A stretch of 64,000 nucleotides of DNA, taken from the NCBI RefSeq assembly GCF_002813295.1, contig NZ_PHUE01000001.1:558001-622000 (forward strand), in the 5' to 3' direction. A model generated the notes under the pieces. It saw only the letters and a program-made list of their open reading frames with translations, was not told the origin of the DNA and searched no databases. Positions within the stretch are counted from its first letter, which is position 1; each line of letters opens with the position of its first letter. This document shows, piece after piece, positions 1 to 64,000 of the stretch. The translations under genes and the position numbers were made by a program. This DNA is from Flavobacterium sp. 5 (GTDB lineage: Bacteria; Bacteroidota; Bacteroidia; Flavobacteriales; Flavobacteriaceae).

Positions 1-449
1 AAAAACTATTCCCGATACTTTTTTTATTTTTATCCTTTAATTTCTATGCTCAAAATGATAATTTTAAAGAAAAAAAAGAGCAAATTAGAGCAATGAAAGT
101 TGCATTTTTGACAAGTGAATTGGATCTTACGTCCAGTGAAGCTGAAAAATTCTGGCCTCTTTACAACACCTTTGATGACAAACAATTTGAATTAAGACAT
201 CAAAAAATGAAAGGCTATTTTAAAAGAATGCAAGGTGATAATATTGATAAATTATCAGAAAAAGATGCAAGTGCACTATTAGATCAAATTGAGGATAATG
301 AAGAAGATTTATTCAATTTAAGGAAAAAATTCATAGCAAATTTAAAAGAAATCCTTCCTTCAGTTAAAATAATCAAATTAAAAAAAGCAGAAGAAGATTT
401 CAGTAGAAAATTACTTCAGCAATATAAAGACAAAGGTTCCAATAAATAA
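1..449 (+). CDS. Periplasmic Spy/sensor-like protein, 5' truncated by window edge
   Basis: The reading frame is open from base 3 and reads KLFPILFLFLSFNFYAQ before the first internal Met at 93. The gene therefore starts before the window, and those residues are the hydrophobic core and end of a signal peptide. The mature part (about 125 residues) is helical and highly charged, with an early LDLTSSEAEKFWPLYN stretch. That pattern is typical of small flavobacterial periplasmic proteins annotated as sensors of ECF-type sigma factors (Spy/CpxP-like architecture). A sigma factor gene upstream cannot be seen. The start at 93 should not be used. The role in envelope-stress sensing is inferred from family resemblance only. 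Confidence 0.75.
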   Translation, partial: KLFPILFLFLSFNFYAQNDNFKEKKEQIRAMKVAFLTSELDLTSSEAEKFWPLYNTFDDKQFELRHQKMKGYFKRMQGDNIDKLSEKDASALLDQIEDNEEDLFNLRKKFIANLKEILPSVKIIKLKKAEEDFSRKLLQQYKDKGSNK

Positions 450-466
450 TTGGTTATTAATTCACT

Positions 467-503
467 AATTCCCGTTTTATAAAATCTATATAAAACGGGA
501 ATT
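467..503. terminator. Bidirectional terminator
   Basis: A 14-bp stem (AATTCCCGTTTTAT and its near-perfect complement, one mismatch) surrounds a 9-nt loop and is flanked by T runs in both directions. It lies between two convergent genes and can serve both. Confidence 0.85.
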
Positions 504-504
504 T

Positions 505-1569
505 TTATTTAAACCTAATACGAATCATTTTATTACTTCCAGCAGCAATAACTGTAGTCTCATTTACAAATCGGATAGTAAACAAACTCGAATCTTGACT
601 AAATTGAATCCAATTACTCCCGCCATCTGAGGAATAATACAAACCTGTTGCACCAACAACTACAATCCCTTTTCCTTTACTTTTGGGAACATATTGGATA
701 CAGGAAGTATACCCAGAGCCTATATTATCAGCTATAAGTTTCCAAGTTTTTCCTCCATCTTCGGTTATTGCTTTATTACCGAAATTTTGATTTAATATTT
801 CATAATTTCCTCCAGCTACAAAACCATTTTTTCCATCATAAAAATCAGCTGTGAAGATTCCTGTCATTTGTTTACCTTCAACAATTGGTGTTTGAAAGCT
901 TTTCCAGGAATCCGCCTTATCTGAAGAATGAAAAACTCTTGCTTTTTTTCCTCCAGAAACAATCCAAGTATCATTCCCTTTAATAACTATATTAGTATTA
1001 CTTGCTGCAAAATGAGCCTCACCATCTACGATTTCGGGAAGTTTACTTTCTGGCAATTTATTCCATGTAAGACCTCCATCAATTGTTTTCAATACACAAA
1101 GATGATTGGTTAGAGGATCACCAATAGCAATTCCTTCGGTATTGTTCCAAAACTGCATACTATCATAAAAAACCTTTTCGCCTCTTTCTTGATAAACTAA
1201 TTTAGTGTTTTTTCCGTCTTTACTAATTTGATATAATAGAGCAGGATTAGCAACGCTAAGGACATATATATTTTTATCTGTTTTAGCGATACTTCTAAAT
1301 TCTATTTTCAATGTATCTTCAGCTATCTTATTCTCAAATTTTTTATTAATTTTTAAATCATAAAAACCATATCGATTTTTATCTCCTGCATACCAAACTT
1401 TATCGTTATCCACCACAATTGCCCTAATACTTATATTATCTTGAAAAAGAGTATCAATTTTAACCGCACTAAAACTTTTTGAATCAATTTTATTTTTATT
1501 TAAATCCTGGGCTGATACAGAATACAATCCGCTAAATAACAACAAACTAATAAATTTTTTATTCATCAT
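505..1569 (-). CDS. Secreted beta-propeller protein with Asp-box (BNR) repeats, Ycf48-like
   Basis: This 354-residue protein begins with a signal peptide (about residues 1-20, ending VSAQ). At least four Asp-box motifs are visible: TIDGGLTW, SSDKADSW, TEDGGKTW and SSDGGSNW, at roughly residues 163, 215, 270 and 314. They are spaced as in sialidase/Ycf48-type beta-propellers. Flavobacterial homologues are often labelled oxidoreductase, but I see no cofactor-binding motif, so a structural or binding role in the periplasm or envelope is safer. It starts at a double ATG (1569 and 1566), and either could be used. It is a single gene convergent with the upstream sensor-like gene. Confidence 0.7.
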   Translation of the reverse strand: MMNKKFISLLLFSGLYSVSAQDLNKNKIDSKSFSAVKIDTLFQDNISIRAIVVDNDKVWYAGDKNRYGFYDLKINKKFENKIAEDTLKIEFRSIAKTDKNIYVLSVANPALLYQISKDGKNTKLVYQERGEKVFYDSMQFWNNTEGIAIGDPLTNHLCVLKTIDGGLTWNKLPESKLPEIVDGEAHFAASNTNIVIKGNDTWIVSGGKKARVFHSSDKADSWKSFQTPIVEGKQMTGIFTADFYDGKNGFVAGGNYEILNQNFGNKAITEDGGKTWKLIADNIGSGYTSCIQYVPKSKGKGIVVVGATGLYYSSDGGSNWIQFSQDSSLFTIRFVNETTVIAAGSNKMIRIRFK

Positions 1570-1632
1570 AATTCACCTTTTTCAATCAAATATATAATTT
1601 TATTTAAAATCCATTACTGATAAATCATATTT

Positions 1633-1649
1633 CTGGCACAGTTGTTGTT
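1633..1649 (+). promoter_or_regulatory. Candidate sigma-54 (RpoN) promoter
   Basis: CTGGCACAGTTGTTGTT matches the RpoN consensus YTGGCACGRNNNTTGCW at 15 of 17 positions. The GG and the GC-equivalent dinucleotides have the standard 10-bp separation. It sits about 34 bp upstream of the ATG at 1683. No TANNTTTG box is apparent there. Confidence 0.4.
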
Positions 1650-1682
1650 TACATAGTAACATAACCAATTAATTTAAAAATC

Positions 1683-3041
1683 ATGAAAACCAAAATACAA
1701 TTAGCCGCAATTATCGCTACCTGTTTTGCCTTTCAAGTAAATGCACAAAATAGAACTACAATAAATGCAATGAACTCAGATATTAGTGATAATCTTGATT
1801 TAACAGCGGTATCATCAATTTTTGGCGAATCTCAAAACTTAAATGACTTTGAAAGACGTTTAAATGATCCTAAACTTCAAATTTCAAATTTAGACTTAAA
1901 TAACGACAATCAAGTTGACTATTTAAGAGTAATAGAATCCATTGAAAATAATACACACGTAATAGTTATACAATCAATCCTTGGTCGCGATTTATACCAA
2001 GATGTTGCTACTATAGAAGTAGAAAAAGATAGAAGTAATAAAATTTCAATCCAAATTGTTGGGAACGCATTCATTTATGGTCAAAATTATATTTATGAGC
2101 CACAATATTACTCAACTCCACAAATATATGCAAGTTTTTGGGCCAGTTATTACCGTCCTTATTATTCAACTTGGACATGGAATTTATACCCAACTTTTTA
2201 TATTGCATGGAATCCGTATCCTGTATATACCTATAGACAAAATGTTTATGGTTGTGTAAATTATCATAACACATATAACTACGTAAACTACAGAAGATGT
2301 TACAGAGCTCCAGCAATATACACCTCTTATAGTTGTAATGGTTATGAAAGAAAACATCCTGAATATGCATTTTCAAGAAGAAACAGTAGCTATTCAAACA
2401 GATATGAATTAGATCAAAAAAGATATAGCAACAATAATAGAAATGAAGTTGCATATTCTAGAAACAATTCAAACAACAATAATTACAATAACGATCAAAG
2501 AGAATATTCTCAAAACAGAACAAGTTCTTCAAGAACAACAAACAAACCTATGATTGAGTATCAAAAGGATTACACTCAAAACAGAAACAATACTTCAAGA
2601 GTTACAAATATTCAAAGAAGTGAGCCTCAAAGAGACTATGCACAAAACAGAGCAAATTCTTCAAGAGAAAATTACTCTCAAAGAGATTATTCTCAAAATA
2701 TGGCTAGTACTTCAAAAGAAAATAATGTTCAGAGAGTACAACCCCAAAGAGATTATTCTCAAAACAGAAACAGTACTCCTAGAGAAAATTACTCTCAAAG
2801 AGATTATTCTCAAAATATGGCTAGTACTTCAAAAGAAAATAATGCTCAGAGAGTACAACCTCAAAGAGATTATTCTCAAAACAGAAACAGTGCTCCTAGC
2901 GAAAATAATTCTCAAAGAGCACAACCTCAAAGAGACAATTCACAAAACAGAAACAGTAATCCTAGAGAAAACAACAGTCAAAGATCTGAATCACAAAGAA
3001 ATAATGATTACGCCTCCAGAGGCAACAATAAAAGAATGTAA
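1683..3041 (+). CDS. Secreted protein with Tyr/Pro-rich middle and Asn/Gln/Arg repeat tail
   Basis: The 452-residue product has a signal peptide (1-21, ending VNAQ). A folded N-terminal part of about 120 residues contains an EF-hand-like acidic segment, LDLNNDNQVDYLRVIE. A Tyr/Trp/Pro-rich middle follows (about 135-215). The C-terminal 200 residues are low-complexity and built on QRDYSQNR-type repeats. The tail includes a near-identical tandem repeat of 117 bp (39 codons). I do not recognise a characterised family. The composition suggests an exported adhesive or surface polymer-like protein, but that is inference. A second frame across the repeat tail is also open only because the repeat lacks stops there. 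A possible sigma-54 promoter lies just upstream. Confidence 0.7.
   Translation: MKTKIQLAAIIATCFAFQVNAQNRTTINAMNSDISDNLDLTAVSSIFGESQNLNDFERRLNDPKLQISNLDLNNDNQVDYLRVIESIENNTHVIVIQSILGRDLYQDVATIEVEKDRSNKISIQIVGNAFIYGQNYIYEPQYYSTPQIYASFWASYYRPYYSTWTWNLYPTFYIAWNPYPVYTYRQNVYGCVNYHNTYNYVNYRRCYRAPAIYTSYSCNGYERKHPEYAFSRRNSSYSNRYELDQKRYSNNNRNEVAYSRNNSNNNNYNNDQREYSQNRTSSSRTTNKPMIEYQKDYTQNRNNTSRVTNIQRSEPQRDYAQNRANSSRENYSQRDYSQNMASTSKENNVQRVQPQRDYSQNRNSTPRENYSQRDYSQNMASTSKENNAQRVQPQRDYSQNRNSAPSENNSQRAQPQRDNSQNRNSNPRENNSQRSESQRNNDYASRGNNKRM
2664..2935 (+). repeat. 117-bp in-frame tandem repeat inside a CDS
   Basis: Copy 1 (2664-2780) and copy 2 (2781-2897) are almost identical at the DNA level, differing by a few substitutions. 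A third, shortened copy begins at 2898. The period is 39 codons, so copy-number change keeps the frame. Confidence 0.8.
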
Positions 3042-3058
3042 ATAAATATAAAAACTTC

Positions 3059-3094
3059 AAAAGAGGCTTAATACTAACATATTAGGCCTCTTTT
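3059..3094 (+). terminator. Rho-independent terminator
   Basis: AAAAGAGGC pairs with GCCTCTTTT, the stem extends through TTAAT/ATTAG with one wobble, and a T-rich run follows. Confidence 0.8.
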
Positions 3095-3136
3095 ATTATT
3101 TTAATAAATAAGTCCCTTTTTATTATTGAAAAATAG

Positions 3137-3144
3137 TAAATTTG
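3137..3144 (+). promoter_or_regulatory. -7 promoter box for kup
   Basis: TAAATTTG matches the Bacteroidota TANNTTTG box exactly and lies 24 bp before the kup ATG. No good TTG is seen at the -33 position. Confidence 0.5.
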
Positions 3145-3168
3145 ACCCAGTTTTTATAAAAATATTAG

Positions 3169-5139
3169 ATGAGCGCAACGCACAAAGACCTCCATAGTAA
3201 ATTAACTCTAGGTGGTTTATTAATTTCTTTAGGAATTATTTATGGAGATATTGGTACTTCTCCTTTATATGTAATGAAAGCCATACTTGGCGATTACATA
3301 ATTAATGCTGATGTTGTTTTAGGAGGCGTATCCTGTGTTTTTTGGACACTTACACTACAGACTACAATCAAATATGTGCTGATAACATTAAGTGCTGATA
3401 ATCATGGAGAAGGCGGAATTTTTGCCTTATATGCCTTAGTTAAAAAAACTAAAATTAAATGGCTTATTGTTCCTGCAATTATAGGAGGAAGTGCTTTGCT
3501 TGCAGACGGAATCATTACTCCTCCGATCTCTGTATCTTCAGCCGTGGAAGGAATGAGAAGTTATTTTCCACACATTAATACTGTACCAATTGTTATTGGT
3601 ATTTTGGTTATGCTATTTACTATTCAGCAATTTGGAACCAAATTAGTTGGAAAGTTTTTTGCACCAATGATGTTAATATGGTTTGGAATGCTTGCAATAT
3701 TAGGTATTAGTCAGATCTCATTGCATCCAGAAGTTTTCAAAGCAATAAATCCATATTATGCTTACCATTTATTATCTATTCACCCTGAAGGATTTTTTGT
3801 TTTAGGATTTGTTTTCCTATGTACAACTGGAGCTGAGGCATTATATTCAGACATGGGCCATTGTGGAAGAAAAAACATTAGAATAAGTTGGATTTTTGTA
3901 AAATCAGCATTGGTTCTAAATTATTTTGGACAGGCTGCATTTTTAATACATCATGAAGGAGTTACTTTACAGGCTTTAGGCGGTGATTTTGCCAATCCTT
4001 TTTACATGATAATGCCATTATGGTTTAAGCCATTTGGAATTGTGATTGCAACAGTCGCTACAGTGATTGCATCTCAAGCTCTTATCTCGGGTTCTTTCAC
4101 TTTAATCAATGAAGCAATGCGATTGAGTTTTTGGCCAAAAGTCAAAATTAAATATCCAACAGAACTGAAAGGTCAATTATACATTCCTTCAATAAACTGG
4201 CTGCTTCTTATTGGCTGTATTGGAATTGTATTACATTTTGAAGAATCAAGTAACATGGAACACGCCTATGGTTTGGCCATTATTTTATGTATGATAATGA
4301 CAACAGTCTTATTGAACTTTTACTTAATAATGAAACGTGTAAAATGGTACTTTTTTGTTCCATTAATTACTATTTACCTTAGTATAGAATTAAGTTTCCT
4401 TGCAGCAAATATTACAAAATTTGCAGAAGGCGGTTACGTAACTCTTTTCATAGCCATGATTCTTATTGCTGTAATGACTATTTGGTACAGAGCTAAACAA
4501 ATTAACAAAAGCTATACTAAATTTGTAAAAATTGATGATTACAAAAAAGTACTAAGTGAACTAAGCGCTGACTTATCTATTCCAAAATACGCCACCCATT
4601 TGGTCTACATGACAAACGCCAACCGCAGTGATGAAATAGAAGAAAAAGTAATGTTTTCTATCCTGCAAAAAAGACCTAAAAGAGCAGATATATATTGGTT
4701 TGTACACGTAAATATTTTATCAGAACCTTATAAAACAGAATACAAAGTAAGGGAAATACTTAAAGACGATTTATATAGAGTAGATTTTAATCTAGGATTT
4801 AGAGAGCCCACCAAAGTAAACTTAATGTTTAGAGAAGTAATCAAAGATATGGTAAAAAATGGCGAAGTAGATATTACCAGTAGATATGAATCTCTAAACA
4901 AAAACAACATTATTGGAGATTTTAAATTTGTACTTTCTGAGAAATTTTTATCTCCTGATAGTGATTTATTATGGCATGAAAAATTAATTATGAACTCTTA
5001 CTTCTTAATTAAAAAGCTAAGTTTATCAGAAGAAAGTGCTTTTGGTTTAGACAGTAGTTCTGTAAAAATAGAAAAATTCCCAATGGTGCTTCATCCACCA
5101 GAGAATATTGGATTAACGAGAGTCTTCGTCAAAAGCTAA
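3169..5139 (+). CDS. kup: Kup-type potassium uptake protein
   Basis: This 656-residue inner-membrane protein belongs to the KUP/HAK/KT potassium:proton symporter family. The N-terminus carries the family signature GIIYGDIGTSPLYVMKA (about residues 21-37), followed by about 12 hydrophobic segments up to residue 440. A soluble C-terminal domain of about 210 residues follows. The conserved GGSALLADGIITPP loop is present at about residue 105. The length is normal for the family. The ATG at 3169 places the family N-terminus correctly, and a TANNTTTG box lies 24 bp upstream. It is monocistronic, closed by a strong hairpin. K+ uptake is well supported by family membership. Confidence 0.95.
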   Translation: MSATHKDLHSKLTLGGLLISLGIIYGDIGTSPLYVMKAILGDYIINADVVLGGVSCVFWTLTLQTTIKYVLITLSADNHGEGGIFALYALVKKTKIKWLIVPAIIGGSALLADGIITPPISVSSAVEGMRSYFPHINTVPIVIGILVMLFTIQQFGTKLVGKFFAPMMLIWFGMLAILGISQISLHPEVFKAINPYYAYHLLSIHPEGFFVLGFVFLCTTGAEALYSDMGHCGRKNIRISWIFVKSALVLNYFGQAAFLIHHEGVTLQALGGDFANPFYMIMPLWFKPFGIVIATVATVIASQALISGSFTLINEAMRLSFWPKVKIKYPTELKGQLYIPSINWLLLIGCIGIVLHFEESSNMEHAYGLAIILCMIMTTVLLNFYLIMKRVKWYFFVPLITIYLSIELSFLAANITKFAEGGYVTLFIAMILIAVMTIWYRAKQINKSYTKFVKIDDYKKVLSELSADLSIPKYATHLVYMTNANRSDEIEEKVMFSILQKRPKRADIYWFVHVNILSEPYKTEYKVREILKDDLYRVDFNLGFREPTKVNLMFREVIKDMVKNGEVDITSRYESLNKNNIIGDFKFVLSEKFLSPDSDLLWHEKLIMNSYFLIKKLSLSEESAFGLDSSSVKIEKFPMVLHPPENIGLTRVFVKS

Positions 5140-5148
5140 ATAAATATC

Positions 5149-5180
5149 AAAAAACACTGTTCATGAGCAGTGTTTTTTTT
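5149..5180 (+). terminator. Terminator after kup
   Basis: AAAAAACACTG pairs with CAGTGTTTTTT around a short loop, followed by a T run. Confidence 0.85.
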
Positions 5181-5219
5181 TGAATACAATATAAAACATA
5201 GTTTTTAACCAATAAATAG

Positions 5220-5227
5220 TACCTTTG
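5220..5227 (+). promoter_or_regulatory. -7 promoter box for rsmB
   Basis: TACCTTTG fits TANNTTTG and ends 17 bp before the ATG at 5245, implying a very short leader. Confidence 0.45.
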
Positions 5228-5244
5228 CATTTCAATTATTTAAA

Positions 5245-6498
5245 ATGAGATTACACAGAAATTTAGTTTATACCACTATCGATGCCCTTAATGCTATTTT
5301 CAACGAAGGAGAATATGCAGATAAAGTAGTAGCCAGATCCCTAAAAAAAGACAAACGCTGGGGAAGTTCAGATAGAAAATTTGTTGCAGAAACCATCTAC
5401 GAAATTGTTCGTTGGAAAAGATTATACGGTGAAATTGCCGAAGTAAAAGAACCATACGACAGAGATAATCTTTGGAGAATGTTCTCTGTTTGGGCAGTTT
5501 TAAGAGGTTATCCTATTCCGGATTGGAGACAACTAGAAGGAACTCCTGAAAGAAAAATAAAAGGACGTTTTGATGAACTTTCAAAAACAAGAGCTTTAAA
5601 AGAATCTATTCCTGACTGGATGGATGAATTAGGTGTAAAAGAATTAGGAGAAAAAGTTTGGGCAACCGAAATTGCTGCTCAAAACCAACCTGCTAAAGTA
5701 ATTCTAAGAGTAAACACACTTAAAACTACCAAAGAAAACTTAAGAGCAATTTTGATGGATTTAAACATCGAAACTGAATTCTTGAAAGATCAACCTGATG
5801 CACTAGTATTAAAAGAAAGAGCAAATGTTTTCCTGACGGATGCATTCAAACAAGGATTTTTCGAAGTACAAGATGCCAATTCTCAACTTGTCGCTCACTT
5901 TCTAGATGTAAAACCTGGAATGAGAATTGTAGATACTTGTGCTGGAGCTGGAGGAAAAACATTGCATATTGCTTCTTTAATGGAAAATAAAGGACAATTA
6001 ATTGCGATGGATCTATACGAAAGTAAACTAAAACAATTAAAGCTTAGAGCTAAAAGAGACGGTGCTTTCAATATTGAATACCGTATCATTGACTCAACAA
6101 AAGTGATCAAAAAACTTCATGAAAGAGCTGATAGAGTTTTAATTGACGCTCCATGCAGCGGTTTAGGAGTTCTTAAAAGAAATCCTGACTCTAAATGGAA
6201 ATTAAAACCTGAATTTATCGATAATATCCGTAAAGTTCAATCTGAAGTATTAGAAAGCTATTCAAAAATTGTAAAACCAGGTGGAAAATTAGTTTATGCA
6301 ACCTGCTCTATTTTACCTTCTGAAAATCAAGAACAAATTGCACGTTTCCTAACAACAGATATTGGAAAACAATTTAATTTCATAAAAGATCAAAAAATAT
6401 TAGCTTCAGAATCTGGCTTTGATGGTTTTTATATGGCTTTATTGGAAAGAAAAGAAAGTCAAAACATTGCGGAGAAAAAAGAAAAGAATAAAGAATAA
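5245..6498 (+). CDS. rsmB: 16S rRNA m5C methyltransferase, RsmB/NOL1/NOP2 family
   Basis: The 417-residue protein has an N-terminal NusB-like helical region and a C-terminal RsmB-F methyltransferase domain. The SAM-binding loop VDTCAGAGGKTLHIAS is at about residues 229-244. The two family cysteines are in DAPCSGLG (about 303) and ATCSILPSENQEQ (about 353); in this family one acts as nucleophile and the other assists product release. The Lys/Glu-rich C-terminal tail is not conserved. The product should methylate a cytosine in 16S rRNA. The exact position (C967 in E. coli RsmB) is assumed by homology, and other family members modify different sites. Confidence 0.88.
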   Translation: MRLHRNLVYTTIDALNAIFNEGEYADKVVARSLKKDKRWGSSDRKFVAETIYEIVRWKRLYGEIAEVKEPYDRDNLWRMFSVWAVLRGYPIPDWRQLEGTPERKIKGRFDELSKTRALKESIPDWMDELGVKELGEKVWATEIAAQNQPAKVILRVNTLKTTKENLRAILMDLNIETEFLKDQPDALVLKERANVFLTDAFKQGFFEVQDANSQLVAHFLDVKPGMRIVDTCAGAGGKTLHIASLMENKGQLIAMDLYESKLKQLKLRAKRDGAFNIEYRIIDSTKVIKKLHERADRVLIDAPCSGLGVLKRNPDSKWKLKPEFIDNIRKVQSEVLESYSKIVKPGGKLVYATCSILPSENQEQIARFLTTDIGKQFNFIKDQKILASESGFDGFYMALLERKESQNIAEKKEKNKE

Positions 6499-6517
6499 GA
6501 TTCTAACTCATGGGAAT

Positions 6518-6558
6518 GAAACAAAAAAAATCCTCAATATGAGGATTTTTTTTGTTTC
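6518..6558. terminator. Bidirectional terminator between rsmB and rho
   Basis: A perfect 18-bp stem encloses a 5-nt loop. The core is ATCCTC/GAGGAT, flanked by A8 and T8, so it ends both convergent genes. Confidence 0.9.
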
Positions 6559-6605
6559 AAATTTTAAGCAGAATGTATTCTAGCACAAATGTGAAAAATA
6601 TTATT

Positions 6606-8444
6606 TTAATCGTTCATTGAAATCAAGAACTCATCATTCGTTCTGGTTTGTTTGAAACGGTCATTTATCAAAGTCATAGCTTCAACTGGATTCATATCCG
6701 AAAGCATTTTACGCATAATCCACATTCTTTGTAATGTTTTTTGATCTAATAATAAATCATCACGTCTAGTACTTGAAGAAGTTAAATCAATCGCTGGAAA
6801 TATACGTTTATTAGCAATTTTACGATCCAATTGTAATTCCATATTACCAGTTCCTTTGAATTCTTCAAAGATTACCTCGTCCATTTTAGATCCTGTTTCT
6901 GTCAAAGCAGTCGCTATAATACTCAAAGAGCCCCCATTTTCTACATTACGAGCTGCCCCAAAGAAACGTTTTGGTTTTTGCAAAGCATTAGCATCAACAC
7001 CACCACTCAAAACCTTACCTGATGCAGGCTGTACTGTATTATAAGCTCTCGCCAAACGAGTGATTGAGTCTAACAAAATAACAACATCATGACCACATTC
7101 TACTAAACGTTTTGCTTTTTCCAGAACGATATTAGCAATCTTAACGTGCTCTTGAGGTTCTCTATCAAATGTAGAAGCGATAACTTCACCACGTACACTT
7201 CGTTGCATATCTGTAACCTCCTCAGGACGCTCATCTATCAACAAAACGATTAAATAAATTTCAGGATGATTAGCAGCAATTGCATTGGCAATTTCTTTCA
7301 ACAACATTGTTTTACCCGTTTTAGGCTGTGCAACAATCATACCACGCTGTCCTTTTCCAATCGGAGAGAACAAATCAATAATTCGTGTTGAAATAGTACT
7401 TTGTTTCTCTGCTAATTTAAATTTTTCAGAAGGAAAAACTGGTGTCAAATGCTCAAAAGAAACCCTGTCACGAACCACTTGCGGGTCATGTCCATTAATT
7501 TTCAAAACACGTACTAGAGGAAAAAACTTTTCGCCTTCTTTTGGTGGACGCACCACTCCTTTTACGGTATCTCCTGTTTTTAAACCGAATAAACGTACTT
7601 GAGAAGTAGATAAGTAAATATCATCCGGTGATGCTAGATAATTATAATCTGAAGAACGTAAAAAACCATATCCATCAGGCATCATTTCAAGAACTCCTTC
7701 ACTTTCTATAATACCATCAAATTCAAAATCAGCATCTTTAAAATTACTTTTTTTATTTTTAAAATTGGGATTTTGGTTAGGATTCTGATTTTGATTTCCT
7801 CCTTGATTTGGATTCTGATTTCCGTTGTTTGGGTTGGTATTCCCGTTTGGATTTGGGTTTATCTTATTATTAGGATTTTGCCCTTTTTTATTTAATTGAT
7901 TCGGGTTAATAATTTTTTCCGAAACAGTATTTTCTGTTTTTTCAGCTACAATTTCTGGATTAGAATCTGAAACAACAGTTTCCTCAACAACTGCAGCTTC
8001 TTTTAAAGCTTCTTTTTCTCTTTGCAAGGCCATCTTTTTCTCATAAGCCGATTTGCTGAACTTTACAACTTTAACTTCTTTTGCATCATTATCAGAAGTA
8101 ACTTCTTCTATAGGAACAATTGTATCCTTTGCAATAATTTTGGCTTTTTTCTCAGGAGTTGCTATTATTTCTGGTGTTTCCTGTTTTTCTTCATTTTCAA
8201 ATAGAACAGGAGCAACATTTTTTTGAATTGCTACTTTTTTTTCTGCAACAATACGAGCCCTTTTTGGCTTCTCTCCTTCTAGTGTTTTCTCTTGGGCAGA
8301 TTCTATATTAACAGACTGATGCTCTAAAATAAGACCAATTAAAATATCTTTTTTTACACCGGTGAATTTAATAGTTTTAGCCTTTTTAGCTATTTCTTGA
8401 AGCTCTGCAAGCTTCAATTCTTTTAATACAGAAATATCAAACAT
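6606..8444 (-). CDS. rho: Transcription termination factor Rho with Asn/Pro-rich insertion
   Basis: The 612-residue protein is much longer than the 419-residue E. coli Rho. A Rho_N/SAP-like helical segment (about 7-43) is followed by a charged disordered stretch. Next comes an Asn/Pro/Gln-rich block (about 185-235, repeated NPN and NQN) and then the cold-shock RNA-binding domain (about 245-320). The hexameric RecA-like ATPase contains the P-loop PKTGKT (about 375) and the [11 protein letters not shown] motif. It ends transcription of untranslated RNA. The insertion is typical of Bacteroidota. In Bacteroides thetaiotaomicron Rho, a disordered region has been linked to phase separation, and a similar role here is inference. 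The ATG at 8444 fits the family N-terminus. Confidence 0.96.
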
Positions 8445-8601
8445 GAATGTTCTATTTGTTTAATTAATTTGGAAAATAATACAAAAGATTTTTTAGGTAG
8501 TATCTTATTTTAATGTCCCGCAGTATGAAGTGCTTACGGTAATGTTATGCAATAATACAAATAAAATTTATTATACAATAGTATTTATTAAAAAGAAAAT
8601 A

Positions 8602-8609
8602 TATTTTTG
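8602..8609 (+). promoter_or_regulatory. -7 promoter box for the DUF4293 gene
   Basis: TATTTTTG fits TANNTTTG and ends 17 bp before the ATG at 8627. Confidence 0.45.
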
Positions 8610-8626
8610 TACAACAATACAAAGAC

Positions 8627-9040
8627 ATGATACAAAGAATACAAACTATATATTTACTACTTACCTTTTTGTTAATTGGTATTTTACCATTCATTTTTCC
8701 TCTTTGGACATTGAATGATGGTAAAGATTATTTTTTTATGCAAAATCAAATTTACTCCATATTACTTGGTCTAAGTACTGCTATAACCATTTACAGCATC
8801 ATATCATTTAAAAAAAGACAAACTCAATTTGTTGCCAACAGATTGAATATCATATTAAATTTGATTTTATTAGGATTGTTTGTATATCATTCACTAAATT
8901 TATCTGGAGAAGCAGTTGCTGTTTCTGAGAAAGGTATTGGGATGTTTCTACCTATCTTGGCTATCGTTTTTTTAGTTTTAGCTAACAAAGCCATCAAGAA
9001 GGATGAAGATCTTGTAAAATCTGTGGATCGCTTGAGATAA
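8627..9040 (+). CDS. DUF4293 integral membrane protein
   Basis: The 137-residue protein starts MIQRIQTIYLLLTFLL, the usual opening of the DUF4293 family found next to rho in flavobacteria. Four hydrophobic segments are visible (about 5-24, 43-60, 80-97 and 110-127), and the tail is charged. No function is established for the family. It is divergent from rho across a 180-bp gap, which holds a promoter box for this gene. A longer frame starting at 8530 overlaps this gene in another frame and is not coding. Confidence 0.8.
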   Translation: MIQRIQTIYLLLTFLLIGILPFIFPLWTLNDGKDYFFMQNQIYSILLGLSTAITIYSIISFKKRQTQFVANRLNIILNLILLGLFVYHSLNLSGEAVAVSEKGIGMFLPILAIVFLVLANKAIKKDEDLVKSVDRLR

Positions 9041-9072
9041 ACCTATAAAATTTAATTTATTAATGTGCGAAG

Positions 9073-9100
9073 AAATCCCGAATGTAACAATTCGGGATTT
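9073..9100 (+). terminator. Terminator after the DUF4293 gene
   Basis: AAATCCCGAAT pairs perfectly with ATTCGGGATTT around a 6-nt loop, followed by T-rich sequence. Confidence 0.85.
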
Positions 9101-9164
9101 TTTATTAAAAAAACTGATTAAATTTATTATTAGAAAATAACATGATTAAGAATCTTTTTTTTTA

Positions 9165-9172
9165 TAAATTTG
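9165..9172 (+). promoter_or_regulatory. -7 promoter box for the response regulator gene
   Basis: TAAATTTG fits TANNTTTG and ends 19 bp before the ATG at 9192. Confidence 0.45.
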
Positions 9173-9191
9173 AATACAGTTATCAATACTT

Positions 9192-9854
9192 ATGACAAAG
9201 AATATTAGAATTCATCTTGCAGATGATCATCAAATAATTATTCACGGAATTCAAACTTTACTCAATACTGTCCCAAATTTTCAAGTTGTTGGCTTTTCAC
9301 TTAACGGAACTACCGTTTATGAAGATGTAATCAACAATAAGGCTGATGTTCTTGTTTTAGACATTAGTATGCCAGAGAAAGACGGAATTGAAGTTGTTAA
9401 AGAATTTGCAAAGAAAGGATTTCCGTGCAGAGTAATAATACTTTCCAGCTATGATGATTTAAAATTAATTAAAGAAATCATGGATATGGGAGTGACTGGG
9501 TATTTAACTAAGCAATGTGCCGGAGATAGTATTATCGAAGCTGTGCAGGCTGTTTCCAACGGTGAAGAATATTTTTGCGAAACTATTCGAGAAAAAATAT
9601 TTAGTCATGCTACCAAAAACAACCCAAAACTAAATACTTATAAGCCAAATGTAAACCCATTATTGACTGAACGAGAAATTGAAATCATAATTTTGATTGC
9701 TCTTGAATATAGTGGTAAAGAAATAAGTGAGCAACTCTTCATTAGTATAAATACTGTAGAGACTCATCGAAAAAACATCATGAAAAAACTAAAAGCAAAA
9801 AACACAATTGGTATTGTTAAGTATGCTATGAATAATCATTTAATTATATCTTAA
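9192..9854 (+). CDS. NarL/FixJ-family response regulator
   Basis: The 220-residue protein has a receiver domain (1-125) with the acidic pair DD at 11-12, the phosphoacceptor Asp57 in VLVLDISMPEKDG, and a conserved Lys in LTKQ near 111. A LuxR-type helix-turn-helix follows (about 157-215), with LTEREIEIIILIA and the recognition-helix region SINTVETHRKNIMKKL. It is a DNA-binding regulator controlled by phosphorylation. The histidine kinase gene starts 49 bp downstream on the same strand, so the two very likely form a two-component pair. The stimulus and targets are unknown. Confidence 0.92.
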   Translation: MTKNIRIHLADDHQIIIHGIQTLLNTVPNFQVVGFSLNGTTVYEDVINNKADVLVLDISMPEKDGIEVVKEFAKKGFPCRVIILSSYDDLKLIKEIMDMGVTGYLTKQCAGDSIIEAVQAVSNGEEYFCETIREKIFSHATKNNPKLNTYKPNVNPLLTEREIEIIILIALEYSGKEISEQLFISINTVETHRKNIMKKLKAKNTIGIVKYAMNNHLIIS

Positions 9855-9903
9855 TTCTTACTATATAAGCTCTGTAATTCCTTTATTTATAGATTCAATA
9901 AAT

Positions 9904-11598
9904 ATGTTTCAAATCAGGTTTCGACTATTAATTCCATTTTTATTTCTAATCAATTTTAGTCTAAGCTCACTTGCTCAAAACAAAATACTTTCCAATACAG
10001 AAATAACCACTTTATTAAAAGATGCCAGAATTAATAGAATCAATGGCCTTTATGAAGAATCATTATTAAAATCCAGAGTTGCATTAGAACAATCAATCAA
10101 AAACAAAAATAATGACTTAATTGCAAATTCTTATTTAATAATTGCATCAAACTTTGATGAATTAACAGAACCTTTAAAAGCCTTGCATTATTATAACTTA
10201 GGGCTCTATTACATTAACAAAACTAATAATTACACATTAAAGAATCAATTTTACAATAATTTAGGAAACATCTATTTTTTTGATAAAAAACAATATGATA
10301 AAGGAATTTATTATTATGAAAAATCACTACTACAAAGTCAAAAAATACTAGACAAAAAACAAGTATTTCTTACAAAGTTAAATATTGCTTGGGCTTATTT
10401 TGACATTGGAAAATTCCAAAAAGGCTTACCAAGTTTAGAATACATCAATAAATACCAATCTATTTTTGGTAATGAATCCTCCATTGTGGCTTTAAACATG
10501 CTTAATGGTATGTATTACAATTTTACAAACGAAAACGAAAAAGCAGATAGTTATTTCCAAAAAGCAATAGAATTTGGGACAAAAGGAAACGAAAAATCTG
10601 ATTTATCTTTCTCACATCTAGAGTATTCAAAATTTTTAAACAAGATTCATGAACCACAAAAAGCATATAATAACCTTTGTGCTTTCAATAAAATTACAGA
10701 AGAGCTTCATATCGAAGAAAAATTAAACAAAGCTAATATTGTTGGTATTAACCTTGAAATTGATCATTACAAAAGAGAAATCGACAAAATTGAAACCTCA
10801 TATAAAAACAAACAAGACATACTAATTGAAGAACAATCCAAAAATAAAAAAATTGTAATTATCGTTCTCCTTATTTTAGTATTCAGCATAATTTCATTCT
10901 ATTACTTCTTTCAAAACATCCATTTGAAACAAAAAAACAAACTCAAAGACGTTCAGAGTAAAATTCAGGAAAACATTATCAATGCCACTATTGATGGTCA
11001 GGAATTTGAACGAAAAAAAATCTCAACATTTTTACACGACAATATCAGTTCTCTACTTTCCTCTGCAGGTTTACACTTAAATGTTTTCACTTCACAACAA
11101 AAAATACAACCCGAGGAAATTAGCAAAACCAAAAAAATACTCGAAGAAGCACACAAACAAATCCGAAACTTATCACATGAATTGATGCCTTCCCTATTAG
11201 TTCGATTTGGACTTTTATATGCATTGGAAGATTTATGTGAAAAAACATCAAATTCAAGAATCAAGATTGCATTTAATTCTTTGATTAAAATAAAAAAAAG
11301 ATATAATACAGATTTCGAAATGAAATTATATTTTATCATTGCCGAATTAATCAATAATATAATAAAACATAGTAATGCCAACCATTCTGCTATCAATGTT
11401 GAAGAAACAGTCACTTCTCTAATCATTCATGTAACCGATGATGGAAATGGCTTCAAAAACAACCAATTTGAAACTTACGAAGGATTTGGAATTAACCAAA
11501 TAAGAGCTCGAATAAATAATATGAAAGGAGAATTTATTATTGATTCCGCTCCAAATAAAGGCACTACTATTTATCTAAAAGTTCCTGTGATTAATTAA
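9904..11598 (+). CDS. TPR-containing sensor histidine kinase (HisKA_3 type)
   Basis: The 564-residue protein has a signal peptide (about 1-24, ending SLAQ) and a periplasmic TPR-like helical region (about 30-270). A short coiled coil is followed by one membrane helix (about 317-336), a HisKA_3 dimerisation domain and an HATPase domain. The phospho-acceptor His lies in STFLHDNISSLLSS near residue 379, and the N box is ELINNIIKHS near 480. G-box motifs DDGNGF and GFGINQIRARI follow. This is the NarL-partner architecture common in Bacteroidota, and it matches the response regulator just upstream. No ligand can be deduced. Confidence 0.92.
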   Translation: MFQIRFRLLIPFLFLINFSLSSLAQNKILSNTEITTLLKDARINRINGLYEESLLKSRVALEQSIKNKNNDLIANSYLIIASNFDELTEPLKALHYYNLGLYYINKTNNYTLKNQFYNNLGNIYFFDKKQYDKGIYYYEKSLLQSQKILDKKQVFLTKLNIAWAYFDIGKFQKGLPSLEYINKYQSIFGNESSIVALNMLNGMYYNFTNENEKADSYFQKAIEFGTKGNEKSDLSFSHLEYSKFLNKIHEPQKAYNNLCAFNKITEELHIEEKLNKANIVGINLEIDHYKREIDKIETSYKNKQDILIEEQSKNKKIVIIVLLILVFSIISFYYFFQNIHLKQKNKLKDVQSKIQENIINATIDGQEFERKKISTFLHDNISSLLSSAGLHLNVFTSQQKIQPEEISKTKKILEEAHKQIRNLSHELMPSLLVRFGLLYALEDLCEKTSNSRIKIAFNSLIKIKKRYNTDFEMKLYFIIAELINNIIKHSNANHSAINVEETVTSLIIHVTDDGNGFKNNQFETYEGFGINQIRARINNMKGEFIIDSAPNKGTTIYLKVPVIN

Positions 11599-11603
11599 AA
11601 AAA

Positions 11604-12101
11604 TTACGCTTTTTTATCTATTTCAATAATTTCCAAATCTTTAATAACCTCACCATCAATTACAAAACGAAGCATCGTTCTTACTTGGTGAAAACCGCTC
11701 TTTCCTGCAGCCCCGGGATTCATATGTAATAGATTATTTTTTTTATCAAAAATTACTTTTAATATATGTGAATGCCCACAAATAAACAGTTTTGGCGGAT
11801 TTGTAGCCATTTCATTTTTCAATGTAGGATTGTATTTTCCAGGATAACCACCAATATGGGTGATCCAAACATCTACACCTTCGCAAAAAAATCGATTGTG
11901 CAAAGGAAATTCCAAACGCGCTTTCGCATCATCAATATTGCCATACACACAACGCAACGGTTTTAATGCTTTTATAGTATCGGTAACAATCAGATCACCA
12001 ATATCACCAGCATGCCAAACCTCATCAGCTAAATTGACATATTTCAATATTGTATCATCAATATGACTGTGTGTATCGGAAAGAAGAAGAATTTTTTTCA
12101 T
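11604..12101 (-). CDS. YfcE/MJ0936-type metallophosphoesterase
   Basis: The 165-residue protein carries the metal-binding series of small calcineurin-like phosphodiesterases. It shows LLSDTHSHIDD (about 5-15), HAGDIGD (about 35-41), GNIDD (about 54-58), a mid-chain THIGGYPGKYNP and CGHSHI (about 108-113). Family members hydrolyse model phosphodiesters with Mn2+, but the natural substrate is uncertain. The stop is only 5 bp from that of the convergent kinase gene, with no terminator hairpin between them, so the transcripts probably overlap. Confidence 0.88.
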   Translation of the reverse strand: MKKILLLSDTHSHIDDTILKYVNLADEVWHAGDIGDLIVTDTIKALKPLRCVYGNIDDAKARLEFPLHNRFFCEGVDVWITHIGGYPGKYNPTLKNEMATNPPKLFICGHSHILKVIFDKKNNLLHMNPGAAGKSGFHQVRTMLRFVIDGEVIKDLEIIEIDKKA

Positions 12102-12109
12102 ATTATTAT

Positions 12110-12197
12110 TAGAAGCTATTTCCTGCTATCCGTTGCAATCTTTTCTATTTTTAAAGGAAAAATAGAAAAGGATTTCCACTACTATCAGGGCTAGGGC
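12110..12197 (-). repeat. Dispersed intergenic hairpin element, copy A
   Basis: A perfect 13-bp stem (12140-12152 with 12158-12170) is flanked by TCCTGCTATCCGTTGCAAT on the left and GATTTCCACTACTATCAG followed by GGCTA on the right. The same flank-stem-flank plan recurs at 47558-47631 in the same orientation, and with a longer centre at 28854-28994 in the opposite orientation. Confidence 0.7.
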
Positions 12198-12295
12198 ATT
12201 TCAGCAAAAATAGACATTCTGGTTTTAAATAAAAATAAGTTTTCAATTCAAAAAACTTTGCTCCAAAGCCTATTCATGGCAAAAAAATTAATAAG

Positions 12296-12303
12296 TATCT
12301 TTG
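12296..12303 (+). promoter_or_regulatory. -7 promoter box upstream of truA
   Basis: TATCTTTG fits TANNTTTG and would give a leader of about 70 nt before the TTG start of truA. Confidence 0.4.
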
Positions 12304-12375
12304 TGCCCATAAACATTTAGTTTAATTTCAATCAAAACAATCTGAAATTTGAACTTTAACATCTAAAATTCAGCC

Positions 12376-13110
12376 TTGAGATATTTTATAAAACTAGCAT
12401 ACAACGGTACACAATATCATGGCTGGCAAATCCAACCCAATGCCGCTTCCGTTCAAGAAACGATGAACAAAGCCTTTTCGGTTATCCTTAACTCTGAAAT
12501 TAGCCTTATGGGAGCTGGACGAACTGATACTGGAGTTCATGCCAAAGAAATGTATGCCCATTTTGATTTTAAAAATCCAATTGATACTAAAAACCTAATT
12601 CATAAACTCAATTCTTTTTTACCAAAAGACATCGTCATTTATGATGTTTTTCCCGTTGCCGACGATGCTCACACTCGTTTTGATGCTACCAAAAGAACGT
12701 ATGAATACCATATTAACACTTTTAAAGATGCATTTTTACAAGAACAAAGCTGGTACTTTCATCAAAAATTAGATTTGGATTTAATGAATGAAGCTGCAAA
12801 AATATTACTAAAACATACCGATTTTCAATGTTTTTCTAAAGTGAATACCGATGTAAATACCTTTGATTGTAGTATATTTGAAGCGCATTGGAAAGAAGAA
12901 AACGAGAAATTAATTTTCACCATTTCGGCCAACCGTTTTTTGAGAAACATGGTTAGATCAATCGTTGGAACCTTAATTAACATTGGTTTACATAAAATCA
13001 CACTGGATGATTTTGAAATGATTTTAGAAAGTAAAAACAGAGATAAAGCTGGTTTCTCGGTTCCTGCTCATGGATTGTATTTAACAAAAATAGAATACGA
13101 TTATTTATAG
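12376..13110 (+). CDS. truA: tRNA pseudouridine(38-40) synthase TruA, TTG start
   Basis: The 244-residue product opens with the family N-terminus RYFIKLAYNGTQYHGWQIQP. The catalytic Asp51 lies in GAGRTDTGVHA. RTYEYHI, FSANRFLRNMVRSIVG-like and GLYL elements follow in the expected order. It isomerises uridines 38-40 of tRNA anticodon arms. An in-frame TAA lies at 12364-12366, three codons before the TTG, and no ATG is available before the conserved N-terminus, so TTG at 12376 is the forced start. It is followed after 35 bp by the ABC exporter gene. Confidence 0.94.
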   Translation: MRYFIKLAYNGTQYHGWQIQPNAASVQETMNKAFSVILNSEISLMGAGRTDTGVHAKEMYAHFDFKNPIDTKNLIHKLNSFLPKDIVIYDVFPVADDAHTRFDATKRTYEYHINTFKDAFLQEQSWYFHQKLDLDLMNEAAKILLKHTDFQCFSKVNTDVNTFDCSIFEAHWKEENEKLIFTISANRFLRNMVRSIVGTLINIGLHKITLDDFEMILESKNRDKAGFSVPAHGLYLTKIEYDYL

Positions 13111-13145
13111 TGAAAAAATAAGGATAAAAATCCTAAAAAGAATAA

Positions 13146-14906
13146 ATGGAAGCAAAAGCATTTGACACTCGATTATTTAAAAGAATATTAAAATATACCA
13201 AACCGTACCAAAAGCGTTTTAATGGTGTAATTGCATTTGCTATTTTCTTGTCTGTTTTTGCAGCACTACGCCCGTATTTATTGAAGCAAACAGTTGATAG
13301 TTATATTCAGCCTAAGGACCAAAATGGTTTATTGGTCTATATTACTTTAATGGGAATTGTACTTTTAATGGAAGTCTTTTCCCAATTTTTCTTTGTGTAT
13401 TGGGCAAACTGGCTAGGGCAAGATATTGTAAAAGATATTCGGGTAAAATTATTCAAGCACATTTTGAGTTTCCGAATGAAATATTTTGATTTGGTTCCTG
13501 TTGGACAATTGGTAACCCGTTCAGTTTCGGATATTGAAGCCATTGCTCGTATTTTCAGTCAGGGATTGTTTATGATTATAAGTGATTTGATGAAAATGCT
13601 CGTGGTTCTTATCTTTATGTTTTACATGAACTGGAAACTGACGTGGATTGTAATTGTGGCAATGCCTATTTTGGTTTTTATCACCCGTATTTTTCAAAAA
13701 AAGATGCAAGTCGCTTTTGAAGAAGTTCGTACTCAAATTGCTAACATGAACTCATTTGTACAGGAAAGAGTTACGGGTATGAAAATTGTTCAGCTGTTTC
13801 ATCGCGAAGATATTGAAGCCGAAAAATTTAGAGTAATTAATGACAAACATAATAGAGCTTGGATAAAAACGATTTTATACAACTCGATTTTTTTCCCTAT
13901 TGCCGATATTATTTCGTCATTGACACTTGGTTTTATTGTTTTGTACGGAGGATTTCATATTTTGGATGGTGACAGTTCGACCACATTCGGAGATTTATTT
14001 TCATACACTATGTTTATCGGAATGTTATTTAATCCTTTGCGTCAAATTGCTGATAAATTCAATGAGATGCAATTGGGAATGATTGCTGCTAATCGTGTTT
14101 TTGATATTTTAGACACTCAAGACCAAATACAAGACACTGGAACAATTGAAGCTCCATTGTTTGACGGAGACATTCGTTTTGAAAATATTCATTTTGGTTA
14201 TATTCCAAATGAAGAAGTTATAAAAGGAATCAATCTTGAAGTCAAAGCTGGGCAAACTATTGCTATTGTAGGTTCTACAGGAGCAGGAAAATCAACAATC
14301 ATAAATTTACTGAATCGTTTTTATGAAATTAATAGTGGTTCAATTTTTATAGACAATCACAATATAGAAAATTACACTTTGAGTTCTTTGCGTAAACAAA
14401 TTGCTGTGGTTTTGCAAGACGTTTTTCTTTTTGCCGATACCATTTATAATAACATTACACTTAACAATCCCGAAATTAGCAGAGAACAAGTATTGGATGC
14501 TGCCAAAAAAATTGGTGTACATGACTTCATAATGAGCTTGCCTGATAATTATGATTTTGATGTAAAGGAACGTGGTGTAATGCTTTCTTCTGGACAACGT
14601 CAGCTCATTGCTTTTTTGAGAGCGTATGTGAGTAATCCAAGTATTCTAATTCTGGATGAAGCGACTTCTTCTATCGATACTTATTCAGAAGAATTGATTC
14701 AACGTGCTACCGAAACTATTACTAAAGGAAGAACATCGATTGTTATTGCGCATCGTTTAGCAACAATTGTCAATGCCGATAAAATTGTGGTGATGGATAA
14801 AGGGCTTATTGTAGAACAAGGAACACATCAGGAATTAATAAATCAAGAAAAAGGATATTACAAAAACTTGTATGATTCGCAATTTTCTGTTTCCAATCAA
14901 GATTAG
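13146..14906 (+). CDS. ABC exporter, fused permease and ATPase
   Basis: The 586-residue half-transporter has six membrane helices in residues 1-320, then an ATPase domain. Walker A is GSTGAGKST (about 375), the Q loop is VLQDVFLF, the signature is LSSGQRQ (about 479) and Walker B is ILILDEATSS (about 500), followed by the switch IAHRLAT. The second Gly of the usual LSGGQ is Ser here, a tolerated variant. It resembles MsbA and multidrug exporters and should work as a homodimer. Whether it moves lipid, drug or peptide cannot be decided. It is probably co-transcribed with truA. Confidence 0.9.
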   Translation: MEAKAFDTRLFKRILKYTKPYQKRFNGVIAFAIFLSVFAALRPYLLKQTVDSYIQPKDQNGLLVYITLMGIVLLMEVFSQFFFVYWANWLGQDIVKDIRVKLFKHILSFRMKYFDLVPVGQLVTRSVSDIEAIARIFSQGLFMIISDLMKMLVVLIFMFYMNWKLTWIVIVAMPILVFITRIFQKKMQVAFEEVRTQIANMNSFVQERVTGMKIVQLFHREDIEAEKFRVINDKHNRAWIKTILYNSIFFPIADIISSLTLGFIVLYGGFHILDGDSSTTFGDLFSYTMFIGMLFNPLRQIADKFNEMQLGMIAANRVFDILDTQDQIQDTGTIEAPLFDGDIRFENIHFGYIPNEEVIKGINLEVKAGQTIAIVGSTGAGKSTIINLLNRFYEINSGSIFIDNHNIENYTLSSLRKQIAVVLQDVFLFADTIYNNITLNNPEISREQVLDAAKKIGVHDFIMSLPDNYDFDVKERGVMLSSGQRQLIAFLRAYVSNPSILILDEATSSIDTYSEELIQRATETITKGRTSIVIAHRLATIVNADKIVVMDKGLIVEQGTHQELINQEKGYYKNLYDSQFSVSNQD

Positions 14907-14993
14907 AGTAATGAAATCATCAGTTAAATCTCAATAAATCTGTTAAAAAACCTTTAAAACAAGAGATAAACATCCTTTGAATTTTAATTTTAG

Positions 14994-15001
14994 TAAATTT
15001 G
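14994..15001 (+). promoter_or_regulatory. -7 promoter box for the HNH-like gene
   Basis: TAAATTTG fits TANNTTTG and ends 21 bp before the ATG at 15023. Confidence 0.45.
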
Positions 15002-15022
15002 AAAATCTAAATTCAAATTCAA

Positions 15023-15607
15023 ATGCCACAAATTAGAATTTATCCAAACGAACAATTCAAGGAAATTGAAATTGATTCAAAACTAAAACTTCGATATGCT
15101 ATTTCTAACAAAGGTCGTCTCGTTAGTTTTACTGATGAAATACAAAACGGTCGTCTATTAAAAGGTAGCCTGACAGATGGATATGTTGTATTACGTTACA
15201 AAATCAATAAAGAAGGTGAACTCAAAAACAAACAAGTTTTTTTATACAAATTAGTAGCTCAATATTTTATTCCAAAACAATCAGAAGAACAAACTTATGT
15301 CCTTCATTTGGATTACGTCAGAAACAATGATGATGTAAATAATTTGCGTTGGGCAACAAGAGCAGAAATGCTTGCTCATCACAAAAAAAGTCCACACGTT
15401 ATTCAGTCCCAAAAAAATCTAGTTGCATATAATCTAAAAGCTGATGGACGAAAATTGACCTCTACAAAAGTAATCCGAATTAAGAAAATATTAGCCAATC
15501 CTGAACAACCGACACGGCTAAAAATGATTGCAAAACAATTTGGTGTTAGCGAAATGCAAATCAGACGTATTGCTAGTGGAGAAAACTGGGGACATATTAA
15601 AATTTGA
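15023..15607 (+). CDS. NUMOD4/HNH-type protein with C-terminal helix-turn-helix
   Basis: The 194-residue protein has an N-terminal NUMOD4-like beta region (ISNKGRLVSF, about 29-38, and LTDGYVVLRYKI). An HNH-like core follows, VLHLDYVRNNDDVNNLRWAT (about 93-112), and then a C-terminal HTH (about 150-185) with LKMIAKQFGVSEMQIRRIASG. Compared with the usual HHIDGNxxNNxxENL pattern it keeps His, Asp, Asn and NLxW, but the first His of the HH pair is Leu, so nuclease activity is uncertain. It is a stand-alone gene with its own promoter box and terminator, and no host intron is seen. It could be a domesticated homing-endonuclease relative used for DNA binding. Confidence 0.65.
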   Translation: MPQIRIYPNEQFKEIEIDSKLKLRYAISNKGRLVSFTDEIQNGRLLKGSLTDGYVVLRYKINKEGELKNKQVFLYKLVAQYFIPKQSEEQTYVLHLDYVRNNDDVNNLRWATRAEMLAHHKKSPHVIQSQKNLVAYNLKADGRKLTSTKVIRIKKILANPEQPTRLKMIAKQFGVSEMQIRRIASGENWGHIKI

Positions 15608-15646
15608 TCATAAATCGAATTGGATCTTTTCTGCATTTTCACTAAA

Positions 15647-15671
15647 AAAAGCTAGAAAACAAATAGCTTTT
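15647..15671 (+). terminator. Terminator after the HNH-like gene
   Basis: AAAAGCTA pairs with TAGCTTTT around a 9-nt loop. The remaining 200 bp before lpdA hold nothing I recognise beyond AT-rich sequence. Confidence 0.6.
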
Positions 15672-15873
15672 CAATTCTATTATATAACTTTTTATTGAAT
15701 CTCTGTGAAAAGGTCAAAATATGAAGTTGTAAAAATAAAAATTGAATCATTTTTTAAAATAATTCCGTAAATTCGCAATCGAAATTAATTATTAAAATAA
15801 CCATTAAAATGTAATGTGTTTTTTCATATTCCATTTTAGCTAATTAATAAAAAAACAAATAAAAAATTTTGAA

Positions 15874-17262
15874 ATGAAATACGATATTATAGTTTTAGGA
15901 AGTGGACCTGGAGGATATGTTACAGCAATTAGAGCCTCACAATTAGGATTTAAAGTAGCTGTGATAGAAAAAGAAAACCTTGGCGGTATATGTTTAAATT
16001 GGGGTTGTATTCCAACTAAAGCGTTACTAAAATCGGCTCAGGTTTTTGATTATTTGAAACACGCTTCAGATTACGGACTAACTGTAAACGAATTTGATAA
16101 AGACTTTTCGGCTGTTGTACAACGCAGTCGTAATGTTGCTGACGGAATGAGCAAAGGTGTTCAATTCTTGATGAAAAAAAATAAAATTGACGTAATTGAT
16201 GGTTTTGGAAAGCTAAAAGCTGGTAAAAAATTAGACGTTACTGATAAAGACGGAAAAGTTACTGAATACAGCGCTGACCATATTATTATTGCAACTGGAG
16301 CTCGTTCTCGTGAGTTACCAAACTTGCCACAAGATGGTGTAAAAGTAATTGGATACCGTCAGGCAATGACATTGCCAACGCAGCCAAAATCTATGATTGT
16401 TGTAGGTTCTGGAGCAATTGGAGTTGAATTTGCACATTTCTATAACTCAATGGGAACCGATGTAACTATTGTTGAATTTATGCCAAATGTAGTTCCTGTT
16501 GAAGATGAAGATATCTCAAAACAATTTGAACGTTCTTTGAAAAAAGCTGGAATTAAAATTATGACTAACTCTTCTGTAGAACGTATTGATACTACTGGAG
16601 CTGGAGTAAAAGCATTTGTTAAAACTGCAAAAGGAGAAGAAGTTCTTGAAGCTGACATCTTATTATCTGCAGTTGGAATCAAAACAAACATCGAAAACAT
16701 AGGATTAGAAGAAGTAGGTATTGCTACCGATAGAGATAAAATATTAGTTGATGCTTACAACCAAACTAACATCCCAGGATATTATGCAATTGGTGATGTA
16801 ACTCCTGGTCAGGCTTTGGCTCACGTAGCTTCTGCTGAAGGAATTAACTGTGTTGAAAAAATTGCAGGATTACATGTAGACCCTATCGATTACGGAAATG
16901 TTCCTGGATGTACGTATGCTACTCCAGAAATCGCCTCTGTTGGATTGACTGAAAAACAAGCTAAAGAAAAAGGATACGAATTAAAAATTGGTAAATTCCC
17001 ATTCTCTGCTTCAGGAAAAGCAAAAGCGGCTGGAACTCCAGATGGTTTTGTAAAAGTAATTTTTGATGCTAAATATGGCGAATGGTTAGGCTGTCACATG
17101 ATTGGTGCTGGTGTTACTGATATGATTGCTGAAGCTGTTGTTGCCCGTAAATTAGAAACTACAGGACACGAAATCCTTAAATCTATTCACCCTCACCCAA
17201 CAATGAGTGAAGCGGTAATGGAAGCTGTTGCTGATGCTTATGGCGAAGTGATTCACTTGTAA
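15874..17262 (+). CDS. lpdA: Dihydrolipoyl dehydrogenase
   Basis: The 462-residue flavoprotein shows the FAD-binding GSGPGGYV (about 8-15), the redox-active disulfide in GGICLNWGCIPTKALL (about 37-52), the NAD-binding GSGAIGVEF (about 180), a second FAD motif near YAIGDV, and the C-terminal His-Glu pair in HPHPTMSEAVMEA. It regenerates lipoamide as the E3 subunit of 2-oxo acid dehydrogenases and/or the glycine cleavage system. No E1 or E2 genes adjoin it, so it may serve several complexes. It is monocistronic with a strong terminator. Confidence 0.95.
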   Translation: MKYDIIVLGSGPGGYVTAIRASQLGFKVAVIEKENLGGICLNWGCIPTKALLKSAQVFDYLKHASDYGLTVNEFDKDFSAVVQRSRNVADGMSKGVQFLMKKNKIDVIDGFGKLKAGKKLDVTDKDGKVTEYSADHIIIATGARSRELPNLPQDGVKVIGYRQAMTLPTQPKSMIVVGSGAIGVEFAHFYNSMGTDVTIVEFMPNVVPVEDEDISKQFERSLKKAGIKIMTNSSVERIDTTGAGVKAFVKTAKGEEVLEADILLSAVGIKTNIENIGLEEVGIATDRDKILVDAYNQTNIPGYYAIGDVTPGQALAHVASAEGINCVEKIAGLHVDPIDYGNVPGCTYATPEIASVGLTEKQAKEKGYELKIGKFPFSASGKAKAAGTPDGFVKVIFDAKYGEWLGCHMIGAGVTDMIAEAVVARKLETTGHEILKSIHPHPTMSEAVMEAVADAYGEVIHL

Positions 17263-17285
17263 TATATTTTTTAAAACTTACATAC

Positions 17286-17319
17286 AAACCCCGATTTGGA
17301 AACATTCAAATCGGGGTTT
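17286..17319 (+). terminator. Terminator after lpdA
   Basis: AAACCCCGATTTG pairs perfectly with CAAATCGGGGTTT around an 8-nt loop, followed by a T-rich run. Confidence 0.9.
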
Positions 17320-17422
17320 TCCTTTTTTATTAATTCCTATTAAATTAGTAGAATTAATCAATATGTTTTTGAAAACAAAATTTTCTTCCTTATATTTACT
17401 CTTCTAAAAATCTATAATTACT

Positions 17423-18337
17423 ATGATACACAATAATATATTAGAAACTATTGGTAACACACCGCACGTAAAAATTAATAAATTATTTGGTGAAGATGCC
17501 AATGTTTGGGTAAAACTCGAAAAAACAAATCCAGGAGCAAGCATCAAGGACAGAATCGCTTTGTCAATGATTGAAGATGCTGAACAAAAAGGGCTAATCC
17601 AAAAAGGAAGCACTATAGTTGAAGCAACTTCAGGAAATACAGGTATTGGACTAGCAATGGTCGCAGCCGTAAAAGGATATAAACTAATCTTGGTAATGCC
17701 TGATTCAATGTCTGTAGAAAGACGACGTTTAATGAGTATCTATGGAGCCGAATTTGTTCTTACTCCCCGCGAAAAAGGAATGAAAGGAGCTTTAGCAAAA
17801 GCAGAAGAATTAATCGCCGAAATTCCAAACTCATGGTCACCACTTCAGTTTGATAACCAAGCTAATATAGATATTCACAAAACTACTACAGCTCAAGAAA
17901 TCTTAAAAGCTTTTCCTGATGGATTGGATTATCTAATTACAGGTGTTGGAACTGGCGGTCACATTACAGGTTGTGCCGAAATACTAAAACAACATTTTCC
18001 AAATATCAAAGTTTTTGCCGTAGAGCCAGAAGCTTCAGCAGTTATAAGCGGTGGTGCTCCTTCTCCCCACCCTATTCAAGGAATTGGTGCAGGTTTTATC
18101 CCAACCAATTTGCATACCGAAATCCTTGATGGAACTATCCAAGTAACCAAAGACGAAGCGTATGAATATGCCCAAAGAGCCGCTAAAGAAGAAGGAATTC
18201 TTCTTGGAGTTTCATCTGGAGCTTCATTAGCCGCTGTTGCCAAAAAACTAAAAGAGATTCCTGCAGGATCTAAAGTATTAACTTTTTGCTACGACACTGG
18301 AGAAAGATATTTGAGTATCGAAGGTTTATTTGAATAA
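17423..18337 (+). CDS. cysK: Cysteine synthase A (O-acetylserine sulfhydrylase)
   Basis: The 304-residue PLP enzyme has its Schiff-base Lys42 in GASIKDRIA, the substrate loop TSGNTGIG (about 69-76) and the phosphate-binding [10 protein letters not shown] (about 175). It makes cysteine from O-acetylserine and sulfide. A second paralogue, in the CysM position, lies downstream at 22814-23701 beside the serine acetyltransferase gene, so this stand-alone copy may be regulated separately. The length and all key residues are normal. Confidence 0.93.
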
Positions 18338-18741
18338 AAAATAAATTCTCTAAATAATCAACCGATTTGTGAAAGCAAGTCGGTTTTTTTTTGAACAAAT
18401 ACTTTAAAAAAAACTACCTTATTTTCAATAAATTAAATAAAAAAAAGAAGATGTTTTTAAAATCCTACAACATATTTTTGTAAATTAGTAGTCCTCAAAA
18501 AAAGAGAGATTGCTTCTCTAAAAACAATCAAATGAATTGCTCAGCAAAAAAAATCTACTATTTTTAAACAACTAAAAAACTTGTTTAAAAAACAATTGAC
18601 AAATACGAACTGCTGGAACTGAACCTAACCTCACTAGACCGTCCTTGCCTATTCGACAGATAAACATTCTCAATAAAAACCATCGATTACTAAAAACGCA
18701 GGTTAATTAAATTCAAAAAGTTTTACTTAAATTTAAATGAG
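18338..18741. other. Intergenic stretch with cysK terminator
   Basis: A stem ACCGATTTG/CAAGTCGGT (18361-18384) followed by T9 terminates cysK. The remaining 350 bp are AT-rich, with a slightly GC-richer patch near 18600-18660. I see no gene, repeat or confident promoter there. Confidence 0.6.
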
Positions 18742-19125
18742 ATGAAAACAATCAAAATATTTTTAATGAATGCCCTGTTTTTCATATTATTCCTTATTCA
18801 AAGCACTAATTTGTACGCACAAGATCCTATAAAAGTTGCTTCAAATGTGTATAAAAAAGTGTTACTCGAAAATGACAAGATAAGAGTTATGGAAGTTGTA
18901 TTTGCTCCCGGCACAAAGACCGCTTGGCACAGCCATCCCGACCATTCAGTCTATGCATTGAGTAGTGGCAAAATTCAGATTACCGACAAAGGAAAACCAG
19001 CAGTAACTATAGACGTCAAAATGGGCACTGCTATGTATCTACCATCTGTAACACATATGGCAAAAAACATTGGAACCACTACTATAAAATTAATAGTAAC
19101 GGAGATAAAGCCAGTAAAAAAATAG
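18742..19125 (+). CDS. Secreted small cupin-domain protein
   Basis: The 127-residue protein has a signal peptide (about 1-26, ending LYAQ) and one cupin_2 barrel. Motif 1 appears as PGTKTAWHSHPDHSVYALSSG (two His, about residues 55-66), and motif 2 includes YLPSVTHMAKN (His about 108). Metal binding is likely. No catalytic function can be named; periplasmic cupins of this size are generally uncharacterised. It is a single gene with a modest hairpin near 19184-19216 downstream. Confidence 0.75.
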   Translation: MKTIKIFLMNALFFILFLIQSTNLYAQDPIKVASNVYKKVLLENDKIRVMEVVFAPGTKTAWHSHPDHSVYALSSGKIQITDKGKPAVTIDVKMGTAMYLPSVTHMAKNIGTTTIKLIVTEIKPVKK

Positions 19126-19183
19126 ACCCACCTATTTTTTAATCAAAACAATTCGTTTGTTACTTATTGGGAAGCAATTTAAA

Positions 19184-19218
19184 AAAACTGATTCATTATT
19201 TTACGAGTCGGTTTTTTT
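19184..19218 (+). terminator. Possible terminator after the cupin gene
   Basis: AAAAAACTGATTC pairs with GAGTCGGTTTTTT using GT wobbles. The stem is weaker than others in the window but is followed by a T-rich run. Confidence 0.5.
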
Positions 19219-19392
19219 ATTTGGGTGTGTCTTGTTGCAGAAAATATCAGTAAAATAGAAGTTTTAGAAAAGCAACAAGGTCAGGCTATCCACTATATCT
19301 TTTTCGTCAGAAACAATTATCTAAAAAAACAACATTCAAAAAAGACGAAAAAGGATGCCGTTTCTATCCTTCACACAAAAAAACAATTTTCA

Positions 19393-19845
19393 TTACAAGT
19401 TATATGCAAAATCATTTTTAATTTCTTCCATTACAAAAGAACTCTGAACATTAGAAATCCCTTTAATCACCGACAATTTTTCAATAATAAACTTTTGATA
19501 TTCATTCATATCATTAACAGCAACTTTCAATAAAAAATCATAATTCCCCGAAACGTGAAAACAACCATTTACTTCGGGTAATACCAGAATGTGTTGTTTA
19601 AAATCATCTATTAATTCTCTTGAATGTACTGCCAAAGTAACTTGACAATACACACTTATTGATTTTCCAATTTTGGAAGTATCTAACATTGCAACATATC
19701 CTTTGATGTATTGCTTTTGCTCTAGTTTTTTAATTCTTTCAAAAGTCGGAGAAACAGATAGTCCCACTTTCTCAGCAATCTCTTTGGTATTTTGTTTGGC
19801 ATCTTGCTGCAAAAGCATCAATATTTTTTTGTCTATAGCATCCAT
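19393..19845 (-). CDS. Lrp/AsnC-family transcriptional regulator
   Basis: The 150-residue protein has an N-terminal winged HTH (about 4-60, with DAKQNTKEIAEKVGLSVSPT) and a C-terminal RAM ligand-binding domain (about 70-145, with VNGCFHVSGNYDFLLKVAV). It is transcribed divergently from the decarboxylase gene, with 153 bp between starts, so local control of that gene by an amino acid is the simplest inference. An open frame on the other strand at 19225-19533 overlaps it and has no coding features. Confidence 0.88.
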   Translation of the reverse strand: MDAIDKKILMLLQQDAKQNTKEIAEKVGLSVSPTFERIKKLEQKQYIKGYVAMLDTSKIGKSISVYCQVTLAVHSRELIDDFKQHILVLPEVNGCFHVSGNYDFLLKVAVNDMNEYQKFIIEKLSVIKGISNVQSSFVMEEIKNDFAYNL

Positions 19846-19998
19846 TTCAGAATAATTATATGGTTTTGAAAATCATAAATAACAAATACAATACTTATAA
19901 ACTGTATTTAAACCCAAATTTAGAATTATATATTGAATACTAATCCATATAAAGATTTATAAATTACAAAAAGTACATTTACAGTAAAATTAGACAAC

Positions 19999-21159
19999 AT
20001 GAAAACCACTTCAAAATCATTATCCGAACAAGACAATCAAAGGTTATTGGAACTAGAACAATACTTAGAAAATGCTCGAGATAATTTTTTAGGTTATCCA
20101 GTATCCAAAGATTTTGATTATTCTGAAATCAATCATTTTTTAAAATATCCAATTAATAATTTAGGCGACCCATTTGAAGATTGCACTTATAAAGTACAAA
20201 CTCATGAACTCGAAAGAGAAGTTGTTGGCTTTTTCGCCAAATTATTTCGTGCCAATCCAAAAGATTATTGGGGCTACGTAACCAATGGCGGTTCCGAAAG
20301 TAACTTATATGGATTGTATCTGGCTCGCGAATTATATCCAAAAGCAATGGTTTATTATTCTGAATCGACTCATTATAGCGTTCGCAAAAACATTCACTTG
20401 CTTAATATTCCGAGTATTGTTATTCGCTCACAGGAAAATGGAGAAATCGATTATGTAGATTTTGAAAATACAGTAAAAATGAACCGTCATAAACCTGCGA
20501 TTGTACTCACTACATTTGGCACAACCATGAAAGAAGCCAAAGATGATGTTTCCAAAATCAGAGATATTTTAAAAGGATTAGCAATTCAAGACAGTTATAT
20601 TCATTGTGACGCCGCTTTATCGGGAAGTTATGGGGCTTTTATGGAACCTAGATTACCTTTTGATTTCAAAGATGGTGCCGATAGCATCTCCATCAGCGGA
20701 CATAAATTCATAGGTTCTCCTATTCCTTCTGGAGTAATAATAACAAAACGTTCTAACCGAGATAGAATCTCAAAAGGCATTTCTTATATTGGGTCATTAG
20801 ACACTACAATAACTGGGTCTAGAAATGGTCATTGCCCACTATTTTTATGGTATGCTTTAAAAAAACTTGGAACTGATGGTTTAAAAAACCGCTATCTGCA
20901 CAGCCTTGAAGTAGCAGAATATTGCGAACAAAGATTAAAAAACATAGGCATTGGAGCCTGGAGAAATCCTAATTCTATAACAGTTGTTTTTCCAAAAATT
21001 GCAGAAGAAGTTAAATCCAAATGGCAACTGGCTACAGAAGGTGATATATCACACGTTATTTGCATGCCCAATGTTACCAAAGAACAAATAGATTTATTTA
21101 TCAATGACATTGAAAATTGTATAGAAAATCCAGAAGAACTGATAGAATTTGGTTTCTAA
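19999..21159 (+). CDS. hdc: PLP-dependent group II decarboxylase, histidine-decarboxylase-like
   Basis: The 386-residue protein has the bacterial PLP-type histidine decarboxylase layout. YVTNGGSESNLYGLYLAREL (about 94-113) and STHYSVRKN (about 122-130) are followed by HCDAALSG (about 202) and the PLP-binding Lys in SGHKFIGSPIPSGV (about 236). It would convert histidine to histamine and CO2, but plant-like serine decarboxylases share all these motifs, so the substrate is not certain. No histidine/histamine antiporter lies next to it. The divergent Lrp regulator suggests amino-acid-responsive control. Confidence 0.75.
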   Translation: MKTTSKSLSEQDNQRLLELEQYLENARDNFLGYPVSKDFDYSEINHFLKYPINNLGDPFEDCTYKVQTHELEREVVGFFAKLFRANPKDYWGYVTNGGSESNLYGLYLARELYPKAMVYYSESTHYSVRKNIHLLNIPSIVIRSQENGEIDYVDFENTVKMNRHKPAIVLTTFGTTMKEAKDDVSKIRDILKGLAIQDSYIHCDAALSGSYGAFMEPRLPFDFKDGADSISISGHKFIGSPIPSGVIITKRSNRDRISKGISYIGSLDTTITGSRNGHCPLFLWYALKKLGTDGLKNRYLHSLEVAEYCEQRLKNIGIGAWRNPNSITVVFPKIAEEVKSKWQLATEGDISHVICMPNVTKEQIDLFINDIENCIENPEELIEFGF

Positions 21160-21193
21160 TTAAAAATAAATCGATATAACTATAAATAAGTTT

Positions 21194-21201
21194 TATTTTT
21201 G
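21194..21201 (+). promoter_or_regulatory. -7 box almost abutting the SGNH hydrolase ATG
   Basis: TATTTTTG fits TANNTTTG and ends 3 bp before the ATG at 21205. This implies a leaderless or nearly leaderless mRNA if it is used. No TTG is found at the expected -33 distance. Confidence 0.35.
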
Positions 21202-21204
21202 AAT

Positions 21205-21873
21205 ATGGCTTTTAGCAAATCAAAAATAAAATCTCTTTTTGCGTTTATTATGGATGGAAAAATCAAAGTTCCCGATTGGGGATACTTAAGCAGATACAAA
21301 GATGAAAATGCTCAAATTACAGCTCTCCCTTTTGAAGAAAAAAGGGTAGTCTTTTTTGGCGATTCCATTACAGCTGGGTGGATGACATATGACCCCAAAT
21401 TATTTGGCAACAAAAAAAATATCAATAGAGGTATTAATGGTCAAACGACTTCACAAATGTTGATTCGTTTTAAACAAGATGTAATCGAACTGAAACCAGA
21501 AACGGTTATTATTTTGGCTGGAACCAATGATATAGCTGGAAATACTGGCCTTATCACAATCGAAAACATTCTTGAAAATCTTAAATCAATGTGTGAATTA
21601 TCTAAAGCAAATAGCATAAAAACTGTTTTATGTTCTATCCTACCCGCCTTTGATTACCCATGGCGAAAAGGTATGCAGCCTGCTGAAAAAATTGAAACTT
21701 TAAATACAATGATTCGTCAATATGCTTTAGAAAATAATATTGTTTATGTAGATTATTATTCGGCTATGGCTGATGAACAAAAAGGATTGAAAGTAATTTA
21801 TTCAGATGATGGAGTTCACCCAAACAAAGAAGGCTATCAAATAATGAAATCGATATTAGATTCCACTATTTGA
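21205..21873 (+). CDS. SGNH/GDSL-family hydrolase
   Basis: The protein of about 222 residues shows block I FFGDSITAGW (nucleophile Ser), block II Gly in RGINGQTTSQM, block III GTNDIAGN and block V DGVHPNKEGY (catalytic Asp and His). It is a lipase/acylhydrolase-like or carbohydrate esterase-like enzyme of the TAP/I type. No signal peptide is evident, so it is probably cytoplasmic. ATG at 21205 is preferred to the TTG two codons upstream, which overlaps a promoter-like box. It lies 45 bp after the decarboxylase gene and may be read through from it. Confidence 0.82.
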   Translation: MAFSKSKIKSLFAFIMDGKIKVPDWGYLSRYKDENAQITALPFEEKRVVFFGDSITAGWMTYDPKLFGNKKNINRGINGQTTSQMLIRFKQDVIELKPETVIILAGTNDIAGNTGLITIENILENLKSMCELSKANSIKTVLCSILPAFDYPWRKGMQPAEKIETLNTMIRQYALENNIVYVDYYSAMADEQKGLKVIYSDDGVHPNKEGYQIMKSILDSTI

Positions 21874-22019
21874 TGTGATATAACTCCGAAAAAGAAACGA
21901 TTATGTTATATCTCTTAAAACCTTTTTGTTCAAGCTAATTCTTTGGGTAATCGTTGTTATTTTTTCTAAAAAACACCTTACTTTTACCTCTTCATAAATA
22001 ACAATACAATTTCATAATC

Positions 22020-22817
22020 ATGACCAAAGATCTGATTGTTCAAAATATTGGTGCTTTAAAAAATGATTTTACTATAAATTATAGCATAAAGACCAAAACT
22101 GAAGCCTTTACCGAGAAATTATTTTACACCTTATTCGATTCTAATGCTCCATTAAACGAAAGCATAGATGAATTAGAAAAACAATTCAAAGAAATAGCCT
22201 CTTTAGCCTGCAAAAAACCACAAGATTGTTGTGAAAATGCATGGTTTAGTTTTTTAGACAAACTTCCTACAGTATTAGAAAATTTAAATAAAGACGCTTC
22301 TTATATCTTAGAAAATGATCCAGCATCCAATGGAATTGAAGAAATTTATCTTGCTTATCCTGGTTTTTATGCCATAGCAATTTACCGATTGAGTCATGAG
22401 TTGTATTTACTGGATTTATTACTTTTTTCAAGACTAATGAGCGAATATGCGCACCGAATTACGGGTACAGATATTCATGCGGGAGCCAACATTGCTTCGC
22501 CTTTCTTTATCGATCACGCGACTGGAATCGTGATAGGAGAAACTACTGTGATTGAGAAAAATGTAAAAATATACCAAGGAGTAACTTTGGGAGCTTTAAG
22601 CGTTAGTAAAGAAATGAAAAATGCAAAAAGACATCCTACAGTAGAAAAAAATGTCTGCATTTACGCCAATGCAACTATTTTAGGTGGGAATACAGTTATA
22701 GGAAAAAATAGTATTGTTGGCGGGAATTCATGGGTTACCAAATCAATTCCACATGATTCAATTGTATTGAATACCACCACAACCGAAGTTAAAGTAAAAG
22801 AAAAAAAACAAGAATGA
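22020..22817 (+). CDS. cysE: Serine O-acetyltransferase
   Basis: The 265-residue protein has a helical N-terminal domain and a C-terminal left-handed beta-helix of hexapeptide repeats (about 150-255). The active-site region is EYAHRITGTDIHAGANI, with GIVIGETTVI and GVTLGALSV as in EpsC/SrpH-type serine acetyltransferases. It makes O-acetylserine from serine and acetyl-CoA. Its last codons overlap the start of the next gene (ATGA overlap at 22814), which encodes the enzyme using its product, so the two are translationally coupled. Confidence 0.92.
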   Translation: MTKDLIVQNIGALKNDFTINYSIKTKTEAFTEKLFYTLFDSNAPLNESIDELEKQFKEIASLACKKPQDCCENAWFSFLDKLPTVLENLNKDASYILENDPASNGIEEIYLAYPGFYAIAIYRLSHELYLLDLLLFSRLMSEYAHRITGTDIHAGANIASPFFIDHATGIVIGETTVIEKNVKIYQGVTLGALSVSKEMKNAKRHPTVEKNVCIYANATILGGNTVIGKNSIVGGNSWVTKSIPHDSIVLNTTTTEVKVKEKKQE

Positions 22818-23701
22818 ATACCTATAAATTAACGGAATTAATTGGAAATACTCCATTAGTTGAAACCATCAATTTGGTAGCCAACAAAAACGTAAAACTG
22901 TTATTAAAACTTGAAGGCAACAATCCTGGAGGAAGCGTAAAAGACCGTGCTGCTTTCAACATGATTGCTTCAGCCATTGAAAGAGGTGACATTAAAAAAG
23001 GAGACAAATTAATTGAAGCAACTAGTGGGAATACTGGAATCGCTTTGGCTATGATAGCCCAATTATTCAATATAGAAATCGAATTGGTATTACCAGAAGA
23101 TTCTACTATCGAACGCACACTGACCATGCAGGCTTATGGTGCAACAGTTATTCAAACACCAGCGAATGAAGGAATAATTGGTTCCAGAGATTATGCTGAT
23201 AAAAAAGTAGCCGAAGGAGGTTATGTAATGCTGAATCAGTTTGCTAATGATGACAACTGGAAAGCACATTACAAAACAACTGGTCCAGAAATCTGGAATG
23301 ACACCGATGGAACTGTAACCCATTTTGTATCTGCGATGGGAACCACAGGAACAATTATAGGGACTTCTGCTTATTTGAAAGAGAAAAATCCAAATATCCA
23401 AATCGTAGGTGCACAACCTAGTGATGGATCTCAAATTCCAGGTATTAGAAAATGGCCACAAGAATATTTACCTAAAATTTATGATGCCTCAAAAGTAGAT
23501 ATCACAATAGATATTAGCGAAGCAGAAGCTCGTGAAATGACTAAAAGATTAGCCAAAGAAGAAGGTATTTTTGCAGGTATGAGCAGCGGTGGATCTGTTG
23601 CAGTAGCAGTAAAAATTGCAAACCAACTCGAATCAGGTGTAATCGTAGCAGTAATTTGTGATCGAGGTGATCGTTACCTGTCTTCGGATTTATTTGATTG
23701 A
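22814..23701 (+). CDS. cysM: Cysteine synthase B
   Basis: The 295-residue PLP enzyme has its Lys in GGSVKDRAA (about 41), TSGNTGIA (about 70) and the glycine-rich AMGTTGTIIG (about 175). The ISEAEAREMTKRLAKEEGIF region is typical of CysM rather than CysK. The start codon overlaps the end of cysE, forming a two-gene cysteine-synthesis operon. Being a second O-acetylserine sulfhydrylase in the window, it may accept thiosulfate, as known CysM enzymes do. That is inferred from subgroup resemblance. Confidence 0.9.
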   Translation: MNTYKLTELIGNTPLVETINLVANKNVKLLLKLEGNNPGGSVKDRAAFNMIASAIERGDIKKGDKLIEATSGNTGIALAMIAQLFNIEIELVLPEDSTIERTLTMQAYGATVIQTPANEGIIGSRDYADKKVAEGGYVMLNQFANDDNWKAHYKTTGPEIWNDTDGTVTHFVSAMGTTGTIIGTSAYLKEKNPNIQIVGAQPSDGSQIPGIRKWPQEYLPKIYDASKVDITIDISEAEAREMTKRLAKEEGIFAGMSSGGSVAVAVKIANQLESGVIVAVICDRGDRYLSSDLFD

Positions 23702-23707
23702 TTAAAG

Positions 23708-23797
23708 TTGTTAGGCTACTAAATTTCTAAGTTACTACGAAAACTTAGAAATTAAAAAAACTTAGCGACTCAGAAACTTAAAAACTTAGAAACTCAA
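23708..23797 (+). repeat. ACTTAG-type degenerate intergenic repeats
   Basis: At least four degenerate copies of (A)ACTTAGNAACT lie in 90 bp, including ACTTAGAAATT, ACTTAGCGACTCAGAAACTT and ACTTAGAAACTC, plus inverted forms such as TTTCTAAGTTACT. The run reaches to within 10 bp of the next ATG. A similar set occurs at 39478-39530. Confidence 0.6.
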
Positions 23798-23806
23798 AAA
23801 AAAAAA

Positions 23807-24793
23807 ATGAACTATCGTAAACTAGGAAAGACCAATTTTAATATATCAGAAATAGCATTGGGTACATGGCAAGTAGGCGGAAAATGGGGTTCTCCATTTA
23901 ATGATAAAACTGCCGATGAGCTAATCAATACTGCTATTGATAACGGAGTGAATTTTATTGACACTGCCGATGTTTATGAGAATGGATTGAGCGAAATAGC
24001 TGTTGGAAGAGTTGTACGTTCCCGTTCTGAACGCATTTATGTTGCTACAAAATGTGGACGTCATATCAATCCACACGTTAATGAAGGATATCAACCTAAA
24101 GTTCTTCAAAAATATGTTGAAGACAGTTTAAAAAGAATGGGATTAGAAACGATTGACCTCATTCAATTGCATTGTCCTCCTACTGAAGTATTTTACAGAC
24201 CAGAAATCTTCGAAATGTTTGACCGTTTGAAAGATCAGGGAAAAATTTTAAATTTAGGTGTGAGCGTAGAAAAAGTCGAAGAGGCTTTAAAAGCTATTGA
24301 ATATTCTAATGTTACTACGATTCAAATCATATTTAATCTTTTTCGTCAGCGTCCAAGCGAATTATTTTTCCAAGAAGCTCAAAAAAAAGATATCGGAATT
24401 ATTGCCAGAGTGCCATTAGCCAGCGGATTATTAACCGGTAAGTTTGATTCAAAAACTATTTTCGGAGCTGAAGATCACAGAAACTTCAATAGAGATGGAG
24501 CAGCTTTTGATAAAGGTGAAACATTTTCAGGTATAAATTACGAATTGGGTTTACAAGCTGTTGATGCTTTGAAAGCTATTTTCCCAGAAGCAACCAATTT
24601 AGCTCCTGTAGCTTTACAATGGATTTTGAATTTTAATGAAATCAGCTGTATTATTCCTGGTGCTTCAAATGAAAGTCACGTTTTATCGAATCTGTCATCA
24701 TATAATTTACCAAAACTGACTCCAGAAAAAATCACTGCTATGAACGCTATTTACGAGCAATATATCAAGCCACAAGTGCACCAGCTTTGGTAG
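23807..24793 (+). CDS. Aldo/keto reductase
   Basis: The 328-residue protein has the AKR TIM-barrel motifs: DTADVYENGLSE with catalytic Asp and Tyr (about 48-59), Lys in VATKCGRHI (about 83), and LIQLHCPP with the catalytic His position (about 120). A C-terminal NADPH-binding IIPGASN is present. The closest type is the tas/YajO-like group of broad-specificity reductases. The substrate is unknown. The gene stands alone after the repeat-rich leader and is closed by a strong terminator. Confidence 0.88.
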   Translation: MNYRKLGKTNFNISEIALGTWQVGGKWGSPFNDKTADELINTAIDNGVNFIDTADVYENGLSEIAVGRVVRSRSERIYVATKCGRHINPHVNEGYQPKVLQKYVEDSLKRMGLETIDLIQLHCPPTEVFYRPEIFEMFDRLKDQGKILNLGVSVEKVEEALKAIEYSNVTTIQIIFNLFRQRPSELFFQEAQKKDIGIIARVPLASGLLTGKFDSKTIFGAEDHRNFNRDGAAFDKGETFSGINYELGLQAVDALKAIFPEATNLAPVALQWILNFNEISCIIPGASNESHVLSNLSSYNLPKLTPEKITAMNAIYEQYIKPQVHQLW

Positions 24794-24853
24794 CAAAAAA
24801 ATAGTAAACAGATTGCAGGTTTTAGATTGCAGTCTTTGCGAATGAAAAATCAC

Positions 24854-24885
24854 AAATCCGAACAGTTTGAAACCTGTTCGGATTT
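24854..24885 (+). terminator. Terminator after the aldo/keto reductase gene
   Basis: AAATCCGAACAG pairs perfectly with CTGTTCGGATTT around an 8-nt loop, followed by a T run. Confidence 0.9.
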
Positions 24886-24970
24886 TTTTATTATATCACT
24901 AATAATCAATTATTTAAAACCAATAATTTTATTTATTTTTAAACTAAAAATAAAAAAATATCAAAAAAAA

Positions 24971-25001
24971 TTGCGTAGTTAAATAACTACTCTTATATTT
25001 G
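24971..25001 (+). promoter_or_regulatory. Complete Bacteroidota-type promoter of the ArsR operon
   Basis: TTG at 24971-24973 is separated by 20 bp from TATATTTG at 24994-25001, an exact -33/-7 pair. The spacer contains a perfect palindromic operator. Confidence 0.75.
24975..24990. promoter_or_regulatory. ArsR-type operator 1
   Basis: GTAGTTAAATAACTAC is a perfect inverted repeat with 7-bp arms and a 2-bp centre. It exactly fills the promoter spacer, so bound repressor would block RNA polymerase. Confidence 0.7.
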
Positions 25002-25016
25002 AAGTCAAATAACTAC
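25001..25016. promoter_or_regulatory. ArsR-type operator 2
   Basis: GAAGTCAAATAACTAC matches operator 1 at 14 of 16 positions and lies 26 bp downstream, over the expected transcription start. Confidence 0.55.
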
Positions 25017-25019
25017 ACA

Positions 25020-25343
25020 ATGATTTTAAGAAGAGATGTTTTCCAAGCTTTAGCCGACCCAACAAGAAGATCAATTTTGTTATTAGTCGCAACACAATCT
25101 ATGACAGCAGGTGCTATAGCTTCTAACTTTGACACTGCAAGACCAACAGTTTCAAAACACCTACAAATACTTACCGAATGCGAACTTCTTAGACAAGAAC
25201 AAAACGGAAGAGAAATATCATATTATATTAACGCTCAAAAAATGAAAGAAGTAGCTGACTTCATTGAACCCTTCCGATTAATTTGGGAAGATCGATTTAA
25301 TAAACTAGAAACTGTAATGAAAAATTATAAACCCAAAGAATAG
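25020..25343 (+). CDS. ArsR/SmtB-family regulator (SdpR-like)
   Basis: The protein of about 107 residues is a single winged [17 protein letters not shown] begins helix 1, and the recognition region reads [21 protein letters not shown]. The metal-site cysteines of ArsR/SmtB are absent, which places it with the non-metal SdpR-like repressors often found before SRPBCC genes. ATG at 25020 is chosen because the alternative TTG at 24999 lies within the -7 box. It leads a three-gene operon (spacings 5 and 6 bp) and very likely represses it through the two operators in its promoter. Confidence 0.9.
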
Positions 25344-25348
25344 CAACA

Positions 25349-25813
25349 ATGGAACAAAAAACAAAAATCAATGCCGAAGATGGCAAACAAGATTTGATCA
25401 TAACAAGGGAATTTGATTTGCCAGTAGATTTACTTTTTAAAGCCTATACTGAAGCCGAACTTCTAGAGCAATGGATGGGAACAAAAGTGATAAAACTAGA
25501 CAATAAAAAACACGGAAGTTACCACTTTGAAACTTCTCATAATGGCACTCTTATGTTTAAGGCAAACGGTACTATTCATGAATTTATTCCCAATCAGAAA
25601 ATCATACGAACATTTGAAATGGAGAATATGCCGATTGGTGTTCAGCTTGAATTTTTAGAATTTGAAAAACTTACTGAAGACAAGAGCAGATTGAGAATTC
25701 AAATTATTTACAAATCTGTTGCACATAGAGAACAACAATTAAAAATGCCTTTTGCTTATGGCTTAAATATGGCGCACAATCAATTAGAAGAAATAGTAAC
25801 TAAATTAAAATAA
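25349..25813 (+). CDS. SRPBCC/AHSA1-domain protein
   Basis: The 154-residue protein has the AHSA1 START-like fold pattern. ITREFDLPVDLLFKAYTEAELLEQWMG starts the domain (about 18-45), and a helical C-terminus MAHNQLEEIVTKL closes the cavity. Family members bind hydrophobic ligands. It is the second gene of the ArsR operon, a frequent pairing in which the cavity protein and the regulator probably respond to the same small molecule. The ligand is not known. Confidence 0.85.
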   Translation: MEQKTKINAEDGKQDLIITREFDLPVDLLFKAYTEAELLEQWMGTKVIKLDNKKHGSYHFETSHNGTLMFKANGTIHEFIPNQKIIRTFEMENMPIGVQLEFLEFEKLTEDKSRLRIQIIYKSVAHREQQLKMPFAYGLNMAHNQLEEIVTKLK

Positions 25814-25819
25814 ATTATC

Positions 25820-26182
25820 ATGGAAAAAAGAAAAACAATTGCGTATTGGGTTATCACAGGATTACTTTGTTTTTGTATGCTTGGCGGCATCGGACAATTA
25901 TTTCAAGTTAAAGAGATAGTGGCTGGTTTTGCTCCACTTGGCTACCCTTTATATTTTATATCAATCATTGGATTTTGGAAAACAATGGCAATCATAGCAA
26001 TACTAATTCCTAAATTTCCATTACTAAAAGAATGGGCTTATGCTGGAGTGTTTTTTGCAATGACGGGAGCATCAATTTCACATATAGCTGTTAATGATTC
26101 TGTTTTTCATATCATCGTACCTTTGATAATTGCAAGTTTAGCAATAGGTTCTTGGTATTTAAGACCTGCGTCCAGAAAATAA
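25820..26182 (+). CDS. DoxX-like four-helix membrane protein
   Basis: The 120-residue protein has four predicted membrane helices (about 8-28, 42-62, 68-88 and 94-112). It shows the DoxX_2 pattern, including GFWKTMAIIAILIPKFPLLKEW with the loop FPLLKEWAYAG. DoxX-family functions are mostly undefined, with some linked to redox processes. It is the last gene of the ArsR-SRPBCC operon. Its transcript should end at the large hairpin that follows. Confidence 0.82.
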   Translation: MEKRKTIAYWVITGLLCFCMLGGIGQLFQVKEIVAGFAPLGYPLYFISIIGFWKTMAIIAILIPKFPLLKEWAYAGVFFAMTGASISHIAVNDSVFHIIVPLIIASLAIGSWYLRPASRK

Positions 26183-26213
26183 CTACCTAAATAGATTGTC
26201 CTATACTATATTT

Positions 26214-26286
26214 TAAAGGTGCAATATTTTTAATAGCTTTTAGACTATTTTCAAACTAAAAGACTATTAAAAATATTGCACCTTTA
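26214..26286. terminator. Very long hairpin, inverted duplication overlapping the kinase 3' end
   Basis: A perfect 22-bp inverted repeat (26215-26236 with 26264-26285) continues into a further 7-bp pair (CTTTTAG/CTAAAAG at 26237-26243 and 26256-26262) with one bulged A. The loop is 12 nt. The right arm is the last coding stretch and stop codon of the minus-strand kinase gene. It probably terminates the ArsR operon and perhaps both strands. Confidence 0.85.
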
Positions 26287-27299
26287 TTTATGCCCTCACT
26301 TTGAGCTATTAATTTTCCTTGATGCCTTTCGATAGTTTTTCTACATAAATACAAACCAATACCAGTCGAAGGTTCATTCAAAGTTCCTACTTTACTCTTT
26401 TTTGTAAATTTTTCAAATAATAGTTCACTGTCTTTTGGATCAAATCCAACACCTTTATCTGATATCATAATATTTAGTTTCTCATTTTCTAAATATATTC
26501 TAGCATAAATTTGACTACCCGTAAATGAAAATTTAATAGCATTATCAATTAGATTAACTAAAACTCGAACTAATAAATCTTCACTTATTGTAAGGAGAAT
26601 TTCATTTACCTCAATAGATAAAATGAGTTCAATATTTTTCACGCTCATTTTTTTAGAAACTTGCTTATTCACTAAAGAAAATAAAGGTCGCATTTGAATT
26701 ATTTTGGGCTGAAAATTACTATTTGCAATTTCGTCTTGCTCTTTTAGTAGCTTTATGATACTTTCTATGAACTGATTTTGTTGATACATAGAATCACTAA
26801 TTAACTCCGCATAATCTTTTACAGGATCAGAAATATTTTCTTCAAGAATAAGTTTTGATAATGTTTCTGCATTACCTCCAAAAGTTCTAAGATCATGTGA
26901 GAGCATATATATTAAATCTTGTTTTTCATTGATGAAAATTTCATTTTCTTCTATCGATTCTTGAATATTACGCATTAATAAACCAGCTTCATCATGAAAA
27001 TTTATTGGCAAATCGGATACAATTCTATTATTTCTATAGATACTCAAAGCTTTAGACGCTACTTCAATAGGCTTTATTAGTTTTTTTAAAATCAGCAATG
27101 TACTTGCAGTCGCTAGTAAAGTCATTAATAATGCAAAAAATAAAATTGACAACGTAGAAACAGAATTACTGTTATACAGAACAAATAATAACAACCCAAT
27201 TAATGGAATATGAATACCAATAAAAGCAACAAAAAGAAATTTGTATGTATAACTATTTTTTAGAAAACTAATTTGAGACAACTTTTTGTACAATTTCAT
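26256..27299 (-). CDS. Orphan sensor histidine kinase
   Basis: The protein of about 347 residues has two N-terminal membrane helices (about 17-40 and 48-70) and a HAMP-like linker. The HisKA domain carries the acceptor His in YMLSHDLRTFGGNAETL, and an HATPase domain follows with NLIDNAIKFS, SDKGVGFD and TGIGLYLCRKTIERH. The H box is atypical: the usual Pro after HDLR is missing, with RTFGG instead of RxPL. There is almost no periplasmic sensor loop. No response regulator gene is adjacent. ATG at 27299 is preferred to an upstream TTG at 27317. The last codons form one arm of a long inverted repeat. Confidence 0.85.
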   Translation of the reverse strand: MKLYKKLSQISFLKNSYTYKFLFVAFIGIHIPLIGLLLFVLYNSNSVSTLSILFFALLMTLLATASTLLILKKLIKPIEVASKALSIYRNNRIVSDLPINFHDEAGLLMRNIQESIEENEIFINEKQDLIYMLSHDLRTFGGNAETLSKLILEENISDPVKDYAELISDSMYQQNQFIESIIKLLKEQDEIANSNFQPKIIQMRPLFSLVNKQVSKKMSVKNIELILSIEVNEILLTISEDLLVRVLVNLIDNAIKFSFTGSQIYARIYLENEKLNIMISDKGVGFDPKDSELLFEKFTKKSKVGTLNEPSTGIGLYLCRKTIERHQGKLIAQSEGINKGAIFLIVF

Positions 27300-27674
27300 A
27301 TGATATATATTTTTCAAATTTCATTATAAACAAATAACGATGTTAAGTTATTGATAAAAAAGGAATTTAAAAAAATTATAAAGAAAAAAAATATAAAAAA
27401 TCTTACATAAAATCAAAAGCTTTTTATATAGAAATTATTTAATGACGAGGTGAGCTTTGAAAAGCATATAAATACAAACATATCAAATATTTATATTTTC
27501 AAATATTTTTACGATATTAAATAGTATATTGACAACCATTAATTTTATAATATTTACTGCCACTTTGACTACTGTTTCTAAAATAAATTATCCCTCAAAA
27601 AAAGTTTAAAAATCTAAATTCAGTAATAAACCTTTTATGTCAAATTCAAGTTTCATGCTTTAAAAAACAATAAA
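27300..27674. other. AT-rich divergent intergenic region
   Basis: This 375-bp region lies between the kinase and the next plus-strand gene. It is very AT-rich with A/T runs. I see no gene, confident promoter box or repeat. Confidence 0.5.
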
Positions 27675-28124
27675 ATGATTAATAAATCTAATTTTAAAGA
27701 GTGGTTTGATCGGTATAAATATTCCGAGTTAGCAGCAACTAGTGCTGCATTAATAACATCCCAATTCAGTAGAATTTTTAGTGCATTGACAACTGCTTAC
27801 TTAATTACAGCTGCCGAATATTTTGCCTTTTATAGTGTTATAATTTACAAGTCATATAAAACAAAAGTTGCTCAAAACAACAATCAAAAGATTAGCAATA
27901 AAGAAATACTTGTTTTGATTCAGCATTTGTTTCTTGAATTTGGTTATCCTGCAGCTCTGGATTTCTTTTTTATCCGACCTTCATGCATGTATTGGATACC
28001 TATAGTGACTGGGAATTATTTCGCAGGAATTATTTTAGGAAAAATTACTGCCGATTGTTTCTTTTATTTTTTGTCGATTGTAAACTATGAACTGATTAAA
28101 AGAAAATCTAAACCAATGAAATAA
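27675..28124 (+). CDS. Unknown membrane protein
   Basis: I do not recognise this 149-residue protein. It has an N-terminal amphipathic stretch, a hydrophobic segment with many small residues (about 20-55), a soluble linker (about 58-75) and two further hydrophobic segments (about 82-125 and 118-140). The tail is Lys-rich. It is divergent from the orphan kinase and convergent with the OsmC gene, sharing a terminator with the latter. Codon use looks normal for the window, so it is likely a real gene. Confidence 0.6.
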   Translation: MINKSNFKEWFDRYKYSELAATSAALITSQFSRIFSALTTAYLITAAEYFAFYSVIIYKSYKTKVAQNNNQKISNKEILVLIQHLFLEFGYPAALDFFFIRPSCMYWIPIVTGNYFAGIILGKITADCFFYFLSIVNYELIKRKSKPMK

Positions 28125-28142
28125 AAGAACACTATCTTAAAT

Positions 28143-28187
28143 AAAAAAAGGATTCAGTTTAATTATAGACTAAATCCTTTTTTATTT
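28143..28187. terminator. Bidirectional terminator
   Basis: AAAAAAGGATT pairs with AATCCTTTTTT, and the stem continues AGT/ACT after one mismatch. It lies between convergent genes. Confidence 0.75.
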
Positions 28188-28193
28188 GTTTTT

Positions 28194-28604
28194 TTAAACC
28201 AAAGTTGCTGTTGTAGAAATCTCGGTGTTAAATAATTTTGAAATCGGACAATTTTTTTCGGCCTTAGTAACTAATTCCTGAAAGATTTCATTTGAGATTC
28301 CTTCAATTTTTGCATTGACAGTTAAGTGAGAACTATTAATTGTTCCTTCAACTAAACTAATATCACATTTCGTTTCTATACTTTCAATTACTGCACTCGT
28401 TTCGCCAATAAAAGCGGTAAGTTGCATGGTGAAACATCCCGCATGTGCTGCTGCAACAAGTTCTTCGGGATTGGTACCTACTCCTTCTTCAAATCTGGAT
28501 TTGAATGAATATTGAGTATTTTCTAATGTTGTACTTTGTGTTGTTAATTTTCCGGATCCTTCTTTCAGGGAACCAGTCCAAACTGCGGTTGCATTTCTTT
28601 TCAT
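28194..28604 (-). CDS. osmC: OsmC-type peroxiredoxin
   Basis: The 136-residue protein has the OsmC/Ohr fold pattern. [21 protein letters not shown] contains the peroxidatic Cys (about residue 58), and the resolving Cys is in KNCPISKL (about 122). The N-terminal [18 protein letters not shown] strand region favours the OsmC branch over Ohr. It reduces organic hydroperoxides. A second, divergent OsmC relative lies at 37255-37722. Confidence 0.9.
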
Positions 28605-28853
28605 AATTAATTCAATTTTATTGATTCTATCAAATTTAATTTTTTTTGTACTAAAAAAGCTTAAGGAATTGATTTATTTAACTAAAATATAATACTTCCT
28701 AAAGAGTAAGTAATTTATTTATTTTTTTCTAACTTTATAATTTACAACAACATATAGCCATTTTATCAGTTTATAAAAAATAAAATTGCATTTTTAAATA
28801 AATAAATTCCTCTAATTTCTAATAATAGAATACAAAATTACGTTCTGAAACTC

Positions 28854-28994
28854 TGCCCCCGATTGAAGTGAAAAACCCGGAGTTATGAAAGCATTATAAC
28901 ACTTGCTTGTAAAGAGCGACCAGCGGAAGCTACTTTTCAAGCTTAGTGGCATGGCGCACAGAACGAGGATTTGCAGCAGAAAGCGGGATTAGGC
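28854..28994 (+). repeat. Dispersed intergenic hairpin element, copy C (long form)
   Basis: The ends GCCCCCGATTGAAGTGAAAA and GATTTGCAGCAGAAAGCGGG followed by ATTAG match, in opposite orientation, the ends of the elements at 12110 and 47558. The centre is about 95 bp, GC-richer than its surroundings, and contains short hairpins. An outer pair AAAGCATT/AATGCTTT (28888 and 29006 regions) is followed by a T run. The rest of the 450-bp gap is AT-rich with no gene seen. Confidence 0.55.
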
Positions 28995-29057
28995 CAACAT
29001 AAGAATGCTTTTTTCAATATTTTAAATCTAAATATTCCATTAAAATAAAATTATATT

Positions 29058-29522
29058 ATGAAAAAAATAATTATAACATTCTGTTTATTAGTACTTTTTG
29101 GTTGTAAAACTAAAAACGTTAATGGAAAAATAATTGGTAAGAGTATTGAAGCTTCCGAAATGAATCCTGTTGATGAAGCTCAGAAAAACAAGGCCTACGA
29201 GTTAGGAAAAAGAATTTTGATGACTTGTAATACATCTAAATTTACTCCTTTTACTAAAAAAGAAGCTACAGACAAAGTCATTTCTAACTCAACCGAAAAA
29301 AACGTCAAAGCAATTGGAGCCAAGTATAGTCTAAAATATGGAGCTTTTAAAGATTTACAGTTTGTAGAAATGGTTCCAAATAAGACGGACAATACAAATA
29401 TCTATAGATTCAAAGCTCTTTTTGATTATGTCAAGGCAAACAAAGAACTCCGAGTGACTATGAATTCAGAAAATAAAGCTTCGGCGATTACGACCAAAGA
29501 CTGGAAGGATGAATTTGAATAA
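29058..29522 (+). CDS. Small lipoprotein of unknown function
   Basis: The 154-residue protein begins MKKIIITFCLLVLFGCK, a lipoprotein signal with lipobox LFGC (Cys 16). The mature part is Lys-rich, with about 120 residues resembling a single mixed alpha/beta domain (LGKRILMTCNTSKFTPF, then YSLKYGAFKDLQFVEM). I do not recognise the family. It precedes rlmD by 77 bp, but rlmD has its own promoter-like box. Confidence 0.65.
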   Translation: MKKIIITFCLLVLFGCKTKNVNGKIIGKSIEASEMNPVDEAQKNKAYELGKRILMTCNTSKFTPFTKKEATDKVISNSTEKNVKAIGAKYSLKYGAFKDLQFVEMVPNKTDNTNIYRFKALFDYVKANKELRVTMNSENKASAITTKDWKDEFE

Positions 29523-29587
29523 ACAGTTGCCTAACACATTTTAATAAAAAAAATTAAAATTAAAATCTAAAAATAAATCCAAAGCCT

Positions 29588-29595
29588 TATTTTTG
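29588..29595 (+). promoter_or_regulatory. -7 box 4 bp before the rlmD ATG
   Basis: TATTTTTG fits TANNTTTG and ends four bases before the ATG at 29600, so transcription from it would be leaderless. No good TTG is seen at -33. Confidence 0.35.
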
Positions 29596-29599
29596 CGCC

Positions 29600-31012
29600 A
29601 TGGCAAAGAAAAATACAGACAAGGTTGTCTTTCATCAAATAAAAGTCCTTGATGCAGGTGCAAAAGGCGTTTCGGTAGCAAAGGCTCCCGATGGTAAAGT
29701 AGTTTTTATCCCAAATGTAGTCCCTGGAGATGTTGTTGACGTACAAACTTTTAAGAAGCGTAAGGCTTATTATGAAGGGAAAGCGGTTCATTTTCACGAA
29801 TTATCAGAGCATCGTGTAGATCCTATTTGCGAGCACTTTGGTGTTTGTGGTGGCTGTAAATGGCAAAATATGAACTACGGCCAACAGTTAATCTTTAAAC
29901 AAAATGAGGTAAAAAACCATTTGCAACGCATTGGTAAAATTGAACTTCCTGAATTTGAATCGATTTTAGGCTCTGAAAAACAGTTTTTTTACAGAAATAA
30001 AATGGAGTTTTCGTTTTCAAACAGCCGTTGGTTAACTGAAGAAGAAATTGGAAGCGAGGAAGATTTAGGTAATAGAAACGCACTTGGTTTCCATATCCCG
30101 AAAATGTGGGACAAAATCCTTGACATCAACAAATGTCATTTACAAGAAGATCCATCAAATGCTATTCGTAATGAAGTTCGCGCTTTTGCTAACGAACATG
30201 GTTTGACTTTCTTTAATCCTAGAGCTCACGAAGGTTTGTTGAGAACATTAATGTTGAGAACGTCTTCGACTGGAGAAATCATGGTTTTGATTCAGTTTTT
30301 TGAAAATGATAAAAAGAATCGAGAATTAATTTTGGATCACTTATACGAAAAATTCCCTCAAATTACTTCCTTACAATATGTGGTTAACAATAAAGCTAAT
30401 GATACGTTGTATGATACTGACATAAAATTATACAAAGGAAGAGATTATATTTTGGAGGAAATGGAAGGTTTAAAATTTAGTATTAATGCTAAATCTTTTT
30501 ACCAAACTAATTCGGATCAAGCTTATGAATTGTACAAAATTACCAGAGATTTTGCAGGTTTAACTGGAAACGAAGTAGTTTACGATTTATATACTGGAAC
30601 TGGGACTATTGCCCAGTTTGTATCCAAAAAAGCAAAAAAAGTAATTGGTGTGGAAAGCGTTCCAGATGCTATTAAAGATGCTAAAGCCAATGCAGAGCGT
30701 AATAATATTGATAATTGCGAATTCTATGTTGGAGATATGAAAGTAGTTTTTAATGATGCTTTTATTGCACAACATGGACAACCAGATGTTATTATCACAG
30801 ATCCGCCTCGAGACGGAATGCACAAAGATGTAGTAGAACAAATCATAAAAATTGGACCCCAAAAAGTAGTTTATGTAAGTTGTAACTCAGCTACACAAGC
30901 AAGAGATCTGGCTTTGATGGATGAAAAATACAAAGTGACGCGAGTGAGACCAGTAGATATGTTTCCACAAACACATCACGTAGAAAATGTTGTACTTTTG
31001 GAAAGACGATAA
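29600..31012 (+). CDS. rlmD: 23S rRNA m5U methyltransferase, RlmD/RumA type
   Basis: The 470-residue protein has a TRAM domain (about 8-70) and a Fe-S cluster motif CEHFGVCGGCKWQNM (Cys at about 77, 83 and 86; a fourth Cys lies in NKCHLQ near residue 179). The C-terminal SAM-dependent methyltransferase domain has DLYTGTGTIAQF and DPPRDGMH, and the catalytic Cys in VYVSCNSATQARDL. It methylates a uridine of 23S rRNA (U1939 in E. coli). The downstream DUF6452 and DUF6048 genes follow closely, a recurrent flavobacterial arrangement. Confidence 0.92.
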   Translation: MAKKNTDKVVFHQIKVLDAGAKGVSVAKAPDGKVVFIPNVVPGDVVDVQTFKKRKAYYEGKAVHFHELSEHRVDPICEHFGVCGGCKWQNMNYGQQLIFKQNEVKNHLQRIGKIELPEFESILGSEKQFFYRNKMEFSFSNSRWLTEEEIGSEEDLGNRNALGFHIPKMWDKILDINKCHLQEDPSNAIRNEVRAFANEHGLTFFNPRAHEGLLRTLMLRTSSTGEIMVLIQFFENDKKNRELILDHLYEKFPQITSLQYVVNNKANDTLYDTDIKLYKGRDYILEEMEGLKFSINAKSFYQTNSDQAYELYKITRDFAGLTGNEVVYDLYTGTGTIAQFVSKKAKKVIGVESVPDAIKDAKANAERNNIDNCEFYVGDMKVVFNDAFIAQHGQPDVIITDPPRDGMHKDVVEQIIKIGPQKVVYVSCNSATQARDLALMDEKYKVTRVRPVDMFPQTHHVENVVLLERR

Positions 31013-31023
31013 GCCACTATTAA

Positions 31024-31563
31024 ATGAAAAAAATACTTGCATTTTTAATGATTCTTGGTTTTGCATCTTCTAGTTGCGAACCAGATGATATTTGCGACCC
31101 GACTACTCCAACTACACCAAGGATGTTAATTCAGTTTTATGATATTAAGAGTCCTACTGTATTGAAAAATGTTGATGACCTAAAAGTAATAGGAGAAGGA
31201 ATGACAGAAGGTGTTGTTTTGAATCCAACAGCAACTGGTGATGCCAAATATCTAGCTAATGGTAATAACATATTACTCCCATTAAATACAGAAGCAGATC
31301 ATGTAAAATATAAGTTTATTCTAAATTATGGAAATAAAAACCCCTTAATCGTAAACGAAGATTATTTAGAGCTTAATTACACTCGAGTATCTAGTTATGT
31401 TTCAAGAGCGTGTGGATTTAAGACCACCTTTAATTTAGATGAAGAAAATACTTTTTTAGTAACCGATTCAACGACAGCCGATGAACTGTGGATACAATAT
31501 GCAATAGCCACACAATACAACATAACATCTGAAAATGAAACAATCATTAAAATATACTTTTAG
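31024..31563 (+). CDS. DUF6452 family lipoprotein
   Basis: The 179-residue protein starts with a lipoprotein signal ending ASSSC (Cys about 18), followed by the Cys/Pro-rich EPDDICDPTTPTTPRMLIQFYD typical of DUF6452. The rest is predicted beta-rich. The function is unknown. It begins 11 bp after rlmD, and its end overlaps the next gene by 29 bp, so the three are one operon. Confidence 0.8.
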   Translation: MKKILAFLMILGFASSSCEPDDICDPTTPTTPRMLIQFYDIKSPTVLKNVDDLKVIGEGMTEGVVLNPTATGDAKYLANGNNILLPLNTEADHVKYKFILNYGNKNPLIVNEDYLELNYTRVSSYVSRACGFKTTFNLDEENTFLVTDSTTADELWIQYAIATQYNITSENETIIKIYF

Positions 31564-32362
31564 TTTTTTCTTTTTGTTGTCATTGTTTTTTGTTCAGGCA
31601 CAAGAAAAAAATACCACAACAAGTACTCCTCCAGAAATAATAGTTAAGGGGTCTAATGGCACTAAAACAGAAAAGAGACCCGAAAAAAAAATCGAGGCTG
31701 CTGTCGATACTATAAAACCAAAAACAGATCGATATGGTTTGATTGTTGGTGTAGATGTCTTTAAAGTAGCCAGATCCTTTTATGATTCTGACTATAAAGG
31801 AATAGCTTTTGTTGGTGACTATCGACTAACAAAAAAATACTATGCTTATGGTGAAGTTGGTAGTGAAGAAGTTACTGTAGATGATCCTTTATTAAATACT
31901 ACAACGAAGGGTGCCTATCTAAAAGTAGGTTTCAACTACAATGCTTACACCAACTGGTTGGATATGGAAAACCTTATTACAATTGGTGTTCGCTATGGTT
32001 TTAGTGCTTTTACTGAACAATTAAACAATTATTCTATCTATAATCCACATCCTTATTATGGACAAACATCAGGAATAGAATCAGGAAAATCATATGATGG
32101 TTTAACGGCTAGTTGGCTCGAAGTCTCTCCAGGAATTAATGTAAAAGTTTTTAATAATGTGTACGTTGGTTTTTCTCTACAATTAAAAGTATTGGTTACC
32201 AACTCTGAACCAAACGGATTTGAAAGTCTTTATATTCCGGGATTCAACAGAACTTATGATGGTAATTTTGGAGCTGGATTTAATTATACAGTCTCCTATT
32301 TTATTCCAATTTACAAGAAAAAAGTAATCCCAGCAAAACCAAAAACTGCTGCTAAAAAATAA
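31535..32362 (+). CDS. DUF6048 outer-membrane-like protein
   Basis: The 275-residue protein has a signal peptide (about 1-22, ending VQAQ), a short Thr/Lys-rich linker and then an amphipathic beta-strand pattern (about 65-265) with aromatic strand ends. This is consistent with a small outer-membrane beta-barrel. It matches DUF6048, which pairs with DUF6452 in flavobacteria. The start overlaps the previous gene by 29 bp. The tail is Lys/Ala-rich. No biochemical role is known. Confidence 0.8.
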   Translation: MKQSLKYTFSFFFLLSLFFVQAQEKNTTTSTPPEIIVKGSNGTKTEKRPEKKIEAAVDTIKPKTDRYGLIVGVDVFKVARSFYDSDYKGIAFVGDYRLTKKYYAYGEVGSEEVTVDDPLLNTTTKGAYLKVGFNYNAYTNWLDMENLITIGVRYGFSAFTEQLNNYSIYNPHPYYGQTSGIESGKSYDGLTASWLEVSPGINVKVFNNVYVGFSLQLKVLVTNSEPNGFESLYIPGFNRTYDGNFGAGFNYTVSYFIPIYKKKVIPAKPKTAAKK

Positions 32363-32376
32363 ACTTAACTAAGCAT

Positions 32377-32426
32377 AAAAAAAGGAGTACAATTGATTTT
32401 ATAAAGTCAATTGTACTCCTTTTTTA
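32377..32426. terminator. Strong bidirectional terminator
   Basis: GGAGTACAATTGA pairs perfectly with TCAATTGTACTCC and is flanked by A7 and T6. It serves the rlmD operon and the convergent small gene. Confidence 0.9.
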
Positions 32427-32441
32427 GTTTGTATCATTAAA

Positions 32442-32678
32442 TTATCCTATTTCCTTAATCCCTTTTACAAATAACCAAGACATGAATAATTTTTCACCAT
32501 CTTTGGTTTTAGCAGCTTGAAATTTTGGGGCTAAAAGAGTTCCAGCAATAAAGGCCGTCATTGGAATCCAAAATCCAGACAAATTGGTGTATTGTTCCAC
32601 CAGATAACGAAATGCGACAAACAATATAGCAAAACAGCCTAGATTGTATAAAAATGCTCTTACTTGTAATTTTGACAT
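32442..32678 (-). CDS. Small two-helix membrane protein
   Basis: The 78-residue protein has two hydrophobic helices (about 7-27 and 35-52), then a charged stretch AAKTKDGEKLFMSWLFVKGIKEI. Flavobacterial genomes carry similar unnamed short membrane proteins. I cannot assign a function. It is a single gene convergent with the rlmD operon. Confidence 0.6.
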   Translation of the reverse strand: MSKLQVRAFLYNLGCFAILFVAFRYLVEQYTNLSGFWIPMTAFIAGTLLAPKFQAAKTKDGEKLFMSWLFVKGIKEIG

Positions 32679-32941
32679 TTTATTGTATTTAAATATGATT
32701 TCCCAAAATTAATTGAAAATCTAGTCAAACTTCAAATAAACATCATTTTTATTTCTACACTTCATTAGGATTTAAAATAAAAATCAATTCATTGTGCCAT
32801 AACAATAATTAAAACTTATTTATTTTGTATTGATTTATGTACTAATTTTATATTTATCAAACATGATTTCATCATAATCAATTGATAAACAAAAGTAATC
32901 CAAAAAAAGCATAATAAACAAACCATTATAAGCCCATTACT

Positions 32942-33379
32942 ATGAAAACTAAAATTCTAATTTTAACCTCGAGTCTCCTTTTCTTACTCAACAGTTGTGT
33001 CTCAGTAAAATTGGTACCCGATTATAGTGATGCAATAGAAAACAAAATTATTGAAACCCAAAAACAAAACGAAAAACTGTATTTAGAATTATTAGTTCTT
33101 CCTCAGGATCAGAGAACTTATGAAAACACTTCAAAAGAATATTTAGAAGTAGAAAGTAATATCAATTCTATATTATTTCAATATCAATCACGTGAAAGAA
33201 ATGAAGATTTTGTAAAAATGGCCAAATTGCTAAAAGATAATTTCATTCAATACAAAAATGAACATAAAGACAAAAACACACTCAGTGATAGTGAAATAAG
33301 TTTATATATCGCTTACATCAACGGTTTTTGGCAACCGCTATTGACTGCAGAAAGAGCATTAAAAAATATTAAAAATTAA
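32942..33379 (+). CDS. Lipoprotein with helical mature domain
   Basis: The 145-residue protein has a lipoprotein signal ending LLNSC (Cys 19). The mature part is almost wholly helical and charged, with coiled-coil potential (IENKIIETQKQNEKLYLELL). I recognise no family. The next gene starts 5 bp after its stop, and both end at a shared terminator, so they form a two-gene operon. The 260 bp upstream are AT-rich without a confident promoter. Confidence 0.6.
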   Translation: MKTKILILTSSLLFLLNSCVSVKLVPDYSDAIENKIIETQKQNEKLYLELLVLPQDQRTYENTSKEYLEVESNINSILFQYQSRERNEDFVKMAKLLKDNFIQYKNEHKDKNTLSDSEISLYIAYINGFWQPLLTAERALKNIKN

Positions 33380-33384
33380 TTATC

Positions 33385-33705
33385 ATGAATTTAGACATTA
33401 ACGAAATTTTAGCCGACATGCTCAATGCAATGAAAACTAGCATAAAAGACGATTGGGTAGTTGTAAAAAAATCAGCTAATAATTTTATACAAAGCAAAAA
33501 AGACCGACTCGAACTACTTGCAAATATGAGATTAAACGGAGAGATTAGTGAATCCTTTTTCGATAAAAGATTAACAGATGAAAAAGAAATATTAACCTCC
33601 GAATTACATTCAATTGCAATAGTCAATAAAGTAATGGCACAAAACGCGGCCAATGCAGCTATTAATGTACTAAACGATGTCATAACGAAAGCTTTAACAA
33701 TATAG
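33385..33705 (+). CDS. Small helical protein of unknown function
   Basis: The 106-residue protein is predicted all-helical with no signal peptide or membrane segment. It opens MNLDINEILADMLNAMKTSI and carries a central amphipathic region (LELLANMRLNGEISESFFDK). It is probably cytoplasmic and co-expressed with the lipoprotein just upstream. No function can be given. Confidence 0.6.
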   Translation: MNLDINEILADMLNAMKTSIKDDWVVVKKSANNFIQSKKDRLELLANMRLNGEISESFFDKRLTDEKEILTSELHSIAIVNKVMAQNAANAAINVLNDVITKALTI

Positions 33706-33720
33706 CTCCTTTAAATCATA

Positions 33721-33767
33721 AAAAAACCCGATAATTACTATTTTAATATAGCAATTATCGGGTTTTT
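33721..33767. terminator. Bidirectional terminator
   Basis: AAAAAACCCGATAATT pairs with AATTATCGGGTTTTT around an imperfect inner stem. It lies between convergent genes. Confidence 0.85.
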
Positions 33768-33788
33768 ATTTTTCAATGAAAAAACTAA

Positions 33789-34955
33789 TTATTCCGTATC
33801 TACTTGAAACTTGGTTCTTTTACTACCTTCATACATTTCGTATTTCACTAATCTAGCTTCAATACTAGCATTGAAAAGCTTTATTTTTCTCGAAGGTTTC
33901 AAACCTACATATTTCAAAGCTTCTAAATTACCTGTAATGAACCATGCATTGGTACCTGGATAATTTTTCTTCAATGTATCACCAATATTTTTATAAAATT
34001 CTTCCATATGAATATCCAAACGTTCATCATAAGGCGGATTGAAAACTATATGTAATTTCCCTTGTGAGTTCTTTTCAGTATCAAAGAAGTTTTCTTCTGC
34101 AATTGTAATATACTCGGTTAAATTAGCATTCTTAACATTATCCTTAGCTTTTTGAACTGCAGACGGTGCTTTATCATATCCTTTTATAGAGTAATGAAAT
34201 TCGCGAACGCGTTTCAATAAACTATTCTGAATATTATCAAACAATTCATTATCCCAGTCATTCCATTTCTCAAAAGCAAATTCTTTACGATTAATATTCG
34301 CAGGAATATTACAAGCAATCATAGCTGCTTCTACCAAGAAAGTTCCTGAACCACACATTGGATCTAAGAAATCAGTTTGTCCATCCCAACCCGAAAGAAG
34401 CAAAATTCCCGCTGCCAAAACTTCGTTTATAGGAGCAATATTAGTAGCAGTTCTATATCCACGTTGGTGCAATGAATTTCCAGAAGTATCCAATGAAACC
34501 GAAACTTGATCCTTATCGATATGAATATTAATTCTTAAATCTGGAAAAACTTTATCAATACTTGGGCGTTGTCCTGTTCTTTCTCTAAACTGATCGACAA
34601 CGGCATCTTTACATTTTTGAGACACATATTCAGAGTGATTAAAATACTCCGAATGTACCGTTGTGTCAATTACAAAAGTTTGATTTGCATTGATATATTT
34701 AGACCAATTTGTCCCTCGAATTCCTTTGTATAAATCTTGTTCATTTCTGGCTTTAAAAAAATAAATTGGTTTTAAAATCTTCAAAGCTGTTCTCAAAGAC
34801 AAGTTTGCTTTGTACATGAATCCTTTATCTCCTTTAAAACTAACCATTCTTACTCCCTGCTCCACATCCTGAGCCCCCAACATTGTTAACTCTTTCGCCA
34901 GTATTTCTTCAAAACCAAAAAAGGTTTTGGCAATCATCTTAAAATTATTTTCCAT
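33789..34955 (-). CDS. THUMP-domain rRNA methyltransferase, RlmL N-domain type
   Basis: The 388-residue protein has an N-terminal ferredoxin-like and THUMP region (about 1-155) and a class I methyltransferase domain. The SAM motif is DFLDPMCGSGTFLVEAAM (about 195) and the catalytic motif FNPPYDERL (about 297) is of the NPPY type for N2-guanine methylation. It corresponds to the N-terminal half of E. coli RlmL (m2G2445 of 23S rRNA) without the RlmK half. The target site is inferred by homology. A small membrane-protein gene lies upstream on the same strand. Confidence 0.88.
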   Translation of the reverse strand: MENNFKMIAKTFFGFEEILAKELTMLGAQDVEQGVRMVSFKGDKGFMYKANLSLRTALKILKPIYFFKARNEQDLYKGIRGTNWSKYINANQTFVIDTTVHSEYFNHSEYVSQKCKDAVVDQFRERTGQRPSIDKVFPDLRINIHIDKDQVSVSLDTSGNSLHQRGYRTATNIAPINEVLAAGILLLSGWDGQTDFLDPMCGSGTFLVEAAMIACNIPANINRKEFAFEKWNDWDNELFDNIQNSLLKRVREFHYSIKGYDKAPSAVQKAKDNVKNANLTEYITIAEENFFDTEKNSQGKLHIVFNPPYDERLDIHMEEFYKNIGDTLKKNYPGTNAWFITGNLEALKYVGLKPSRKIKLFNASIEARLVKYEMYEGSKRTKFQVDTE

Positions 34956-35000
34956 TTCTTTATAAATTCCAATTGTGAGTAATTAGCAGTGTTGTGCTAA

Positions 35001-35291
35001 TTAATTTTTTATTTTATTTTCTTTGAGTTTCATTATACTTTTTACATTAGAAAATAAAACAAGTAACCCTAATAAAGGAGAAATCAGTACCGCCGACCAA
35101 TAACCAAAATTATCATAAACAAATCCAATTGGCGCCCAAATTTCGGCATCTTCCAGACCGTTTTCAAAACCATTTAGTTCAGTAATTGTCCAAATTGATA
35201 ATACTGCAAAGGCCAATAATCCAATATAAATTATTCTTTTATGATATTTTATCTTCTCGTCATTTAGAGTGTTTTCTTCAAAATCATTCAT
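35001..35291 (-). CDS. Small membrane protein, two helices
   Basis: The 96-residue protein has two hydrophobic segments (about 20-38 and 60-82) connected by an acidic loop (TELNGFENGLEDAEIWAP). Short charged ends lie outside the membrane. I do not recognise a family. It sits 45 bp upstream of the THUMP methyltransferase gene on the same strand and could share its transcript. The 280 bp before it are AT-rich. Confidence 0.55.
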   Translation of the reverse strand: MNDFEENTLNDEKIKYHKRIIYIGLLAFAVLSIWTITELNGFENGLEDAEIWAPIGFVYDNFGYWSAVLISPLLGLLVLFSNVKSIMKLKENKIKN

Positions 35292-35534
35292 TTGCTGATT
35301 TTTTATAATTTATATATATCTGTTTTAAATAATTAAAACTTTTATATTCGAAATAGATTCAAATACAAACTAAAAATATTTCACAAACACATCAATTTCA
35401 TTTTCAAAAAATATTCATATAAAACTAATTAATAAACTTCCAGTGATTAATAAACGATTTTTAAATTTCATTTATTTTCAGGTTCATTTTTTAAACAGAT
35501 AGTACACAACACTAAATTTCAGGCAAAAATACAC

Positions 35535-35542
35535 TAAATTTG
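35535..35542 (+). promoter_or_regulatory. -7 promoter box for the methyltransferase gene
   Basis: TAAATTTG fits TANNTTTG and lies 30 bp before the ATG at 35572. Confidence 0.45.
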
Positions 35543-35571
35543 CGGTACTTAAATTAATTGAAAAAGAATAA

Positions 35572-36336
35572 ATGTCCGATTCCACAAATAACAAAACACA
35601 AAATCAGAATACTAATCCAGAAAATTGGTTTGCCTCTTGGTTTGACAGTCCCTATTATCATATCCTTTACAAAGAAAGAAACTATAGAGAAGCTCAATTG
35701 TTTATGGACAATCTAACCCATTACCTTAATCTTCCTGAGAAAGCTAAAGTATTGGATTTGGCCTGTGGTAAAGGACGACATTCCATATATTTAAATCAAT
35801 TAGGTTTTGATGTTATTGGAGCCGATTTATCTGAAAATAGTATAACAGAAGCGCAAAAAAACAGTAATAAAACTTTGCATTTTCAAGTACATGATATGCG
35901 AGAAGTTTTTGAAGATAAGTTTGATGCTATTTTCAATTTATTCACCAGTTTTGGTTATTTTGAAAACGACGAGGATAATCTAACTACTTTAAAAGCTATC
36001 AAAGAAAGCTTAACCGAATATGGTTTTGCTGTAATTGATTTTATGAATGTTACCAATGTACTTAATACTTTGGTTCCCGAAGAAGTAAAAACAGTAGATT
36101 CAATTGACTTTCACATCAAACGTTACTTAAAGGACGGACATATTTACAAAGAAATTGATTTTGATGACCAAGGACACCATTATCATTTCACCGAAAAAGT
36201 AAAAGCACTTACACTGAAAGATTTTGAACAAATGATGGAAGAAGCTGGGATCTTTTTATTAGATATTTTTGGAGATTATAAATTAAAAAAATTCCACAAA
36301 ACTGAAAGCGAAAGATTAATCATGATTTTTAAGTAG
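35572..36336 (+). CDS. Class I SAM-dependent methyltransferase
   Basis: The 254-residue protein has the SAM-binding motif VLDLACGKGRHSIYL (about 60-74) with the acidic motif II VIGADLSENSI. An FDAIFNLFTSFGYF post-motif resembles Methyltransf_25/11 enzymes that act on small molecules. No substrate-specific signature is recognised. It is followed after 96 bp by the ZIP transporter gene. Confidence 0.82.
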   Translation: MSDSTNNKTQNQNTNPENWFASWFDSPYYHILYKERNYREAQLFMDNLTHYLNLPEKAKVLDLACGKGRHSIYLNQLGFDVIGADLSENSITEAQKNSNKTLHFQVHDMREVFEDKFDAIFNLFTSFGYFENDEDNLTTLKAIKESLTEYGFAVIDFMNVTNVLNTLVPEEVKTVDSIDFHIKRYLKDGHIYKEIDFDDQGHHYHFTEKVKALTLKDFEQMMEEAGIFLLDIFGDYKLKKFHKTESERLIMIFK

Positions 36337-36432
36337 TTGAATCGGATACAAGTGTATTATTTAATAGTATCTAACTTTTAAACAAATTACCGATTTAAAC
36401 TAATCAACAATTAAACGCATCAAGATAAAAAA

Positions 36433-37101
36433 ATGAACTACCTCTTACCCTTATTCTCAGTACTGATAGGTTATATTTTGGCTTTGTTTTTAAAACCAAA
36501 AAGCAAGACTAATCTCAAACTACTACTTGCTTTTAGTGGTTCGTTTTTGCTATCGCTAACAGTAATGCATTTGTTACCGGAAGTTTACGAAAGCCATAAT
36601 CCTAAGATTGGACTTTTTATTATGATCGGAATTTTGTTTCAGATTATATTAGAATTTTTCTCCAAAGGAGCAGAACATGGACATGTACACGGTCATGATA
36701 AAATGTACCACATGCCTTGGCTGTTATTCATCAGTCTTTGTATTCACGCTTTTTTAGAAGGTTTTCCAGTAGGGCATCATCATGATTTAGCATTAGGAAT
36801 TGCTATACATCATTTTCCGATAGCCATAATTCTGACTATGTTTTTCATCAATTCTAAATTGAATAAAATAGCCATTTTTATCTTTATGACCACGTTTGCA
36901 GTGATGACTCCAATGGGAACACTAGTGTCTGATTTTTTTCCTGTACTAAATACATATTACCCTCAAATTACAGCAGTAGTTATTGGTATTTTATTTCATA
37001 TTTCATCCACTATCATTTTTGAAAGTAGTGAAGGTCATAAATTTAATATTGCTAAAGTTTCGATGATTGTAATAGGAATTGTGTTGGCTTGTTTTTTATA
37101 A
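36433..37101 (+). CDS. ZIP-family metal transporter
   Basis: The 222-residue protein has about seven membrane helices. A His-rich cytoplasmic loop GAEHGHVHGHDKMYH lies at about 76-90. The ZIP metal-binding helices appear as CIHAFLEGFPVGHHHD and AIHHFPIAIILTMFF. It probably imports a divalent cation such as zinc or iron. The small length is normal for bacterial ZIPs. No metalloregulator gene adjoins it. Confidence 0.88.
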   Translation: MNYLLPLFSVLIGYILALFLKPKSKTNLKLLLAFSGSFLLSLTVMHLLPEVYESHNPKIGLFIMIGILFQIILEFFSKGAEHGHVHGHDKMYHMPWLLFISLCIHAFLEGFPVGHHHDLALGIAIHHFPIAIILTMFFINSKLNKIAIFIFMTTFAVMTPMGTLVSDFFPVLNTYYPQITAVVIGILFHISSTIIFESSEGHKFNIAKVSMIVIGIVLACFL

Positions 37102-37122
37102 GCTTACCCTTTGTAGAACGTT

Positions 37123-37191
37123 TTGCTATGTTATAATTCAATCTCTTTTTGATTAGGGCGAGAAAATCGCCAAATCTAAAAAGTGTTCTAC
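37123..37191 (+). other. Nested inverted repeats after the ZIP gene
   Basis: An outer pair GTAGAAC/GTTCTAC (37123-37129, 37185-37191) encloses a hairpin built from CTTTTT, GATT and GGCGA pairing with TCGCC, AATC and AAAAAG around a GAAAA loop (37145-37183). No T run follows on the plus strand, so it is not a classic terminator. Confidence 0.45.
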
Positions 37192-37254
37192 TACAATTCC
37201 TTACGCTGATCAAGTAGTAAAAAACTTCAACAGAATAAATCTAAGCAAAGAAAC

Positions 37255-37722
37255 ATGGCTTTCAAACATCTATTCAAAGCAAGACTAAATTGGACTTCCG
37301 TTCCAAAAGAAACAGCTCCCACCACAAAACAATATCTTAAAACCCATCAAATTGCTATTGAAGGAAAAGATATTTTAAACATTTCGGCTGCCAAAGCATT
37401 CAAAGGTGATCCTGGTTTATATAATCCCGAAGATTTATTATTGAGCAGTTTAGTTTCCTGTCACATGATGTCTTATTTATACGTTTGCTCTCAAAACGGC
37501 ATTGATGTAATGTCTTATCAGGATGGTGCAGAAGCAACTCTCGAAGTTTTGGAGAATGGTTCCGGACGTATTATCGAAGTACGATTACATCCTAAAGTAG
37601 TTATTAAACAACAAGAAAAAATAGCCGAAGCCTTAAACTTGCATAAAAAAGCAAACGAACTTTGTTTTATCGCCAATTCTTGTAATTTTAAAATCGTTCA
37701 TTATCCTACTTGTACGAATTAA
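37255..37722 (+). CDS. OsmC-family protein
   Basis: The 155-residue protein has the OsmC core. PEDLLLSSLVSCHMMSYLYVC carries the first conserved Cys (about 70), and NELCFIANSCNFKI the second region (about 142-148). It has extra cysteines and an N-terminus (FKARLNWTSVPKE) unlike classical OsmC. Such YhfA/YmaD-type members may handle thiol peroxides, but their substrates are poorly known. It is distinct from the OsmC gene at 28194. Confidence 0.82.
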   Translation: MAFKHLFKARLNWTSVPKETAPTTKQYLKTHQIAIEGKDILNISAAKAFKGDPGLYNPEDLLLSSLVSCHMMSYLYVCSQNGIDVMSYQDGAEATLEVLENGSGRIIEVRLHPKVVIKQQEKIAEALNLHKKANELCFIANSCNFKIVHYPTCTN

Positions 37723-37925
37723 AAACTACAGAATCCTTTCCTTCAATTCAAATTAGATTTACAGCCTTTGACTATTTTTAGTGTTGATGAACTAGAAGTT
37801 TAATTAGTAAACGCAACATTATTTCGTTTTAACAAACCTCTTTTTTTCTACAAATCTCTTATATTTACGGAATAGCTACTTTAGCTACCGTTTACAAAAA
37901 CACCCAATAGTTATAAAATCCAAAA

Positions 37926-39110
37926 ATGACAACATCTATCATTATATCAATATGTCTATTATTGATTCTAGCCTATATCTTCGATATAACTTCATCAAAA
38001 ACAAAAATTCCCTCGGTTATATTATTACTTATTGTGGGTTGGGCGGTTAAACAAGCTACGAATGCTCTGGAAATAACAGTTCCAAATTTGACCTCAATCT
38101 TACCAGTCCTAGGAACAGTAGGACTAATCTTGATCGTTATGGAAGGCTCTTTAGAATTAGAATTAAACAAATCTAAGTTTCCATTTATCGGTAAAACGGC
38201 TCTGGTTGCTATTTTACCAATGCTACTTTTTAGTTTTGGACTGGCATTTGTTTTTCAATATTTTGGCAACATTTCATTTAAAGTTGGATTGGCCAATGCC
38301 ATTCCACTAGCCGTAATTAGTAGTGCAATTGCTATTCCGAGTTCTCAAAATCTTATCTCAAAAAACAAAGAATTTATCACTTATGAAAGTAGCTTATCTG
38401 ATATTTTTGGCGTAATTCTTTTCAATTTCATAACCCTCAACGACAATATTGGAGCGGCATCCATTGGTGAATTTATAGTAGAATTATTCATTATACTCGT
38501 AATAACATTTGTAGCAACATTAGGACTTGCCTTTTTATTAAGCAAAATAAAGCATCCTGTAAAATTCATTCCTATCATATTAAGCATCGTACTGATATAC
38601 TCTGTTTCTAAAGTTTACCATTTGCCAGGTTTAATTTTCATCCTCCTTTTTGGGCTTTTTCTTGGAAACCTAGACGAACTTAAAAGCAATAAATTTATTC
38701 AAAAACTACAACCAAACCTTTTAAATAAAGAAGTACATAAATTCAAAGAATTAACTACTGAAATTGCTTTTTTAGTAAGAGCATTATTTTTTCTGTTATT
38801 TGGCTACTTAATCGAAACTCACGAATTATTAAACACCGAAACAATTGTTTGGGCAGTTGGAATTTGCGCAGCGATATTTGCATTACGATATATCTCTCTT
38901 AAAATATTCAAACTAAAAATCAAACCTCTTTTATTTATTGCTCCAAGAGGTTTGATTACCATTTTGCTATTTTTATCAATACCAGAAAATCAAGTAACCG
39001 ATTTAGTCAATAATTCATTAGTTATTCAAGTCATAATACTATCTGCTTTAATAATGATGTTTGGACTTATGACCAATAAAGAAACTATTGACAATGATTT
39101 AGAATCCTAA
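37926..39110 (+). CDS. Cation:proton antiporter (CPA family)
   Basis: The 394-residue protein has about 12 hydrophobic segments with the Na+/H+ exchanger pattern. SKTKIPSVILLLIVGW is in the first repeat, GLILIVMEGSLELEL follows, and a characteristic unwound region AIAIPSSQNL appears near residue 140. APRGLITILLF is near the end. There is no C-terminal TrkA or universal-stress domain. It probably exchanges Na+ or K+ for H+, and the ion is not determinable. It is monocistronic. Confidence 0.85.
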   Translation: MTTSIIISICLLLILAYIFDITSSKTKIPSVILLLIVGWAVKQATNALEITVPNLTSILPVLGTVGLILIVMEGSLELELNKSKFPFIGKTALVAILPMLLFSFGLAFVFQYFGNISFKVGLANAIPLAVISSAIAIPSSQNLISKNKEFITYESSLSDIFGVILFNFITLNDNIGAASIGEFIVELFIILVITFVATLGLAFLLSKIKHPVKFIPIILSIVLIYSVSKVYHLPGLIFILLFGLFLGNLDELKSNKFIQKLQPNLLNKEVHKFKELTTEIAFLVRALFFLLFGYLIETHELLNTETIVWAVGICAAIFALRYISLKIFKLKIKPLLFIAPRGLITILLFLSIPENQVTDLVNNSLVIQVIILSALIMMFGLMTNKETIDNDLES

Positions 39111-39241
39111 CAATTATAAAATCAGCAACTTATTTTTAGGAGCATAAACATCTGGCGTTTTTGTTATTAAAAACCCTTCCGAAGCAAACAATTACCTCAC
39201 CGAAGACTATAATTCGGAGTCAGAAGCATGTTTGAAGTATA

Positions 39242-39341
39242 CAGAAGACCGTTTACTCCTGCCAGAAGATAGTTTGCCACTGCCAGAAGATTGTTTTCCG
39301 CACCCAGAAGCTCGTTCGCCGCTGCCAGAAGCTCGTTTGCG
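39242..39341 (+). repeat. Four-copy 21-bp tandem array, GC-rich
   Basis: Units at 39251-39271, 39272-39292, 39293-39313 and 39314-39334 follow the pattern GTTTGCCGCTGCCAGAAGCTC, with partial units at both ends. It is the most GC-rich stretch in an otherwise AT-rich 490-bp gap. Open frames through it on both strands encode only repetitive peptides and are not accepted as genes. Confidence 0.75.
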
Positions 39342-39477
39342 GGCATTCTTATTCCTTCGGAGTCCCCGTTTTACAAGGAAAATCGTAGAAAATGATACAA
39401 TAACCAAAATTTATCCTTTTCGAGCTAGTAACTATTAATTTCTATATTTGAAAATTAGATAATTAAATAATTTTCAC

Positions 39478-39530
39478 TCAAAAACTTAGCTAATCAAAAA
39501 CTTAGAACCTTAGTAACTTAGGTTACTACT
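39478..39530 (+). repeat. ACTTAG-type degenerate repeats upstream of murQ
   Basis: AAAAACTTAGCTAATC, AAAAACTTAGAACCTT and AGTAACTTAGGTTACT repeat the (A)ACTTAG unit also found at 23708-23797 before the aldo/keto reductase gene. The remaining 70 bp to the murQ ATG show nothing clear. Confidence 0.55.
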
Positions 39531-39599
39531 AGTATTTTCTTTAAGTTTGTAATAGTAAATAAACCGTAACTTTTTTACGCATTTGAAACTCAAAAAACA

Positions 39600-40415
39600 A
39601 TGACTTTTACCAAAACCACCGAACAATCATCAAAATACGAACAGCTCGAAAAAATGTCTGTTCGAGAACTAATAAGTAATATCAACCAAGAAGACCAAAC
39701 CGTCCCTCTTGCTGTAGAAAAAGCACTACCACAAGTAGAAACATTAGTAACCGAAATAGTTGCCAAAATGAAACAAGGAGGTCGCCTATTCTACATTGGA
39801 GCAGGTACATCGGGTCGTTTAGGAATATTGGATGCATCAGAATGCCCTCCTACTTTTGGAGTTCCTTTTGATTTAGTCGTTGGAATCATTGCTGGTGGTG
39901 ATACCGCCATTCGCAAAGCCGTAGAAAATGCCGAAGACAATGCAACTCAGGCATGGTTAGATTTACAAGCATTTAATGTAAACGAAAATGATGTTGTTGT
40001 AGGTATTGCAGCTTCGGGAACAACACCGTATGTTATTGGAGGTTTACAAACCTGTAACGAAAACAACATCAGTACAGGAAGTATTTCATGTAATGCTGGC
40101 AGCCCGCTTTCGCAAACAGCAAAATTCCCAATCGAAGTTATTGTAGGACCTGAATTTGTTACTGGTAGCTCTAGAATGAAAGCCGGAACAGCACAAAAAC
40201 TAGTACTCAACATGATTACTACGGCTACAATGATTCAGCTGGGAAAAGTGAAGGGCAACAAAATGGTAGATATGCAATTGAGCAATAGTAAACTTGTGGA
40301 CAGAGGCGTGAAAATGATTATGGGAGAAATTCCTGTAAGCTATGAAGAAGGATCCAAATTATTAAACACTCACGGAAGTGTTCGTAAAGCAGTTGATTTT
40401 TACAATAAACAATAA
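39600..40415 (+). CDS. murQ: N-acetylmuramic acid 6-phosphate etherase
   Basis: The 271-residue protein is an SIS-domain etherase. GGRLFYIGAGTSGRLGILDASECPPTFG (about 61-88) holds the catalytic acid region, and VVGIAASGTTPYVIGG and TGSSRMKAGTAQKLVLN follow in family order. It splits MurNAc-6-phosphate into GlcNAc-6-phosphate and lactate for cell-wall recycling. It is somewhat short compared with proteobacterial MurQ (about 300), as is common in Bacteroidota. A DUF6095 gene follows after 3 bp. Confidence 0.94.
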   Translation: MTFTKTTEQSSKYEQLEKMSVRELISNINQEDQTVPLAVEKALPQVETLVTEIVAKMKQGGRLFYIGAGTSGRLGILDASECPPTFGVPFDLVVGIIAGGDTAIRKAVENAEDNATQAWLDLQAFNVNENDVVVGIAASGTTPYVIGGLQTCNENNISTGSISCNAGSPLSQTAKFPIEVIVGPEFVTGSSRMKAGTAQKLVLNMITTATMIQLGKVKGNKMVDMQLSNSKLVDRGVKMIMGEIPVSYEEGSKLLNTHGSVRKAVDFYNKQ

Positions 40416-40418
40416 ACC

Positions 40419-40637
40419 ATGGCAAATAAAGATTTATTAGCAAAAGGAATTAAATACGTAACAGGAGCTTTACCATTGATGTTCATAGGGCCAACTGTAA
40501 TTTACAATGCGTTTATGAACCAGCATACCAATTGGCATTACTTGGTTTTAGGAATCGGAATTATTGCTTGTTTGGCATCTATGTATTTGATGTTTGTGGG
40601 TTTAAAAATAATAATGAAAGGCATATTTAACGACTAA
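40419..40637 (+). CDS. DUF6095 small membrane protein
   Basis: The 72-residue protein has two hydrophobic helices (about 15-33 and 42-65) and opens MANKDLLAKGIKYVTGALPL, typical of DUF6095, which usually follows murQ in flavobacteria. It starts 3 bp after the murQ stop and is surely co-transcribed. The function is unknown. Confidence 0.8.
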   Translation: MANKDLLAKGIKYVTGALPLMFIGPTVIYNAFMNQHTNWHYLVLGIGIIACLASMYLMFVGLKIIMKGIFND

Positions 40638-40664
40638 TTTGTATCTTTACAAAAACTATAGATC

Positions 40665-40895
40665 ATGGATATTCAAGCTGAAATAAATTGGATTCATCAA
40701 GAAATTGACAAAGTAAAAGACCCTTCTTTTATCGAAAAGATGAAACATCTTTTGCAATCCATAAATTCAAATAGAGAAGAAACTAATATTGATTATAATA
40801 ATGATATTGATAATGCTTTAGAAAATATTAAAAACGGAAATTTTTATACCGATGAAGAAGCAATATCAATTTCGAAAACATGGGGAAGAAAATAA
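40665..40895 (+). CDS. Putative antitoxin of a ParE-type pair
   Basis: The 76-residue acidic protein precedes and overlaps (16 nt) a ParE-like toxin gene. It has a helical N-terminus (INWIHQEIDKVKDPSFIEKM), an acidic disordered middle and a C-terminal EEAISISKTWGRK. The arrangement and size are those of RelE/ParE antitoxins without a classical DNA-binding motif, so autoregulation is uncertain. The identification rests mainly on position. Confidence 0.65.
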   Translation: MDIQAEINWIHQEIDKVKDPSFIEKMKHLLQSINSNREETNIDYNNDIDNALENIKNGNFYTDEEAISISKTWGRK

Positions 40896-41194
40896 TTTGG
40901 TCTCCAAATGCTTTAGGGCAATTAGAAGACATTCATTTTTATATTCTTTTTGAAAGTAAATCAATCCGAATTGCTGATAAAGTTGTAGAAACCATTTTTG
41001 AAAGCACTGAAATTCTAAAAACGCAACCCGAAATTTTTAAAATTGATAAACAAAAAATCAATAACGACGGAACTTTTAGAGTTTATATCGTTTATGACTA
41101 TAGTATTTCTTATCAAATTACCCAAACTACAATTCAAATTCTCCGTGTGAGACATAATGCCCAAAAATTCAAAAAACTCCCATGGAAGACTTAA
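40880..41194 (+). CDS. RelE/ParE-superfamily toxin
   Basis: The 104-residue protein has the ParE-like fold pattern. IIWSPNALGQLEDIHFYILFESKS (about 4-27) forms the two N-terminal helices, and FRVYIVYDYSISYQITQTTIQILRVRHNAQ (about 65-94) the C-terminal strands ending in the family RxRHxxQ-type motif. Known ParE toxins poison DNA gyrase, while RelE-type relatives cut mRNA, and the target here is not proven. It overlaps the antitoxin gene by 16 nt and the next, Qnr-like gene by 13 nt, indicating translational coupling of all three. Confidence 0.8.
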   Translation: MGKKIIWSPNALGQLEDIHFYILFESKSIRIADKVVETIFESTEILKTQPEIFKIDKQKINNDGTFRVYIVYDYSISYQITQTTIQILRVRHNAQKFKKLPWKT

Positions 41195-41754
41195 TACACA
41201 TTCAAAAAACATTTGAAAAAATCACTTATATCGGTAAGAAAATAAACAATCGTGAATTTGAAGATTGTGTTTTCAAAAACTGTGATTTCTCGAATAGTGA
41301 TTTCTCAAACAATAGTTTTATGGATTGTGAATTCATAGAATGTAATTTATCGATGACCCAATTGGGAGGTTCTAGTCTAAAGACCGTTTCTTTCAAAAAC
41401 AGCAAATTGATGGGGATTCAATTCCAGGCATGTCAGGACTTTTTATTCAATGTTCAATTTCAAGATTGTGTTTTGGATTATAGCTCATTTGCGAATAAAA
41501 AAATGCCAAAGACCAAATTCAATTCCTGTTCTCTAAAAGAAGTTACTTTTATTGGAACAAATTTGACTCAATCTGTTTTTGGAAATTGTAATTTGGATAA
41601 TGCTATTTTTAATGACACCGTTTTGGCTGGAGTAGATTTTACAACAGCTTACAATTATAAAATAGATCCTGAATTTAATCCAATGAAAAAAGCTAAATTT
41701 TCCAATCAGGGAATTGCTGGGCTTTTGGATAAGTATGATATAAAAATTGAGTAA
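41182..41754 (+). CDS. Pentapeptide repeat protein, Qnr/McbG-like
   Basis: The 190-residue protein is a right-handed quadrilateral beta-helix made of A(D/N)LXX-type repeats. They are clear in FEDCVFKNCDFSNSDFSNNS and throughout residues 25-155. The C-terminus GIAGLLDKYDIKIE resembles the dimerisation end of Qnr proteins (QASLLMERLGI). Qnr, MfpA and McbG proteins bind DNA gyrase and protect it from inhibitors. The start codon lies inside the end of the ParE-like toxin gene, giving a possible functional link. Homologues also occur alone in flavobacteria, so the link needs testing. Confidence 0.82.
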   Translation: MEDLIHIQKTFEKITYIGKKINNREFEDCVFKNCDFSNSDFSNNSFMDCEFIECNLSMTQLGGSSLKTVSFKNSKLMGIQFQACQDFLFNVQFQDCVLDYSSFANKKMPKTKFNSCSLKEVTFIGTNLTQSVFGNCNLDNAIFNDTVLAGVDFTTAYNYKIDPEFNPMKKAKFSNQGIAGLLDKYDIKIE

Positions 41755-41801
41755 TTATTTGAATTATCTTCTCTATATTGTAGCTACTTAAAATTTAACT
41801 C

Positions 41802-42800
41802 ATGGAACTCCAAGAACAATTTTCACACATAACGGCACTCATATCAAAAGCAAAAGAGAGTGCTTACCATGCAGTAAACAAGGAATTGGTAACTCTCTAT
41901 TGGCATGTAGGAGAATATGTAAGTCAACAAGTAGAAAAGAAAACTTGGGGTAAATCGGTAGTAAAAGAGTTATCTCTTTTTATTCAGCAGTCGGAACCTA
42001 ATATTGTTGGTTTTTCTCCACAAAACATATGGAGAATGAAGCAATTTGTAGAAACTTATAAAAATTTACCAAAACTCGCAACACTGTCGAGAGAATTAAG
42101 CTGGTCACAAAACAGACTGATTTTACCGCTCAAAAGTTCTGAAGAACAAGAATTCTATTTACTTTTTTGTATCAAAGAAAAATGGTCTGTTAGAGAGCTT
42201 GAAAGACAAATCAATACATCTTGTTTTGAACGTGTAATGCTTGCAAATGAAAAACTCGCCACACTGTCGGGAGTTTTTCCAAAAGAAATAACAAATACTT
42301 TCAAAGACACGTATGTACTAGAATTACTTCAATTACCTGAAAGTCATTTAGAGAAAGATTTAAGAAAAGCAATTGCACAAAACATAACAAAATTTCTATT
42401 AGAATTTGGAAGAGATTTTGCATTTATGGGAGAAGAGTATCCCTTGCAAGTTGGCAGCCAGGATTTTGCAATTGACCTTTTGTTTTATAACCGAAATTTG
42501 AATTGTATGGTTGCCATAGAACTGAAAATAGAGAAATTCAAACCTGAACATTTGGGGCAACTTAATTTTTATCTCGAAGCACTAGACAGAGATATTCGCA
42601 AGCCACACGAACAACCTAGCATTGGTATATTACTATGCAATGGCAAAGATGATATTGTAGTCGAATATGCTTTAAACCGAACAATATCGCCCACATTAGT
42701 AGCTGATTACCAAACAAAACTTCCTAGTAAAGAACTATTACAGCGTAAATGGAAGGAGATTTTAGAGTCACTTTCTGATAATAATAACAAACAAAATTGA
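41802..42800 (+). CDS. DUF1016/YhcG-family PD-(D/E)XK nuclease
   Basis: The 332-residue protein has an N-terminal helical DUF1016_N domain (about 5-150) and a C-terminal nuclease domain with the active-site pattern FAIDLLFYNRNLNCMVAIELK (about 222-242), that is, Asp then ExK. Such proteins are frequent in defence and mobile regions, and some are linked to restriction systems, but their targets are unclear. Two in-frame copies of a 23-bp palindromic sequence encode KLATLSR and KLATLSG at about residues 91 and 151. It lies 47 bp after the Qnr-like gene. Confidence 0.85.
   Translation: MELQEQFSHITALISKAKESAYHAVNKELVTLYWHVGEYVSQQVEKKTWGKSVVKELSLFIQQSEPNIVGFSPQNIWRMKQFVETYKNLPKLATLSRELSWSQNRLILPLKSSEEQEFYLLFCIKEKWSVRELERQINTSCFERVMLANEKLATLSGVFPKEITNTFKDTYVLELLQLPESHLEKDLRKAIAQNITKFLLEFGRDFAFMGEEYPLQVGSQDFAIDLLFYNRNLNCMVAIELKIEKFKPEHLGQLNFYLEALDRDIRKPHEQPSIGILLCNGKDDIVVEYALNRTISPTLVADYQTKLPSKELLQRKWKEILESLSDNNNKQN
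42071..42278 (+). repeat. Paired 23-bp in-frame repeat within the YhcG gene
   Basis: AAAACTCGCAACACTGTCGA then GAG (42071-42093) recurs at 42251-42273 with two changes, exactly 60 codons apart. The second copy is also an inverted repeat (AAAACTC ... GAGTTTT, 42251-42278). Confidence 0.65.
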
Positions 42801-42806
42801 ATAATT

Positions 42807-43382
42807 ATGGAAGCTACTACCTCATATCTTGAAAGTGTAAAAAAACAATTTCTCTACTATAAAATGTTAGGAGAAAAAGCAATGGAACAATTGGAAGCAG
42901 AACAACTTTTTGTTGCTGTAAACGATGATACCAATAGCATTGCAGTTATTGTAAAACATCTTTCGGGAAATATGCTTTCCCGTTGGACAGATTTCTTAAC
43001 CACCGATGGCGAAAAAGAAACACGAAATCGAGATGCAGAATTTGAAAATGATTTAGCAACAAAAGAACAAGTCTTAAACTCTTGGAATGAAGGATGGAAT
43101 TGTTTTCTGGGAACATTAGAAACCTTGCAACCAGAGCAACTTTCGGAGATTATTTATATCAGGAATGAAGGACATACAGTTATTGAAGCCATCAACAGAC
43201 AACTAGCTCATTATCCATACCACATCGGGCAAATTGTTTTTTATGCTAAACAATTAAAAAAAGACGAATGGAATAGCTTATCGATTCCTAAAAACAAATC
43301 GAACACTTATAACGACGCAAAATTTGCTCAAGAGAAAAGCATTAAAAACTTTACTGAAGAAGAATTTAGACGATTGAAATAA
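42807..43382 (+). CDS. DUF1572 / DinB-like four-helix protein
   Basis: The 191-residue protein has the DinB_2 pattern. Metal-binding His positions occur in VKHLSGNMLSRW (about 50-61) and in RQLAHYPYHIGQIVFYAKQL (about 131-150). Family members are thiol-dependent or metal-dependent enzymes of mostly unknown role. It starts 6 bp after the YhcG gene and is probably in the same transcript, which ends at a perfect hairpin directly downstream. Confidence 0.82.
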   Translation: MEATTSYLESVKKQFLYYKMLGEKAMEQLEAEQLFVAVNDDTNSIAVIVKHLSGNMLSRWTDFLTTDGEKETRNRDAEFENDLATKEQVLNSWNEGWNCFLGTLETLQPEQLSEIIYIRNEGHTVIEAINRQLAHYPYHIGQIVFYAKQLKKDEWNSLSIPKNKSNTYNDAKFAQEKSIKNFTEEEFRRLK

Positions 43383-43386
43383 AAAT

Positions 43387-43420
43387 AATGAGAGCCTAAT
43401 AACCTAATTAGGCTCTCATT
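43387..43420 (+). terminator. Perfect terminator after the DinB-like gene
   Basis: AATGAGAGCCTAAT pairs perfectly with ATTAGGCTCTCATT around a 6-nt loop. It is followed by A-rich rather than T-rich sequence on the plus strand, so Rho assistance is possible. Confidence 0.7.
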
Positions 43421-43439
43421 AAAAAAATAAAACATAGAA

Positions 43440-43814
43440 ATGAGAAAAATTATCTTCCTACTACCAATACTATCCTTAATGTCGTGTTATGATGCGGAGC
43501 GCAACTGCAAAGACTTCAAAACCGGAAAATTTAAATTTGAGTATGAAATTGATGGCGTAAAAAAAACGACCGTTTTTGAGCGTAATGACAGCATTGAAAT
43601 TGAGACTTTTGAAGGTAAAACGGATACCGCTACAATTCGCTGGATAAATGATTGCGAATATGTTTTACAAAAGAAACACCCGAAAAATAAGGCAGAAGAG
43701 AAGGCTATTGACATGAAAATTTTGACAACTACGAAAAATTCCTATACCTTTGAATTTGGAATGGTAGGAGCCGATTCTAGACAAAAAGGAACGGTAATTA
43801 AAATTTCAGAATAA
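43440..43814 (+). CDS. Small lipoprotein, flavobacterial family
   Basis: The 124-residue protein has a lipoprotein signal ending SLMSC (Cys 16) and a mature, probably beta-rich domain (CKDFKTGKFKFEYEIDGV, then ATIRWINDCEYVLQKK). Two further cysteines could form a disulfide. Homologues are sometimes mislabelled DNA topoisomerase IV; nothing in the sequence supports that. It lies 43 bp before the terC gene. The function is unknown. Confidence 0.68.
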   Translation: MRKIIFLLPILSLMSCYDAERNCKDFKTGKFKFEYEIDGVKKTTVFERNDSIEIETFEGKTDTATIRWINDCEYVLQKKHPKNKAEEKAIDMKILTTTKNSYTFEFGMVGADSRQKGTVIKISE

Positions 43815-43857
43815 AAAACACATAACACATAAAAAACATAACCCCTAACACTACAAA

Positions 43858-44628
43858 ATGGAAGTATTTTTGAACCCTGATGCTTGGATTGCCTTATTAA
43901 CATTGACTTTCTTGGAAATAGTCTTAGGTATTGACAACATCATTTTTATCTCTATTGCAACTGGAAAATTAGCGATAGAAGACCGTAAAAAAGCGACCAA
44001 ATTGGGTATGTTTTTGGCTATGTTTATGAGGATTGCATTGTTGTTTGGAATTAATTTCTTAACCCAAATGAAGAAACCTTGGTTTACCATTGATTGGAGC
44101 TGGTTGCATGCAGGTGTTACAGGACAAAGTATCATTTTATTATTTGGTGGATTGTTCCTAATTTATAAAAGTACCAATGAGATTCGTGAGAAAGTTGATG
44201 AAAAAGGTCATGAAGAAAAGGAATTAGGTAAAGCTACTGCAAAATCTTTCCAGAGTGTAATTCTTCAAATTATAATGATTGATTTGGTTTTCTCTTTTGA
44301 TAGTATTTTGACTGCTGTTGGAATGACTAATGGTGTTGAAGGTGCTTTGGTTATTATGATTACGGCTGTGATTATTTCGGTATTAATTATGATGCAATTT
44401 GCTGTTCCTGTTGGAAATTTTGTCAATAAACATCCTTCCATTCAAATATTAGGATTATCCTTTTTGATTTTAATTGGATTCATGTTATTGACTGAAAGTG
44501 CTCATTTGGCCAATGCTCTTGTTTTTGGAAGCCATGTAACTCCAGTTCCAAAAGGGTATTTATATTTTGCTATTTCATTCTCTTTATTTGTAGAAATAAT
44601 TAATATGAGAGTTACTAAAAAGAAATAA
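43858..44628 (+). CDS. TerC-family membrane protein
   Basis: The 256-residue protein has about seven helices with the TerC hallmarks. LEIVLGIDNIIFISI (about 20-34) and DLVFSFDSILTAVGM (about 142-156) each carry an acidic residue within the membrane, as expected for metal binding. TerC/Alx proteins have been linked to tellurite resistance and to manganese export or secretion-coupled metallation. The substrate here is inferred as Mn2+. No other ter genes are present. The next gene begins 1 bp after its stop. Confidence 0.88.
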   Translation: MEVFLNPDAWIALLTLTFLEIVLGIDNIIFISIATGKLAIEDRKKATKLGMFLAMFMRIALLFGINFLTQMKKPWFTIDWSWLHAGVTGQSIILLFGGLFLIYKSTNEIREKVDEKGHEEKELGKATAKSFQSVILQIIMIDLVFSFDSILTAVGMTNGVEGALVIMITAVIISVLIMMQFAVPVGNFVNKHPSIQILGLSFLILIGFMLLTESAHLANALVFGSHVTPVPKGYLYFAISFSLFVEIINMRVTKKK

Positions 44629-44629
44629 T

Positions 44630-44860
44630 ATGCTTCCAAAAAACATAAAGAATGCCTTGATTATTGCCGTTGTAGTGGGAACTATATTAAACGCGATTAA
44701 CAGTTATGATGTGTTTTGGGAAAGCAATTTTACATTTAGAAATGTTTTAAGAATCGTCTTGACCTATATAACTCCATTTTGTGTTTCTTTATATTCTTCA
44801 ACATTAGCATCAAAATCATTCGAAAAAGCAAATACTAAAAACACAGTTACCGAAAAGTAG
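44630..44860 (+). CDS. NrtS-like small membrane protein
   Basis: The 76-residue protein has two membrane helices (about 8-26 and 38-62). The pattern AVVVGTILNAINSYDVFWES resembles NrtS proteins, short cyanobacterial proteins shown to transport nitrate/nitrite. No nitrate-assimilation gene is nearby, so the substrate is uncertain. It is coupled to terC (1-bp gap). The terminator stem overlaps its last codons. Confidence 0.6.
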   Translation: MLPKNIKNALIIAVVVGTILNAINSYDVFWESNFTFRNVLRIVLTYITPFCVSLYSSTLASKSFEKANTKNTVTEK

Positions 44861-44870
44861 CTGTGTTTTT
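44837..44870 (+). terminator. Terminator overlapping the end of the NrtS-like gene
   Basis: AAAAACACAG(TTA) pairs with (TAG)CTGTGTTTTT, followed by more T. The stem includes the stop codon. Confidence 0.8.
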
Positions 44871-44912
44871 TTTATCGTAAATTTTAGTTTTTAAAAATAT
44901 TATACAAATCCA

Positions 44913-46832
44913 ATGAAAAATACCATTTCGCATAGAGTTGCCGATTTTCTTAAGGGCTTCCCTCCTTTTACTTTTTTAAATCAAAATGACATTGAATTAC
45001 TTTCTGAACAAATTTCAATTATTTATAAAGAAAAAGACAGTGTTATTTTTGCCGAAAATGAAGAAACTCATGACTCCTTTTATGTCGTTCATAAAGGAGC
45101 AATAGCACTAAGAAAAGGTGTGAAGAATGATACTATTGACATGTGCGACGAAGGAGATATCTTTGGACTAAGACCTCTTATTGCAAATGAAAATTACAAA
45201 ATGGAAGCTAGAGCCTATGAAGAAACCATTCTTTATGCCATTCCTATAGCTATTTTTCGACCTTATGCGCTACAGAATAAAGACGTTGGTAATTTTTTAA
45301 TTCAAAGTTTCGCTTCAAACACAAGTAATCCTTATTCAGAAAGTTACAGAGGAAAGCTGTATGGGGAAACCCTGGCAGGAGACCTTTTGGATAACAATCC
45401 TCAAATATTAGATATTCAGCCTGTCAAATATTCGAAAAAAATTATTACTTGTTCATCTGCAACCTCTGCCAAAGAAATTGCTCAAATGATGACCAAAAAA
45501 AATGTAGGTGCAATACTTGTAGTTGAAGATAAACTTCCTATTGGTATTATTACAGATAAGGATTTACGAAATAAAATTGTTACTGGCGAATATCCTATTA
45601 CTTCAGCAGCATCAGTAATAATGACAAGTCCTGTTATTACGTACCCTAAAAAACTGACTACGACACAGGCGCAAATGGCTATGATGAAAAGTAACATCAG
45701 CCATATATGTCTGACCAAAGATGGTACTCCAAATACCAAAGCAGTTGGTATTCTTTCCAAACATGACGTGATGGTATCACTGGGAAATAATCCTGCTGTA
45801 TTGATAAAAGCTGTAAAAAGAGCAAAAAAATATAAGGAAATAAAACCTATACGTGCCAGTATTATGCAATTACTGCAAGGGTATTTAGATCAAAACATAC
45901 CTATAACTTTGACATCAAAAATCATTACCGAGTTAAATGATGTTTGCATTCAGCAGGTTATTGCTATTGCTTTAAAAAAAATGACTACTCCTCCGCCTGC
46001 AAAATTTGCTTGGCTGGCAATGGGAAGTCAAGGTCGCAGTGAACAATTATTACAAACCGATCAAGATAATGCCTTAGTCTATGAAGATGTAGCAGAAGAA
46101 TTAAAAGAAAAGACTAAAAAATACTTTTTAGATTTGGCTACTCATGTCAACAAAGGATTATTTGAAATTGGATATGACTATTGCCCCGCCGAGATGATGG
46201 CATCAAATCCTAAATGGTGTTTAAGTTTAGGTGAATGGAAAGACGTAGTGCACCATTGGATCACAAATACAGGAAAAGATGAAGTGCTTTTATCCTTTAT
46301 ATTTTTTGATTACAGCCTCTCTTATGGTGATAGCGAACTTGCTAATAAACTTTCCGATTTTATTCTAGAAGATATCAAAGCGAATCCCGTATTTTATCTT
46401 CATTTAGTGAGCGGAGCTTTACAAAGTCCATCACCTACAGGCTTTTTTAGACAATTTTTACTTGAACAAGATGGTGCTAACAAAGATTTCTTCGATATAA
46501 AAAGAAGAGCATTAATGCCATTGAGTGATGCAGCCAGGGTTTTAATTTTATCTCATGCAGTAAAATCAATCAGTAATACGCCCGAGCGTTTTGAAAAATT
46601 AGCCGAATTGGAACCTCAAAATAGAGAATTGTATCTATCTTGTGCTTATTCGTATAAAGCACTTTTAAAATTCAGAACAAAACAAGGTCTTCTTCACAAT
46701 GATTCAGGGCAATATATAGCTTTGGAGCATCTTACCAAATTAGAAAAAATCAAGCTAAAGAGCACCTTTAAAACGATTAAAGAACTACAAGAAATTATCT
46801 CCATCCGCTTTAATGCATCAAACATATTGTAA
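44913..46832 (+). CDS. cNMP-binding / CBS / DUF294 nucleotidyltransferase-like protein
   Basis: The 639-residue multidomain protein has a cyclic-nucleotide-binding domain (about 12-130), two CBS domains (about 175-300) and a DUF294 GlnD-like nucleotidyltransferase domain. That domain carries WLAMGSQGRSEQLLQTDQDN (about 370-389) with the GS...D.D motif, and a DUF294_C helical domain follows (about 480-630). It probably transfers a nucleotide to a protein in response to energy or cNMP signals; the target is unknown. The stop codon shares a base with the next gene's start, coupling it to the exonuclease. Confidence 0.87.
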   Translation: MKNTISHRVADFLKGFPPFTFLNQNDIELLSEQISIIYKEKDSVIFAENEETHDSFYVVHKGAIALRKGVKNDTIDMCDEGDIFGLRPLIANENYKMEARAYEETILYAIPIAIFRPYALQNKDVGNFLIQSFASNTSNPYSESYRGKLYGETLAGDLLDNNPQILDIQPVKYSKKIITCSSATSAKEIAQMMTKKNVGAILVVEDKLPIGIITDKDLRNKIVTGEYPITSAASVIMTSPVITYPKKLTTTQAQMAMMKSNISHICLTKDGTPNTKAVGILSKHDVMVSLGNNPAVLIKAVKRAKKYKEIKPIRASIMQLLQGYLDQNIPITLTSKIITELNDVCIQQVIAIALKKMTTPPPAKFAWLAMGSQGRSEQLLQTDQDNALVYEDVAEELKEKTKKYFLDLATHVNKGLFEIGYDYCPAEMMASNPKWCLSLGEWKDVVHHWITNTGKDEVLLSFIFFDYSLSYGDSELANKLSDFILEDIKANPVFYLHLVSGALQSPSPTGFFRQFLLEQDGANKDFFDIKRRALMPLSDAARVLILSHAVKSISNTPERFEKLAELEPQNRELYLSCAYSYKALLKFRTKQGLLHNDSGQYIALEHLTKLEKIKLKSTFKTIKELQEIISIRFNASNIL

Positions 46833-47503
46833 TGACGAACTTTTTTAAAGAATGGAAAACCAAACTATTTGATTTTTTAAAAATAACTAAAAAACCAATT
46901 GATGAAGCACTTTTACACAGTGTTGAAAGCACTCGCTTTGTCGTTTTAGATACTGAAACTACAGGCTTTGATTATGACAATGACCGAATGCTTTGCATAG
47001 GCGCAATTACCCTACAAGATGGTATCATTGCGATTCCTAACGCCTTTGAAATGTATATCCATCAGGAACATTATGATAAAAATAGTGTTCAAATTCACGG
47101 TATTCTAAAAGATTTGGTTATGAAAAAACCTTCAGAGTTAGAAGTCTTGCAAAAGTTTTTAGCCTTTTTAGGAGATTCGATTATCATAGCTCATCATACT
47201 ATATTTGATATCACGATGATTAATCGTGCCTTGGAGCGAAATGAACTTCCGATATTAACAAACAAAACATTGGATACAGCTTTTCTCTATAAAAAGACAC
47301 TGATTAGATCCAATTTATTAGAATATAAAGATCATTACGCTCTGGATGATCTCGCCGATAAATTTGATATTTCCAAAAAAGATCGTCATACCGCAATGGG
47401 TGATGCCTATATTACAGCTATCGCCTTCTTGAAAATCGTAAAAAAATTAAAAGAGAAAAAAAGAAAAGGTGAGTTTCTTCTAAAAGATCTATTTTATTAT
47501 TAA
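46832..47503 (+). CDS. DEDDh 3'-5' exonuclease, DnaQ/PolC epsilon type
   Basis: The 223-residue protein has Exo I VLDTETTGFDYDND (about 38-51), Exo II HHTIFDITMINRAL (about 120-133) and Exo III KKDRHTAMGDAYITA (about 184-198), giving the D-E-D-D-h catalytic set. The pairing with a cNMP/CBS/DUF294 gene is conserved in many bacteria, and its meaning is unclear. The N-terminal 35 residues are a short extension (FFKEWKTKLFDFLKITKK). It may act in DNA repair or nucleotide signalling rather than replication. Confidence 0.87.
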   Translation: MTNFFKEWKTKLFDFLKITKKPIDEALLHSVESTRFVVLDTETTGFDYDNDRMLCIGAITLQDGIIAIPNAFEMYIHQEHYDKNSVQIHGILKDLVMKKPSELEVLQKFLAFLGDSIIIAHHTIFDITMINRALERNELPILTNKTLDTAFLYKKTLIRSNLLEYKDHYALDDLADKFDISKKDRHTAMGDAYITAIAFLKIVKKLKEKKRKGEFLLKDLFYY

Positions 47504-47980
47504 CCAAACTCTGCTCTATTTTTTTTTAGGAGCAGAAGCATTCAGGATTTCAATAACATGAGTCCTGCTCTTCGCTATATCTTTGCTTTTTTAAAGAAAA
47601 AAAGCAAAGGATGCCGCTGCGATCACGGCTAAAGATATAGATTTGGCATTTTAAAATCATCTACAATTAGAATCAAACTTAGAATTCTAATTTATCTTTA
47701 GTAATCTACAAAACAGCTTTTTTCTCATTATTACAAAAGAAAAATTATTTAGCGACTTATATATTTAGTTTTAGAACAAAAAAAGCATAGAAGCTAATTC
47801 CTAGAATTTCAAAATCCTAAAAAAATTTCAAAATCTACATTTTTTTGTAACTCGTTATATTTTTTATTCAAACAACCGATTGTGTAATTATAAATTATAC
47901 CTTTACCGCAAAAAAAAACATTATTTATTACTGCATTAAAAAAAAAGTAGTTAATAAATTGTATATATAAAAATAAAAAC
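47504..47980. other. Long intergenic region before the uronate locus
   Basis: About 480 bp. It holds the dispersed hairpin element at 47558-47631, then AT-rich sequence leading to the exuT promoter. No gene is seen. Confidence 0.6.
47558..47631 (-). repeat. Dispersed intergenic hairpin element, copy B
   Basis: A 12-bp stem CTTTGCTTTTTT/AAAAAAGCAAAG (47581-47592, 47598-47609) is flanked by TCCTGCTCTTCGCTATAT and GATGCCGCTGCGATCACGGC. Both flanks align with copy A at 12110-12197, although the stem sequence differs, showing compensatory change. Confidence 0.7.
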
Positions 47981-47988
47981 TATTTTTG
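47959..47988 (+). promoter_or_regulatory. Promoter of exuT
   Basis: TTG at 47959-47961 and TATTTTTG at 47981-47988, 19 bp apart, match the Bacteroidota -33/-7 consensus. Confidence 0.75.
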
Positions 47989-48002
47989 TGTAATCGATTA
48001 CA
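47989..48002. promoter_or_regulatory. LacI-family operator, exuT site
   Basis: TGTAATCGATTACA is a perfect 14-bp palindrome placed directly after the -7 box, so it covers the transcription start. Confidence 0.8.
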
Positions 48003-48037
48003 TTTAATTAAACTTGCGAAAATTAAACAAAAAACAG

Positions 48038-49477
48038 ATGGATAATCAAAATATAGGAAAATACAGGTGGACAATATGTGGAATGCTTTTTTTTGCAACA
48101 ACAATTAACTATCTTGATAGACAAGTACTATCTCTAACATGGAATGATTTTATTGCTCCCGAATTTCACTGGACAAATAATGACTACGGAAATATTACCG
48201 CCCTATTCTCTATTTTCTATGCAGTATCTTTATTGTTTGCTGGACGATTTGTTGATTGGATGGATACCAAAAAAGGCTTCCTGTGGGCAATTGGAATATG
48301 GTCAATAGGTGCTTGTTTGCATGCTTTTGCAGGAATTGCAACATCAGGAGTAATAACAGGAAATTGGTTTGTTGGTTTCGAAGGAGCTAAGGAAGCAATC
48401 CATAATGTAAGCGATACCGCTTTAGTAATTAACGTAAGTGTTACTTTGTTTATTTTTGCTCGTTTCGTCCTCGCAGTCGGTGAAGCAGGAAACTTTCCGG
48501 CTGCTATCAAAACAACAGCTGAGTACTTCCCTAAAAAAGACAGAGCATTTGCAACAAGTATTTTTAATGCTGGAGCAACAATTGGCGCATTAGCTGCACC
48601 GATTTCTATACCATTTATTGCAAAAGCTTTTGGATGGGAAATGGCCTTTATAATCATTGGAGCCTTAGGTTTTATATGGATGGGTTTCTGGATTTTTATT
48701 TATGACAAACCTGAAAGTCATTCTAAAGTTACAACAGCTGAGTTAGAATATATTCAACAAGACATACTTTCTGACAGCAAAATTGAAGGCTATGTACCTG
48801 AAACTACTACTAAAGTTTCACTTGTAGATTGCTTAAAATACAAACAAACATGGGCTTTTGCATTTGGTAAATTCATGACTGATGGTGTTTGGTGGTTTTT
48901 CTTATTCTGGACACCAGCGTATTTAAGTTCAGTATATGGAATGGATTCTACAGAAGCTGCTTTCCCCCTATTTGTTTTATACATGATTACTTTACTTTCA
49001 ATCATTGGTGGCTGGTTACCAACCTACTTTGTTGAGAAAAAAGGCATGAATCCTTATGAAGGACGAATGAAATCAATGTTAATTTTTGCGTTTTTCCCAT
49101 TAGTAGCACTTCTTGCACAACCTTTAGGACATATTTCATACTGGCTTCCAATTATTGTTATTGGTATTGCGTTAGCTGCACACCAAGCTTGGTCAGCAAA
49201 CATTTTTACTAGTGTTGGAGATATGTTTCCTAAAAAAGCAATTGCAACCATTACTGGTATTGGTGGTTTAGCCGGAGGAGTTGGTTCAACTATCATTAAT
49301 AAAGGATCTGGTGTTTTATTTGATTATAGCAAAAACACAGATATGGTTTTCATGGGGTTCAAAGGAATAGAAGCTGGATATTTTATCATTTTTTCCATTT
49401 GTTCTGTTTGCTATTTAATAGGATGGACTGTTATGAAATCATTAGTTCCTAAATACAGCCCGATTACTGATCTTTAA
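48038..49477 (+). CDS. exuT: MFS hexuronate transporter, ExuT-like
   Basis: The protein of about 479 residues has 12 hydrophobic segments and the anion:cation symporter signature of hexuronate permeases, FFATTINYLDRQVLSLTW (about 18-35). RFVDWMDTKKG forms the loop 2-3 motif, and GEAGNFPAAIKTTAEYFPKK follows. It should import galacturonate and/or glucuronate. ATG at 48038 (MDNQNIGKYRW) fits the family. A TTG at 48014 would add eight residues and is less likely. It has its own operator-bearing promoter and heads the uronate gene series. Confidence 0.88.
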   Translation: MDNQNIGKYRWTICGMLFFATTINYLDRQVLSLTWNDFIAPEFHWTNNDYGNITALFSIFYAVSLLFAGRFVDWMDTKKGFLWAIGIWSIGACLHAFAGIATSGVITGNWFVGFEGAKEAIHNVSDTALVINVSVTLFIFARFVLAVGEAGNFPAAIKTTAEYFPKKDRAFATSIFNAGATIGALAAPISIPFIAKAFGWEMAFIIIGALGFIWMGFWIFIYDKPESHSKVTTAELEYIQQDILSDSKIEGYVPETTTKVSLVDCLKYKQTWAFAFGKFMTDGVWWFFLFWTPAYLSSVYGMDSTEAAFPLFVLYMITLLSIIGGWLPTYFVEKKGMNPYEGRMKSMLIFAFFPLVALLAQPLGHISYWLPIIVIGIALAAHQAWSANIFTSVGDMFPKKAIATITGIGGLAGGVGSTIINKGSGVLFDYSKNTDMVFMGFKGIEAGYFIIFSICSVCYLIGWTVMKSLVPKYSPITDL

Positions 49478-49599
49478 AAAACAAAACAACTCCTAATACT
49501 AACCTAACCAAATTAGTAATTATGAATCAAATCAATGCTATTTACAATAAAAAAAACTTAATGTATCCGCTAATCTAATTAAAAATAGCCTAAAATATA

Positions 49600-49628
49600 T
49601 TGTTTATTAAAAATTTAAATTACTTTTG
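49600..49628 (+). promoter_or_regulatory. Promoter of the kduI operon
   Basis: TTG at 49600-49602 and TACTTTTG at 49621-49628 are 18 bp apart, fitting the Bacteroidota promoter pattern. Confidence 0.65.
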
Positions 49629-49642
49629 TGTAATCGATTACA
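49629..49642. promoter_or_regulatory. LacI-family operator, kduI site
   Basis: TGTAATCGATTACA is identical to the exuT operator and again directly follows the -7 box. It lies 14 bp before the kduI ATG. Confidence 0.8.
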
Positions 49643-49656
49643 TTAAAAACTAAACC

Positions 49657-50493
49657 ATGACAAAATATAGCTCTAGATATGCTTCAAGTCCAGAAGCCGT
49701 AAAACAATATGATACCAAACAATTGAGAGATGAATTCTTGATTGATGATTTAATGAAGGAAGACGAGATTACATTGACGTATTCACACTATGATCGTTAT
49801 ATTACTGGTTCGGCAGTTCCTGTCAAAGATTTAACCTTGGAAACTATTGATCCTCTAAAAGCTGGTTATTTTCTAGAGCGCAGAGAAATGGGAATCATAA
49901 ATGTTGGCGGAAACGGTTCGGTTGTTGTTGAAGGAGTAACACATGAATTAGGTCTTAAAGATGCCCTTTATATTGGAAGCGGGAATAAAGAAGTCATTTT
50001 TAAAAGTGCTGATTCAAAAAATCCTGCTAAATTTTACATTAATTCAGCTCCTGCCCACACCACTTATCCAACTAAAAAAGTAAGTTTAGCAGAAGCTAAT
50101 AAATTAGAATTAGGCACAATGGAAACTGCAAATCACCGTACGGTAAATCAAATGATCATTGGAGGTGTTGTTACTACTTGTCAATTACAAATGGGTATGA
50201 CGGAATTAAGGCCTGGAAGTGTTTGGAACACAATGCCAGCTCACGTACATGATCGCAGAATGGAGGTTTATTTTTATTTGGATATTCCAGAAAACCAAGC
50301 TGTATGTCACTTTATGGGACAGCCACAGGAAACTAGACATATTTGGATGAATAATCATCAAGCGGTTATTTCTCCGCCATGGTCAATTCACTCTGGATCA
50401 GGCACTAGTAACTATACTTTTATATGGGGAATGGCAGGTGAAAACTTAGACTATGGAGATATGGATGTTTGTAAAATCACAGATTTAAGATAA
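49657..50493 (+). CDS. kduI: 5-dehydro-4-deoxy-D-glucuronate (DKI) isomerase
   Basis: The 278-residue cupin-fold isomerase has the zinc-site pattern PAHVHDRRMEVYFYLD (about 195-210), a downstream Glu/His in QETRHIWMNNHQAVISPPWSIHSG, and the family N-terminus RYASSPEAVKQYDTKQLRDEFL. It converts 5-keto-4-deoxyuronate, released from unsaturated pectin (or other uronide) fragments, to 2,5-diketo-3-deoxygluconate. It is the first gene of a tight operon with the dehydrogenase gene (4-bp gap). Confidence 0.95.
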   Translation: MTKYSSRYASSPEAVKQYDTKQLRDEFLIDDLMKEDEITLTYSHYDRYITGSAVPVKDLTLETIDPLKAGYFLERREMGIINVGGNGSVVVEGVTHELGLKDALYIGSGNKEVIFKSADSKNPAKFYINSAPAHTTYPTKKVSLAEANKLELGTMETANHRTVNQMIIGGVVTTCQLQMGMTELRPGSVWNTMPAHVHDRRMEVYFYLDIPENQAVCHFMGQPQETRHIWMNNHQAVISPPWSIHSGSGTSNYTFIWGMAGENLDYGDMDVCKITDLR

Positions 50494-50497
50494 GACA

Positions 50498-51289
50498 ATG
50501 ATAAATTCATTATTTGATGTAAATGGAAAAATTGCCCTAATTACAGGAAGTACACACGGACTGGGAATGGCAATGGCAAAAGGATTAGGTAACGCTGGGG
50601 CTACAATTGTTGTAAACGGTAACTCCTCACAACAAAAAATTGATGATGCCGTTAAGGAACTTCAAAATGAAGGTATCAATGCGGTTGGTTATAAATTTAA
50701 TGTAACAAATGAGCAAGAGGTTAAAGATGCTATTCAAAACATTGAAAGTAAAGTTGGACCAATTGATATCCTAATTAATAATGCAGGAATCATTAAAAGA
50801 ATTCCATTAATCGAAATGGAAGTTGCCGATTTTAAAGAAGTGATTGATATTGATTTGGTGAGTCCTTTCATCGTTTCCAAACATGTTGCAAAAGGAATGA
50901 TTGAAAGAAGACAAGGTAAAATAATCAATATTTGTTCCATGATGAGTGAATTGGGCCGCAATACTGTAGGGGCCTATGCTGCTGCAAAAGGCGGTTTAAA
51001 AATGTTAACCAAAAACATGGCTACCGAATGGGCAAAATACAATATACAGATCAATGGAATTGGACCAGGCTATTTTGCTACTGAACAAACTAAACCTATC
51101 AGAGTTGATGGACATCCTTTTAATGATTTTATAATCAGTCGTACGCCAGCTGCAAAATGGGGAGATCCTAGTGATTTAGCAGGTGCAACCATATTTTTAT
51201 CCTCAAAAGCAAGTGATTTTGTAAACGGTCACATCCTTTATGTAGATGGCGGAATCCTTGCAACAATTGGAAAACCTTCAAACGAATAA
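50498..51289 (+). CDS. kduD: SDR dehydrogenase, KduD / gluconate 5-dehydrogenase type
   Basis: The 263-residue short-chain dehydrogenase has the NAD-binding GSTHGLGMAMAKGLG (about 17-31), NNAG (about 90) and a catalytic Ser-Tyr-Lys set with YAAAKGG (about 160). The sequence resembles gluconate 5-dehydrogenases. The position right after kduI supports reduction of 2,5-diketo-3-deoxygluconate to KDG, the KduD step. The two functions share one subfamily, so the symbol rests on context. Confidence 0.82.
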   Translation: MINSLFDVNGKIALITGSTHGLGMAMAKGLGNAGATIVVNGNSSQQKIDDAVKELQNEGINAVGYKFNVTNEQEVKDAIQNIESKVGPIDILINNAGIIKRIPLIEMEVADFKEVIDIDLVSPFIVSKHVAKGMIERRQGKIINICSMMSELGRNTVGAYAAAKGGLKMLTKNMATEWAKYNIQINGIGPGYFATEQTKPIRVDGHPFNDFIISRTPAAKWGDPSDLAGATIFLSSKASDFVNGHILYVDGGILATIGKPSNE

Positions 51290-51310
51290 TAATATTTTAA
51301 TGAAATTATA

Positions 51311-52711
51311 ATGAGTACAAATTTCATACATGACAATTTTTTATTAGAAAACAAATATGCTGAAGAATTATATCATAATTATTCTAAAAATCAGCCTATT
51401 ATAGACTATCACAATCACTTAAATCCTCAGTTTATTGCCGAAGATAAAATTTTCGACAGTATTACCAATGCATGGATAAATGGAGACCACTACAAGTGGC
51501 GGGCTATGCGTACTTTAGGAATCAACGAACAATTTATCACAGGAAATGGTTCGGATAAAGATAAATTTATCAATTGGGCAAAAACAGTTCCATATACAAT
51601 GCGTAATCCTTTGTATCATTGGACACATTTAGAATTGGCTCGTTATTTTGGTATTACTGAATTATTAAACGAAAAATCGGCAGAATCAATTTACGAACAA
51701 GTTTCTGCAAAAATCAATTCTCAGGAATACAGTACACGAAACTTACTTAAAAAAGTAAATGCTGAATTTGTATGTACTACTGAAGATCCGATTGACAACT
51801 TACAATATCACCAAAAATTAGCAAAAAGTGACTTTACTACAAAAGTAAGTACCGCTTTTAGACCTGATAAAGCTATTCTTATTTCGAATGATGGATACAA
51901 TGCTTATATAGACACTTTAGCAGAAGTGGCGGGAGTTTCTATTAATTCGTATGCAGATTTATGTTCAGCATTAACAAACAGAATCGAATATTTTGACAAA
52001 AATGGCTGCAAATTATGTGATCATGGTTTGGATCAAATTTATTTTGAAAACTTTACTGAAAATCAGATAAATGTTATATTTAAAAGAAAAAGAGAAAATC
52101 AAGTCTTAACTAATGAAGAAACTTTAAAATTTCAAAGTGCCATCTTATTATTTTTATCCGAAACGTATCATAAATACGGATGGGTGCAACAATTTCACTT
52201 AGGAGCATTGAGAAATAATAATGCTCGTATGCATAGTATTTTAGGTCCAGATACCGGATGGGATTCTATTGGAGATTATCCACAAGCTCAAAAACTATCT
52301 GGTTTCTTGAATGCCTTGGATAGCAAAAATAAATTGACAAAAACAATCATTTATAATTTGAATCCTGCCGATAATGAAGTAATGGCTACCATGATTGGTA
52401 ACTTTAACGACGGAAGTGTAAAAGGTAAAGTCCAATTTGGTTCTGGATGGTGGTTTTTAGACCAAAAAGACGGAATGACAAAACAATTGAATGCACTTTC
52501 AAACATGGGACTTATTAGCTGTTTTATTGGAATGTTGACAGATTCCAGAAGCTTTTTATCATTTCCAAGACATGAATATTTTAGACGTATTCTTTGTAAC
52601 CTTTTAGGAGATGAAATCAAAAGAGGTGAACTTCCTAATGACATAGAATGGATAGGTAAAATGGTTTCAGACATTAGTTATAATAATGCCAAACAATATT
52701 TTAAATATTAA
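51311..52711 (+). CDS. uxaC: Uronate isomerase
   Basis: The 466-residue amidohydrolase-fold isomerase has the family start FLLENKYAEELYHNYSK and a metal-ligand HxH in IDYHNHLNPQ (about 32-41). EFVCTTEDPIDNLQYH follows mid-chain, and SFLSFPRHEYFRRILCNLLG is near the C-terminus. It converts galacturonate to tagaturonate and glucuronate to fructuronate. It follows the dehydrogenase gene by 21 bp and is followed by kdgK after 4 bp. Confidence 0.95.
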   Translation: MSTNFIHDNFLLENKYAEELYHNYSKNQPIIDYHNHLNPQFIAEDKIFDSITNAWINGDHYKWRAMRTLGINEQFITGNGSDKDKFINWAKTVPYTMRNPLYHWTHLELARYFGITELLNEKSAESIYEQVSAKINSQEYSTRNLLKKVNAEFVCTTEDPIDNLQYHQKLAKSDFTTKVSTAFRPDKAILISNDGYNAYIDTLAEVAGVSINSYADLCSALTNRIEYFDKNGCKLCDHGLDQIYFENFTENQINVIFKRKRENQVLTNEETLKFQSAILLFLSETYHKYGWVQQFHLGALRNNNARMHSILGPDTGWDSIGDYPQAQKLSGFLNALDSKNKLTKTIIYNLNPADNEVMATMIGNFNDGSVKGKVQFGSGWWFLDQKDGMTKQLNALSNMGLISCFIGMLTDSRSFLSFPRHEYFRRILCNLLGDEIKRGELPNDIEWIGKMVSDISYNNAKQYFKY

Positions 52712-52715
52712 TACA

Positions 52716-53738
52716 ATGAATAAAGTAGTTTCATTCGGAGAAATAATGTTACGCCTTTCACCAGAAGGAAATTTACGTTTTGGTCAAGCCCAAGCGTTTG
52801 GAGCTACTTATGGTGGAGGTGAATTTAATGTTGCTGTTTCTTTAGAAAATTATGGTATAACCGCAGAATTTGTAACGCGATTACCAGAAAATGAGATTGG
52901 AACATGCGCGTTAAGAGAAATACGAAAAATGAACGTAGAATCCAAAAATATCATTTATGGAGGAGAACGTTTAGGGATTTATTTTCTTGAAAGAGGTGCT
53001 GGAACAAGAGGAAGTAACGTAGTTTACGACCGTTCACATAGCTCTATGGCGACTATCGAGAAAGGAAGTATCGATTGGGAAAATGTACTAAAAGATGCTA
53101 ACTGGTTTCACTGGAGTGGAATCACAGCTGCAATATCTGAGAGCGCAGCCGAAGCTTGTTTAGAAGCTATTAAAGTTGCTCATAAATTAGGATTAACCAT
53201 TTCATGTGATTTGAATTACAGATCCAAATTGTGGCAATATGGAAAAACTCCAAGTGAAGTTATGCCAGAAATGTTACAATACTGTAATGTAATTTTAGGA
53301 GATATTGATACGGCGCATTTCATGTTAGGAAAACCTAAAGTAAATCCAAACTATCAAGATGAGAAATCACTTCCGGTTTTGTATACAGCATTATTTGATT
53401 TAATTCCGAATTTAAAAACAGTAGCTACAACATTACGCTATTCGGTAAGTGCTTCGCACCAAAGAATTGGCGGAATATTATTTGATGGGGGAAAAATTCA
53501 TCAAGCCGCTGTAAAAGAAGTTACCCCAGTAATTGATCGAGTTGGAAGTGGAGATGCCTTTATGGGAGGATTAATTTACGGTTTATTAGAATATCCTAAT
53601 AATAACCAAAGAGCCTTAAACTTTGCTGTTGCTGCTTGTTGTTTAAAACATACCGTTGCCGGAGATTACAATTTGGCGACCTTAAAAGAAGTACAAAACA
53701 TGGCAGATGGCGATTCTGCTGGATTAGTTTCTAGATAA
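52716..53738 (+). CDS. kdgK: 2-dehydro-3-deoxygluconokinase (PfkB family)
   Basis: The protein of about 340 residues has PfkB signatures: VSFGEIMLRLSPEG at the start, YGGGEFNVAVSLENYG, and the ATP/Mg catalytic motif DRVGSGDAFMGGLIYG near residue 280. It phosphorylates KDG to KDPG. ATG at 52716 is preferred to 52686, because the upstream codons overlap uxaC and the family starts at MNKVVSFGE. It joins both uronate branches to the aldolase encoded next. Confidence 0.9.
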   Translation: MNKVVSFGEIMLRLSPEGNLRFGQAQAFGATYGGGEFNVAVSLENYGITAEFVTRLPENEIGTCALREIRKMNVESKNIIYGGERLGIYFLERGAGTRGSNVVYDRSHSSMATIEKGSIDWENVLKDANWFHWSGITAAISESAAEACLEAIKVAHKLGLTISCDLNYRSKLWQYGKTPSEVMPEMLQYCNVILGDIDTAHFMLGKPKVNPNYQDEKSLPVLYTALFDLIPNLKTVATTLRYSVSASHQRIGGILFDGGKIHQAAVKEVTPVIDRVGSGDAFMGGLIYGLLEYPNNNQRALNFAVAACCLKHTVAGDYNLATLKEVQNMADGDSAGLVSR

Positions 53739-53753
53739 AAACATAAAATAATT

Positions 53754-54425
53754 ATGGCAAAATATACAAGAATTGAAGTTGCGGCAGTAATGAAAGAAAC
53801 AGGTTTAGTTCCTTTATTCTATCATACTGATGTATCGTTAGCAAAAAAAGTACTAAAAGCATGTTATGATGGTGGCGCCCGATTAATGGAATTTACAAGC
53901 AGAGGAGATTTTGCTTTTGAAATTTTTGGAGAGCTTAATAAATATGCGATAAAAGAATTACCAGGAATGATTCTGGGAGTAGGATCTATAACAGATGCAG
54001 CAGCTGCTTCACTTTATATGCAAATGGGAGCCAATTTTATTGTTACTCCAGTTTTCAGAGAAGATATTGCTATTGTTTGTAACCGCAGAAAAGTATTATG
54101 GTCACCTGGTTGTGCATCACTCACAGAAATTGCTAAAGCTGAAGAATTGGGTTGTGAAATTGTAAAATTATTTCCGGGTGAAATCTATGGACCTCAATTC
54201 ATAAAAGGAATAAAAGGACCATGCCCTTGGACAAGTATTATGCCTACAGGGGGTGTCACTACTGAAAAAGAAAATCTAAAAAGCTGGTTTGACGCTGGTG
54301 CAACATGTGTAGGCATTGGTTCTCAACTAATAACCAACGAAATATTGTTAAGCCGAGATTTGGATGTATTAGAAATTCAAGTCAGAAAAACTTTAGCTAC
54401 CATTAAAGAGGTTAGGCAAAAATAA
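53754..54425 (+). CDS. eda: KDPG aldolase (Eda)
   Basis: The 223-residue class I aldolase has a Schiff-base Lys in CEIVKLFPGE (about 142), the catalytic Glu region GGARLMEFTSRGDFAFE, and ISPVF-type INFIVTPVF before NRRKVLWSPGC. GPCPWTSIMPTGGVTTE is the phosphate site. It splits KDPG into pyruvate and glyceraldehyde-3-phosphate, ending the pathway. It is the last gene before a 176-bp gap with a structured element, after which uxaB and uxaA follow. Confidence 0.93.
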   Translation: MAKYTRIEVAAVMKETGLVPLFYHTDVSLAKKVLKACYDGGARLMEFTSRGDFAFEIFGELNKYAIKELPGMILGVGSITDAAAASLYMQMGANFIVTPVFREDIAIVCNRRKVLWSPGCASLTEIAKAEELGCEIVKLFPGEIYGPQFIKGIKGPCPWTSIMPTGGVTTEKENLKSWFDAGATCVGIGSQLITNEILLSRDLDVLEIQVRKTLATIKEVRQK

Positions 54426-54433
54426 AACTAAAA

Positions 54434-54533
54434 AATAAGCGGCTTAAAAATAGTTAGATAAGAAGAATTTGGTCCCCAATCCTCATTAAAGGATCAAAAG
54501 CAACCATTCTAACAATAAATTCAGTCGCTTATT
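54434..54533 (+). other. Nested hairpin element between eda and uxaB
   Basis: Three successive stems pair across 100 nt. The outer one is AATAAGCGGCT (54434-54444) with AGTCGCTTATT (54523-54533). The middle is GTTAGA with TCTAAC (54453-54458, 54508-54513). The inner is TTTGGTCC with GGATCAAA (54468-54475, 54491-54498), with a 15-nt loop. No T run follows. It ends 68 bp before the uxaB ATG. Confidence 0.6.
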
Positions 54534-54601
54534 ATTTAAAGAATAAAGTGTAGTTCGAAAAAGAAAAAAGAACCAAACAAATAATATAGTAAAAGGAAAA
54601 A

Positions 54602-56050
54602 ATGAAAAATTTAAATAGAAAAAATTTAGGATTAGAGAAATTACAACCTATTAAAGTAATTCAATTTGGAGAAGGGAATTTCCTTAGAGCTTTTGTTGAT
54701 TACGCTTTTCACACACTAAATAAAGAAGTAGATTTCAATGCTGGTATCGCAATCGTTCAACCATTGAAAGATGGTATGGTAAATATGATTAACGATCAAG
54801 ATGGTCTTTACACTTTGTTTATGAACGGAATCAAAAAAGGTGAAAAAATTCAAGACATTGAGCTAATTACTAATATTGTAAAAGCAATAAATCCATATAG
54901 TGATTTTGCAGATTATTTAGCTTTAGCCAAAGAAGAGGCACTTCAATTTATTGTTTCAAATACTACTGAGGCTGGAATTGAATTTCTTGACAGCGACACA
55001 CCAGATATGCAACCACCTGCTGCATTTCCAGCAAAGTTGACTGTTTTATTACATGAAAGATTCAAACATTTTAAAGGAGATGCTTCAAAAGGATTGACTA
55101 TCATTCCTTGTGAATTGATTGATTACAACTCGGAGACTTTAAAAAAATGTATCTTACAATATTGTGATTTATGGAAGTTAGAAGATGCATTTAAAACATG
55201 GGTATCAGAAGCTTGTACGTATCACAGTACTTTGGTTGACAGAATTGTTCCAGGATATCCTAGAGCTGAAATTGAAGACTACAATAACAAATTAGATTAT
55301 CAAGACAATTTAATTGTTGCTGCAGAACCATTCTTCCTTTGGGCTATTGAAGGCGGTGAGGCGCTAAAAGCAAAACTACCTTTCCACAAAACAAATTTGA
55401 ATGTTAAGATTGTTGACGATATACGTCCTTTCAAAATGATAAAAGTTAGAATTTTGAACGGAGCTCATACAGCAATGGTTCCTATTTCATTATTATACGG
55501 TAACAAATTAGTAATGGAAACAGTTAACGGCGATTTTACTGGGAAATTTGTAAACAGTGTAATTAGCGAAATTAGCGGTACTCTTGATATGGATAAGAAT
55601 GAAATTCAAGCGTATTCTGAAGAAGTAATGGACAGATTTAAAAATCCATTTATCAAACATGCACTTGCTGATATTGCTTTAAATTCTATCTCAAAATTCA
55701 AAGTTAGAGTTTTACCAAGTTTATTAGGACACTATAATGCAACTCAAAAACTACCTACTGCATTAACTTTTTCATTAGCTTGTTTAATCCAATTTTACAA
55801 AGGAACTTGGAACAATGAAGCATTACCAGTAAAAGATACTCCAGAATTAGTTGAAGCATTCAAAAATGCTTGGGAATTAGGATCTTTAGATTCAGTTGTA
55901 GCATCAGTTTTAGCTAATACCGAATTCTGGGGTGAAGATTTGACTAAAATCAAAGGTTTATCTGAAGCTTTAGTAACAGCTTTAAATGAGATTGAAACTA
56001 ATGGAATTGAAAATGGCTTTGCAAATTTCAGTAAAACAGTTCTAGTTTAG
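54602..56050 (+). CDS. uxaB: Tagaturonate reductase (altronate oxidoreductase)
   Basis: The 482-residue protein belongs to the mannitol dehydrogenase family. The N-terminal NAD-binding segment is VIQFGEGNFLRAFVDYAF (about 19-36), and the C-terminal domain has the catalytic KVRILNGAHTAMVPISLLYG (Lys, Asn and His about 280-299). It reduces tagaturonate to altronate. It is followed by uxaA after 19 bp. Unlike exuT and kduI, no palindromic operator lies in its leader, so it may be reached by read-through from the kduI operon. Confidence 0.93.
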   Translation: MKNLNRKNLGLEKLQPIKVIQFGEGNFLRAFVDYAFHTLNKEVDFNAGIAIVQPLKDGMVNMINDQDGLYTLFMNGIKKGEKIQDIELITNIVKAINPYSDFADYLALAKEEALQFIVSNTTEAGIEFLDSDTPDMQPPAAFPAKLTVLLHERFKHFKGDASKGLTIIPCELIDYNSETLKKCILQYCDLWKLEDAFKTWVSEACTYHSTLVDRIVPGYPRAEIEDYNNKLDYQDNLIVAAEPFFLWAIEGGEALKAKLPFHKTNLNVKIVDDIRPFKMIKVRILNGAHTAMVPISLLYGNKLVMETVNGDFTGKFVNSVISEISGTLDMDKNEIQAYSEEVMDRFKNPFIKHALADIALNSISKFKVRVLPSLLGHYNATQKLPTALTFSLACLIQFYKGTWNNEALPVKDTPELVEAFKNAWELGSLDSVVASVLANTEFWGEDLTKIKGLSEALVTALNEIETNGIENGFANFSKTVLV

Positions 56051-56069
56051 AACTTCAAAAATTATTATC

Positions 56070-57683
56070 ATGCAAAAGAAATTAATAAAAGTAAACCCAG
56101 CAGATAACGTAATTGTCGCTTTAACCGATTTGGTACAAAACGAACAAATTACATTTGAGGGAACTACCGTTATACCAACAACTGATGTTAAAGCAAAACA
56201 TAAAATTGCAGAGAAAGATTTTGCAATTGGTGATGATATCATAATGTATGGAGTTTTAGTTGGAAAAGCTGCACTACCCGTAAAAAAAGGAGAAGTAGTT
56301 ACCACCGAAAATGTAAAACATCAAAGTGAAAAAGTTTTCGGTAAAACCGGAAATTTAGGTTGGACTCCTCCAAATGTAGATCGCTGGAAAGACAAAACTT
56401 TCAACGGATATCACCGTACAGATGGACAAGTGGGTACCAAAAACGTTTGGTTGTTTTTTCCATTGGTTTTTTGTGAAAACAAAAATATCGAGAAACTGAA
56501 AGATATTTTCGAAAATGAATTACTACCTAAAAAAGAGGTTTCTTATAAAAATTTATTACGCTCTTTAATTGAAGAAAAAAGTGTTGAAGAAGTTGCAGAT
56601 AAATCTCCAAATGAGAATCTTTTAGATAATATTGAAATAAAATTCATCAATCATCAAGGTGGTTGCGGTGGGATTCGACAAGATTCAGAGCTGTTAGCAA
56701 AACTGCTTGCAGGATACGTAAACAACCCGAACGTTGCAGGTGCAACAGTTTTAAGTTTGGGTTGCCAGAATTTGCAAATTGATATTTTTCAAAAGGCCTT
56801 GAAAACAATGAGCCCGAATAGTGATAAAGAAATTTTGATCTATGAGCAACAACAAATTGGAACTACCGACCAAATGTTTCAAATGGTGATTAAAGATTCT
56901 TATGAAGCTATTAAAAGAGCCAACCAAATTAAACGTAAACCTGCACCACTTTCAAAACTAAGCATTGGTTTAGAATGTGGCGGATCTGATGGTTTTTCTG
57001 GAATCTCGGCAAATCCTTCATTGGGAATTGTTTCAGATATTTTTGCAGCTTTGGGTGGGAAAACCATTTTGGCAGAGTTTCCAGAATTATGTGGGGTTGA
57101 ACAAGAATTGATGAACCGATGTGTGGACGAAGAAAAAGCAGATAAGTTTTTGACTTTAATGAAAGCTTTTGAAAAATCTGTTGTGGATGCAGGTTCAGGT
57201 TTTGATATGAACCCATCTCCAGGGAATATTAAAGACGGATTAATTACTGATGCAATGAAATCTGCAGGTGCAGCCAAAAAAGGTGGAACTTCGCCTGTTG
57301 TAGATGTTTTAGATTATGGAGAATATATTTCAAAACCAGGTTTAAATCTTTTGAATACACCTGGGAATGATGCTGAATGTACTACAGGTTTAGTCGGCTC
57401 AGGAGCAACCGTGGTTTTATTTACAACAGGTTTAGGAAATCCAATGGGGAATCCGATTGCACCTGTGGTAAAAATTTCTTCAAACACAGCATTAATTAAT
57501 AGAATGTCAGATATAATTGATGTAAATGCTGGAACTGTGATTACTGGTGAAAAAACCATTACTGAAGTAGGAGCAGAAATCGTAGATTATATTATAGAAT
57601 TGGCGAGCGGAAACATAGAAACAAAAGCAGATCAGCTAAAACAAGATGTATTTATTCCTTGGAAAAGAGGAGTATCATTATAA
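56070..57683 (+). CDS. uxaA: Altronate dehydratase
   Basis: The 537-residue protein has an N-terminal SAF domain (about 1-95, PADNVIVALTDL) and the large UxaA domain with NHQGGCGGIRQDSELLAKLL (about 190-210), GLECGGSDGFSGISANPSLG (about 300-320) and TPGNDAECTTGLVGSGATV near the C-terminus. It dehydrates altronate to KDG, which KdgK then takes. It closes the galacturonate branch. A hairpin follows the stop. Confidence 0.94.
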   Translation: MQKKLIKVNPADNVIVALTDLVQNEQITFEGTTVIPTTDVKAKHKIAEKDFAIGDDIIMYGVLVGKAALPVKKGEVVTTENVKHQSEKVFGKTGNLGWTPPNVDRWKDKTFNGYHRTDGQVGTKNVWLFFPLVFCENKNIEKLKDIFENELLPKKEVSYKNLLRSLIEEKSVEEVADKSPNENLLDNIEIKFINHQGGCGGIRQDSELLAKLLAGYVNNPNVAGATVLSLGCQNLQIDIFQKALKTMSPNSDKEILIYEQQQIGTTDQMFQMVIKDSYEAIKRANQIKRKPAPLSKLSIGLECGGSDGFSGISANPSLGIVSDIFAALGGKTILAEFPELCGVEQELMNRCVDEEKADKFLTLMKAFEKSVVDAGSGFDMNPSPGNIKDGLITDAMKSAGAAKKGGTSPVVDVLDYGEYISKPGLNLLNTPGNDAECTTGLVGSGATVVLFTTGLGNPMGNPIAPVVKISSNTALINRMSDIIDVNAGTVITGEKTITEVGAEIVDYIIELASGNIETKADQLKQDVFIPWKRGVSL

Positions 57684-57721
57684 TATTGAAAATAGTTTTT
57701 TAGATTATTATTTGTTTAAAT

Positions 57722-57756
57722 AAAAAGCGGTTAGAGTTGATTTCTAACTGCTTTTT
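57722..57756 (+). terminator. Terminator after uxaA
   Basis: AAAAAGCGGTTAGA pairs with TCTAACTGCTTTTT (one wobble) around a 7-nt loop, with a T run. Confidence 0.8.
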
Positions 57757-57790
57757 TACTTAGTTAAATCATTCCTTACTGCAATTAATT

Positions 57791-57804
57791 TTTAATCGAT
57801 AAAA
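57791..57804. promoter_or_regulatory. Weak LacI-type operator candidate in DUF4861 leader
   Basis: TTTAATCGATAAAA matches the operator TGTAATCGATTACA at 11 of 14 positions, including the whole AATCGAT core. It ends 9 bp before the ATG. No clear -7 box precedes it. Confidence 0.3.
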
Positions 57805-57813
57805 AATATAATT

Positions 57814-58665
57814 ATGAAAATATCATTTCTTCCTTTTTTACTGTTTTGTGGTATTTGTTTTGGTCAAAACAAAACGGATACAAGTCTGTACATGAAATCG
57901 GATAAGATTACTTATCTTACTGATATCGGTTCAGAATCAGGAGATTTATACCAAACAATAGGTCATCACGGACCTGCTATTGAAAACGAATGGATGGCAC
58001 TACGAATCTATTTTAGTGAAAAAGAAGCCATTGATGTCTATTCAAAACCAAATTTAGGATTAGAACTAAGAAAGGCAAATTGGTACCCTACTCCTGCTCA
58101 ACAAAAAGAAGGATGGGGAGCTGATTATTATAAAGTTGCCAACACAGTTGGGCTTGGTGGAGTAAAGCTTTGGGATGGAGAAAAAGTAGTTCCATTAAAT
58201 CCTGTTACCAATCGTTTGGCTCGTGTTGGAAAAACAGATACGACTTCCTACATGGAGATGATTTCTAAAGGTGTTCCATACAAAGGACAAAAAGTTGATA
58301 TTTTAGTTCGAGTTACTGTATTTTCAGGAAAAAGAGAGGCTAAAGTAGAAGCTATTTGTTTAAGTAAAATCAAAGTACAGTTTGTTACTGGTGTCAATTA
58401 CTTTAAAGATTTTAAATCAGATAAAGGAGCTAATTATATTGCAGTATGGGGACTTCATCCTGAAGATGTTGCGGCTTCACAAGTTGAAATTGGGGCAGCT
58501 ATAAAATACAACCCAAAAGATTATACAAAAAATTTAGACGATGGAACTCAATATTTATTGGTCTCTAAACCAACTGAACATTTAGAAACTACAATAATTT
58601 CGTCATGTGCTTTGGAAAAAGAAATAAATACTTTTGAAAAATTAGTTTCATTTTTAAAAAAATAA
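57814..58665 (+). CDS. Secreted DUF4861 protein
   Basis: The 283-residue protein has a signal peptide (about 1-17, ending CFGQ). The GHHGPAIENEWMALRIYF and GWGADYYKVANTVGLGGV segments are typical of DUF4861, a family common in Bacteroidota polysaccharide-use loci. Its enzymatic role is not established to my knowledge. The position between uronate catabolism and a GH28 gene suggests a periplasmic step on pectin-derived oligosaccharides. It has a possible weak operator in its leader and shares a bidirectional terminator with the LacI gene. Confidence 0.75.
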   Translation: MKISFLPFLLFCGICFGQNKTDTSLYMKSDKITYLTDIGSESGDLYQTIGHHGPAIENEWMALRIYFSEKEAIDVYSKPNLGLELRKANWYPTPAQQKEGWGADYYKVANTVGLGGVKLWDGEKVVPLNPVTNRLARVGKTDTTSYMEMISKGVPYKGQKVDILVRVTVFSGKREAKVEAICLSKIKVQFVTGVNYFKDFKSDKGANYIAVWGLHPEDVAASQVEIGAAIKYNPKDYTKNLDDGTQYLLVSKPTEHLETTIISSCALEKEINTFEKLVSFLKK

Positions 58666-58683
58666 ATCTAAGATATATGGCAT

Positions 58684-58713
58684 AAAAAAACTCGCTTAGT
58701 AGCGAGTTTTTTT
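58684..58713. terminator. Bidirectional terminator
   Basis: AAAAAAACTCGCT pairs with AGCGAGTTTTTTT around a 4-nt loop, between the convergent DUF4861 and LacI genes. Confidence 0.9.
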
Positions 58714-58739
58714 ATATAAGTCAAAATAATATCGGAATA

Positions 58740-59774
58740 CTATTTGGAAGATAAACTTCTTGTAGATGATTTTCGGATATGTAATTCAGGGTTTAAAACT
58801 ACTTTCTTTTCAATTTTTATTTTATCAGTATTATTGATTTGTTCCAGAAAAACTTTAGCCGCCATTTTCCCCATCTCCAAAGGTGATTGATCTACAGACG
58901 AAATTGACAACTCCATAAAACGAGTAAAAGGTTCATTACCAAAACCAAAAACACAAAACTCTTCAGGTATCTTCACTCCTCTTTCTTTCAATTCCTGAAT
59001 GGCTCCTAATGCAGCAAAATCACTCGAAGAAAAGATTCCATCTGGTGGTGGATTCAAACTTAATAATCTTTCTACAGCAAGTCTTCCTGCATCGACACTA
59101 CTTTTAGTTTGAAAAACATAGTCTTCATTAGATACTAAGCCAAAATCTTCTAATGCTTTATGATATCCTTTGTTTCTATTTTCATATATCTCAAGTGATT
59201 GATTTCCGGTTAAATGAGCAATACGCTTACACCCTTGCTCGATAAGGTTTTTTGTTGCTAAATACCCTCCTTGAAAATCATTAATAGTAACAGAACTAAC
59301 ACCATCCATTTCTTTCTTTCTATCAAAAAAGATTAATGGCACGTTTTTATCAACTACATTCTTTATCACATGATCATTTTCCTTGGAAACATTTGAAATC
59401 GACATCAGAATTCCATCAACCTGAGCATTCAATAAAGCAGTAATATTTTCAGCTTGTCTGGCTTCGTCCTCATTAGTCTGACAAATTATTACATGATATC
59501 CTTCTGGACGCAATTCTTCTTCGATTCCCCGAATTACAGAAGCAAAAAAGTTGCTATCAATACGTGGTACAATAACACCAACGTTATTACTTTTCCCACT
59601 ACGAAGCGATTGTGCTAATTTATTTTGCTTATAATTCATTTTAGCAGCAGTTTCCAAAACTAACTTCCGAGTGACTTCACTGATTTTGGGATTGTTATTT
59701 AAAGCCCTAGAAACAGTAGCTGCTGTAATATCCAGTGCTTTGGCAATATCGTAAATTGTAGTTTTTTGATCCAT
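58740..59774 (-). CDS. LacI-family transcriptional regulator of the uronate/pectin locus
   Basis: The protein of about 344 residues has an N-terminal LacI HTH, TIYDIAKALDITAATVSRALNN (about 5-26), and the hinge region MNYKQNKLAQSLRSGKSN. A periplasmic-binding-protein-like ligand domain has NFFASVIRGIEEEL and PDGIFSSSDFAALGA. ATG at 59774 (MDQKTTIYD) is preferred; a TTG at 59825 would add 17 residues before the HTH. It is divergent from the GH28 gene. Four copies of one palindrome in the region make it the obvious operator-binding protein, with a uronate-derived inducer inferred. Confidence 0.9.
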   Translation of the reverse strand: MDQKTTIYDIAKALDITAATVSRALNNNPKISEVTRKLVLETAAKMNYKQNKLAQSLRSGKSNNVGVIVPRIDSNFFASVIRGIEEELRPEGYHVIICQTNEDEARQAENITALLNAQVDGILMSISNVSKENDHVIKNVVDKNVPLIFFDRKKEMDGVSSVTINDFQGGYLATKNLIEQGCKRIAHLTGNQSLEIYENRNKGYHKALEDFGLVSNEDYVFQTKSSVDAGRLAVERLLSLNPPPDGIFSSSDFAALGAIQELKERGVKIPEEFCVFGFGNEPFTRFMELSISSVDQSPLEMGKMAAKVFLEQINNTDKIKIEKKVVLNPELHIRKSSTRSLSSK

Positions 59775-59839
59775 TCTGGAATTTAAGGTATAATTTATAT
59801 CGGTAAAAATAAATAAAAAATTCAATTAAAACTGACTAA

Positions 59840-59853
59840 TGTTATCGATTGCA
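59840..59853. promoter_or_regulatory. LacI-family operator, regulator-proximal site
   Basis: TGTTATCGATTGCA differs from the palindrome TGTAATCGATTACA at two positions. It lies 66 bp upstream of the LacI ATG, and its centre is 185 bp from the GH28 operator, consistent with autoregulation or looping. Confidence 0.6.
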
Positions 59854-59994
59854 TAAAAATTAATTTATTCAATAATTTTTGATTTAAAAGCAAGGACTAA
59901 AACTTAATAAATTCATAAAATTAAACATTACTTAAACAATTTCGCAAAAATAATCGGTTTTTATTTTATTTATAATTTTTTAATCGACTTTTTT

Positions 59995-60024
59995 TTGTTT
60001 ATATAAAAATTATATGTAGGTTTG
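59995..60024 (+). promoter_or_regulatory. Promoter of the GH28-SusC operon
   Basis: TTG at 59995-59997 and TAGGTTTG at 60017-60024, 19 bp apart, match the Bacteroidota consensus. Confidence 0.7.
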
Positions 60025-60038
60025 TGCAATCGATTACA
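60025..60038. promoter_or_regulatory. LacI-family operator, GH28 site
   Basis: TGCAATCGATTACA has one change from the palindrome and again directly follows the -7 box. Confidence 0.75.
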
Positions 60039-60070
60039 TGATTACAATTATAGACTAAAAAAACTGTCAG

Positions 60071-61519
60071 ATGAAATCATCCAAATTATATACAATTTCA
60101 AAAATCATTACAAGCAAAACTATTGTTCTTTTTGCTTGTACTATATTATTTGGTTTTTCACTTTTTGCACAGGAAAATAATCAATCAGAGGAACAATGGA
60201 AAAAAATGGAAATCATTGTAAAATCAATCAAGTATCCAACTTTTCAAAATAAAGTCTATAATATTTTAAAATATGGCGCCCAATCAAATTCTACATTCGA
60301 TAACACTGTAGCTATAACAAGAGCAATACAAGAATGCAGTAAAAATGGTGGTGGAATAGTACTTGTTCCAAAAGGAAAATATGTATCACGCGCAATCCAT
60401 TTAGAAGACAATGTTAATCTTCATTTAGATAAAGATGCAGAAATTATATTCAGTATAAATCCAAAAGATTATTATCCATTAGTTCACACCTCATTTGAAG
60501 GGACAGAATTTATGAACTATTCCCCTTTAATTTATGCTTTCAAAAAGAATAATGTTGCTATAACTGGAAAAGGAACTTTAAATGGTCAAGCAAGTAATGA
60601 AAATTGGTGGGCATGGTCCAGTAGTGAACAATATGGTTGGAAAAAAGGCACTCCATCTCAGACAGATCCTCTCAATCGATTGCGTCTAGTCGATATGGCT
60701 GAAAATAACATTCCAGTTTCTGAAAGAGTATTTGGTGAAGGGCATTATTTAAGACCAAATTTTGTAGAATTTTTTGAATGTAAAAATATACTCATTCAAG
60801 ACATTACCATCATTAATGCACCTTTTTGGGTCATCCACCCTATAAAATCAGAGAACTTTATTGTAGATGGAGTTACAATCAATAGTCATGGACCAAATAA
60901 CGATGGTTGCGACCCTGAATATTCAAAAAATGTAATTATAAAAAATTGCACTTTCAACACAGGAGATGATTGTATTGCAATAAAATCTGGACGTGATGCT
61001 GATGGAAGAAGAGTCGCTATGAAAAGTGAAAACATCATTATTCAAAACTGTACCATGTTTGACGGGCATGGCGGAGTTACTATAGGAAGTGAAATATCAG
61101 GAAGCGTGAGTAATGTTTTTGTTGAAAATTGCAAAATGAACAGCCCAAACCTTGACATTGCCATCCGATTAAAAACTAATTCTAAAAGAGGTGGCCTAAT
61201 AGAGAACTTTTATGTACGAAATATAGAAGTTGGTCAAGTTAAAGAAGCCTTATTAAAAGTAGATATGTTTTATAATGTACATGGTAATCAAGAAGGAACA
61301 TTTATTCCAAGAATAGAAAACATCTATCTGGAAAACATAAAAGTAAAAAATGGAGGAAAGTATAGCATATTAGCAAAGGGCTATAATGAATCTCCTATCA
61401 AAAATATCACTTTAAAAGATGTAACGATAGAAAATGTAAAACAAGTATACTCTATCGAAAACGTAACCAATCTCAAATTTATAAACACTTATATCAATGG
61501 AACATTAATGAAGAATTAA
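60071..61519 (+). CDS. Secreted GH28 polygalacturonase-like glycosidase
   Basis: The 482-residue protein has a long signal peptide (about 1-34, ending SLFAQ) and a right-handed parallel beta-helix. All four GH28 motifs are visible: NNDGCDPE (about 279), NTGDDCIAIKSG (about 299), DGHGGVTIGSE (about 339) and IRLKTN (about 371). These carry the catalytic Asps, the His and the substrate-binding RxK. It should hydrolyse galacturonan or rhamnogalacturonan linkages, and exo-action is plausible in this periplasmic type. A SusC gene follows after 50 bp in the same orientation. Confidence 0.92.
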   Translation: MKSSKLYTISKIITSKTIVLFACTILFGFSLFAQENNQSEEQWKKMEIIVKSIKYPTFQNKVYNILKYGAQSNSTFDNTVAITRAIQECSKNGGGIVLVPKGKYVSRAIHLEDNVNLHLDKDAEIIFSINPKDYYPLVHTSFEGTEFMNYSPLIYAFKKNNVAITGKGTLNGQASNENWWAWSSSEQYGWKKGTPSQTDPLNRLRLVDMAENNIPVSERVFGEGHYLRPNFVEFFECKNILIQDITIINAPFWVIHPIKSENFIVDGVTINSHGPNNDGCDPEYSKNVIIKNCTFNTGDDCIAIKSGRDADGRRVAMKSENIIIQNCTMFDGHGGVTIGSEISGSVSNVFVENCKMNSPNLDIAIRLKTNSKRGGLIENFYVRNIEVGQVKEALLKVDMFYNVHGNQEGTFIPRIENIYLENIKVKNGGKYSILAKGYNESPIKNITLKDVTIENVKQVYSIENVTNLKFINTYINGTLMKN

Positions 61520-61569
61520 AAAAGTAAAAACCAATAAAAAAATAAAAACCAACCAAAACAATTAATTTT

Positions 61570-64000
61570 ATGAAAATAAAGCAACATTTTAAAAAAGGTT
61601 TAACCTCTTTTTATGCCTTAACCATTTTACTTGGTCTGCTCATGACCAATGAAATGGCCGCTCAAAAAAACACAACGATAAGTGGTGTAATAAAAGACGA
61701 TACTGGACTAACTATGCCAGGAGTAAATATTATTGAAAAAGGAACTAACAACTCTACAACTACAGATTTTGATGGTAAATTTGCTTTAAAATTAACCACC
61801 GATAATGCTGCATTGGTAATAAGTTTTATCAGTTTTCAAACACAAACCATAACTGTAGCTGGAAGAAGTTCTTTAGACATTAAATTAAAATCTGAAGAAC
61901 AAACATTAAAAGAAGTTGTTGTTGTTGGGTATGGAACTGTAAAAAAATCTGATGTAACAGGAGCGATTAGCACAATAAAACCAGAAACAATTACAGAAAG
62001 AAATGTAATTAACCCATTAGAAGCCATTCAAGGTAGTACACCTGGTGTACAAATTACTTCTAGTTCAGGTCGTTCTGGTGACGGATACAACGTGGTAATT
62101 AGAGGAAATAACTCTTTATTATCTAATTCTACTCCATTATATGTTGTAGATGGAGTACCAACAGATAATATTGACTTTTTAAATCCTCAAGATATTGCCA
62201 GGATGGATGTATTGAAAGATGCTTCATCAGCAGCAATTTATGGTTCAAGAGGAGCTAGTGGTGTTATTATTATTGCTACAAAAAGTGGTACAACTGCTAA
62301 AGCTGGTATAAGTGTATCTTTAGAAACATCATATGGTACTAAAAACGCTGTAAGATTGCCTGAAATGATGACCGGTGCTGAATGGTGGCAGTATCATCAA
62401 ACAGCCTATTTGAGCGCAACACCTTTAACTCAGACTCCAGCCCAACTTGCAACTGCAGCTGGAACAAATAGCCCTTTATTAGTATCTAGAGCTAATAGCG
62501 GTTATAGTTTTGATTGGTATGATGCCATACTTCAACCAGGTATGACAGCAAACAATTATATTAATGTATCAGGTAGAGCAGATAATGGATTGAGTTACAA
62601 TATGGCTTTTGGAATTCAAAATGACAAAGGACTTATTGACAAGGATTCAAATGATAAATACTCTTTCAAATTGGGCGTAAACCATCGTATAAATAATAAA
62701 TTTTCAACTGGTGCAAATCTTACTATAGCGCGTCTAGAAACTGAACTTGGAAGTGACTTCGCAATGCAAGAGGGTACTAGATTTAGTCCTCTTATGTCAC
62801 CGTATGCTGTTGATGCTGATGGAAATGAAATTCCAGGACAATTATTCTTTCAACCAGGAAAATTGACTTACCCAGATGGAACATGGGCAATTAATAAAAC
62901 TAGTACCGTAAATCCATTAATGGAAATTGCAAACTCGTCACAAACTGAAAAAAGCTGGCAAACAATAGGGAATGTTTATTTTCAATACCAGGCTTTGGAA
63001 TGGTTATCCTTCAAAACAACGTTTGCTGCTGGTATTTTCAATGGAGTAAACAGTTCTGCTTATGGAGCTAAAACAACTGCAGGAGTAAAGTTATCACCAG
63101 CAGGTATAAATTCAGCCTCAATCAAAAATATACAAAATTTCAATTATACTTGGGATAATCAGATTGATTTAAAACATACTTTCAACCAAGATCATACTGT
63201 TAGTGCACTTTTACTGCAAAGTATGTATTCTAATGTGGATGAAAATTCATTTATGTATTCTAATAATCAACCTTTTGAAGTTGGCTCGAATAATATGGGA
63301 TCTGGAGTTCAAACCAGTTACCAAATTACATCTGGTTATGCAAAAAACACTTTGAACTCTTATGCTGTCCGTGTTAATTATGGCTATAAGGACAAATATC
63401 TGATTACAGCATCAAATCGTTGGGATGGTTCATCTGTTTTATCCGAAGGCAATAAATGGGCAAGTTTTCCTTCTGTTGCAGTAGGTTGGAATATTAATAA
63501 GGAATCCTTTTTAGAAAACAACAATACTATTTCTAATTTAAAATTACGTGTTAGTTTTGGTTACACAGGAAATGACAATGTCGCTCCTTACACTTCACAA
63601 GCTTTATTAAATCAACAAACATTCTATGCTAATGGCGGAAATACTGTAGCTGGTTGGCAATCTAAAAATTTAGCTAATACAGATTTAACTTGGGAAAAAA
63701 CGAGAGAGTTGAACTTAGGACTTGATTTTGGTTTCTTAGGAAATAAAATTACTGGTAGTGTAGATGTTTATGACCGTTTGTCTGATAAATTAATTTACGA
63801 ACAAAAATTACCATACGAAACGGGCTGGGATAAAACCTTCTCCAATGTAGGATCTGTGAGTAACAAAGGTATTGAGGTTGGATTAACAACTAAAAATATA
63901 AAATCAAATTTAGTTGATTGGGAAACTAGTTTTACTTTTACTAAAAACGTAAACAAATTAGAATCAATTTACAACCAAGACCAAGTAAGTGATATTGGAA
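61570..64000 (+). CDS. SusC/RagA-type TonB-dependent outer-membrane transporter, 3' truncated
   Basis: The frame opens at ATG 61570 and stays open to the window end (about 810 codons). A signal peptide (about 1-35, ending MAAQ) is followed by a carboxypeptidase-like CarboxypepD_reg domain (GVIKDDTGLTMPGVNIIEKG). The SusC box VVVVGYGTVKKSDVTGAI leads into the plug domain with LYVVDGVPTD, IARMDVLKDASSAAIYGSRG and VIIIATKSG. Barrel strands follow. The rest and a SusD partner lie beyond the window. It probably imports pectin oligosaccharides, as it is in one operon with the GH28 gene. Confidence 0.95.
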   Translation, partial: MKIKQHFKKGLTSFYALTILLGLLMTNEMAAQKNTTISGVIKDDTGLTMPGVNIIEKGTNNSTTTDFDGKFALKLTTDNAALVISFISFQTQTITVAGRSSLDIKLKSEEQTLKEVVVVGYGTVKKSDVTGAISTIKPETITERNVINPLEAIQGSTPGVQITSSSGRSGDGYNVVIRGNNSLLSNSTPLYVVDGVPTDNIDFLNPQDIARMDVLKDASSAAIYGSRGASGVIIIATKSGTTAKAGISVSLETSYGTKNAVRLPEMMTGAEWWQYHQTAYLSATPLTQTPAQLATAAGTNSPLLVSRANSGYSFDWYDAILQPGMTANNYINVSGRADNGLSYNMAFGIQNDKGLIDKDSNDKYSFKLGVNHRINNKFSTGANLTIARLETELGSDFAMQEGTRFSPLMSPYAVDADGNEIPGQLFFQPGKLTYPDGTWAINKTSTVNPLMEIANSSQTEKSWQTIGNVYFQYQALEWLSFKTTFAAGIFNGVNSSAYGAKTTAGVKLSPAGINSASIKNIQNFNYTWDNQIDLKHTFNQDHTVSALLLQSMYSNVDENSFMYSNNQPFEVGSNNMGSGVQTSYQITSGYAKNTLNSYAVRVNYGYKDKYLITASNRWDGSSVLSEGNKWASFPSVAVGWNINKESFLENNNTISNLKLRVSFGYTGNDNVAPYTSQALLNQQTFYANGGNTVAGWQSKNLANTDLTWEKTRELNLGLDFGFLGNKITGSVDVYDRLSDKLIYEQKLPYETGWDKTFSNVGSVSNKGIEVGLTTKNIKSNLVDWETSFTFTKNVNKLESIYNQDQVSDIG

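Follow-up and report, generated by a model that had tools for sequence, protein, structure and literature searches.

A LacI-type palindrome fused to the -7 box of exuT, kduI and GH28 promoters marks a predicted uronate and pectin regulon in Flavobacterium sp. 5

In Bacillus subtilis, the LacI-family proteins ExuR and KdgR regulate galacturonate and KDG genes. CcpA, of the same family, acts together with HPr as a global catabolite regulator. The LacI protein described here differs from ExuR and KdgR in phylum and promoter type and, in contrast to CcpA, would serve a local pectin regulon in the Bacteroidota. The Bacteroides proteins KdgR (BT0487), UxaR (BT0824) and UxuR (BT1434) are predicted LacI-family uronate regulators (Ravcheev et al. 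2013, PMC3878776), are grouped in PMC4052901, and share with the present LacI the family, the connection with uronate catabolism and the phylum. According to the part of PMC3878776 available to us, the Bacteroides KdgR regulon is among those that include periplasmic or extracellular proteins to a limited extent, and HTCS two-component hybrids govern the rhamnogalacturonan and pectin loci; in the present system, by contrast, SusC/SusD loci, pectate lyases and catabolic genes all have one LacI-type site ahead of them. The same part reports that AraR and ManR couple SusC/SusD operons to cytoplasmic pathways, so coupling of this kind is not in itself new. UxuR2 of Algoriphagus marincola HL-49, also of the LacI family, is predicted to control genes for galacturonate and glucuronate along with a TRAP transporter (PMC5507952), and at one Maribacter locus (L054) the LacI gene, which adjoins uxaC, likewise lies near DctP/DctM TRAP genes; in contrast, neither pectin loci nor a promoter-fused operator is described in the available part of that paper. 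UxuR2 and the present LacI may belong to the same orthologous group. A sample of 16 genomes from one distant family yielded no LacI match at E 1e-40, a result that is uninformative on Bacteroides orthology. Topic searches of the literature, covering mostly open-access papers without supplements, returned no named flavobacterial LacI regulon for pectin among the matches listed. LacI-family uronate regulons have already been predicted in Bacteroides and Algoriphagus, and the present regulon is a new, unusually clean case.

We analysed a window of 64,000 nt from Flavobacterium sp. 5, in which three composite promoters, all on the forward strand, could be read directly in the DNA. In the exuT promoter (47959–48002), TTG (47959–47961) is followed after 19 bp by the -7 box TATTTTTG (47981–47988) and immediately by the palindrome TGTAATCGATTACA (47989–48002). 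The kduI promoter (49600–49642) consists of TTG (49600–49602), 18 bp, TACTTTTG (49621–49628) and the same palindrome (49629–49642), and the GH28 promoter (59995–60038) of TTG (59995–59997), 19 bp, TAGGTTTG (60017–60024) and the putative operator O1, TGCAATCGATTACA (60025–60038). The exuT and kduI copies of the palindrome are exact and O1 is one mismatch from it, which confirms the identical order, with one change at GH28, that had been claimed in the earlier note. All three boxes conform to TAnnTTTG, the -7 box of the Bacteroidota primary sigma factor, and with spacers of 19, 18 and 19 bp TTG lies near -33.

The exuT promoter precedes a gene for an MFS transporter (48038–49477, forward strand; Pfam MFS_1), which is called exuT-like from its context because the nearest NCBIfam model, a D-galactonate transporter, scored below its cut-off. 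Behind the kduI promoter, all on the forward strand, are kduI (49657–50493; 5-dehydro-4-deoxy-D-glucuronate isomerase, NCBIfam equivalog over cut-off), an SDR dehydrogenase gene that is kduD by context (50498–51289) and that, among the 25 families listed, was over cut-off only for gluconate 5-dehydrogenase, uxaC (51311–52711; uronate isomerase, over cut-off), a PfkB kinase gene (52686–53738) named kdgK-like from context because it was below every NCBIfam cut-off, kdgA (53754–54425; KHG/KDPG aldolase) and uxaB (54602–56050; tagaturonate reductase), both over their NCBIfam cut-offs, uxaA (56070–57683; altronate/galactarate dehydratase family) and a gene for a DUF4861 protein (57814–58665). No operator site was found in the 176-bp gap ahead of uxaB-uxaA, and palindromes with three mismatches at 57791, ahead of the DUF4861 gene, and at 51220 were excluded as sites. 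The GH28 gene (60071–61519, forward strand; Pfam Glyco_hydro_28 over cut-off, nearest NCBIfam model alpha-D-galacturonidase, below its cut-off) is the first gene of a pectin PUL. It is followed on the same strand by a gene for a SusC-like TonB receptor that extends beyond the window (61570–64000); downstream of this gene, a Pfam scan of the genome detected SusD, an esterase, DUF4861, Glyco_hydro_88 (GH88/GH105 type), Glyco_hydro_43, Pectinesterase, Glyco_hydro_28 and a GDSL esterase.

The 4.97-Mb genome contains two exact palindromes, which are only upstream of exuT and kduI, and four sites with one mismatch, compared with one site for the reversed-pattern control. The loose composite TANNTTTG+TGNNANCGNTNNCA occurs three times in the genome, exactly at the exuT, kduI and GH28 promoters (reversed control, one). 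Three of the one-mismatch sites are distal: one of them, 2.2 Mb away, shows TATATTTG followed directly by TGTAATCGATTACG upstream of a second GH28 gene (assigned by Pfam), and the other two have no adjacent box. When up to three mismatches were allowed, the palindrome was found nine times in the window against a mean expectation of 5.63, and 11 of 100 shuffles reached nine; enrichment at this level was rejected as not significant, and it is the exact and one-mismatch copies that are special.

The earlier note had also proposed a fixed zero-base spacing between box and palindrome. From 77 LacI loci, the 55 with at least 59% identity were used and the 22 with at most 40% were left out, and these 55 orthologue loci together with the window gave 106 operator-like sites with at most one mismatch. 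The strict box TANNTTTG stands at 0 or -2 in 72 of the 106, with spacing 0 in 61 and -2 in 11; zero is the spacing of the window trio and of most boxed sites, but it is not fixed. Offsets of 7, 10, 13 and 20 occur once each and no strict box was found elsewhere from -8 to 20; by chance, the 213 strand readings would yield about 0.14 boxes at each offset. At the -2 register, seen in some relatives, the box shares TG of the operator. The preference for 0 or -2 is conserved between genera. Register was judged from this set because the register-0 composite had itself served to retrieve the loci of 61 of the 133 promoters used for gene content (below). The idea that LacI-type sites in general have zero spacing was rejected for the loci of a small test: the 20-kb loci of the five LacI paralogues of the genome had no CG-centred palindrome at offset 0, and the only two such palindromes there are chance-like, at offsets 10 and 11.

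Enrichment of the motif near uronate and pectin genes, as the earlier note had anticipated, was found when the genome and its relatives were scanned. The composite is present in 59 of 199 genus genomes, 24 of 299 genomes of the family sample and 15 of 296 of the phylum sample, with the reversed control at zero among the rows listed in each case; up to seven composite promoters per genome were seen among the matches listed for the genus. The regions fetched represent 60 of the composite places among the listed genus matches, and 137 composite sites, less four duplicates, left 133 distinct ones. First genes were labelled by blastp against window or own-genome proteins, or against ten Pfam-typed representatives. 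Uronate genes, GH28, GH105 or pectate lyases come first behind 103 of these promoters and SusC behind another 21 (124 together), and pectin enzymes were present in four of the five SusC loci read further downstream. The other nine first genes are unassigned or unrelated (three contig edges and one each of lacI, DUF7133/cytochrome c, LamG, beta-helix, SDR and an unidentified gene). At the locus that begins with LamG, a GH28 gene lies further down on the same strand. In Maribacter, UxuA of the glucuronate branch has a -2 site. Over the 133 composites, TTG was counted 55 times at spacers of 18–20 and eight times at the remaining seven spacers between 14 and 23, many of the sites having no TTG there.

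The assignment of the composite set to this particular LacI is in keeping with its distribution. With a cut at 58% identity, a LacI orthologue (two of them, in G044 and G014, being fragments) is present in 60 of the 199 genus genomes, the next group being at 45% or less, and the composite occurs in 59 of these 60 and in none of the 139 others. Among the 71 genomes positive for UxaC (over cut-off), the corresponding values are 58 of 59 and 0 of 12. The lone exception carries CGTAATCGATTACG ahead of kduI and between lacI and GH28 (genes compared by blastp). In the family sample, LacI was detected in 42 genomes, and comparison of the lists by eye placed all 24 composite genomes among them; the exact composite is missing from the remaining 18. 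The three composite genomes outside the family each have a LacI relative (64, 48 and 46% identity), which lies about 1.6–6.6 kb from the site and on its contig, and kduI adjoins the site in all three; in one of them (G579) the fused box points away from kduI, toward a GH105-like gene some 0.7 kb distant. This co-occurrence profile is not phylogenetically independent evidence, and composite sites would co-occur just as well with any other gene in the lacI locus.

The lacI gene (58740–59774, reverse strand, ATG at 59774) encodes a 344-aa protein with matches to PF00356 (44.1 bits, cut-off 27), PF00532 and PF13377, corresponding to an N-terminal helix-turn-helix and a periplasmic-binding-protein-like core (Pfam LacI). 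The closest solved structures by sequence are those of CcpA (1zvv, 1rzr, 3oqm). The form of TGTAATCGATTACA, an even palindrome with a central CG, is that of a predicted LacI-family operator, since even palindromes with central CG are given for 1173 of 1303 LacI-family regulators in PMC4052901. A literature search for its letters, again among mostly open-access papers without supplements, gave PMC9598941 as the sole match, where they are printed for a Staphylococcus aureus CcpA target. The fourth, two-mismatch copy claimed upstream of lacI is present (O2, 59840–59853, reverse strand; TGCAATCGATAACA in the lacI direction), but no -7 box is joined to it: it starts 42 bp ahead of the -7-like TATTTTTA (59804–59811, reverse strand), which lies 37 bp ahead of the lacI ATG and at whose place several relatives carry the strict TANNTTTG. 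The identical order therefore holds for the target promoters only, the lacI-side site having a different geometry. O2 is present in 30 of the 56 loci examined, and in 17 of these it starts 42–44 bp ahead of a -7-like box (at most one mismatch).

Based on these sequence comparisons, we consider it likely, with a probability of about 0.86, that this LacI binds the palindrome fused to the exuT, kduI and GH28 -7 boxes and keeps the genes shut until a uronate intermediate, predicted to be KDG, releases it. The earlier interpretation of the sites as a LacI uronate/pectin regulon, with binding predicted, is largely supported; the transcription start and the inducer are predictions. The position of the Bacteroidota -7 box is that given for Bacteroides in the available part of PMC7366714. 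With the box centred at -7, an operator right behind it would span about -3 to +11, and LacI bound there would lie over the transcription start, in the way of RNA polymerase or of open-complex formation. In this way one regulator would link the outer functions (GH28, SusC/SusD and pectate lyases) to uptake through exuT and to the catabolic genes from kduI to uxaA, and O2 could let the repressor control its own gene, with either sign. KDG is our best guess for the inducer, because the kduI branch, the uxaCBA galacturonate branch and the Maribacter UxuA glucuronate branch meet there.

Some LacI-family proteins activate from a position like that of O2, which is about 40–50 bp upstream of the expected lacI start, and together with the recurrent 42–44 bp distance this would fit an activator, or a dual regulator that represses the fused sites and activates its own promoter from O2. 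However, in the fused targets the -7 box comes before the operator, an arrangement difficult to reconcile with activation, and O2 is absent or weak in many orthologues, the Maribacter group among them; we regard such a role as unlikely. Given that the genome has five further LacI-family genes, one with a similar helix-turn-helix, one could also envisage that the palindrome serves one of those proteins or another regulator and that the adjacent lacI is incidental. The near-perfect association of the composite with this orthologue, the presence of O2 ahead of this lacI and the failure to find a zero-offset palindrome at the paralogue loci all argue against it, and make it a very improbable explanation.

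It is also conceivable that O1 and O2 form a DNA loop of the kind known from the E. coli lac and gal operons, with a single complex shutting GH28 and lacI. The O1–O2 distances cluster at 163–165, 173–176, 183–186, 195–196 and 279–280 bp, near multiples of 10.5, a tree-based test with 72 loci gave p = 0.047, and LacI clusters at 80–95% identity gave stronger, less tree-aware signals. However, 80 loci with resampled ancestral states gave a median p of 0.19 (range 0.03–0.53), lengths of 148, 180, 198, 201 and 284 are off phase, and the LacI C-terminus, read by eye, has no apparent known tetramerisation helix; we judge a loop improbable. The helical phasing was striking at first and weakened once loci were added. 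Doubtful, too, is the broader proposal of an ancient and mobile Bacteroidota module, TANNTTTG+TGTAATCGATTACA restricted to registers 0 and -2, through which one cytoplasmic LacI would govern pectin use as a whole, secreted lyases and SusC/SusD as well as KDG metabolism, with a helix-phased loop to O2 at lacI/GH28. Repression by this LacI at the fused sites is the reading that we favour.

Polysaccharide loci of the Bacteroidota are usually attributed to SusR, hybrid two-component or sigma/anti-sigma systems, and LacI proteins are mostly associated with the catabolism of monosaccharides; here genes of outer-membrane uptake, secreted pectinases and the cytoplasmic pathway alike lie behind one LacI-type site. 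The 22-bp composite rule is exact enough for annotating pectin genes and PULs by pattern search across the Flavobacteriaceae, and the composite is a ready, testable design for an inducible promoter in this family.

At three promoters in the window we could read the order claimed in the earlier note: TTG, 18-19 bp, the box TANNTTTG and, immediately adjoining it, the CG-centred 14-bp palindrome (operator). The genes served are those for an MFS transporter (exuT-like, named by context), kduI and a GH28 enzyme, and the operator ends 35, 14 and 32 bp, respectively, upstream of their ATG codons. kduI is followed by an SDR gene (kduD by context), uxaC, a kdgK-like kinase gene, kdgA, uxaB and uxaA. 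Downstream of the GH28 gene in the genome, Pfam assignments are SusC, SusD, esterase, DUF4861, Glyco_hydro_88 (a protein of the GH88/GH105 type), Glyco_hydro_43, Pectinesterase, Glyco_hydro_28 and GDSL esterase. The lacI gene (58740-59774) lies on the opposite strand, between uxaA/DUF4861 and the GH28 gene.

Palindrome matches with up to three mismatches were not enriched within the window. The exact palindrome has two copies in the whole genome, both in the window, and four sites carry one mismatch, namely the GH28 promoter operator (O1, 60025-60038) and three distal ones. One distal site (genome 2806712-2806725, minus strand; 4713-4726 of fetched locus L091) is again a composite, TATATTTG being followed directly by TGTAATCGATTACG, and faces a second GH28 gene (563 aa); the remaining two have no adjacent box. 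Because the author of the earlier note could not have known of it, the distal GH28 composite is an independent confirmation.

The spacing (register) was determined for the window and 55 orthologue loci in public genome records, with 22 more distant loci left out; many of the loci are related and hence are not independent events. Of 106 operator-like sites, 61 have the strict TANNTTTG at offset 0 and 11 have it at -2; offsets 7, 10, 13 and 20 account for one site each, against a chance expectation of about 0.14 per offset, and none was found at -1 or +1. At -2 the letters TG are common to box and operator. When one mismatch was allowed, the box occurred 83 times at 0, 48 times at -2 and 0-12 times at other offsets, the count at -2 being inflated because the operator itself starts with TG. 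The proposed fixed zero spacing is thus the commonest arrangement, but the spacing is 0 or -2.

The composite was expected to recur near uronate and pectin genes of relatives. Of 199 genomes of the genus, 59 contain it, as do 24 of the 299 in the family sample and 15 of the 296 in the phylum sample; the reversed pattern gave zero among the matches listed in all three samples. A LacI orthologue (at least 58% identity) was detected in 60 of the genus genomes, including all 59 with the composite. The exception, G061, has two operators (1797 and 13337 of its locus L227), one before kduI and the other between lacI and GH28; both read CGTAATCGATTACG, a symmetric variant with both arms changed alike, and the G061 LacI has the same recognition-helix letters as the window protein. 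UxaC scored above the cut-off in 71 of the 199 genomes, of which the composite was found in 58/59 with LacI versus 0/12 without (Fisher p ~1e-12, ignoring phylogeny). All 24 composite genomes of the family sample were among its 42 with LacI, and 18 of the 42 had no exact composite. Outside the family, each of three composite genomes has a LacI relative (64, 48 and 46% identity) approximately 1.6-6.6 kb from the site, which kduI adjoins; the box points to kduI in two, and in the third (G579) to a GH105-like gene about 0.7 kb off. In Flavobacterium pectinovorum, F. hydrophilum and F. hibisci (L023, L024, L028), the pectin locus carries two tandem LacI copies that are 72 and 68-69% identical to the window LacI.

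We gathered 137 composite sites, or 133 after removal of 4 duplicates. The first gene was a uronate, pectinase or SusC gene in 124: GH28 of the window type (25), a Pectate_lyase_4 protein (22, with 12 nearest to representatives having a CBM77 module), kduI (21), SusC (21), GH28 of the distal type (17), uxaC (10), exuT (4), and uxaB, GH105, UxuA and Pec_lyase (1 each). The other 9 lay at edges or had an unassigned first gene. Since 61 of the 133 sites came from loci fetched by the composite, this list is evidence of content, not of register. Four of five SusC loci examined further have pectinesterase, rhamnogalacturonan lyase or Pel9A-like genes; in the fifth, L233, no such pectin gene was detected among four further proteins scanned. 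Two Maribacter loci (L060, L066) have operators at register -2, one before mannonate dehydratase (UxuA) and the other before a DUF7133/cytochrome c protein; this second site may have arisen by chance or may mark a new member of the regulon.

The fourth copy, reported upstream of lacI (O2, 59840-59853), is real and conserved, but its geometry differs from that of the target promoters. An O2-like operator (up to 3 mismatches) lies 63-101 bp upstream of the lacI ATG in 30 of 56 loci, window included, and in 17 of these 30 a -7-like box (TATTTTTA in the window) begins 42-44 bp after the O2 start, so that O2 lies farther upstream than the expected -33 element, away from the start site. O2 may serve repression, activation or looping. 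O1-O2 distances (59840-60038 in the window, plus orthologues; 80 loci) cluster near multiples of 10.5 bp; the signal looked phased at first but became fainter as loci were added, and a tree-aware test on the 80 loci was not significant (median p 0.19).

A promoter box centred at -7 is described for Bacteroides in part of PMC7366714. An operator directly after such a box would span about -3 to +11, and a LacI dimer bound there would occlude the transcription start. KDG is predicted as the most likely inducer, since the controlled branches, including UxuA in one Maribacter locus, meet at this compound. In another flavobacterium, Gramella flava, kdgK, uxaA, uxaB, uxaC, eda and pelL transcripts were higher on pectin versus glucose, and susC/susD of the pectin PUL showed no significant rise on pectin, as reported in PMC5306329.

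LacI-family uronate regulators have already been predicted in Bacteroides (passages of PMC3878776 and PMC4052901) and in Algoriphagus (passages of PMC5507952). The predicted coupling of SusC/SusD operons to cytoplasmic pathways is likewise not new, as it resembles that already reported for Bacteroides AraR and ManR (in part of PMC3878776). What is added is the operator sequence, its fusion to the promoter in either of two registers, the wide reach of the regulon and its tight tie to one orthologous group.
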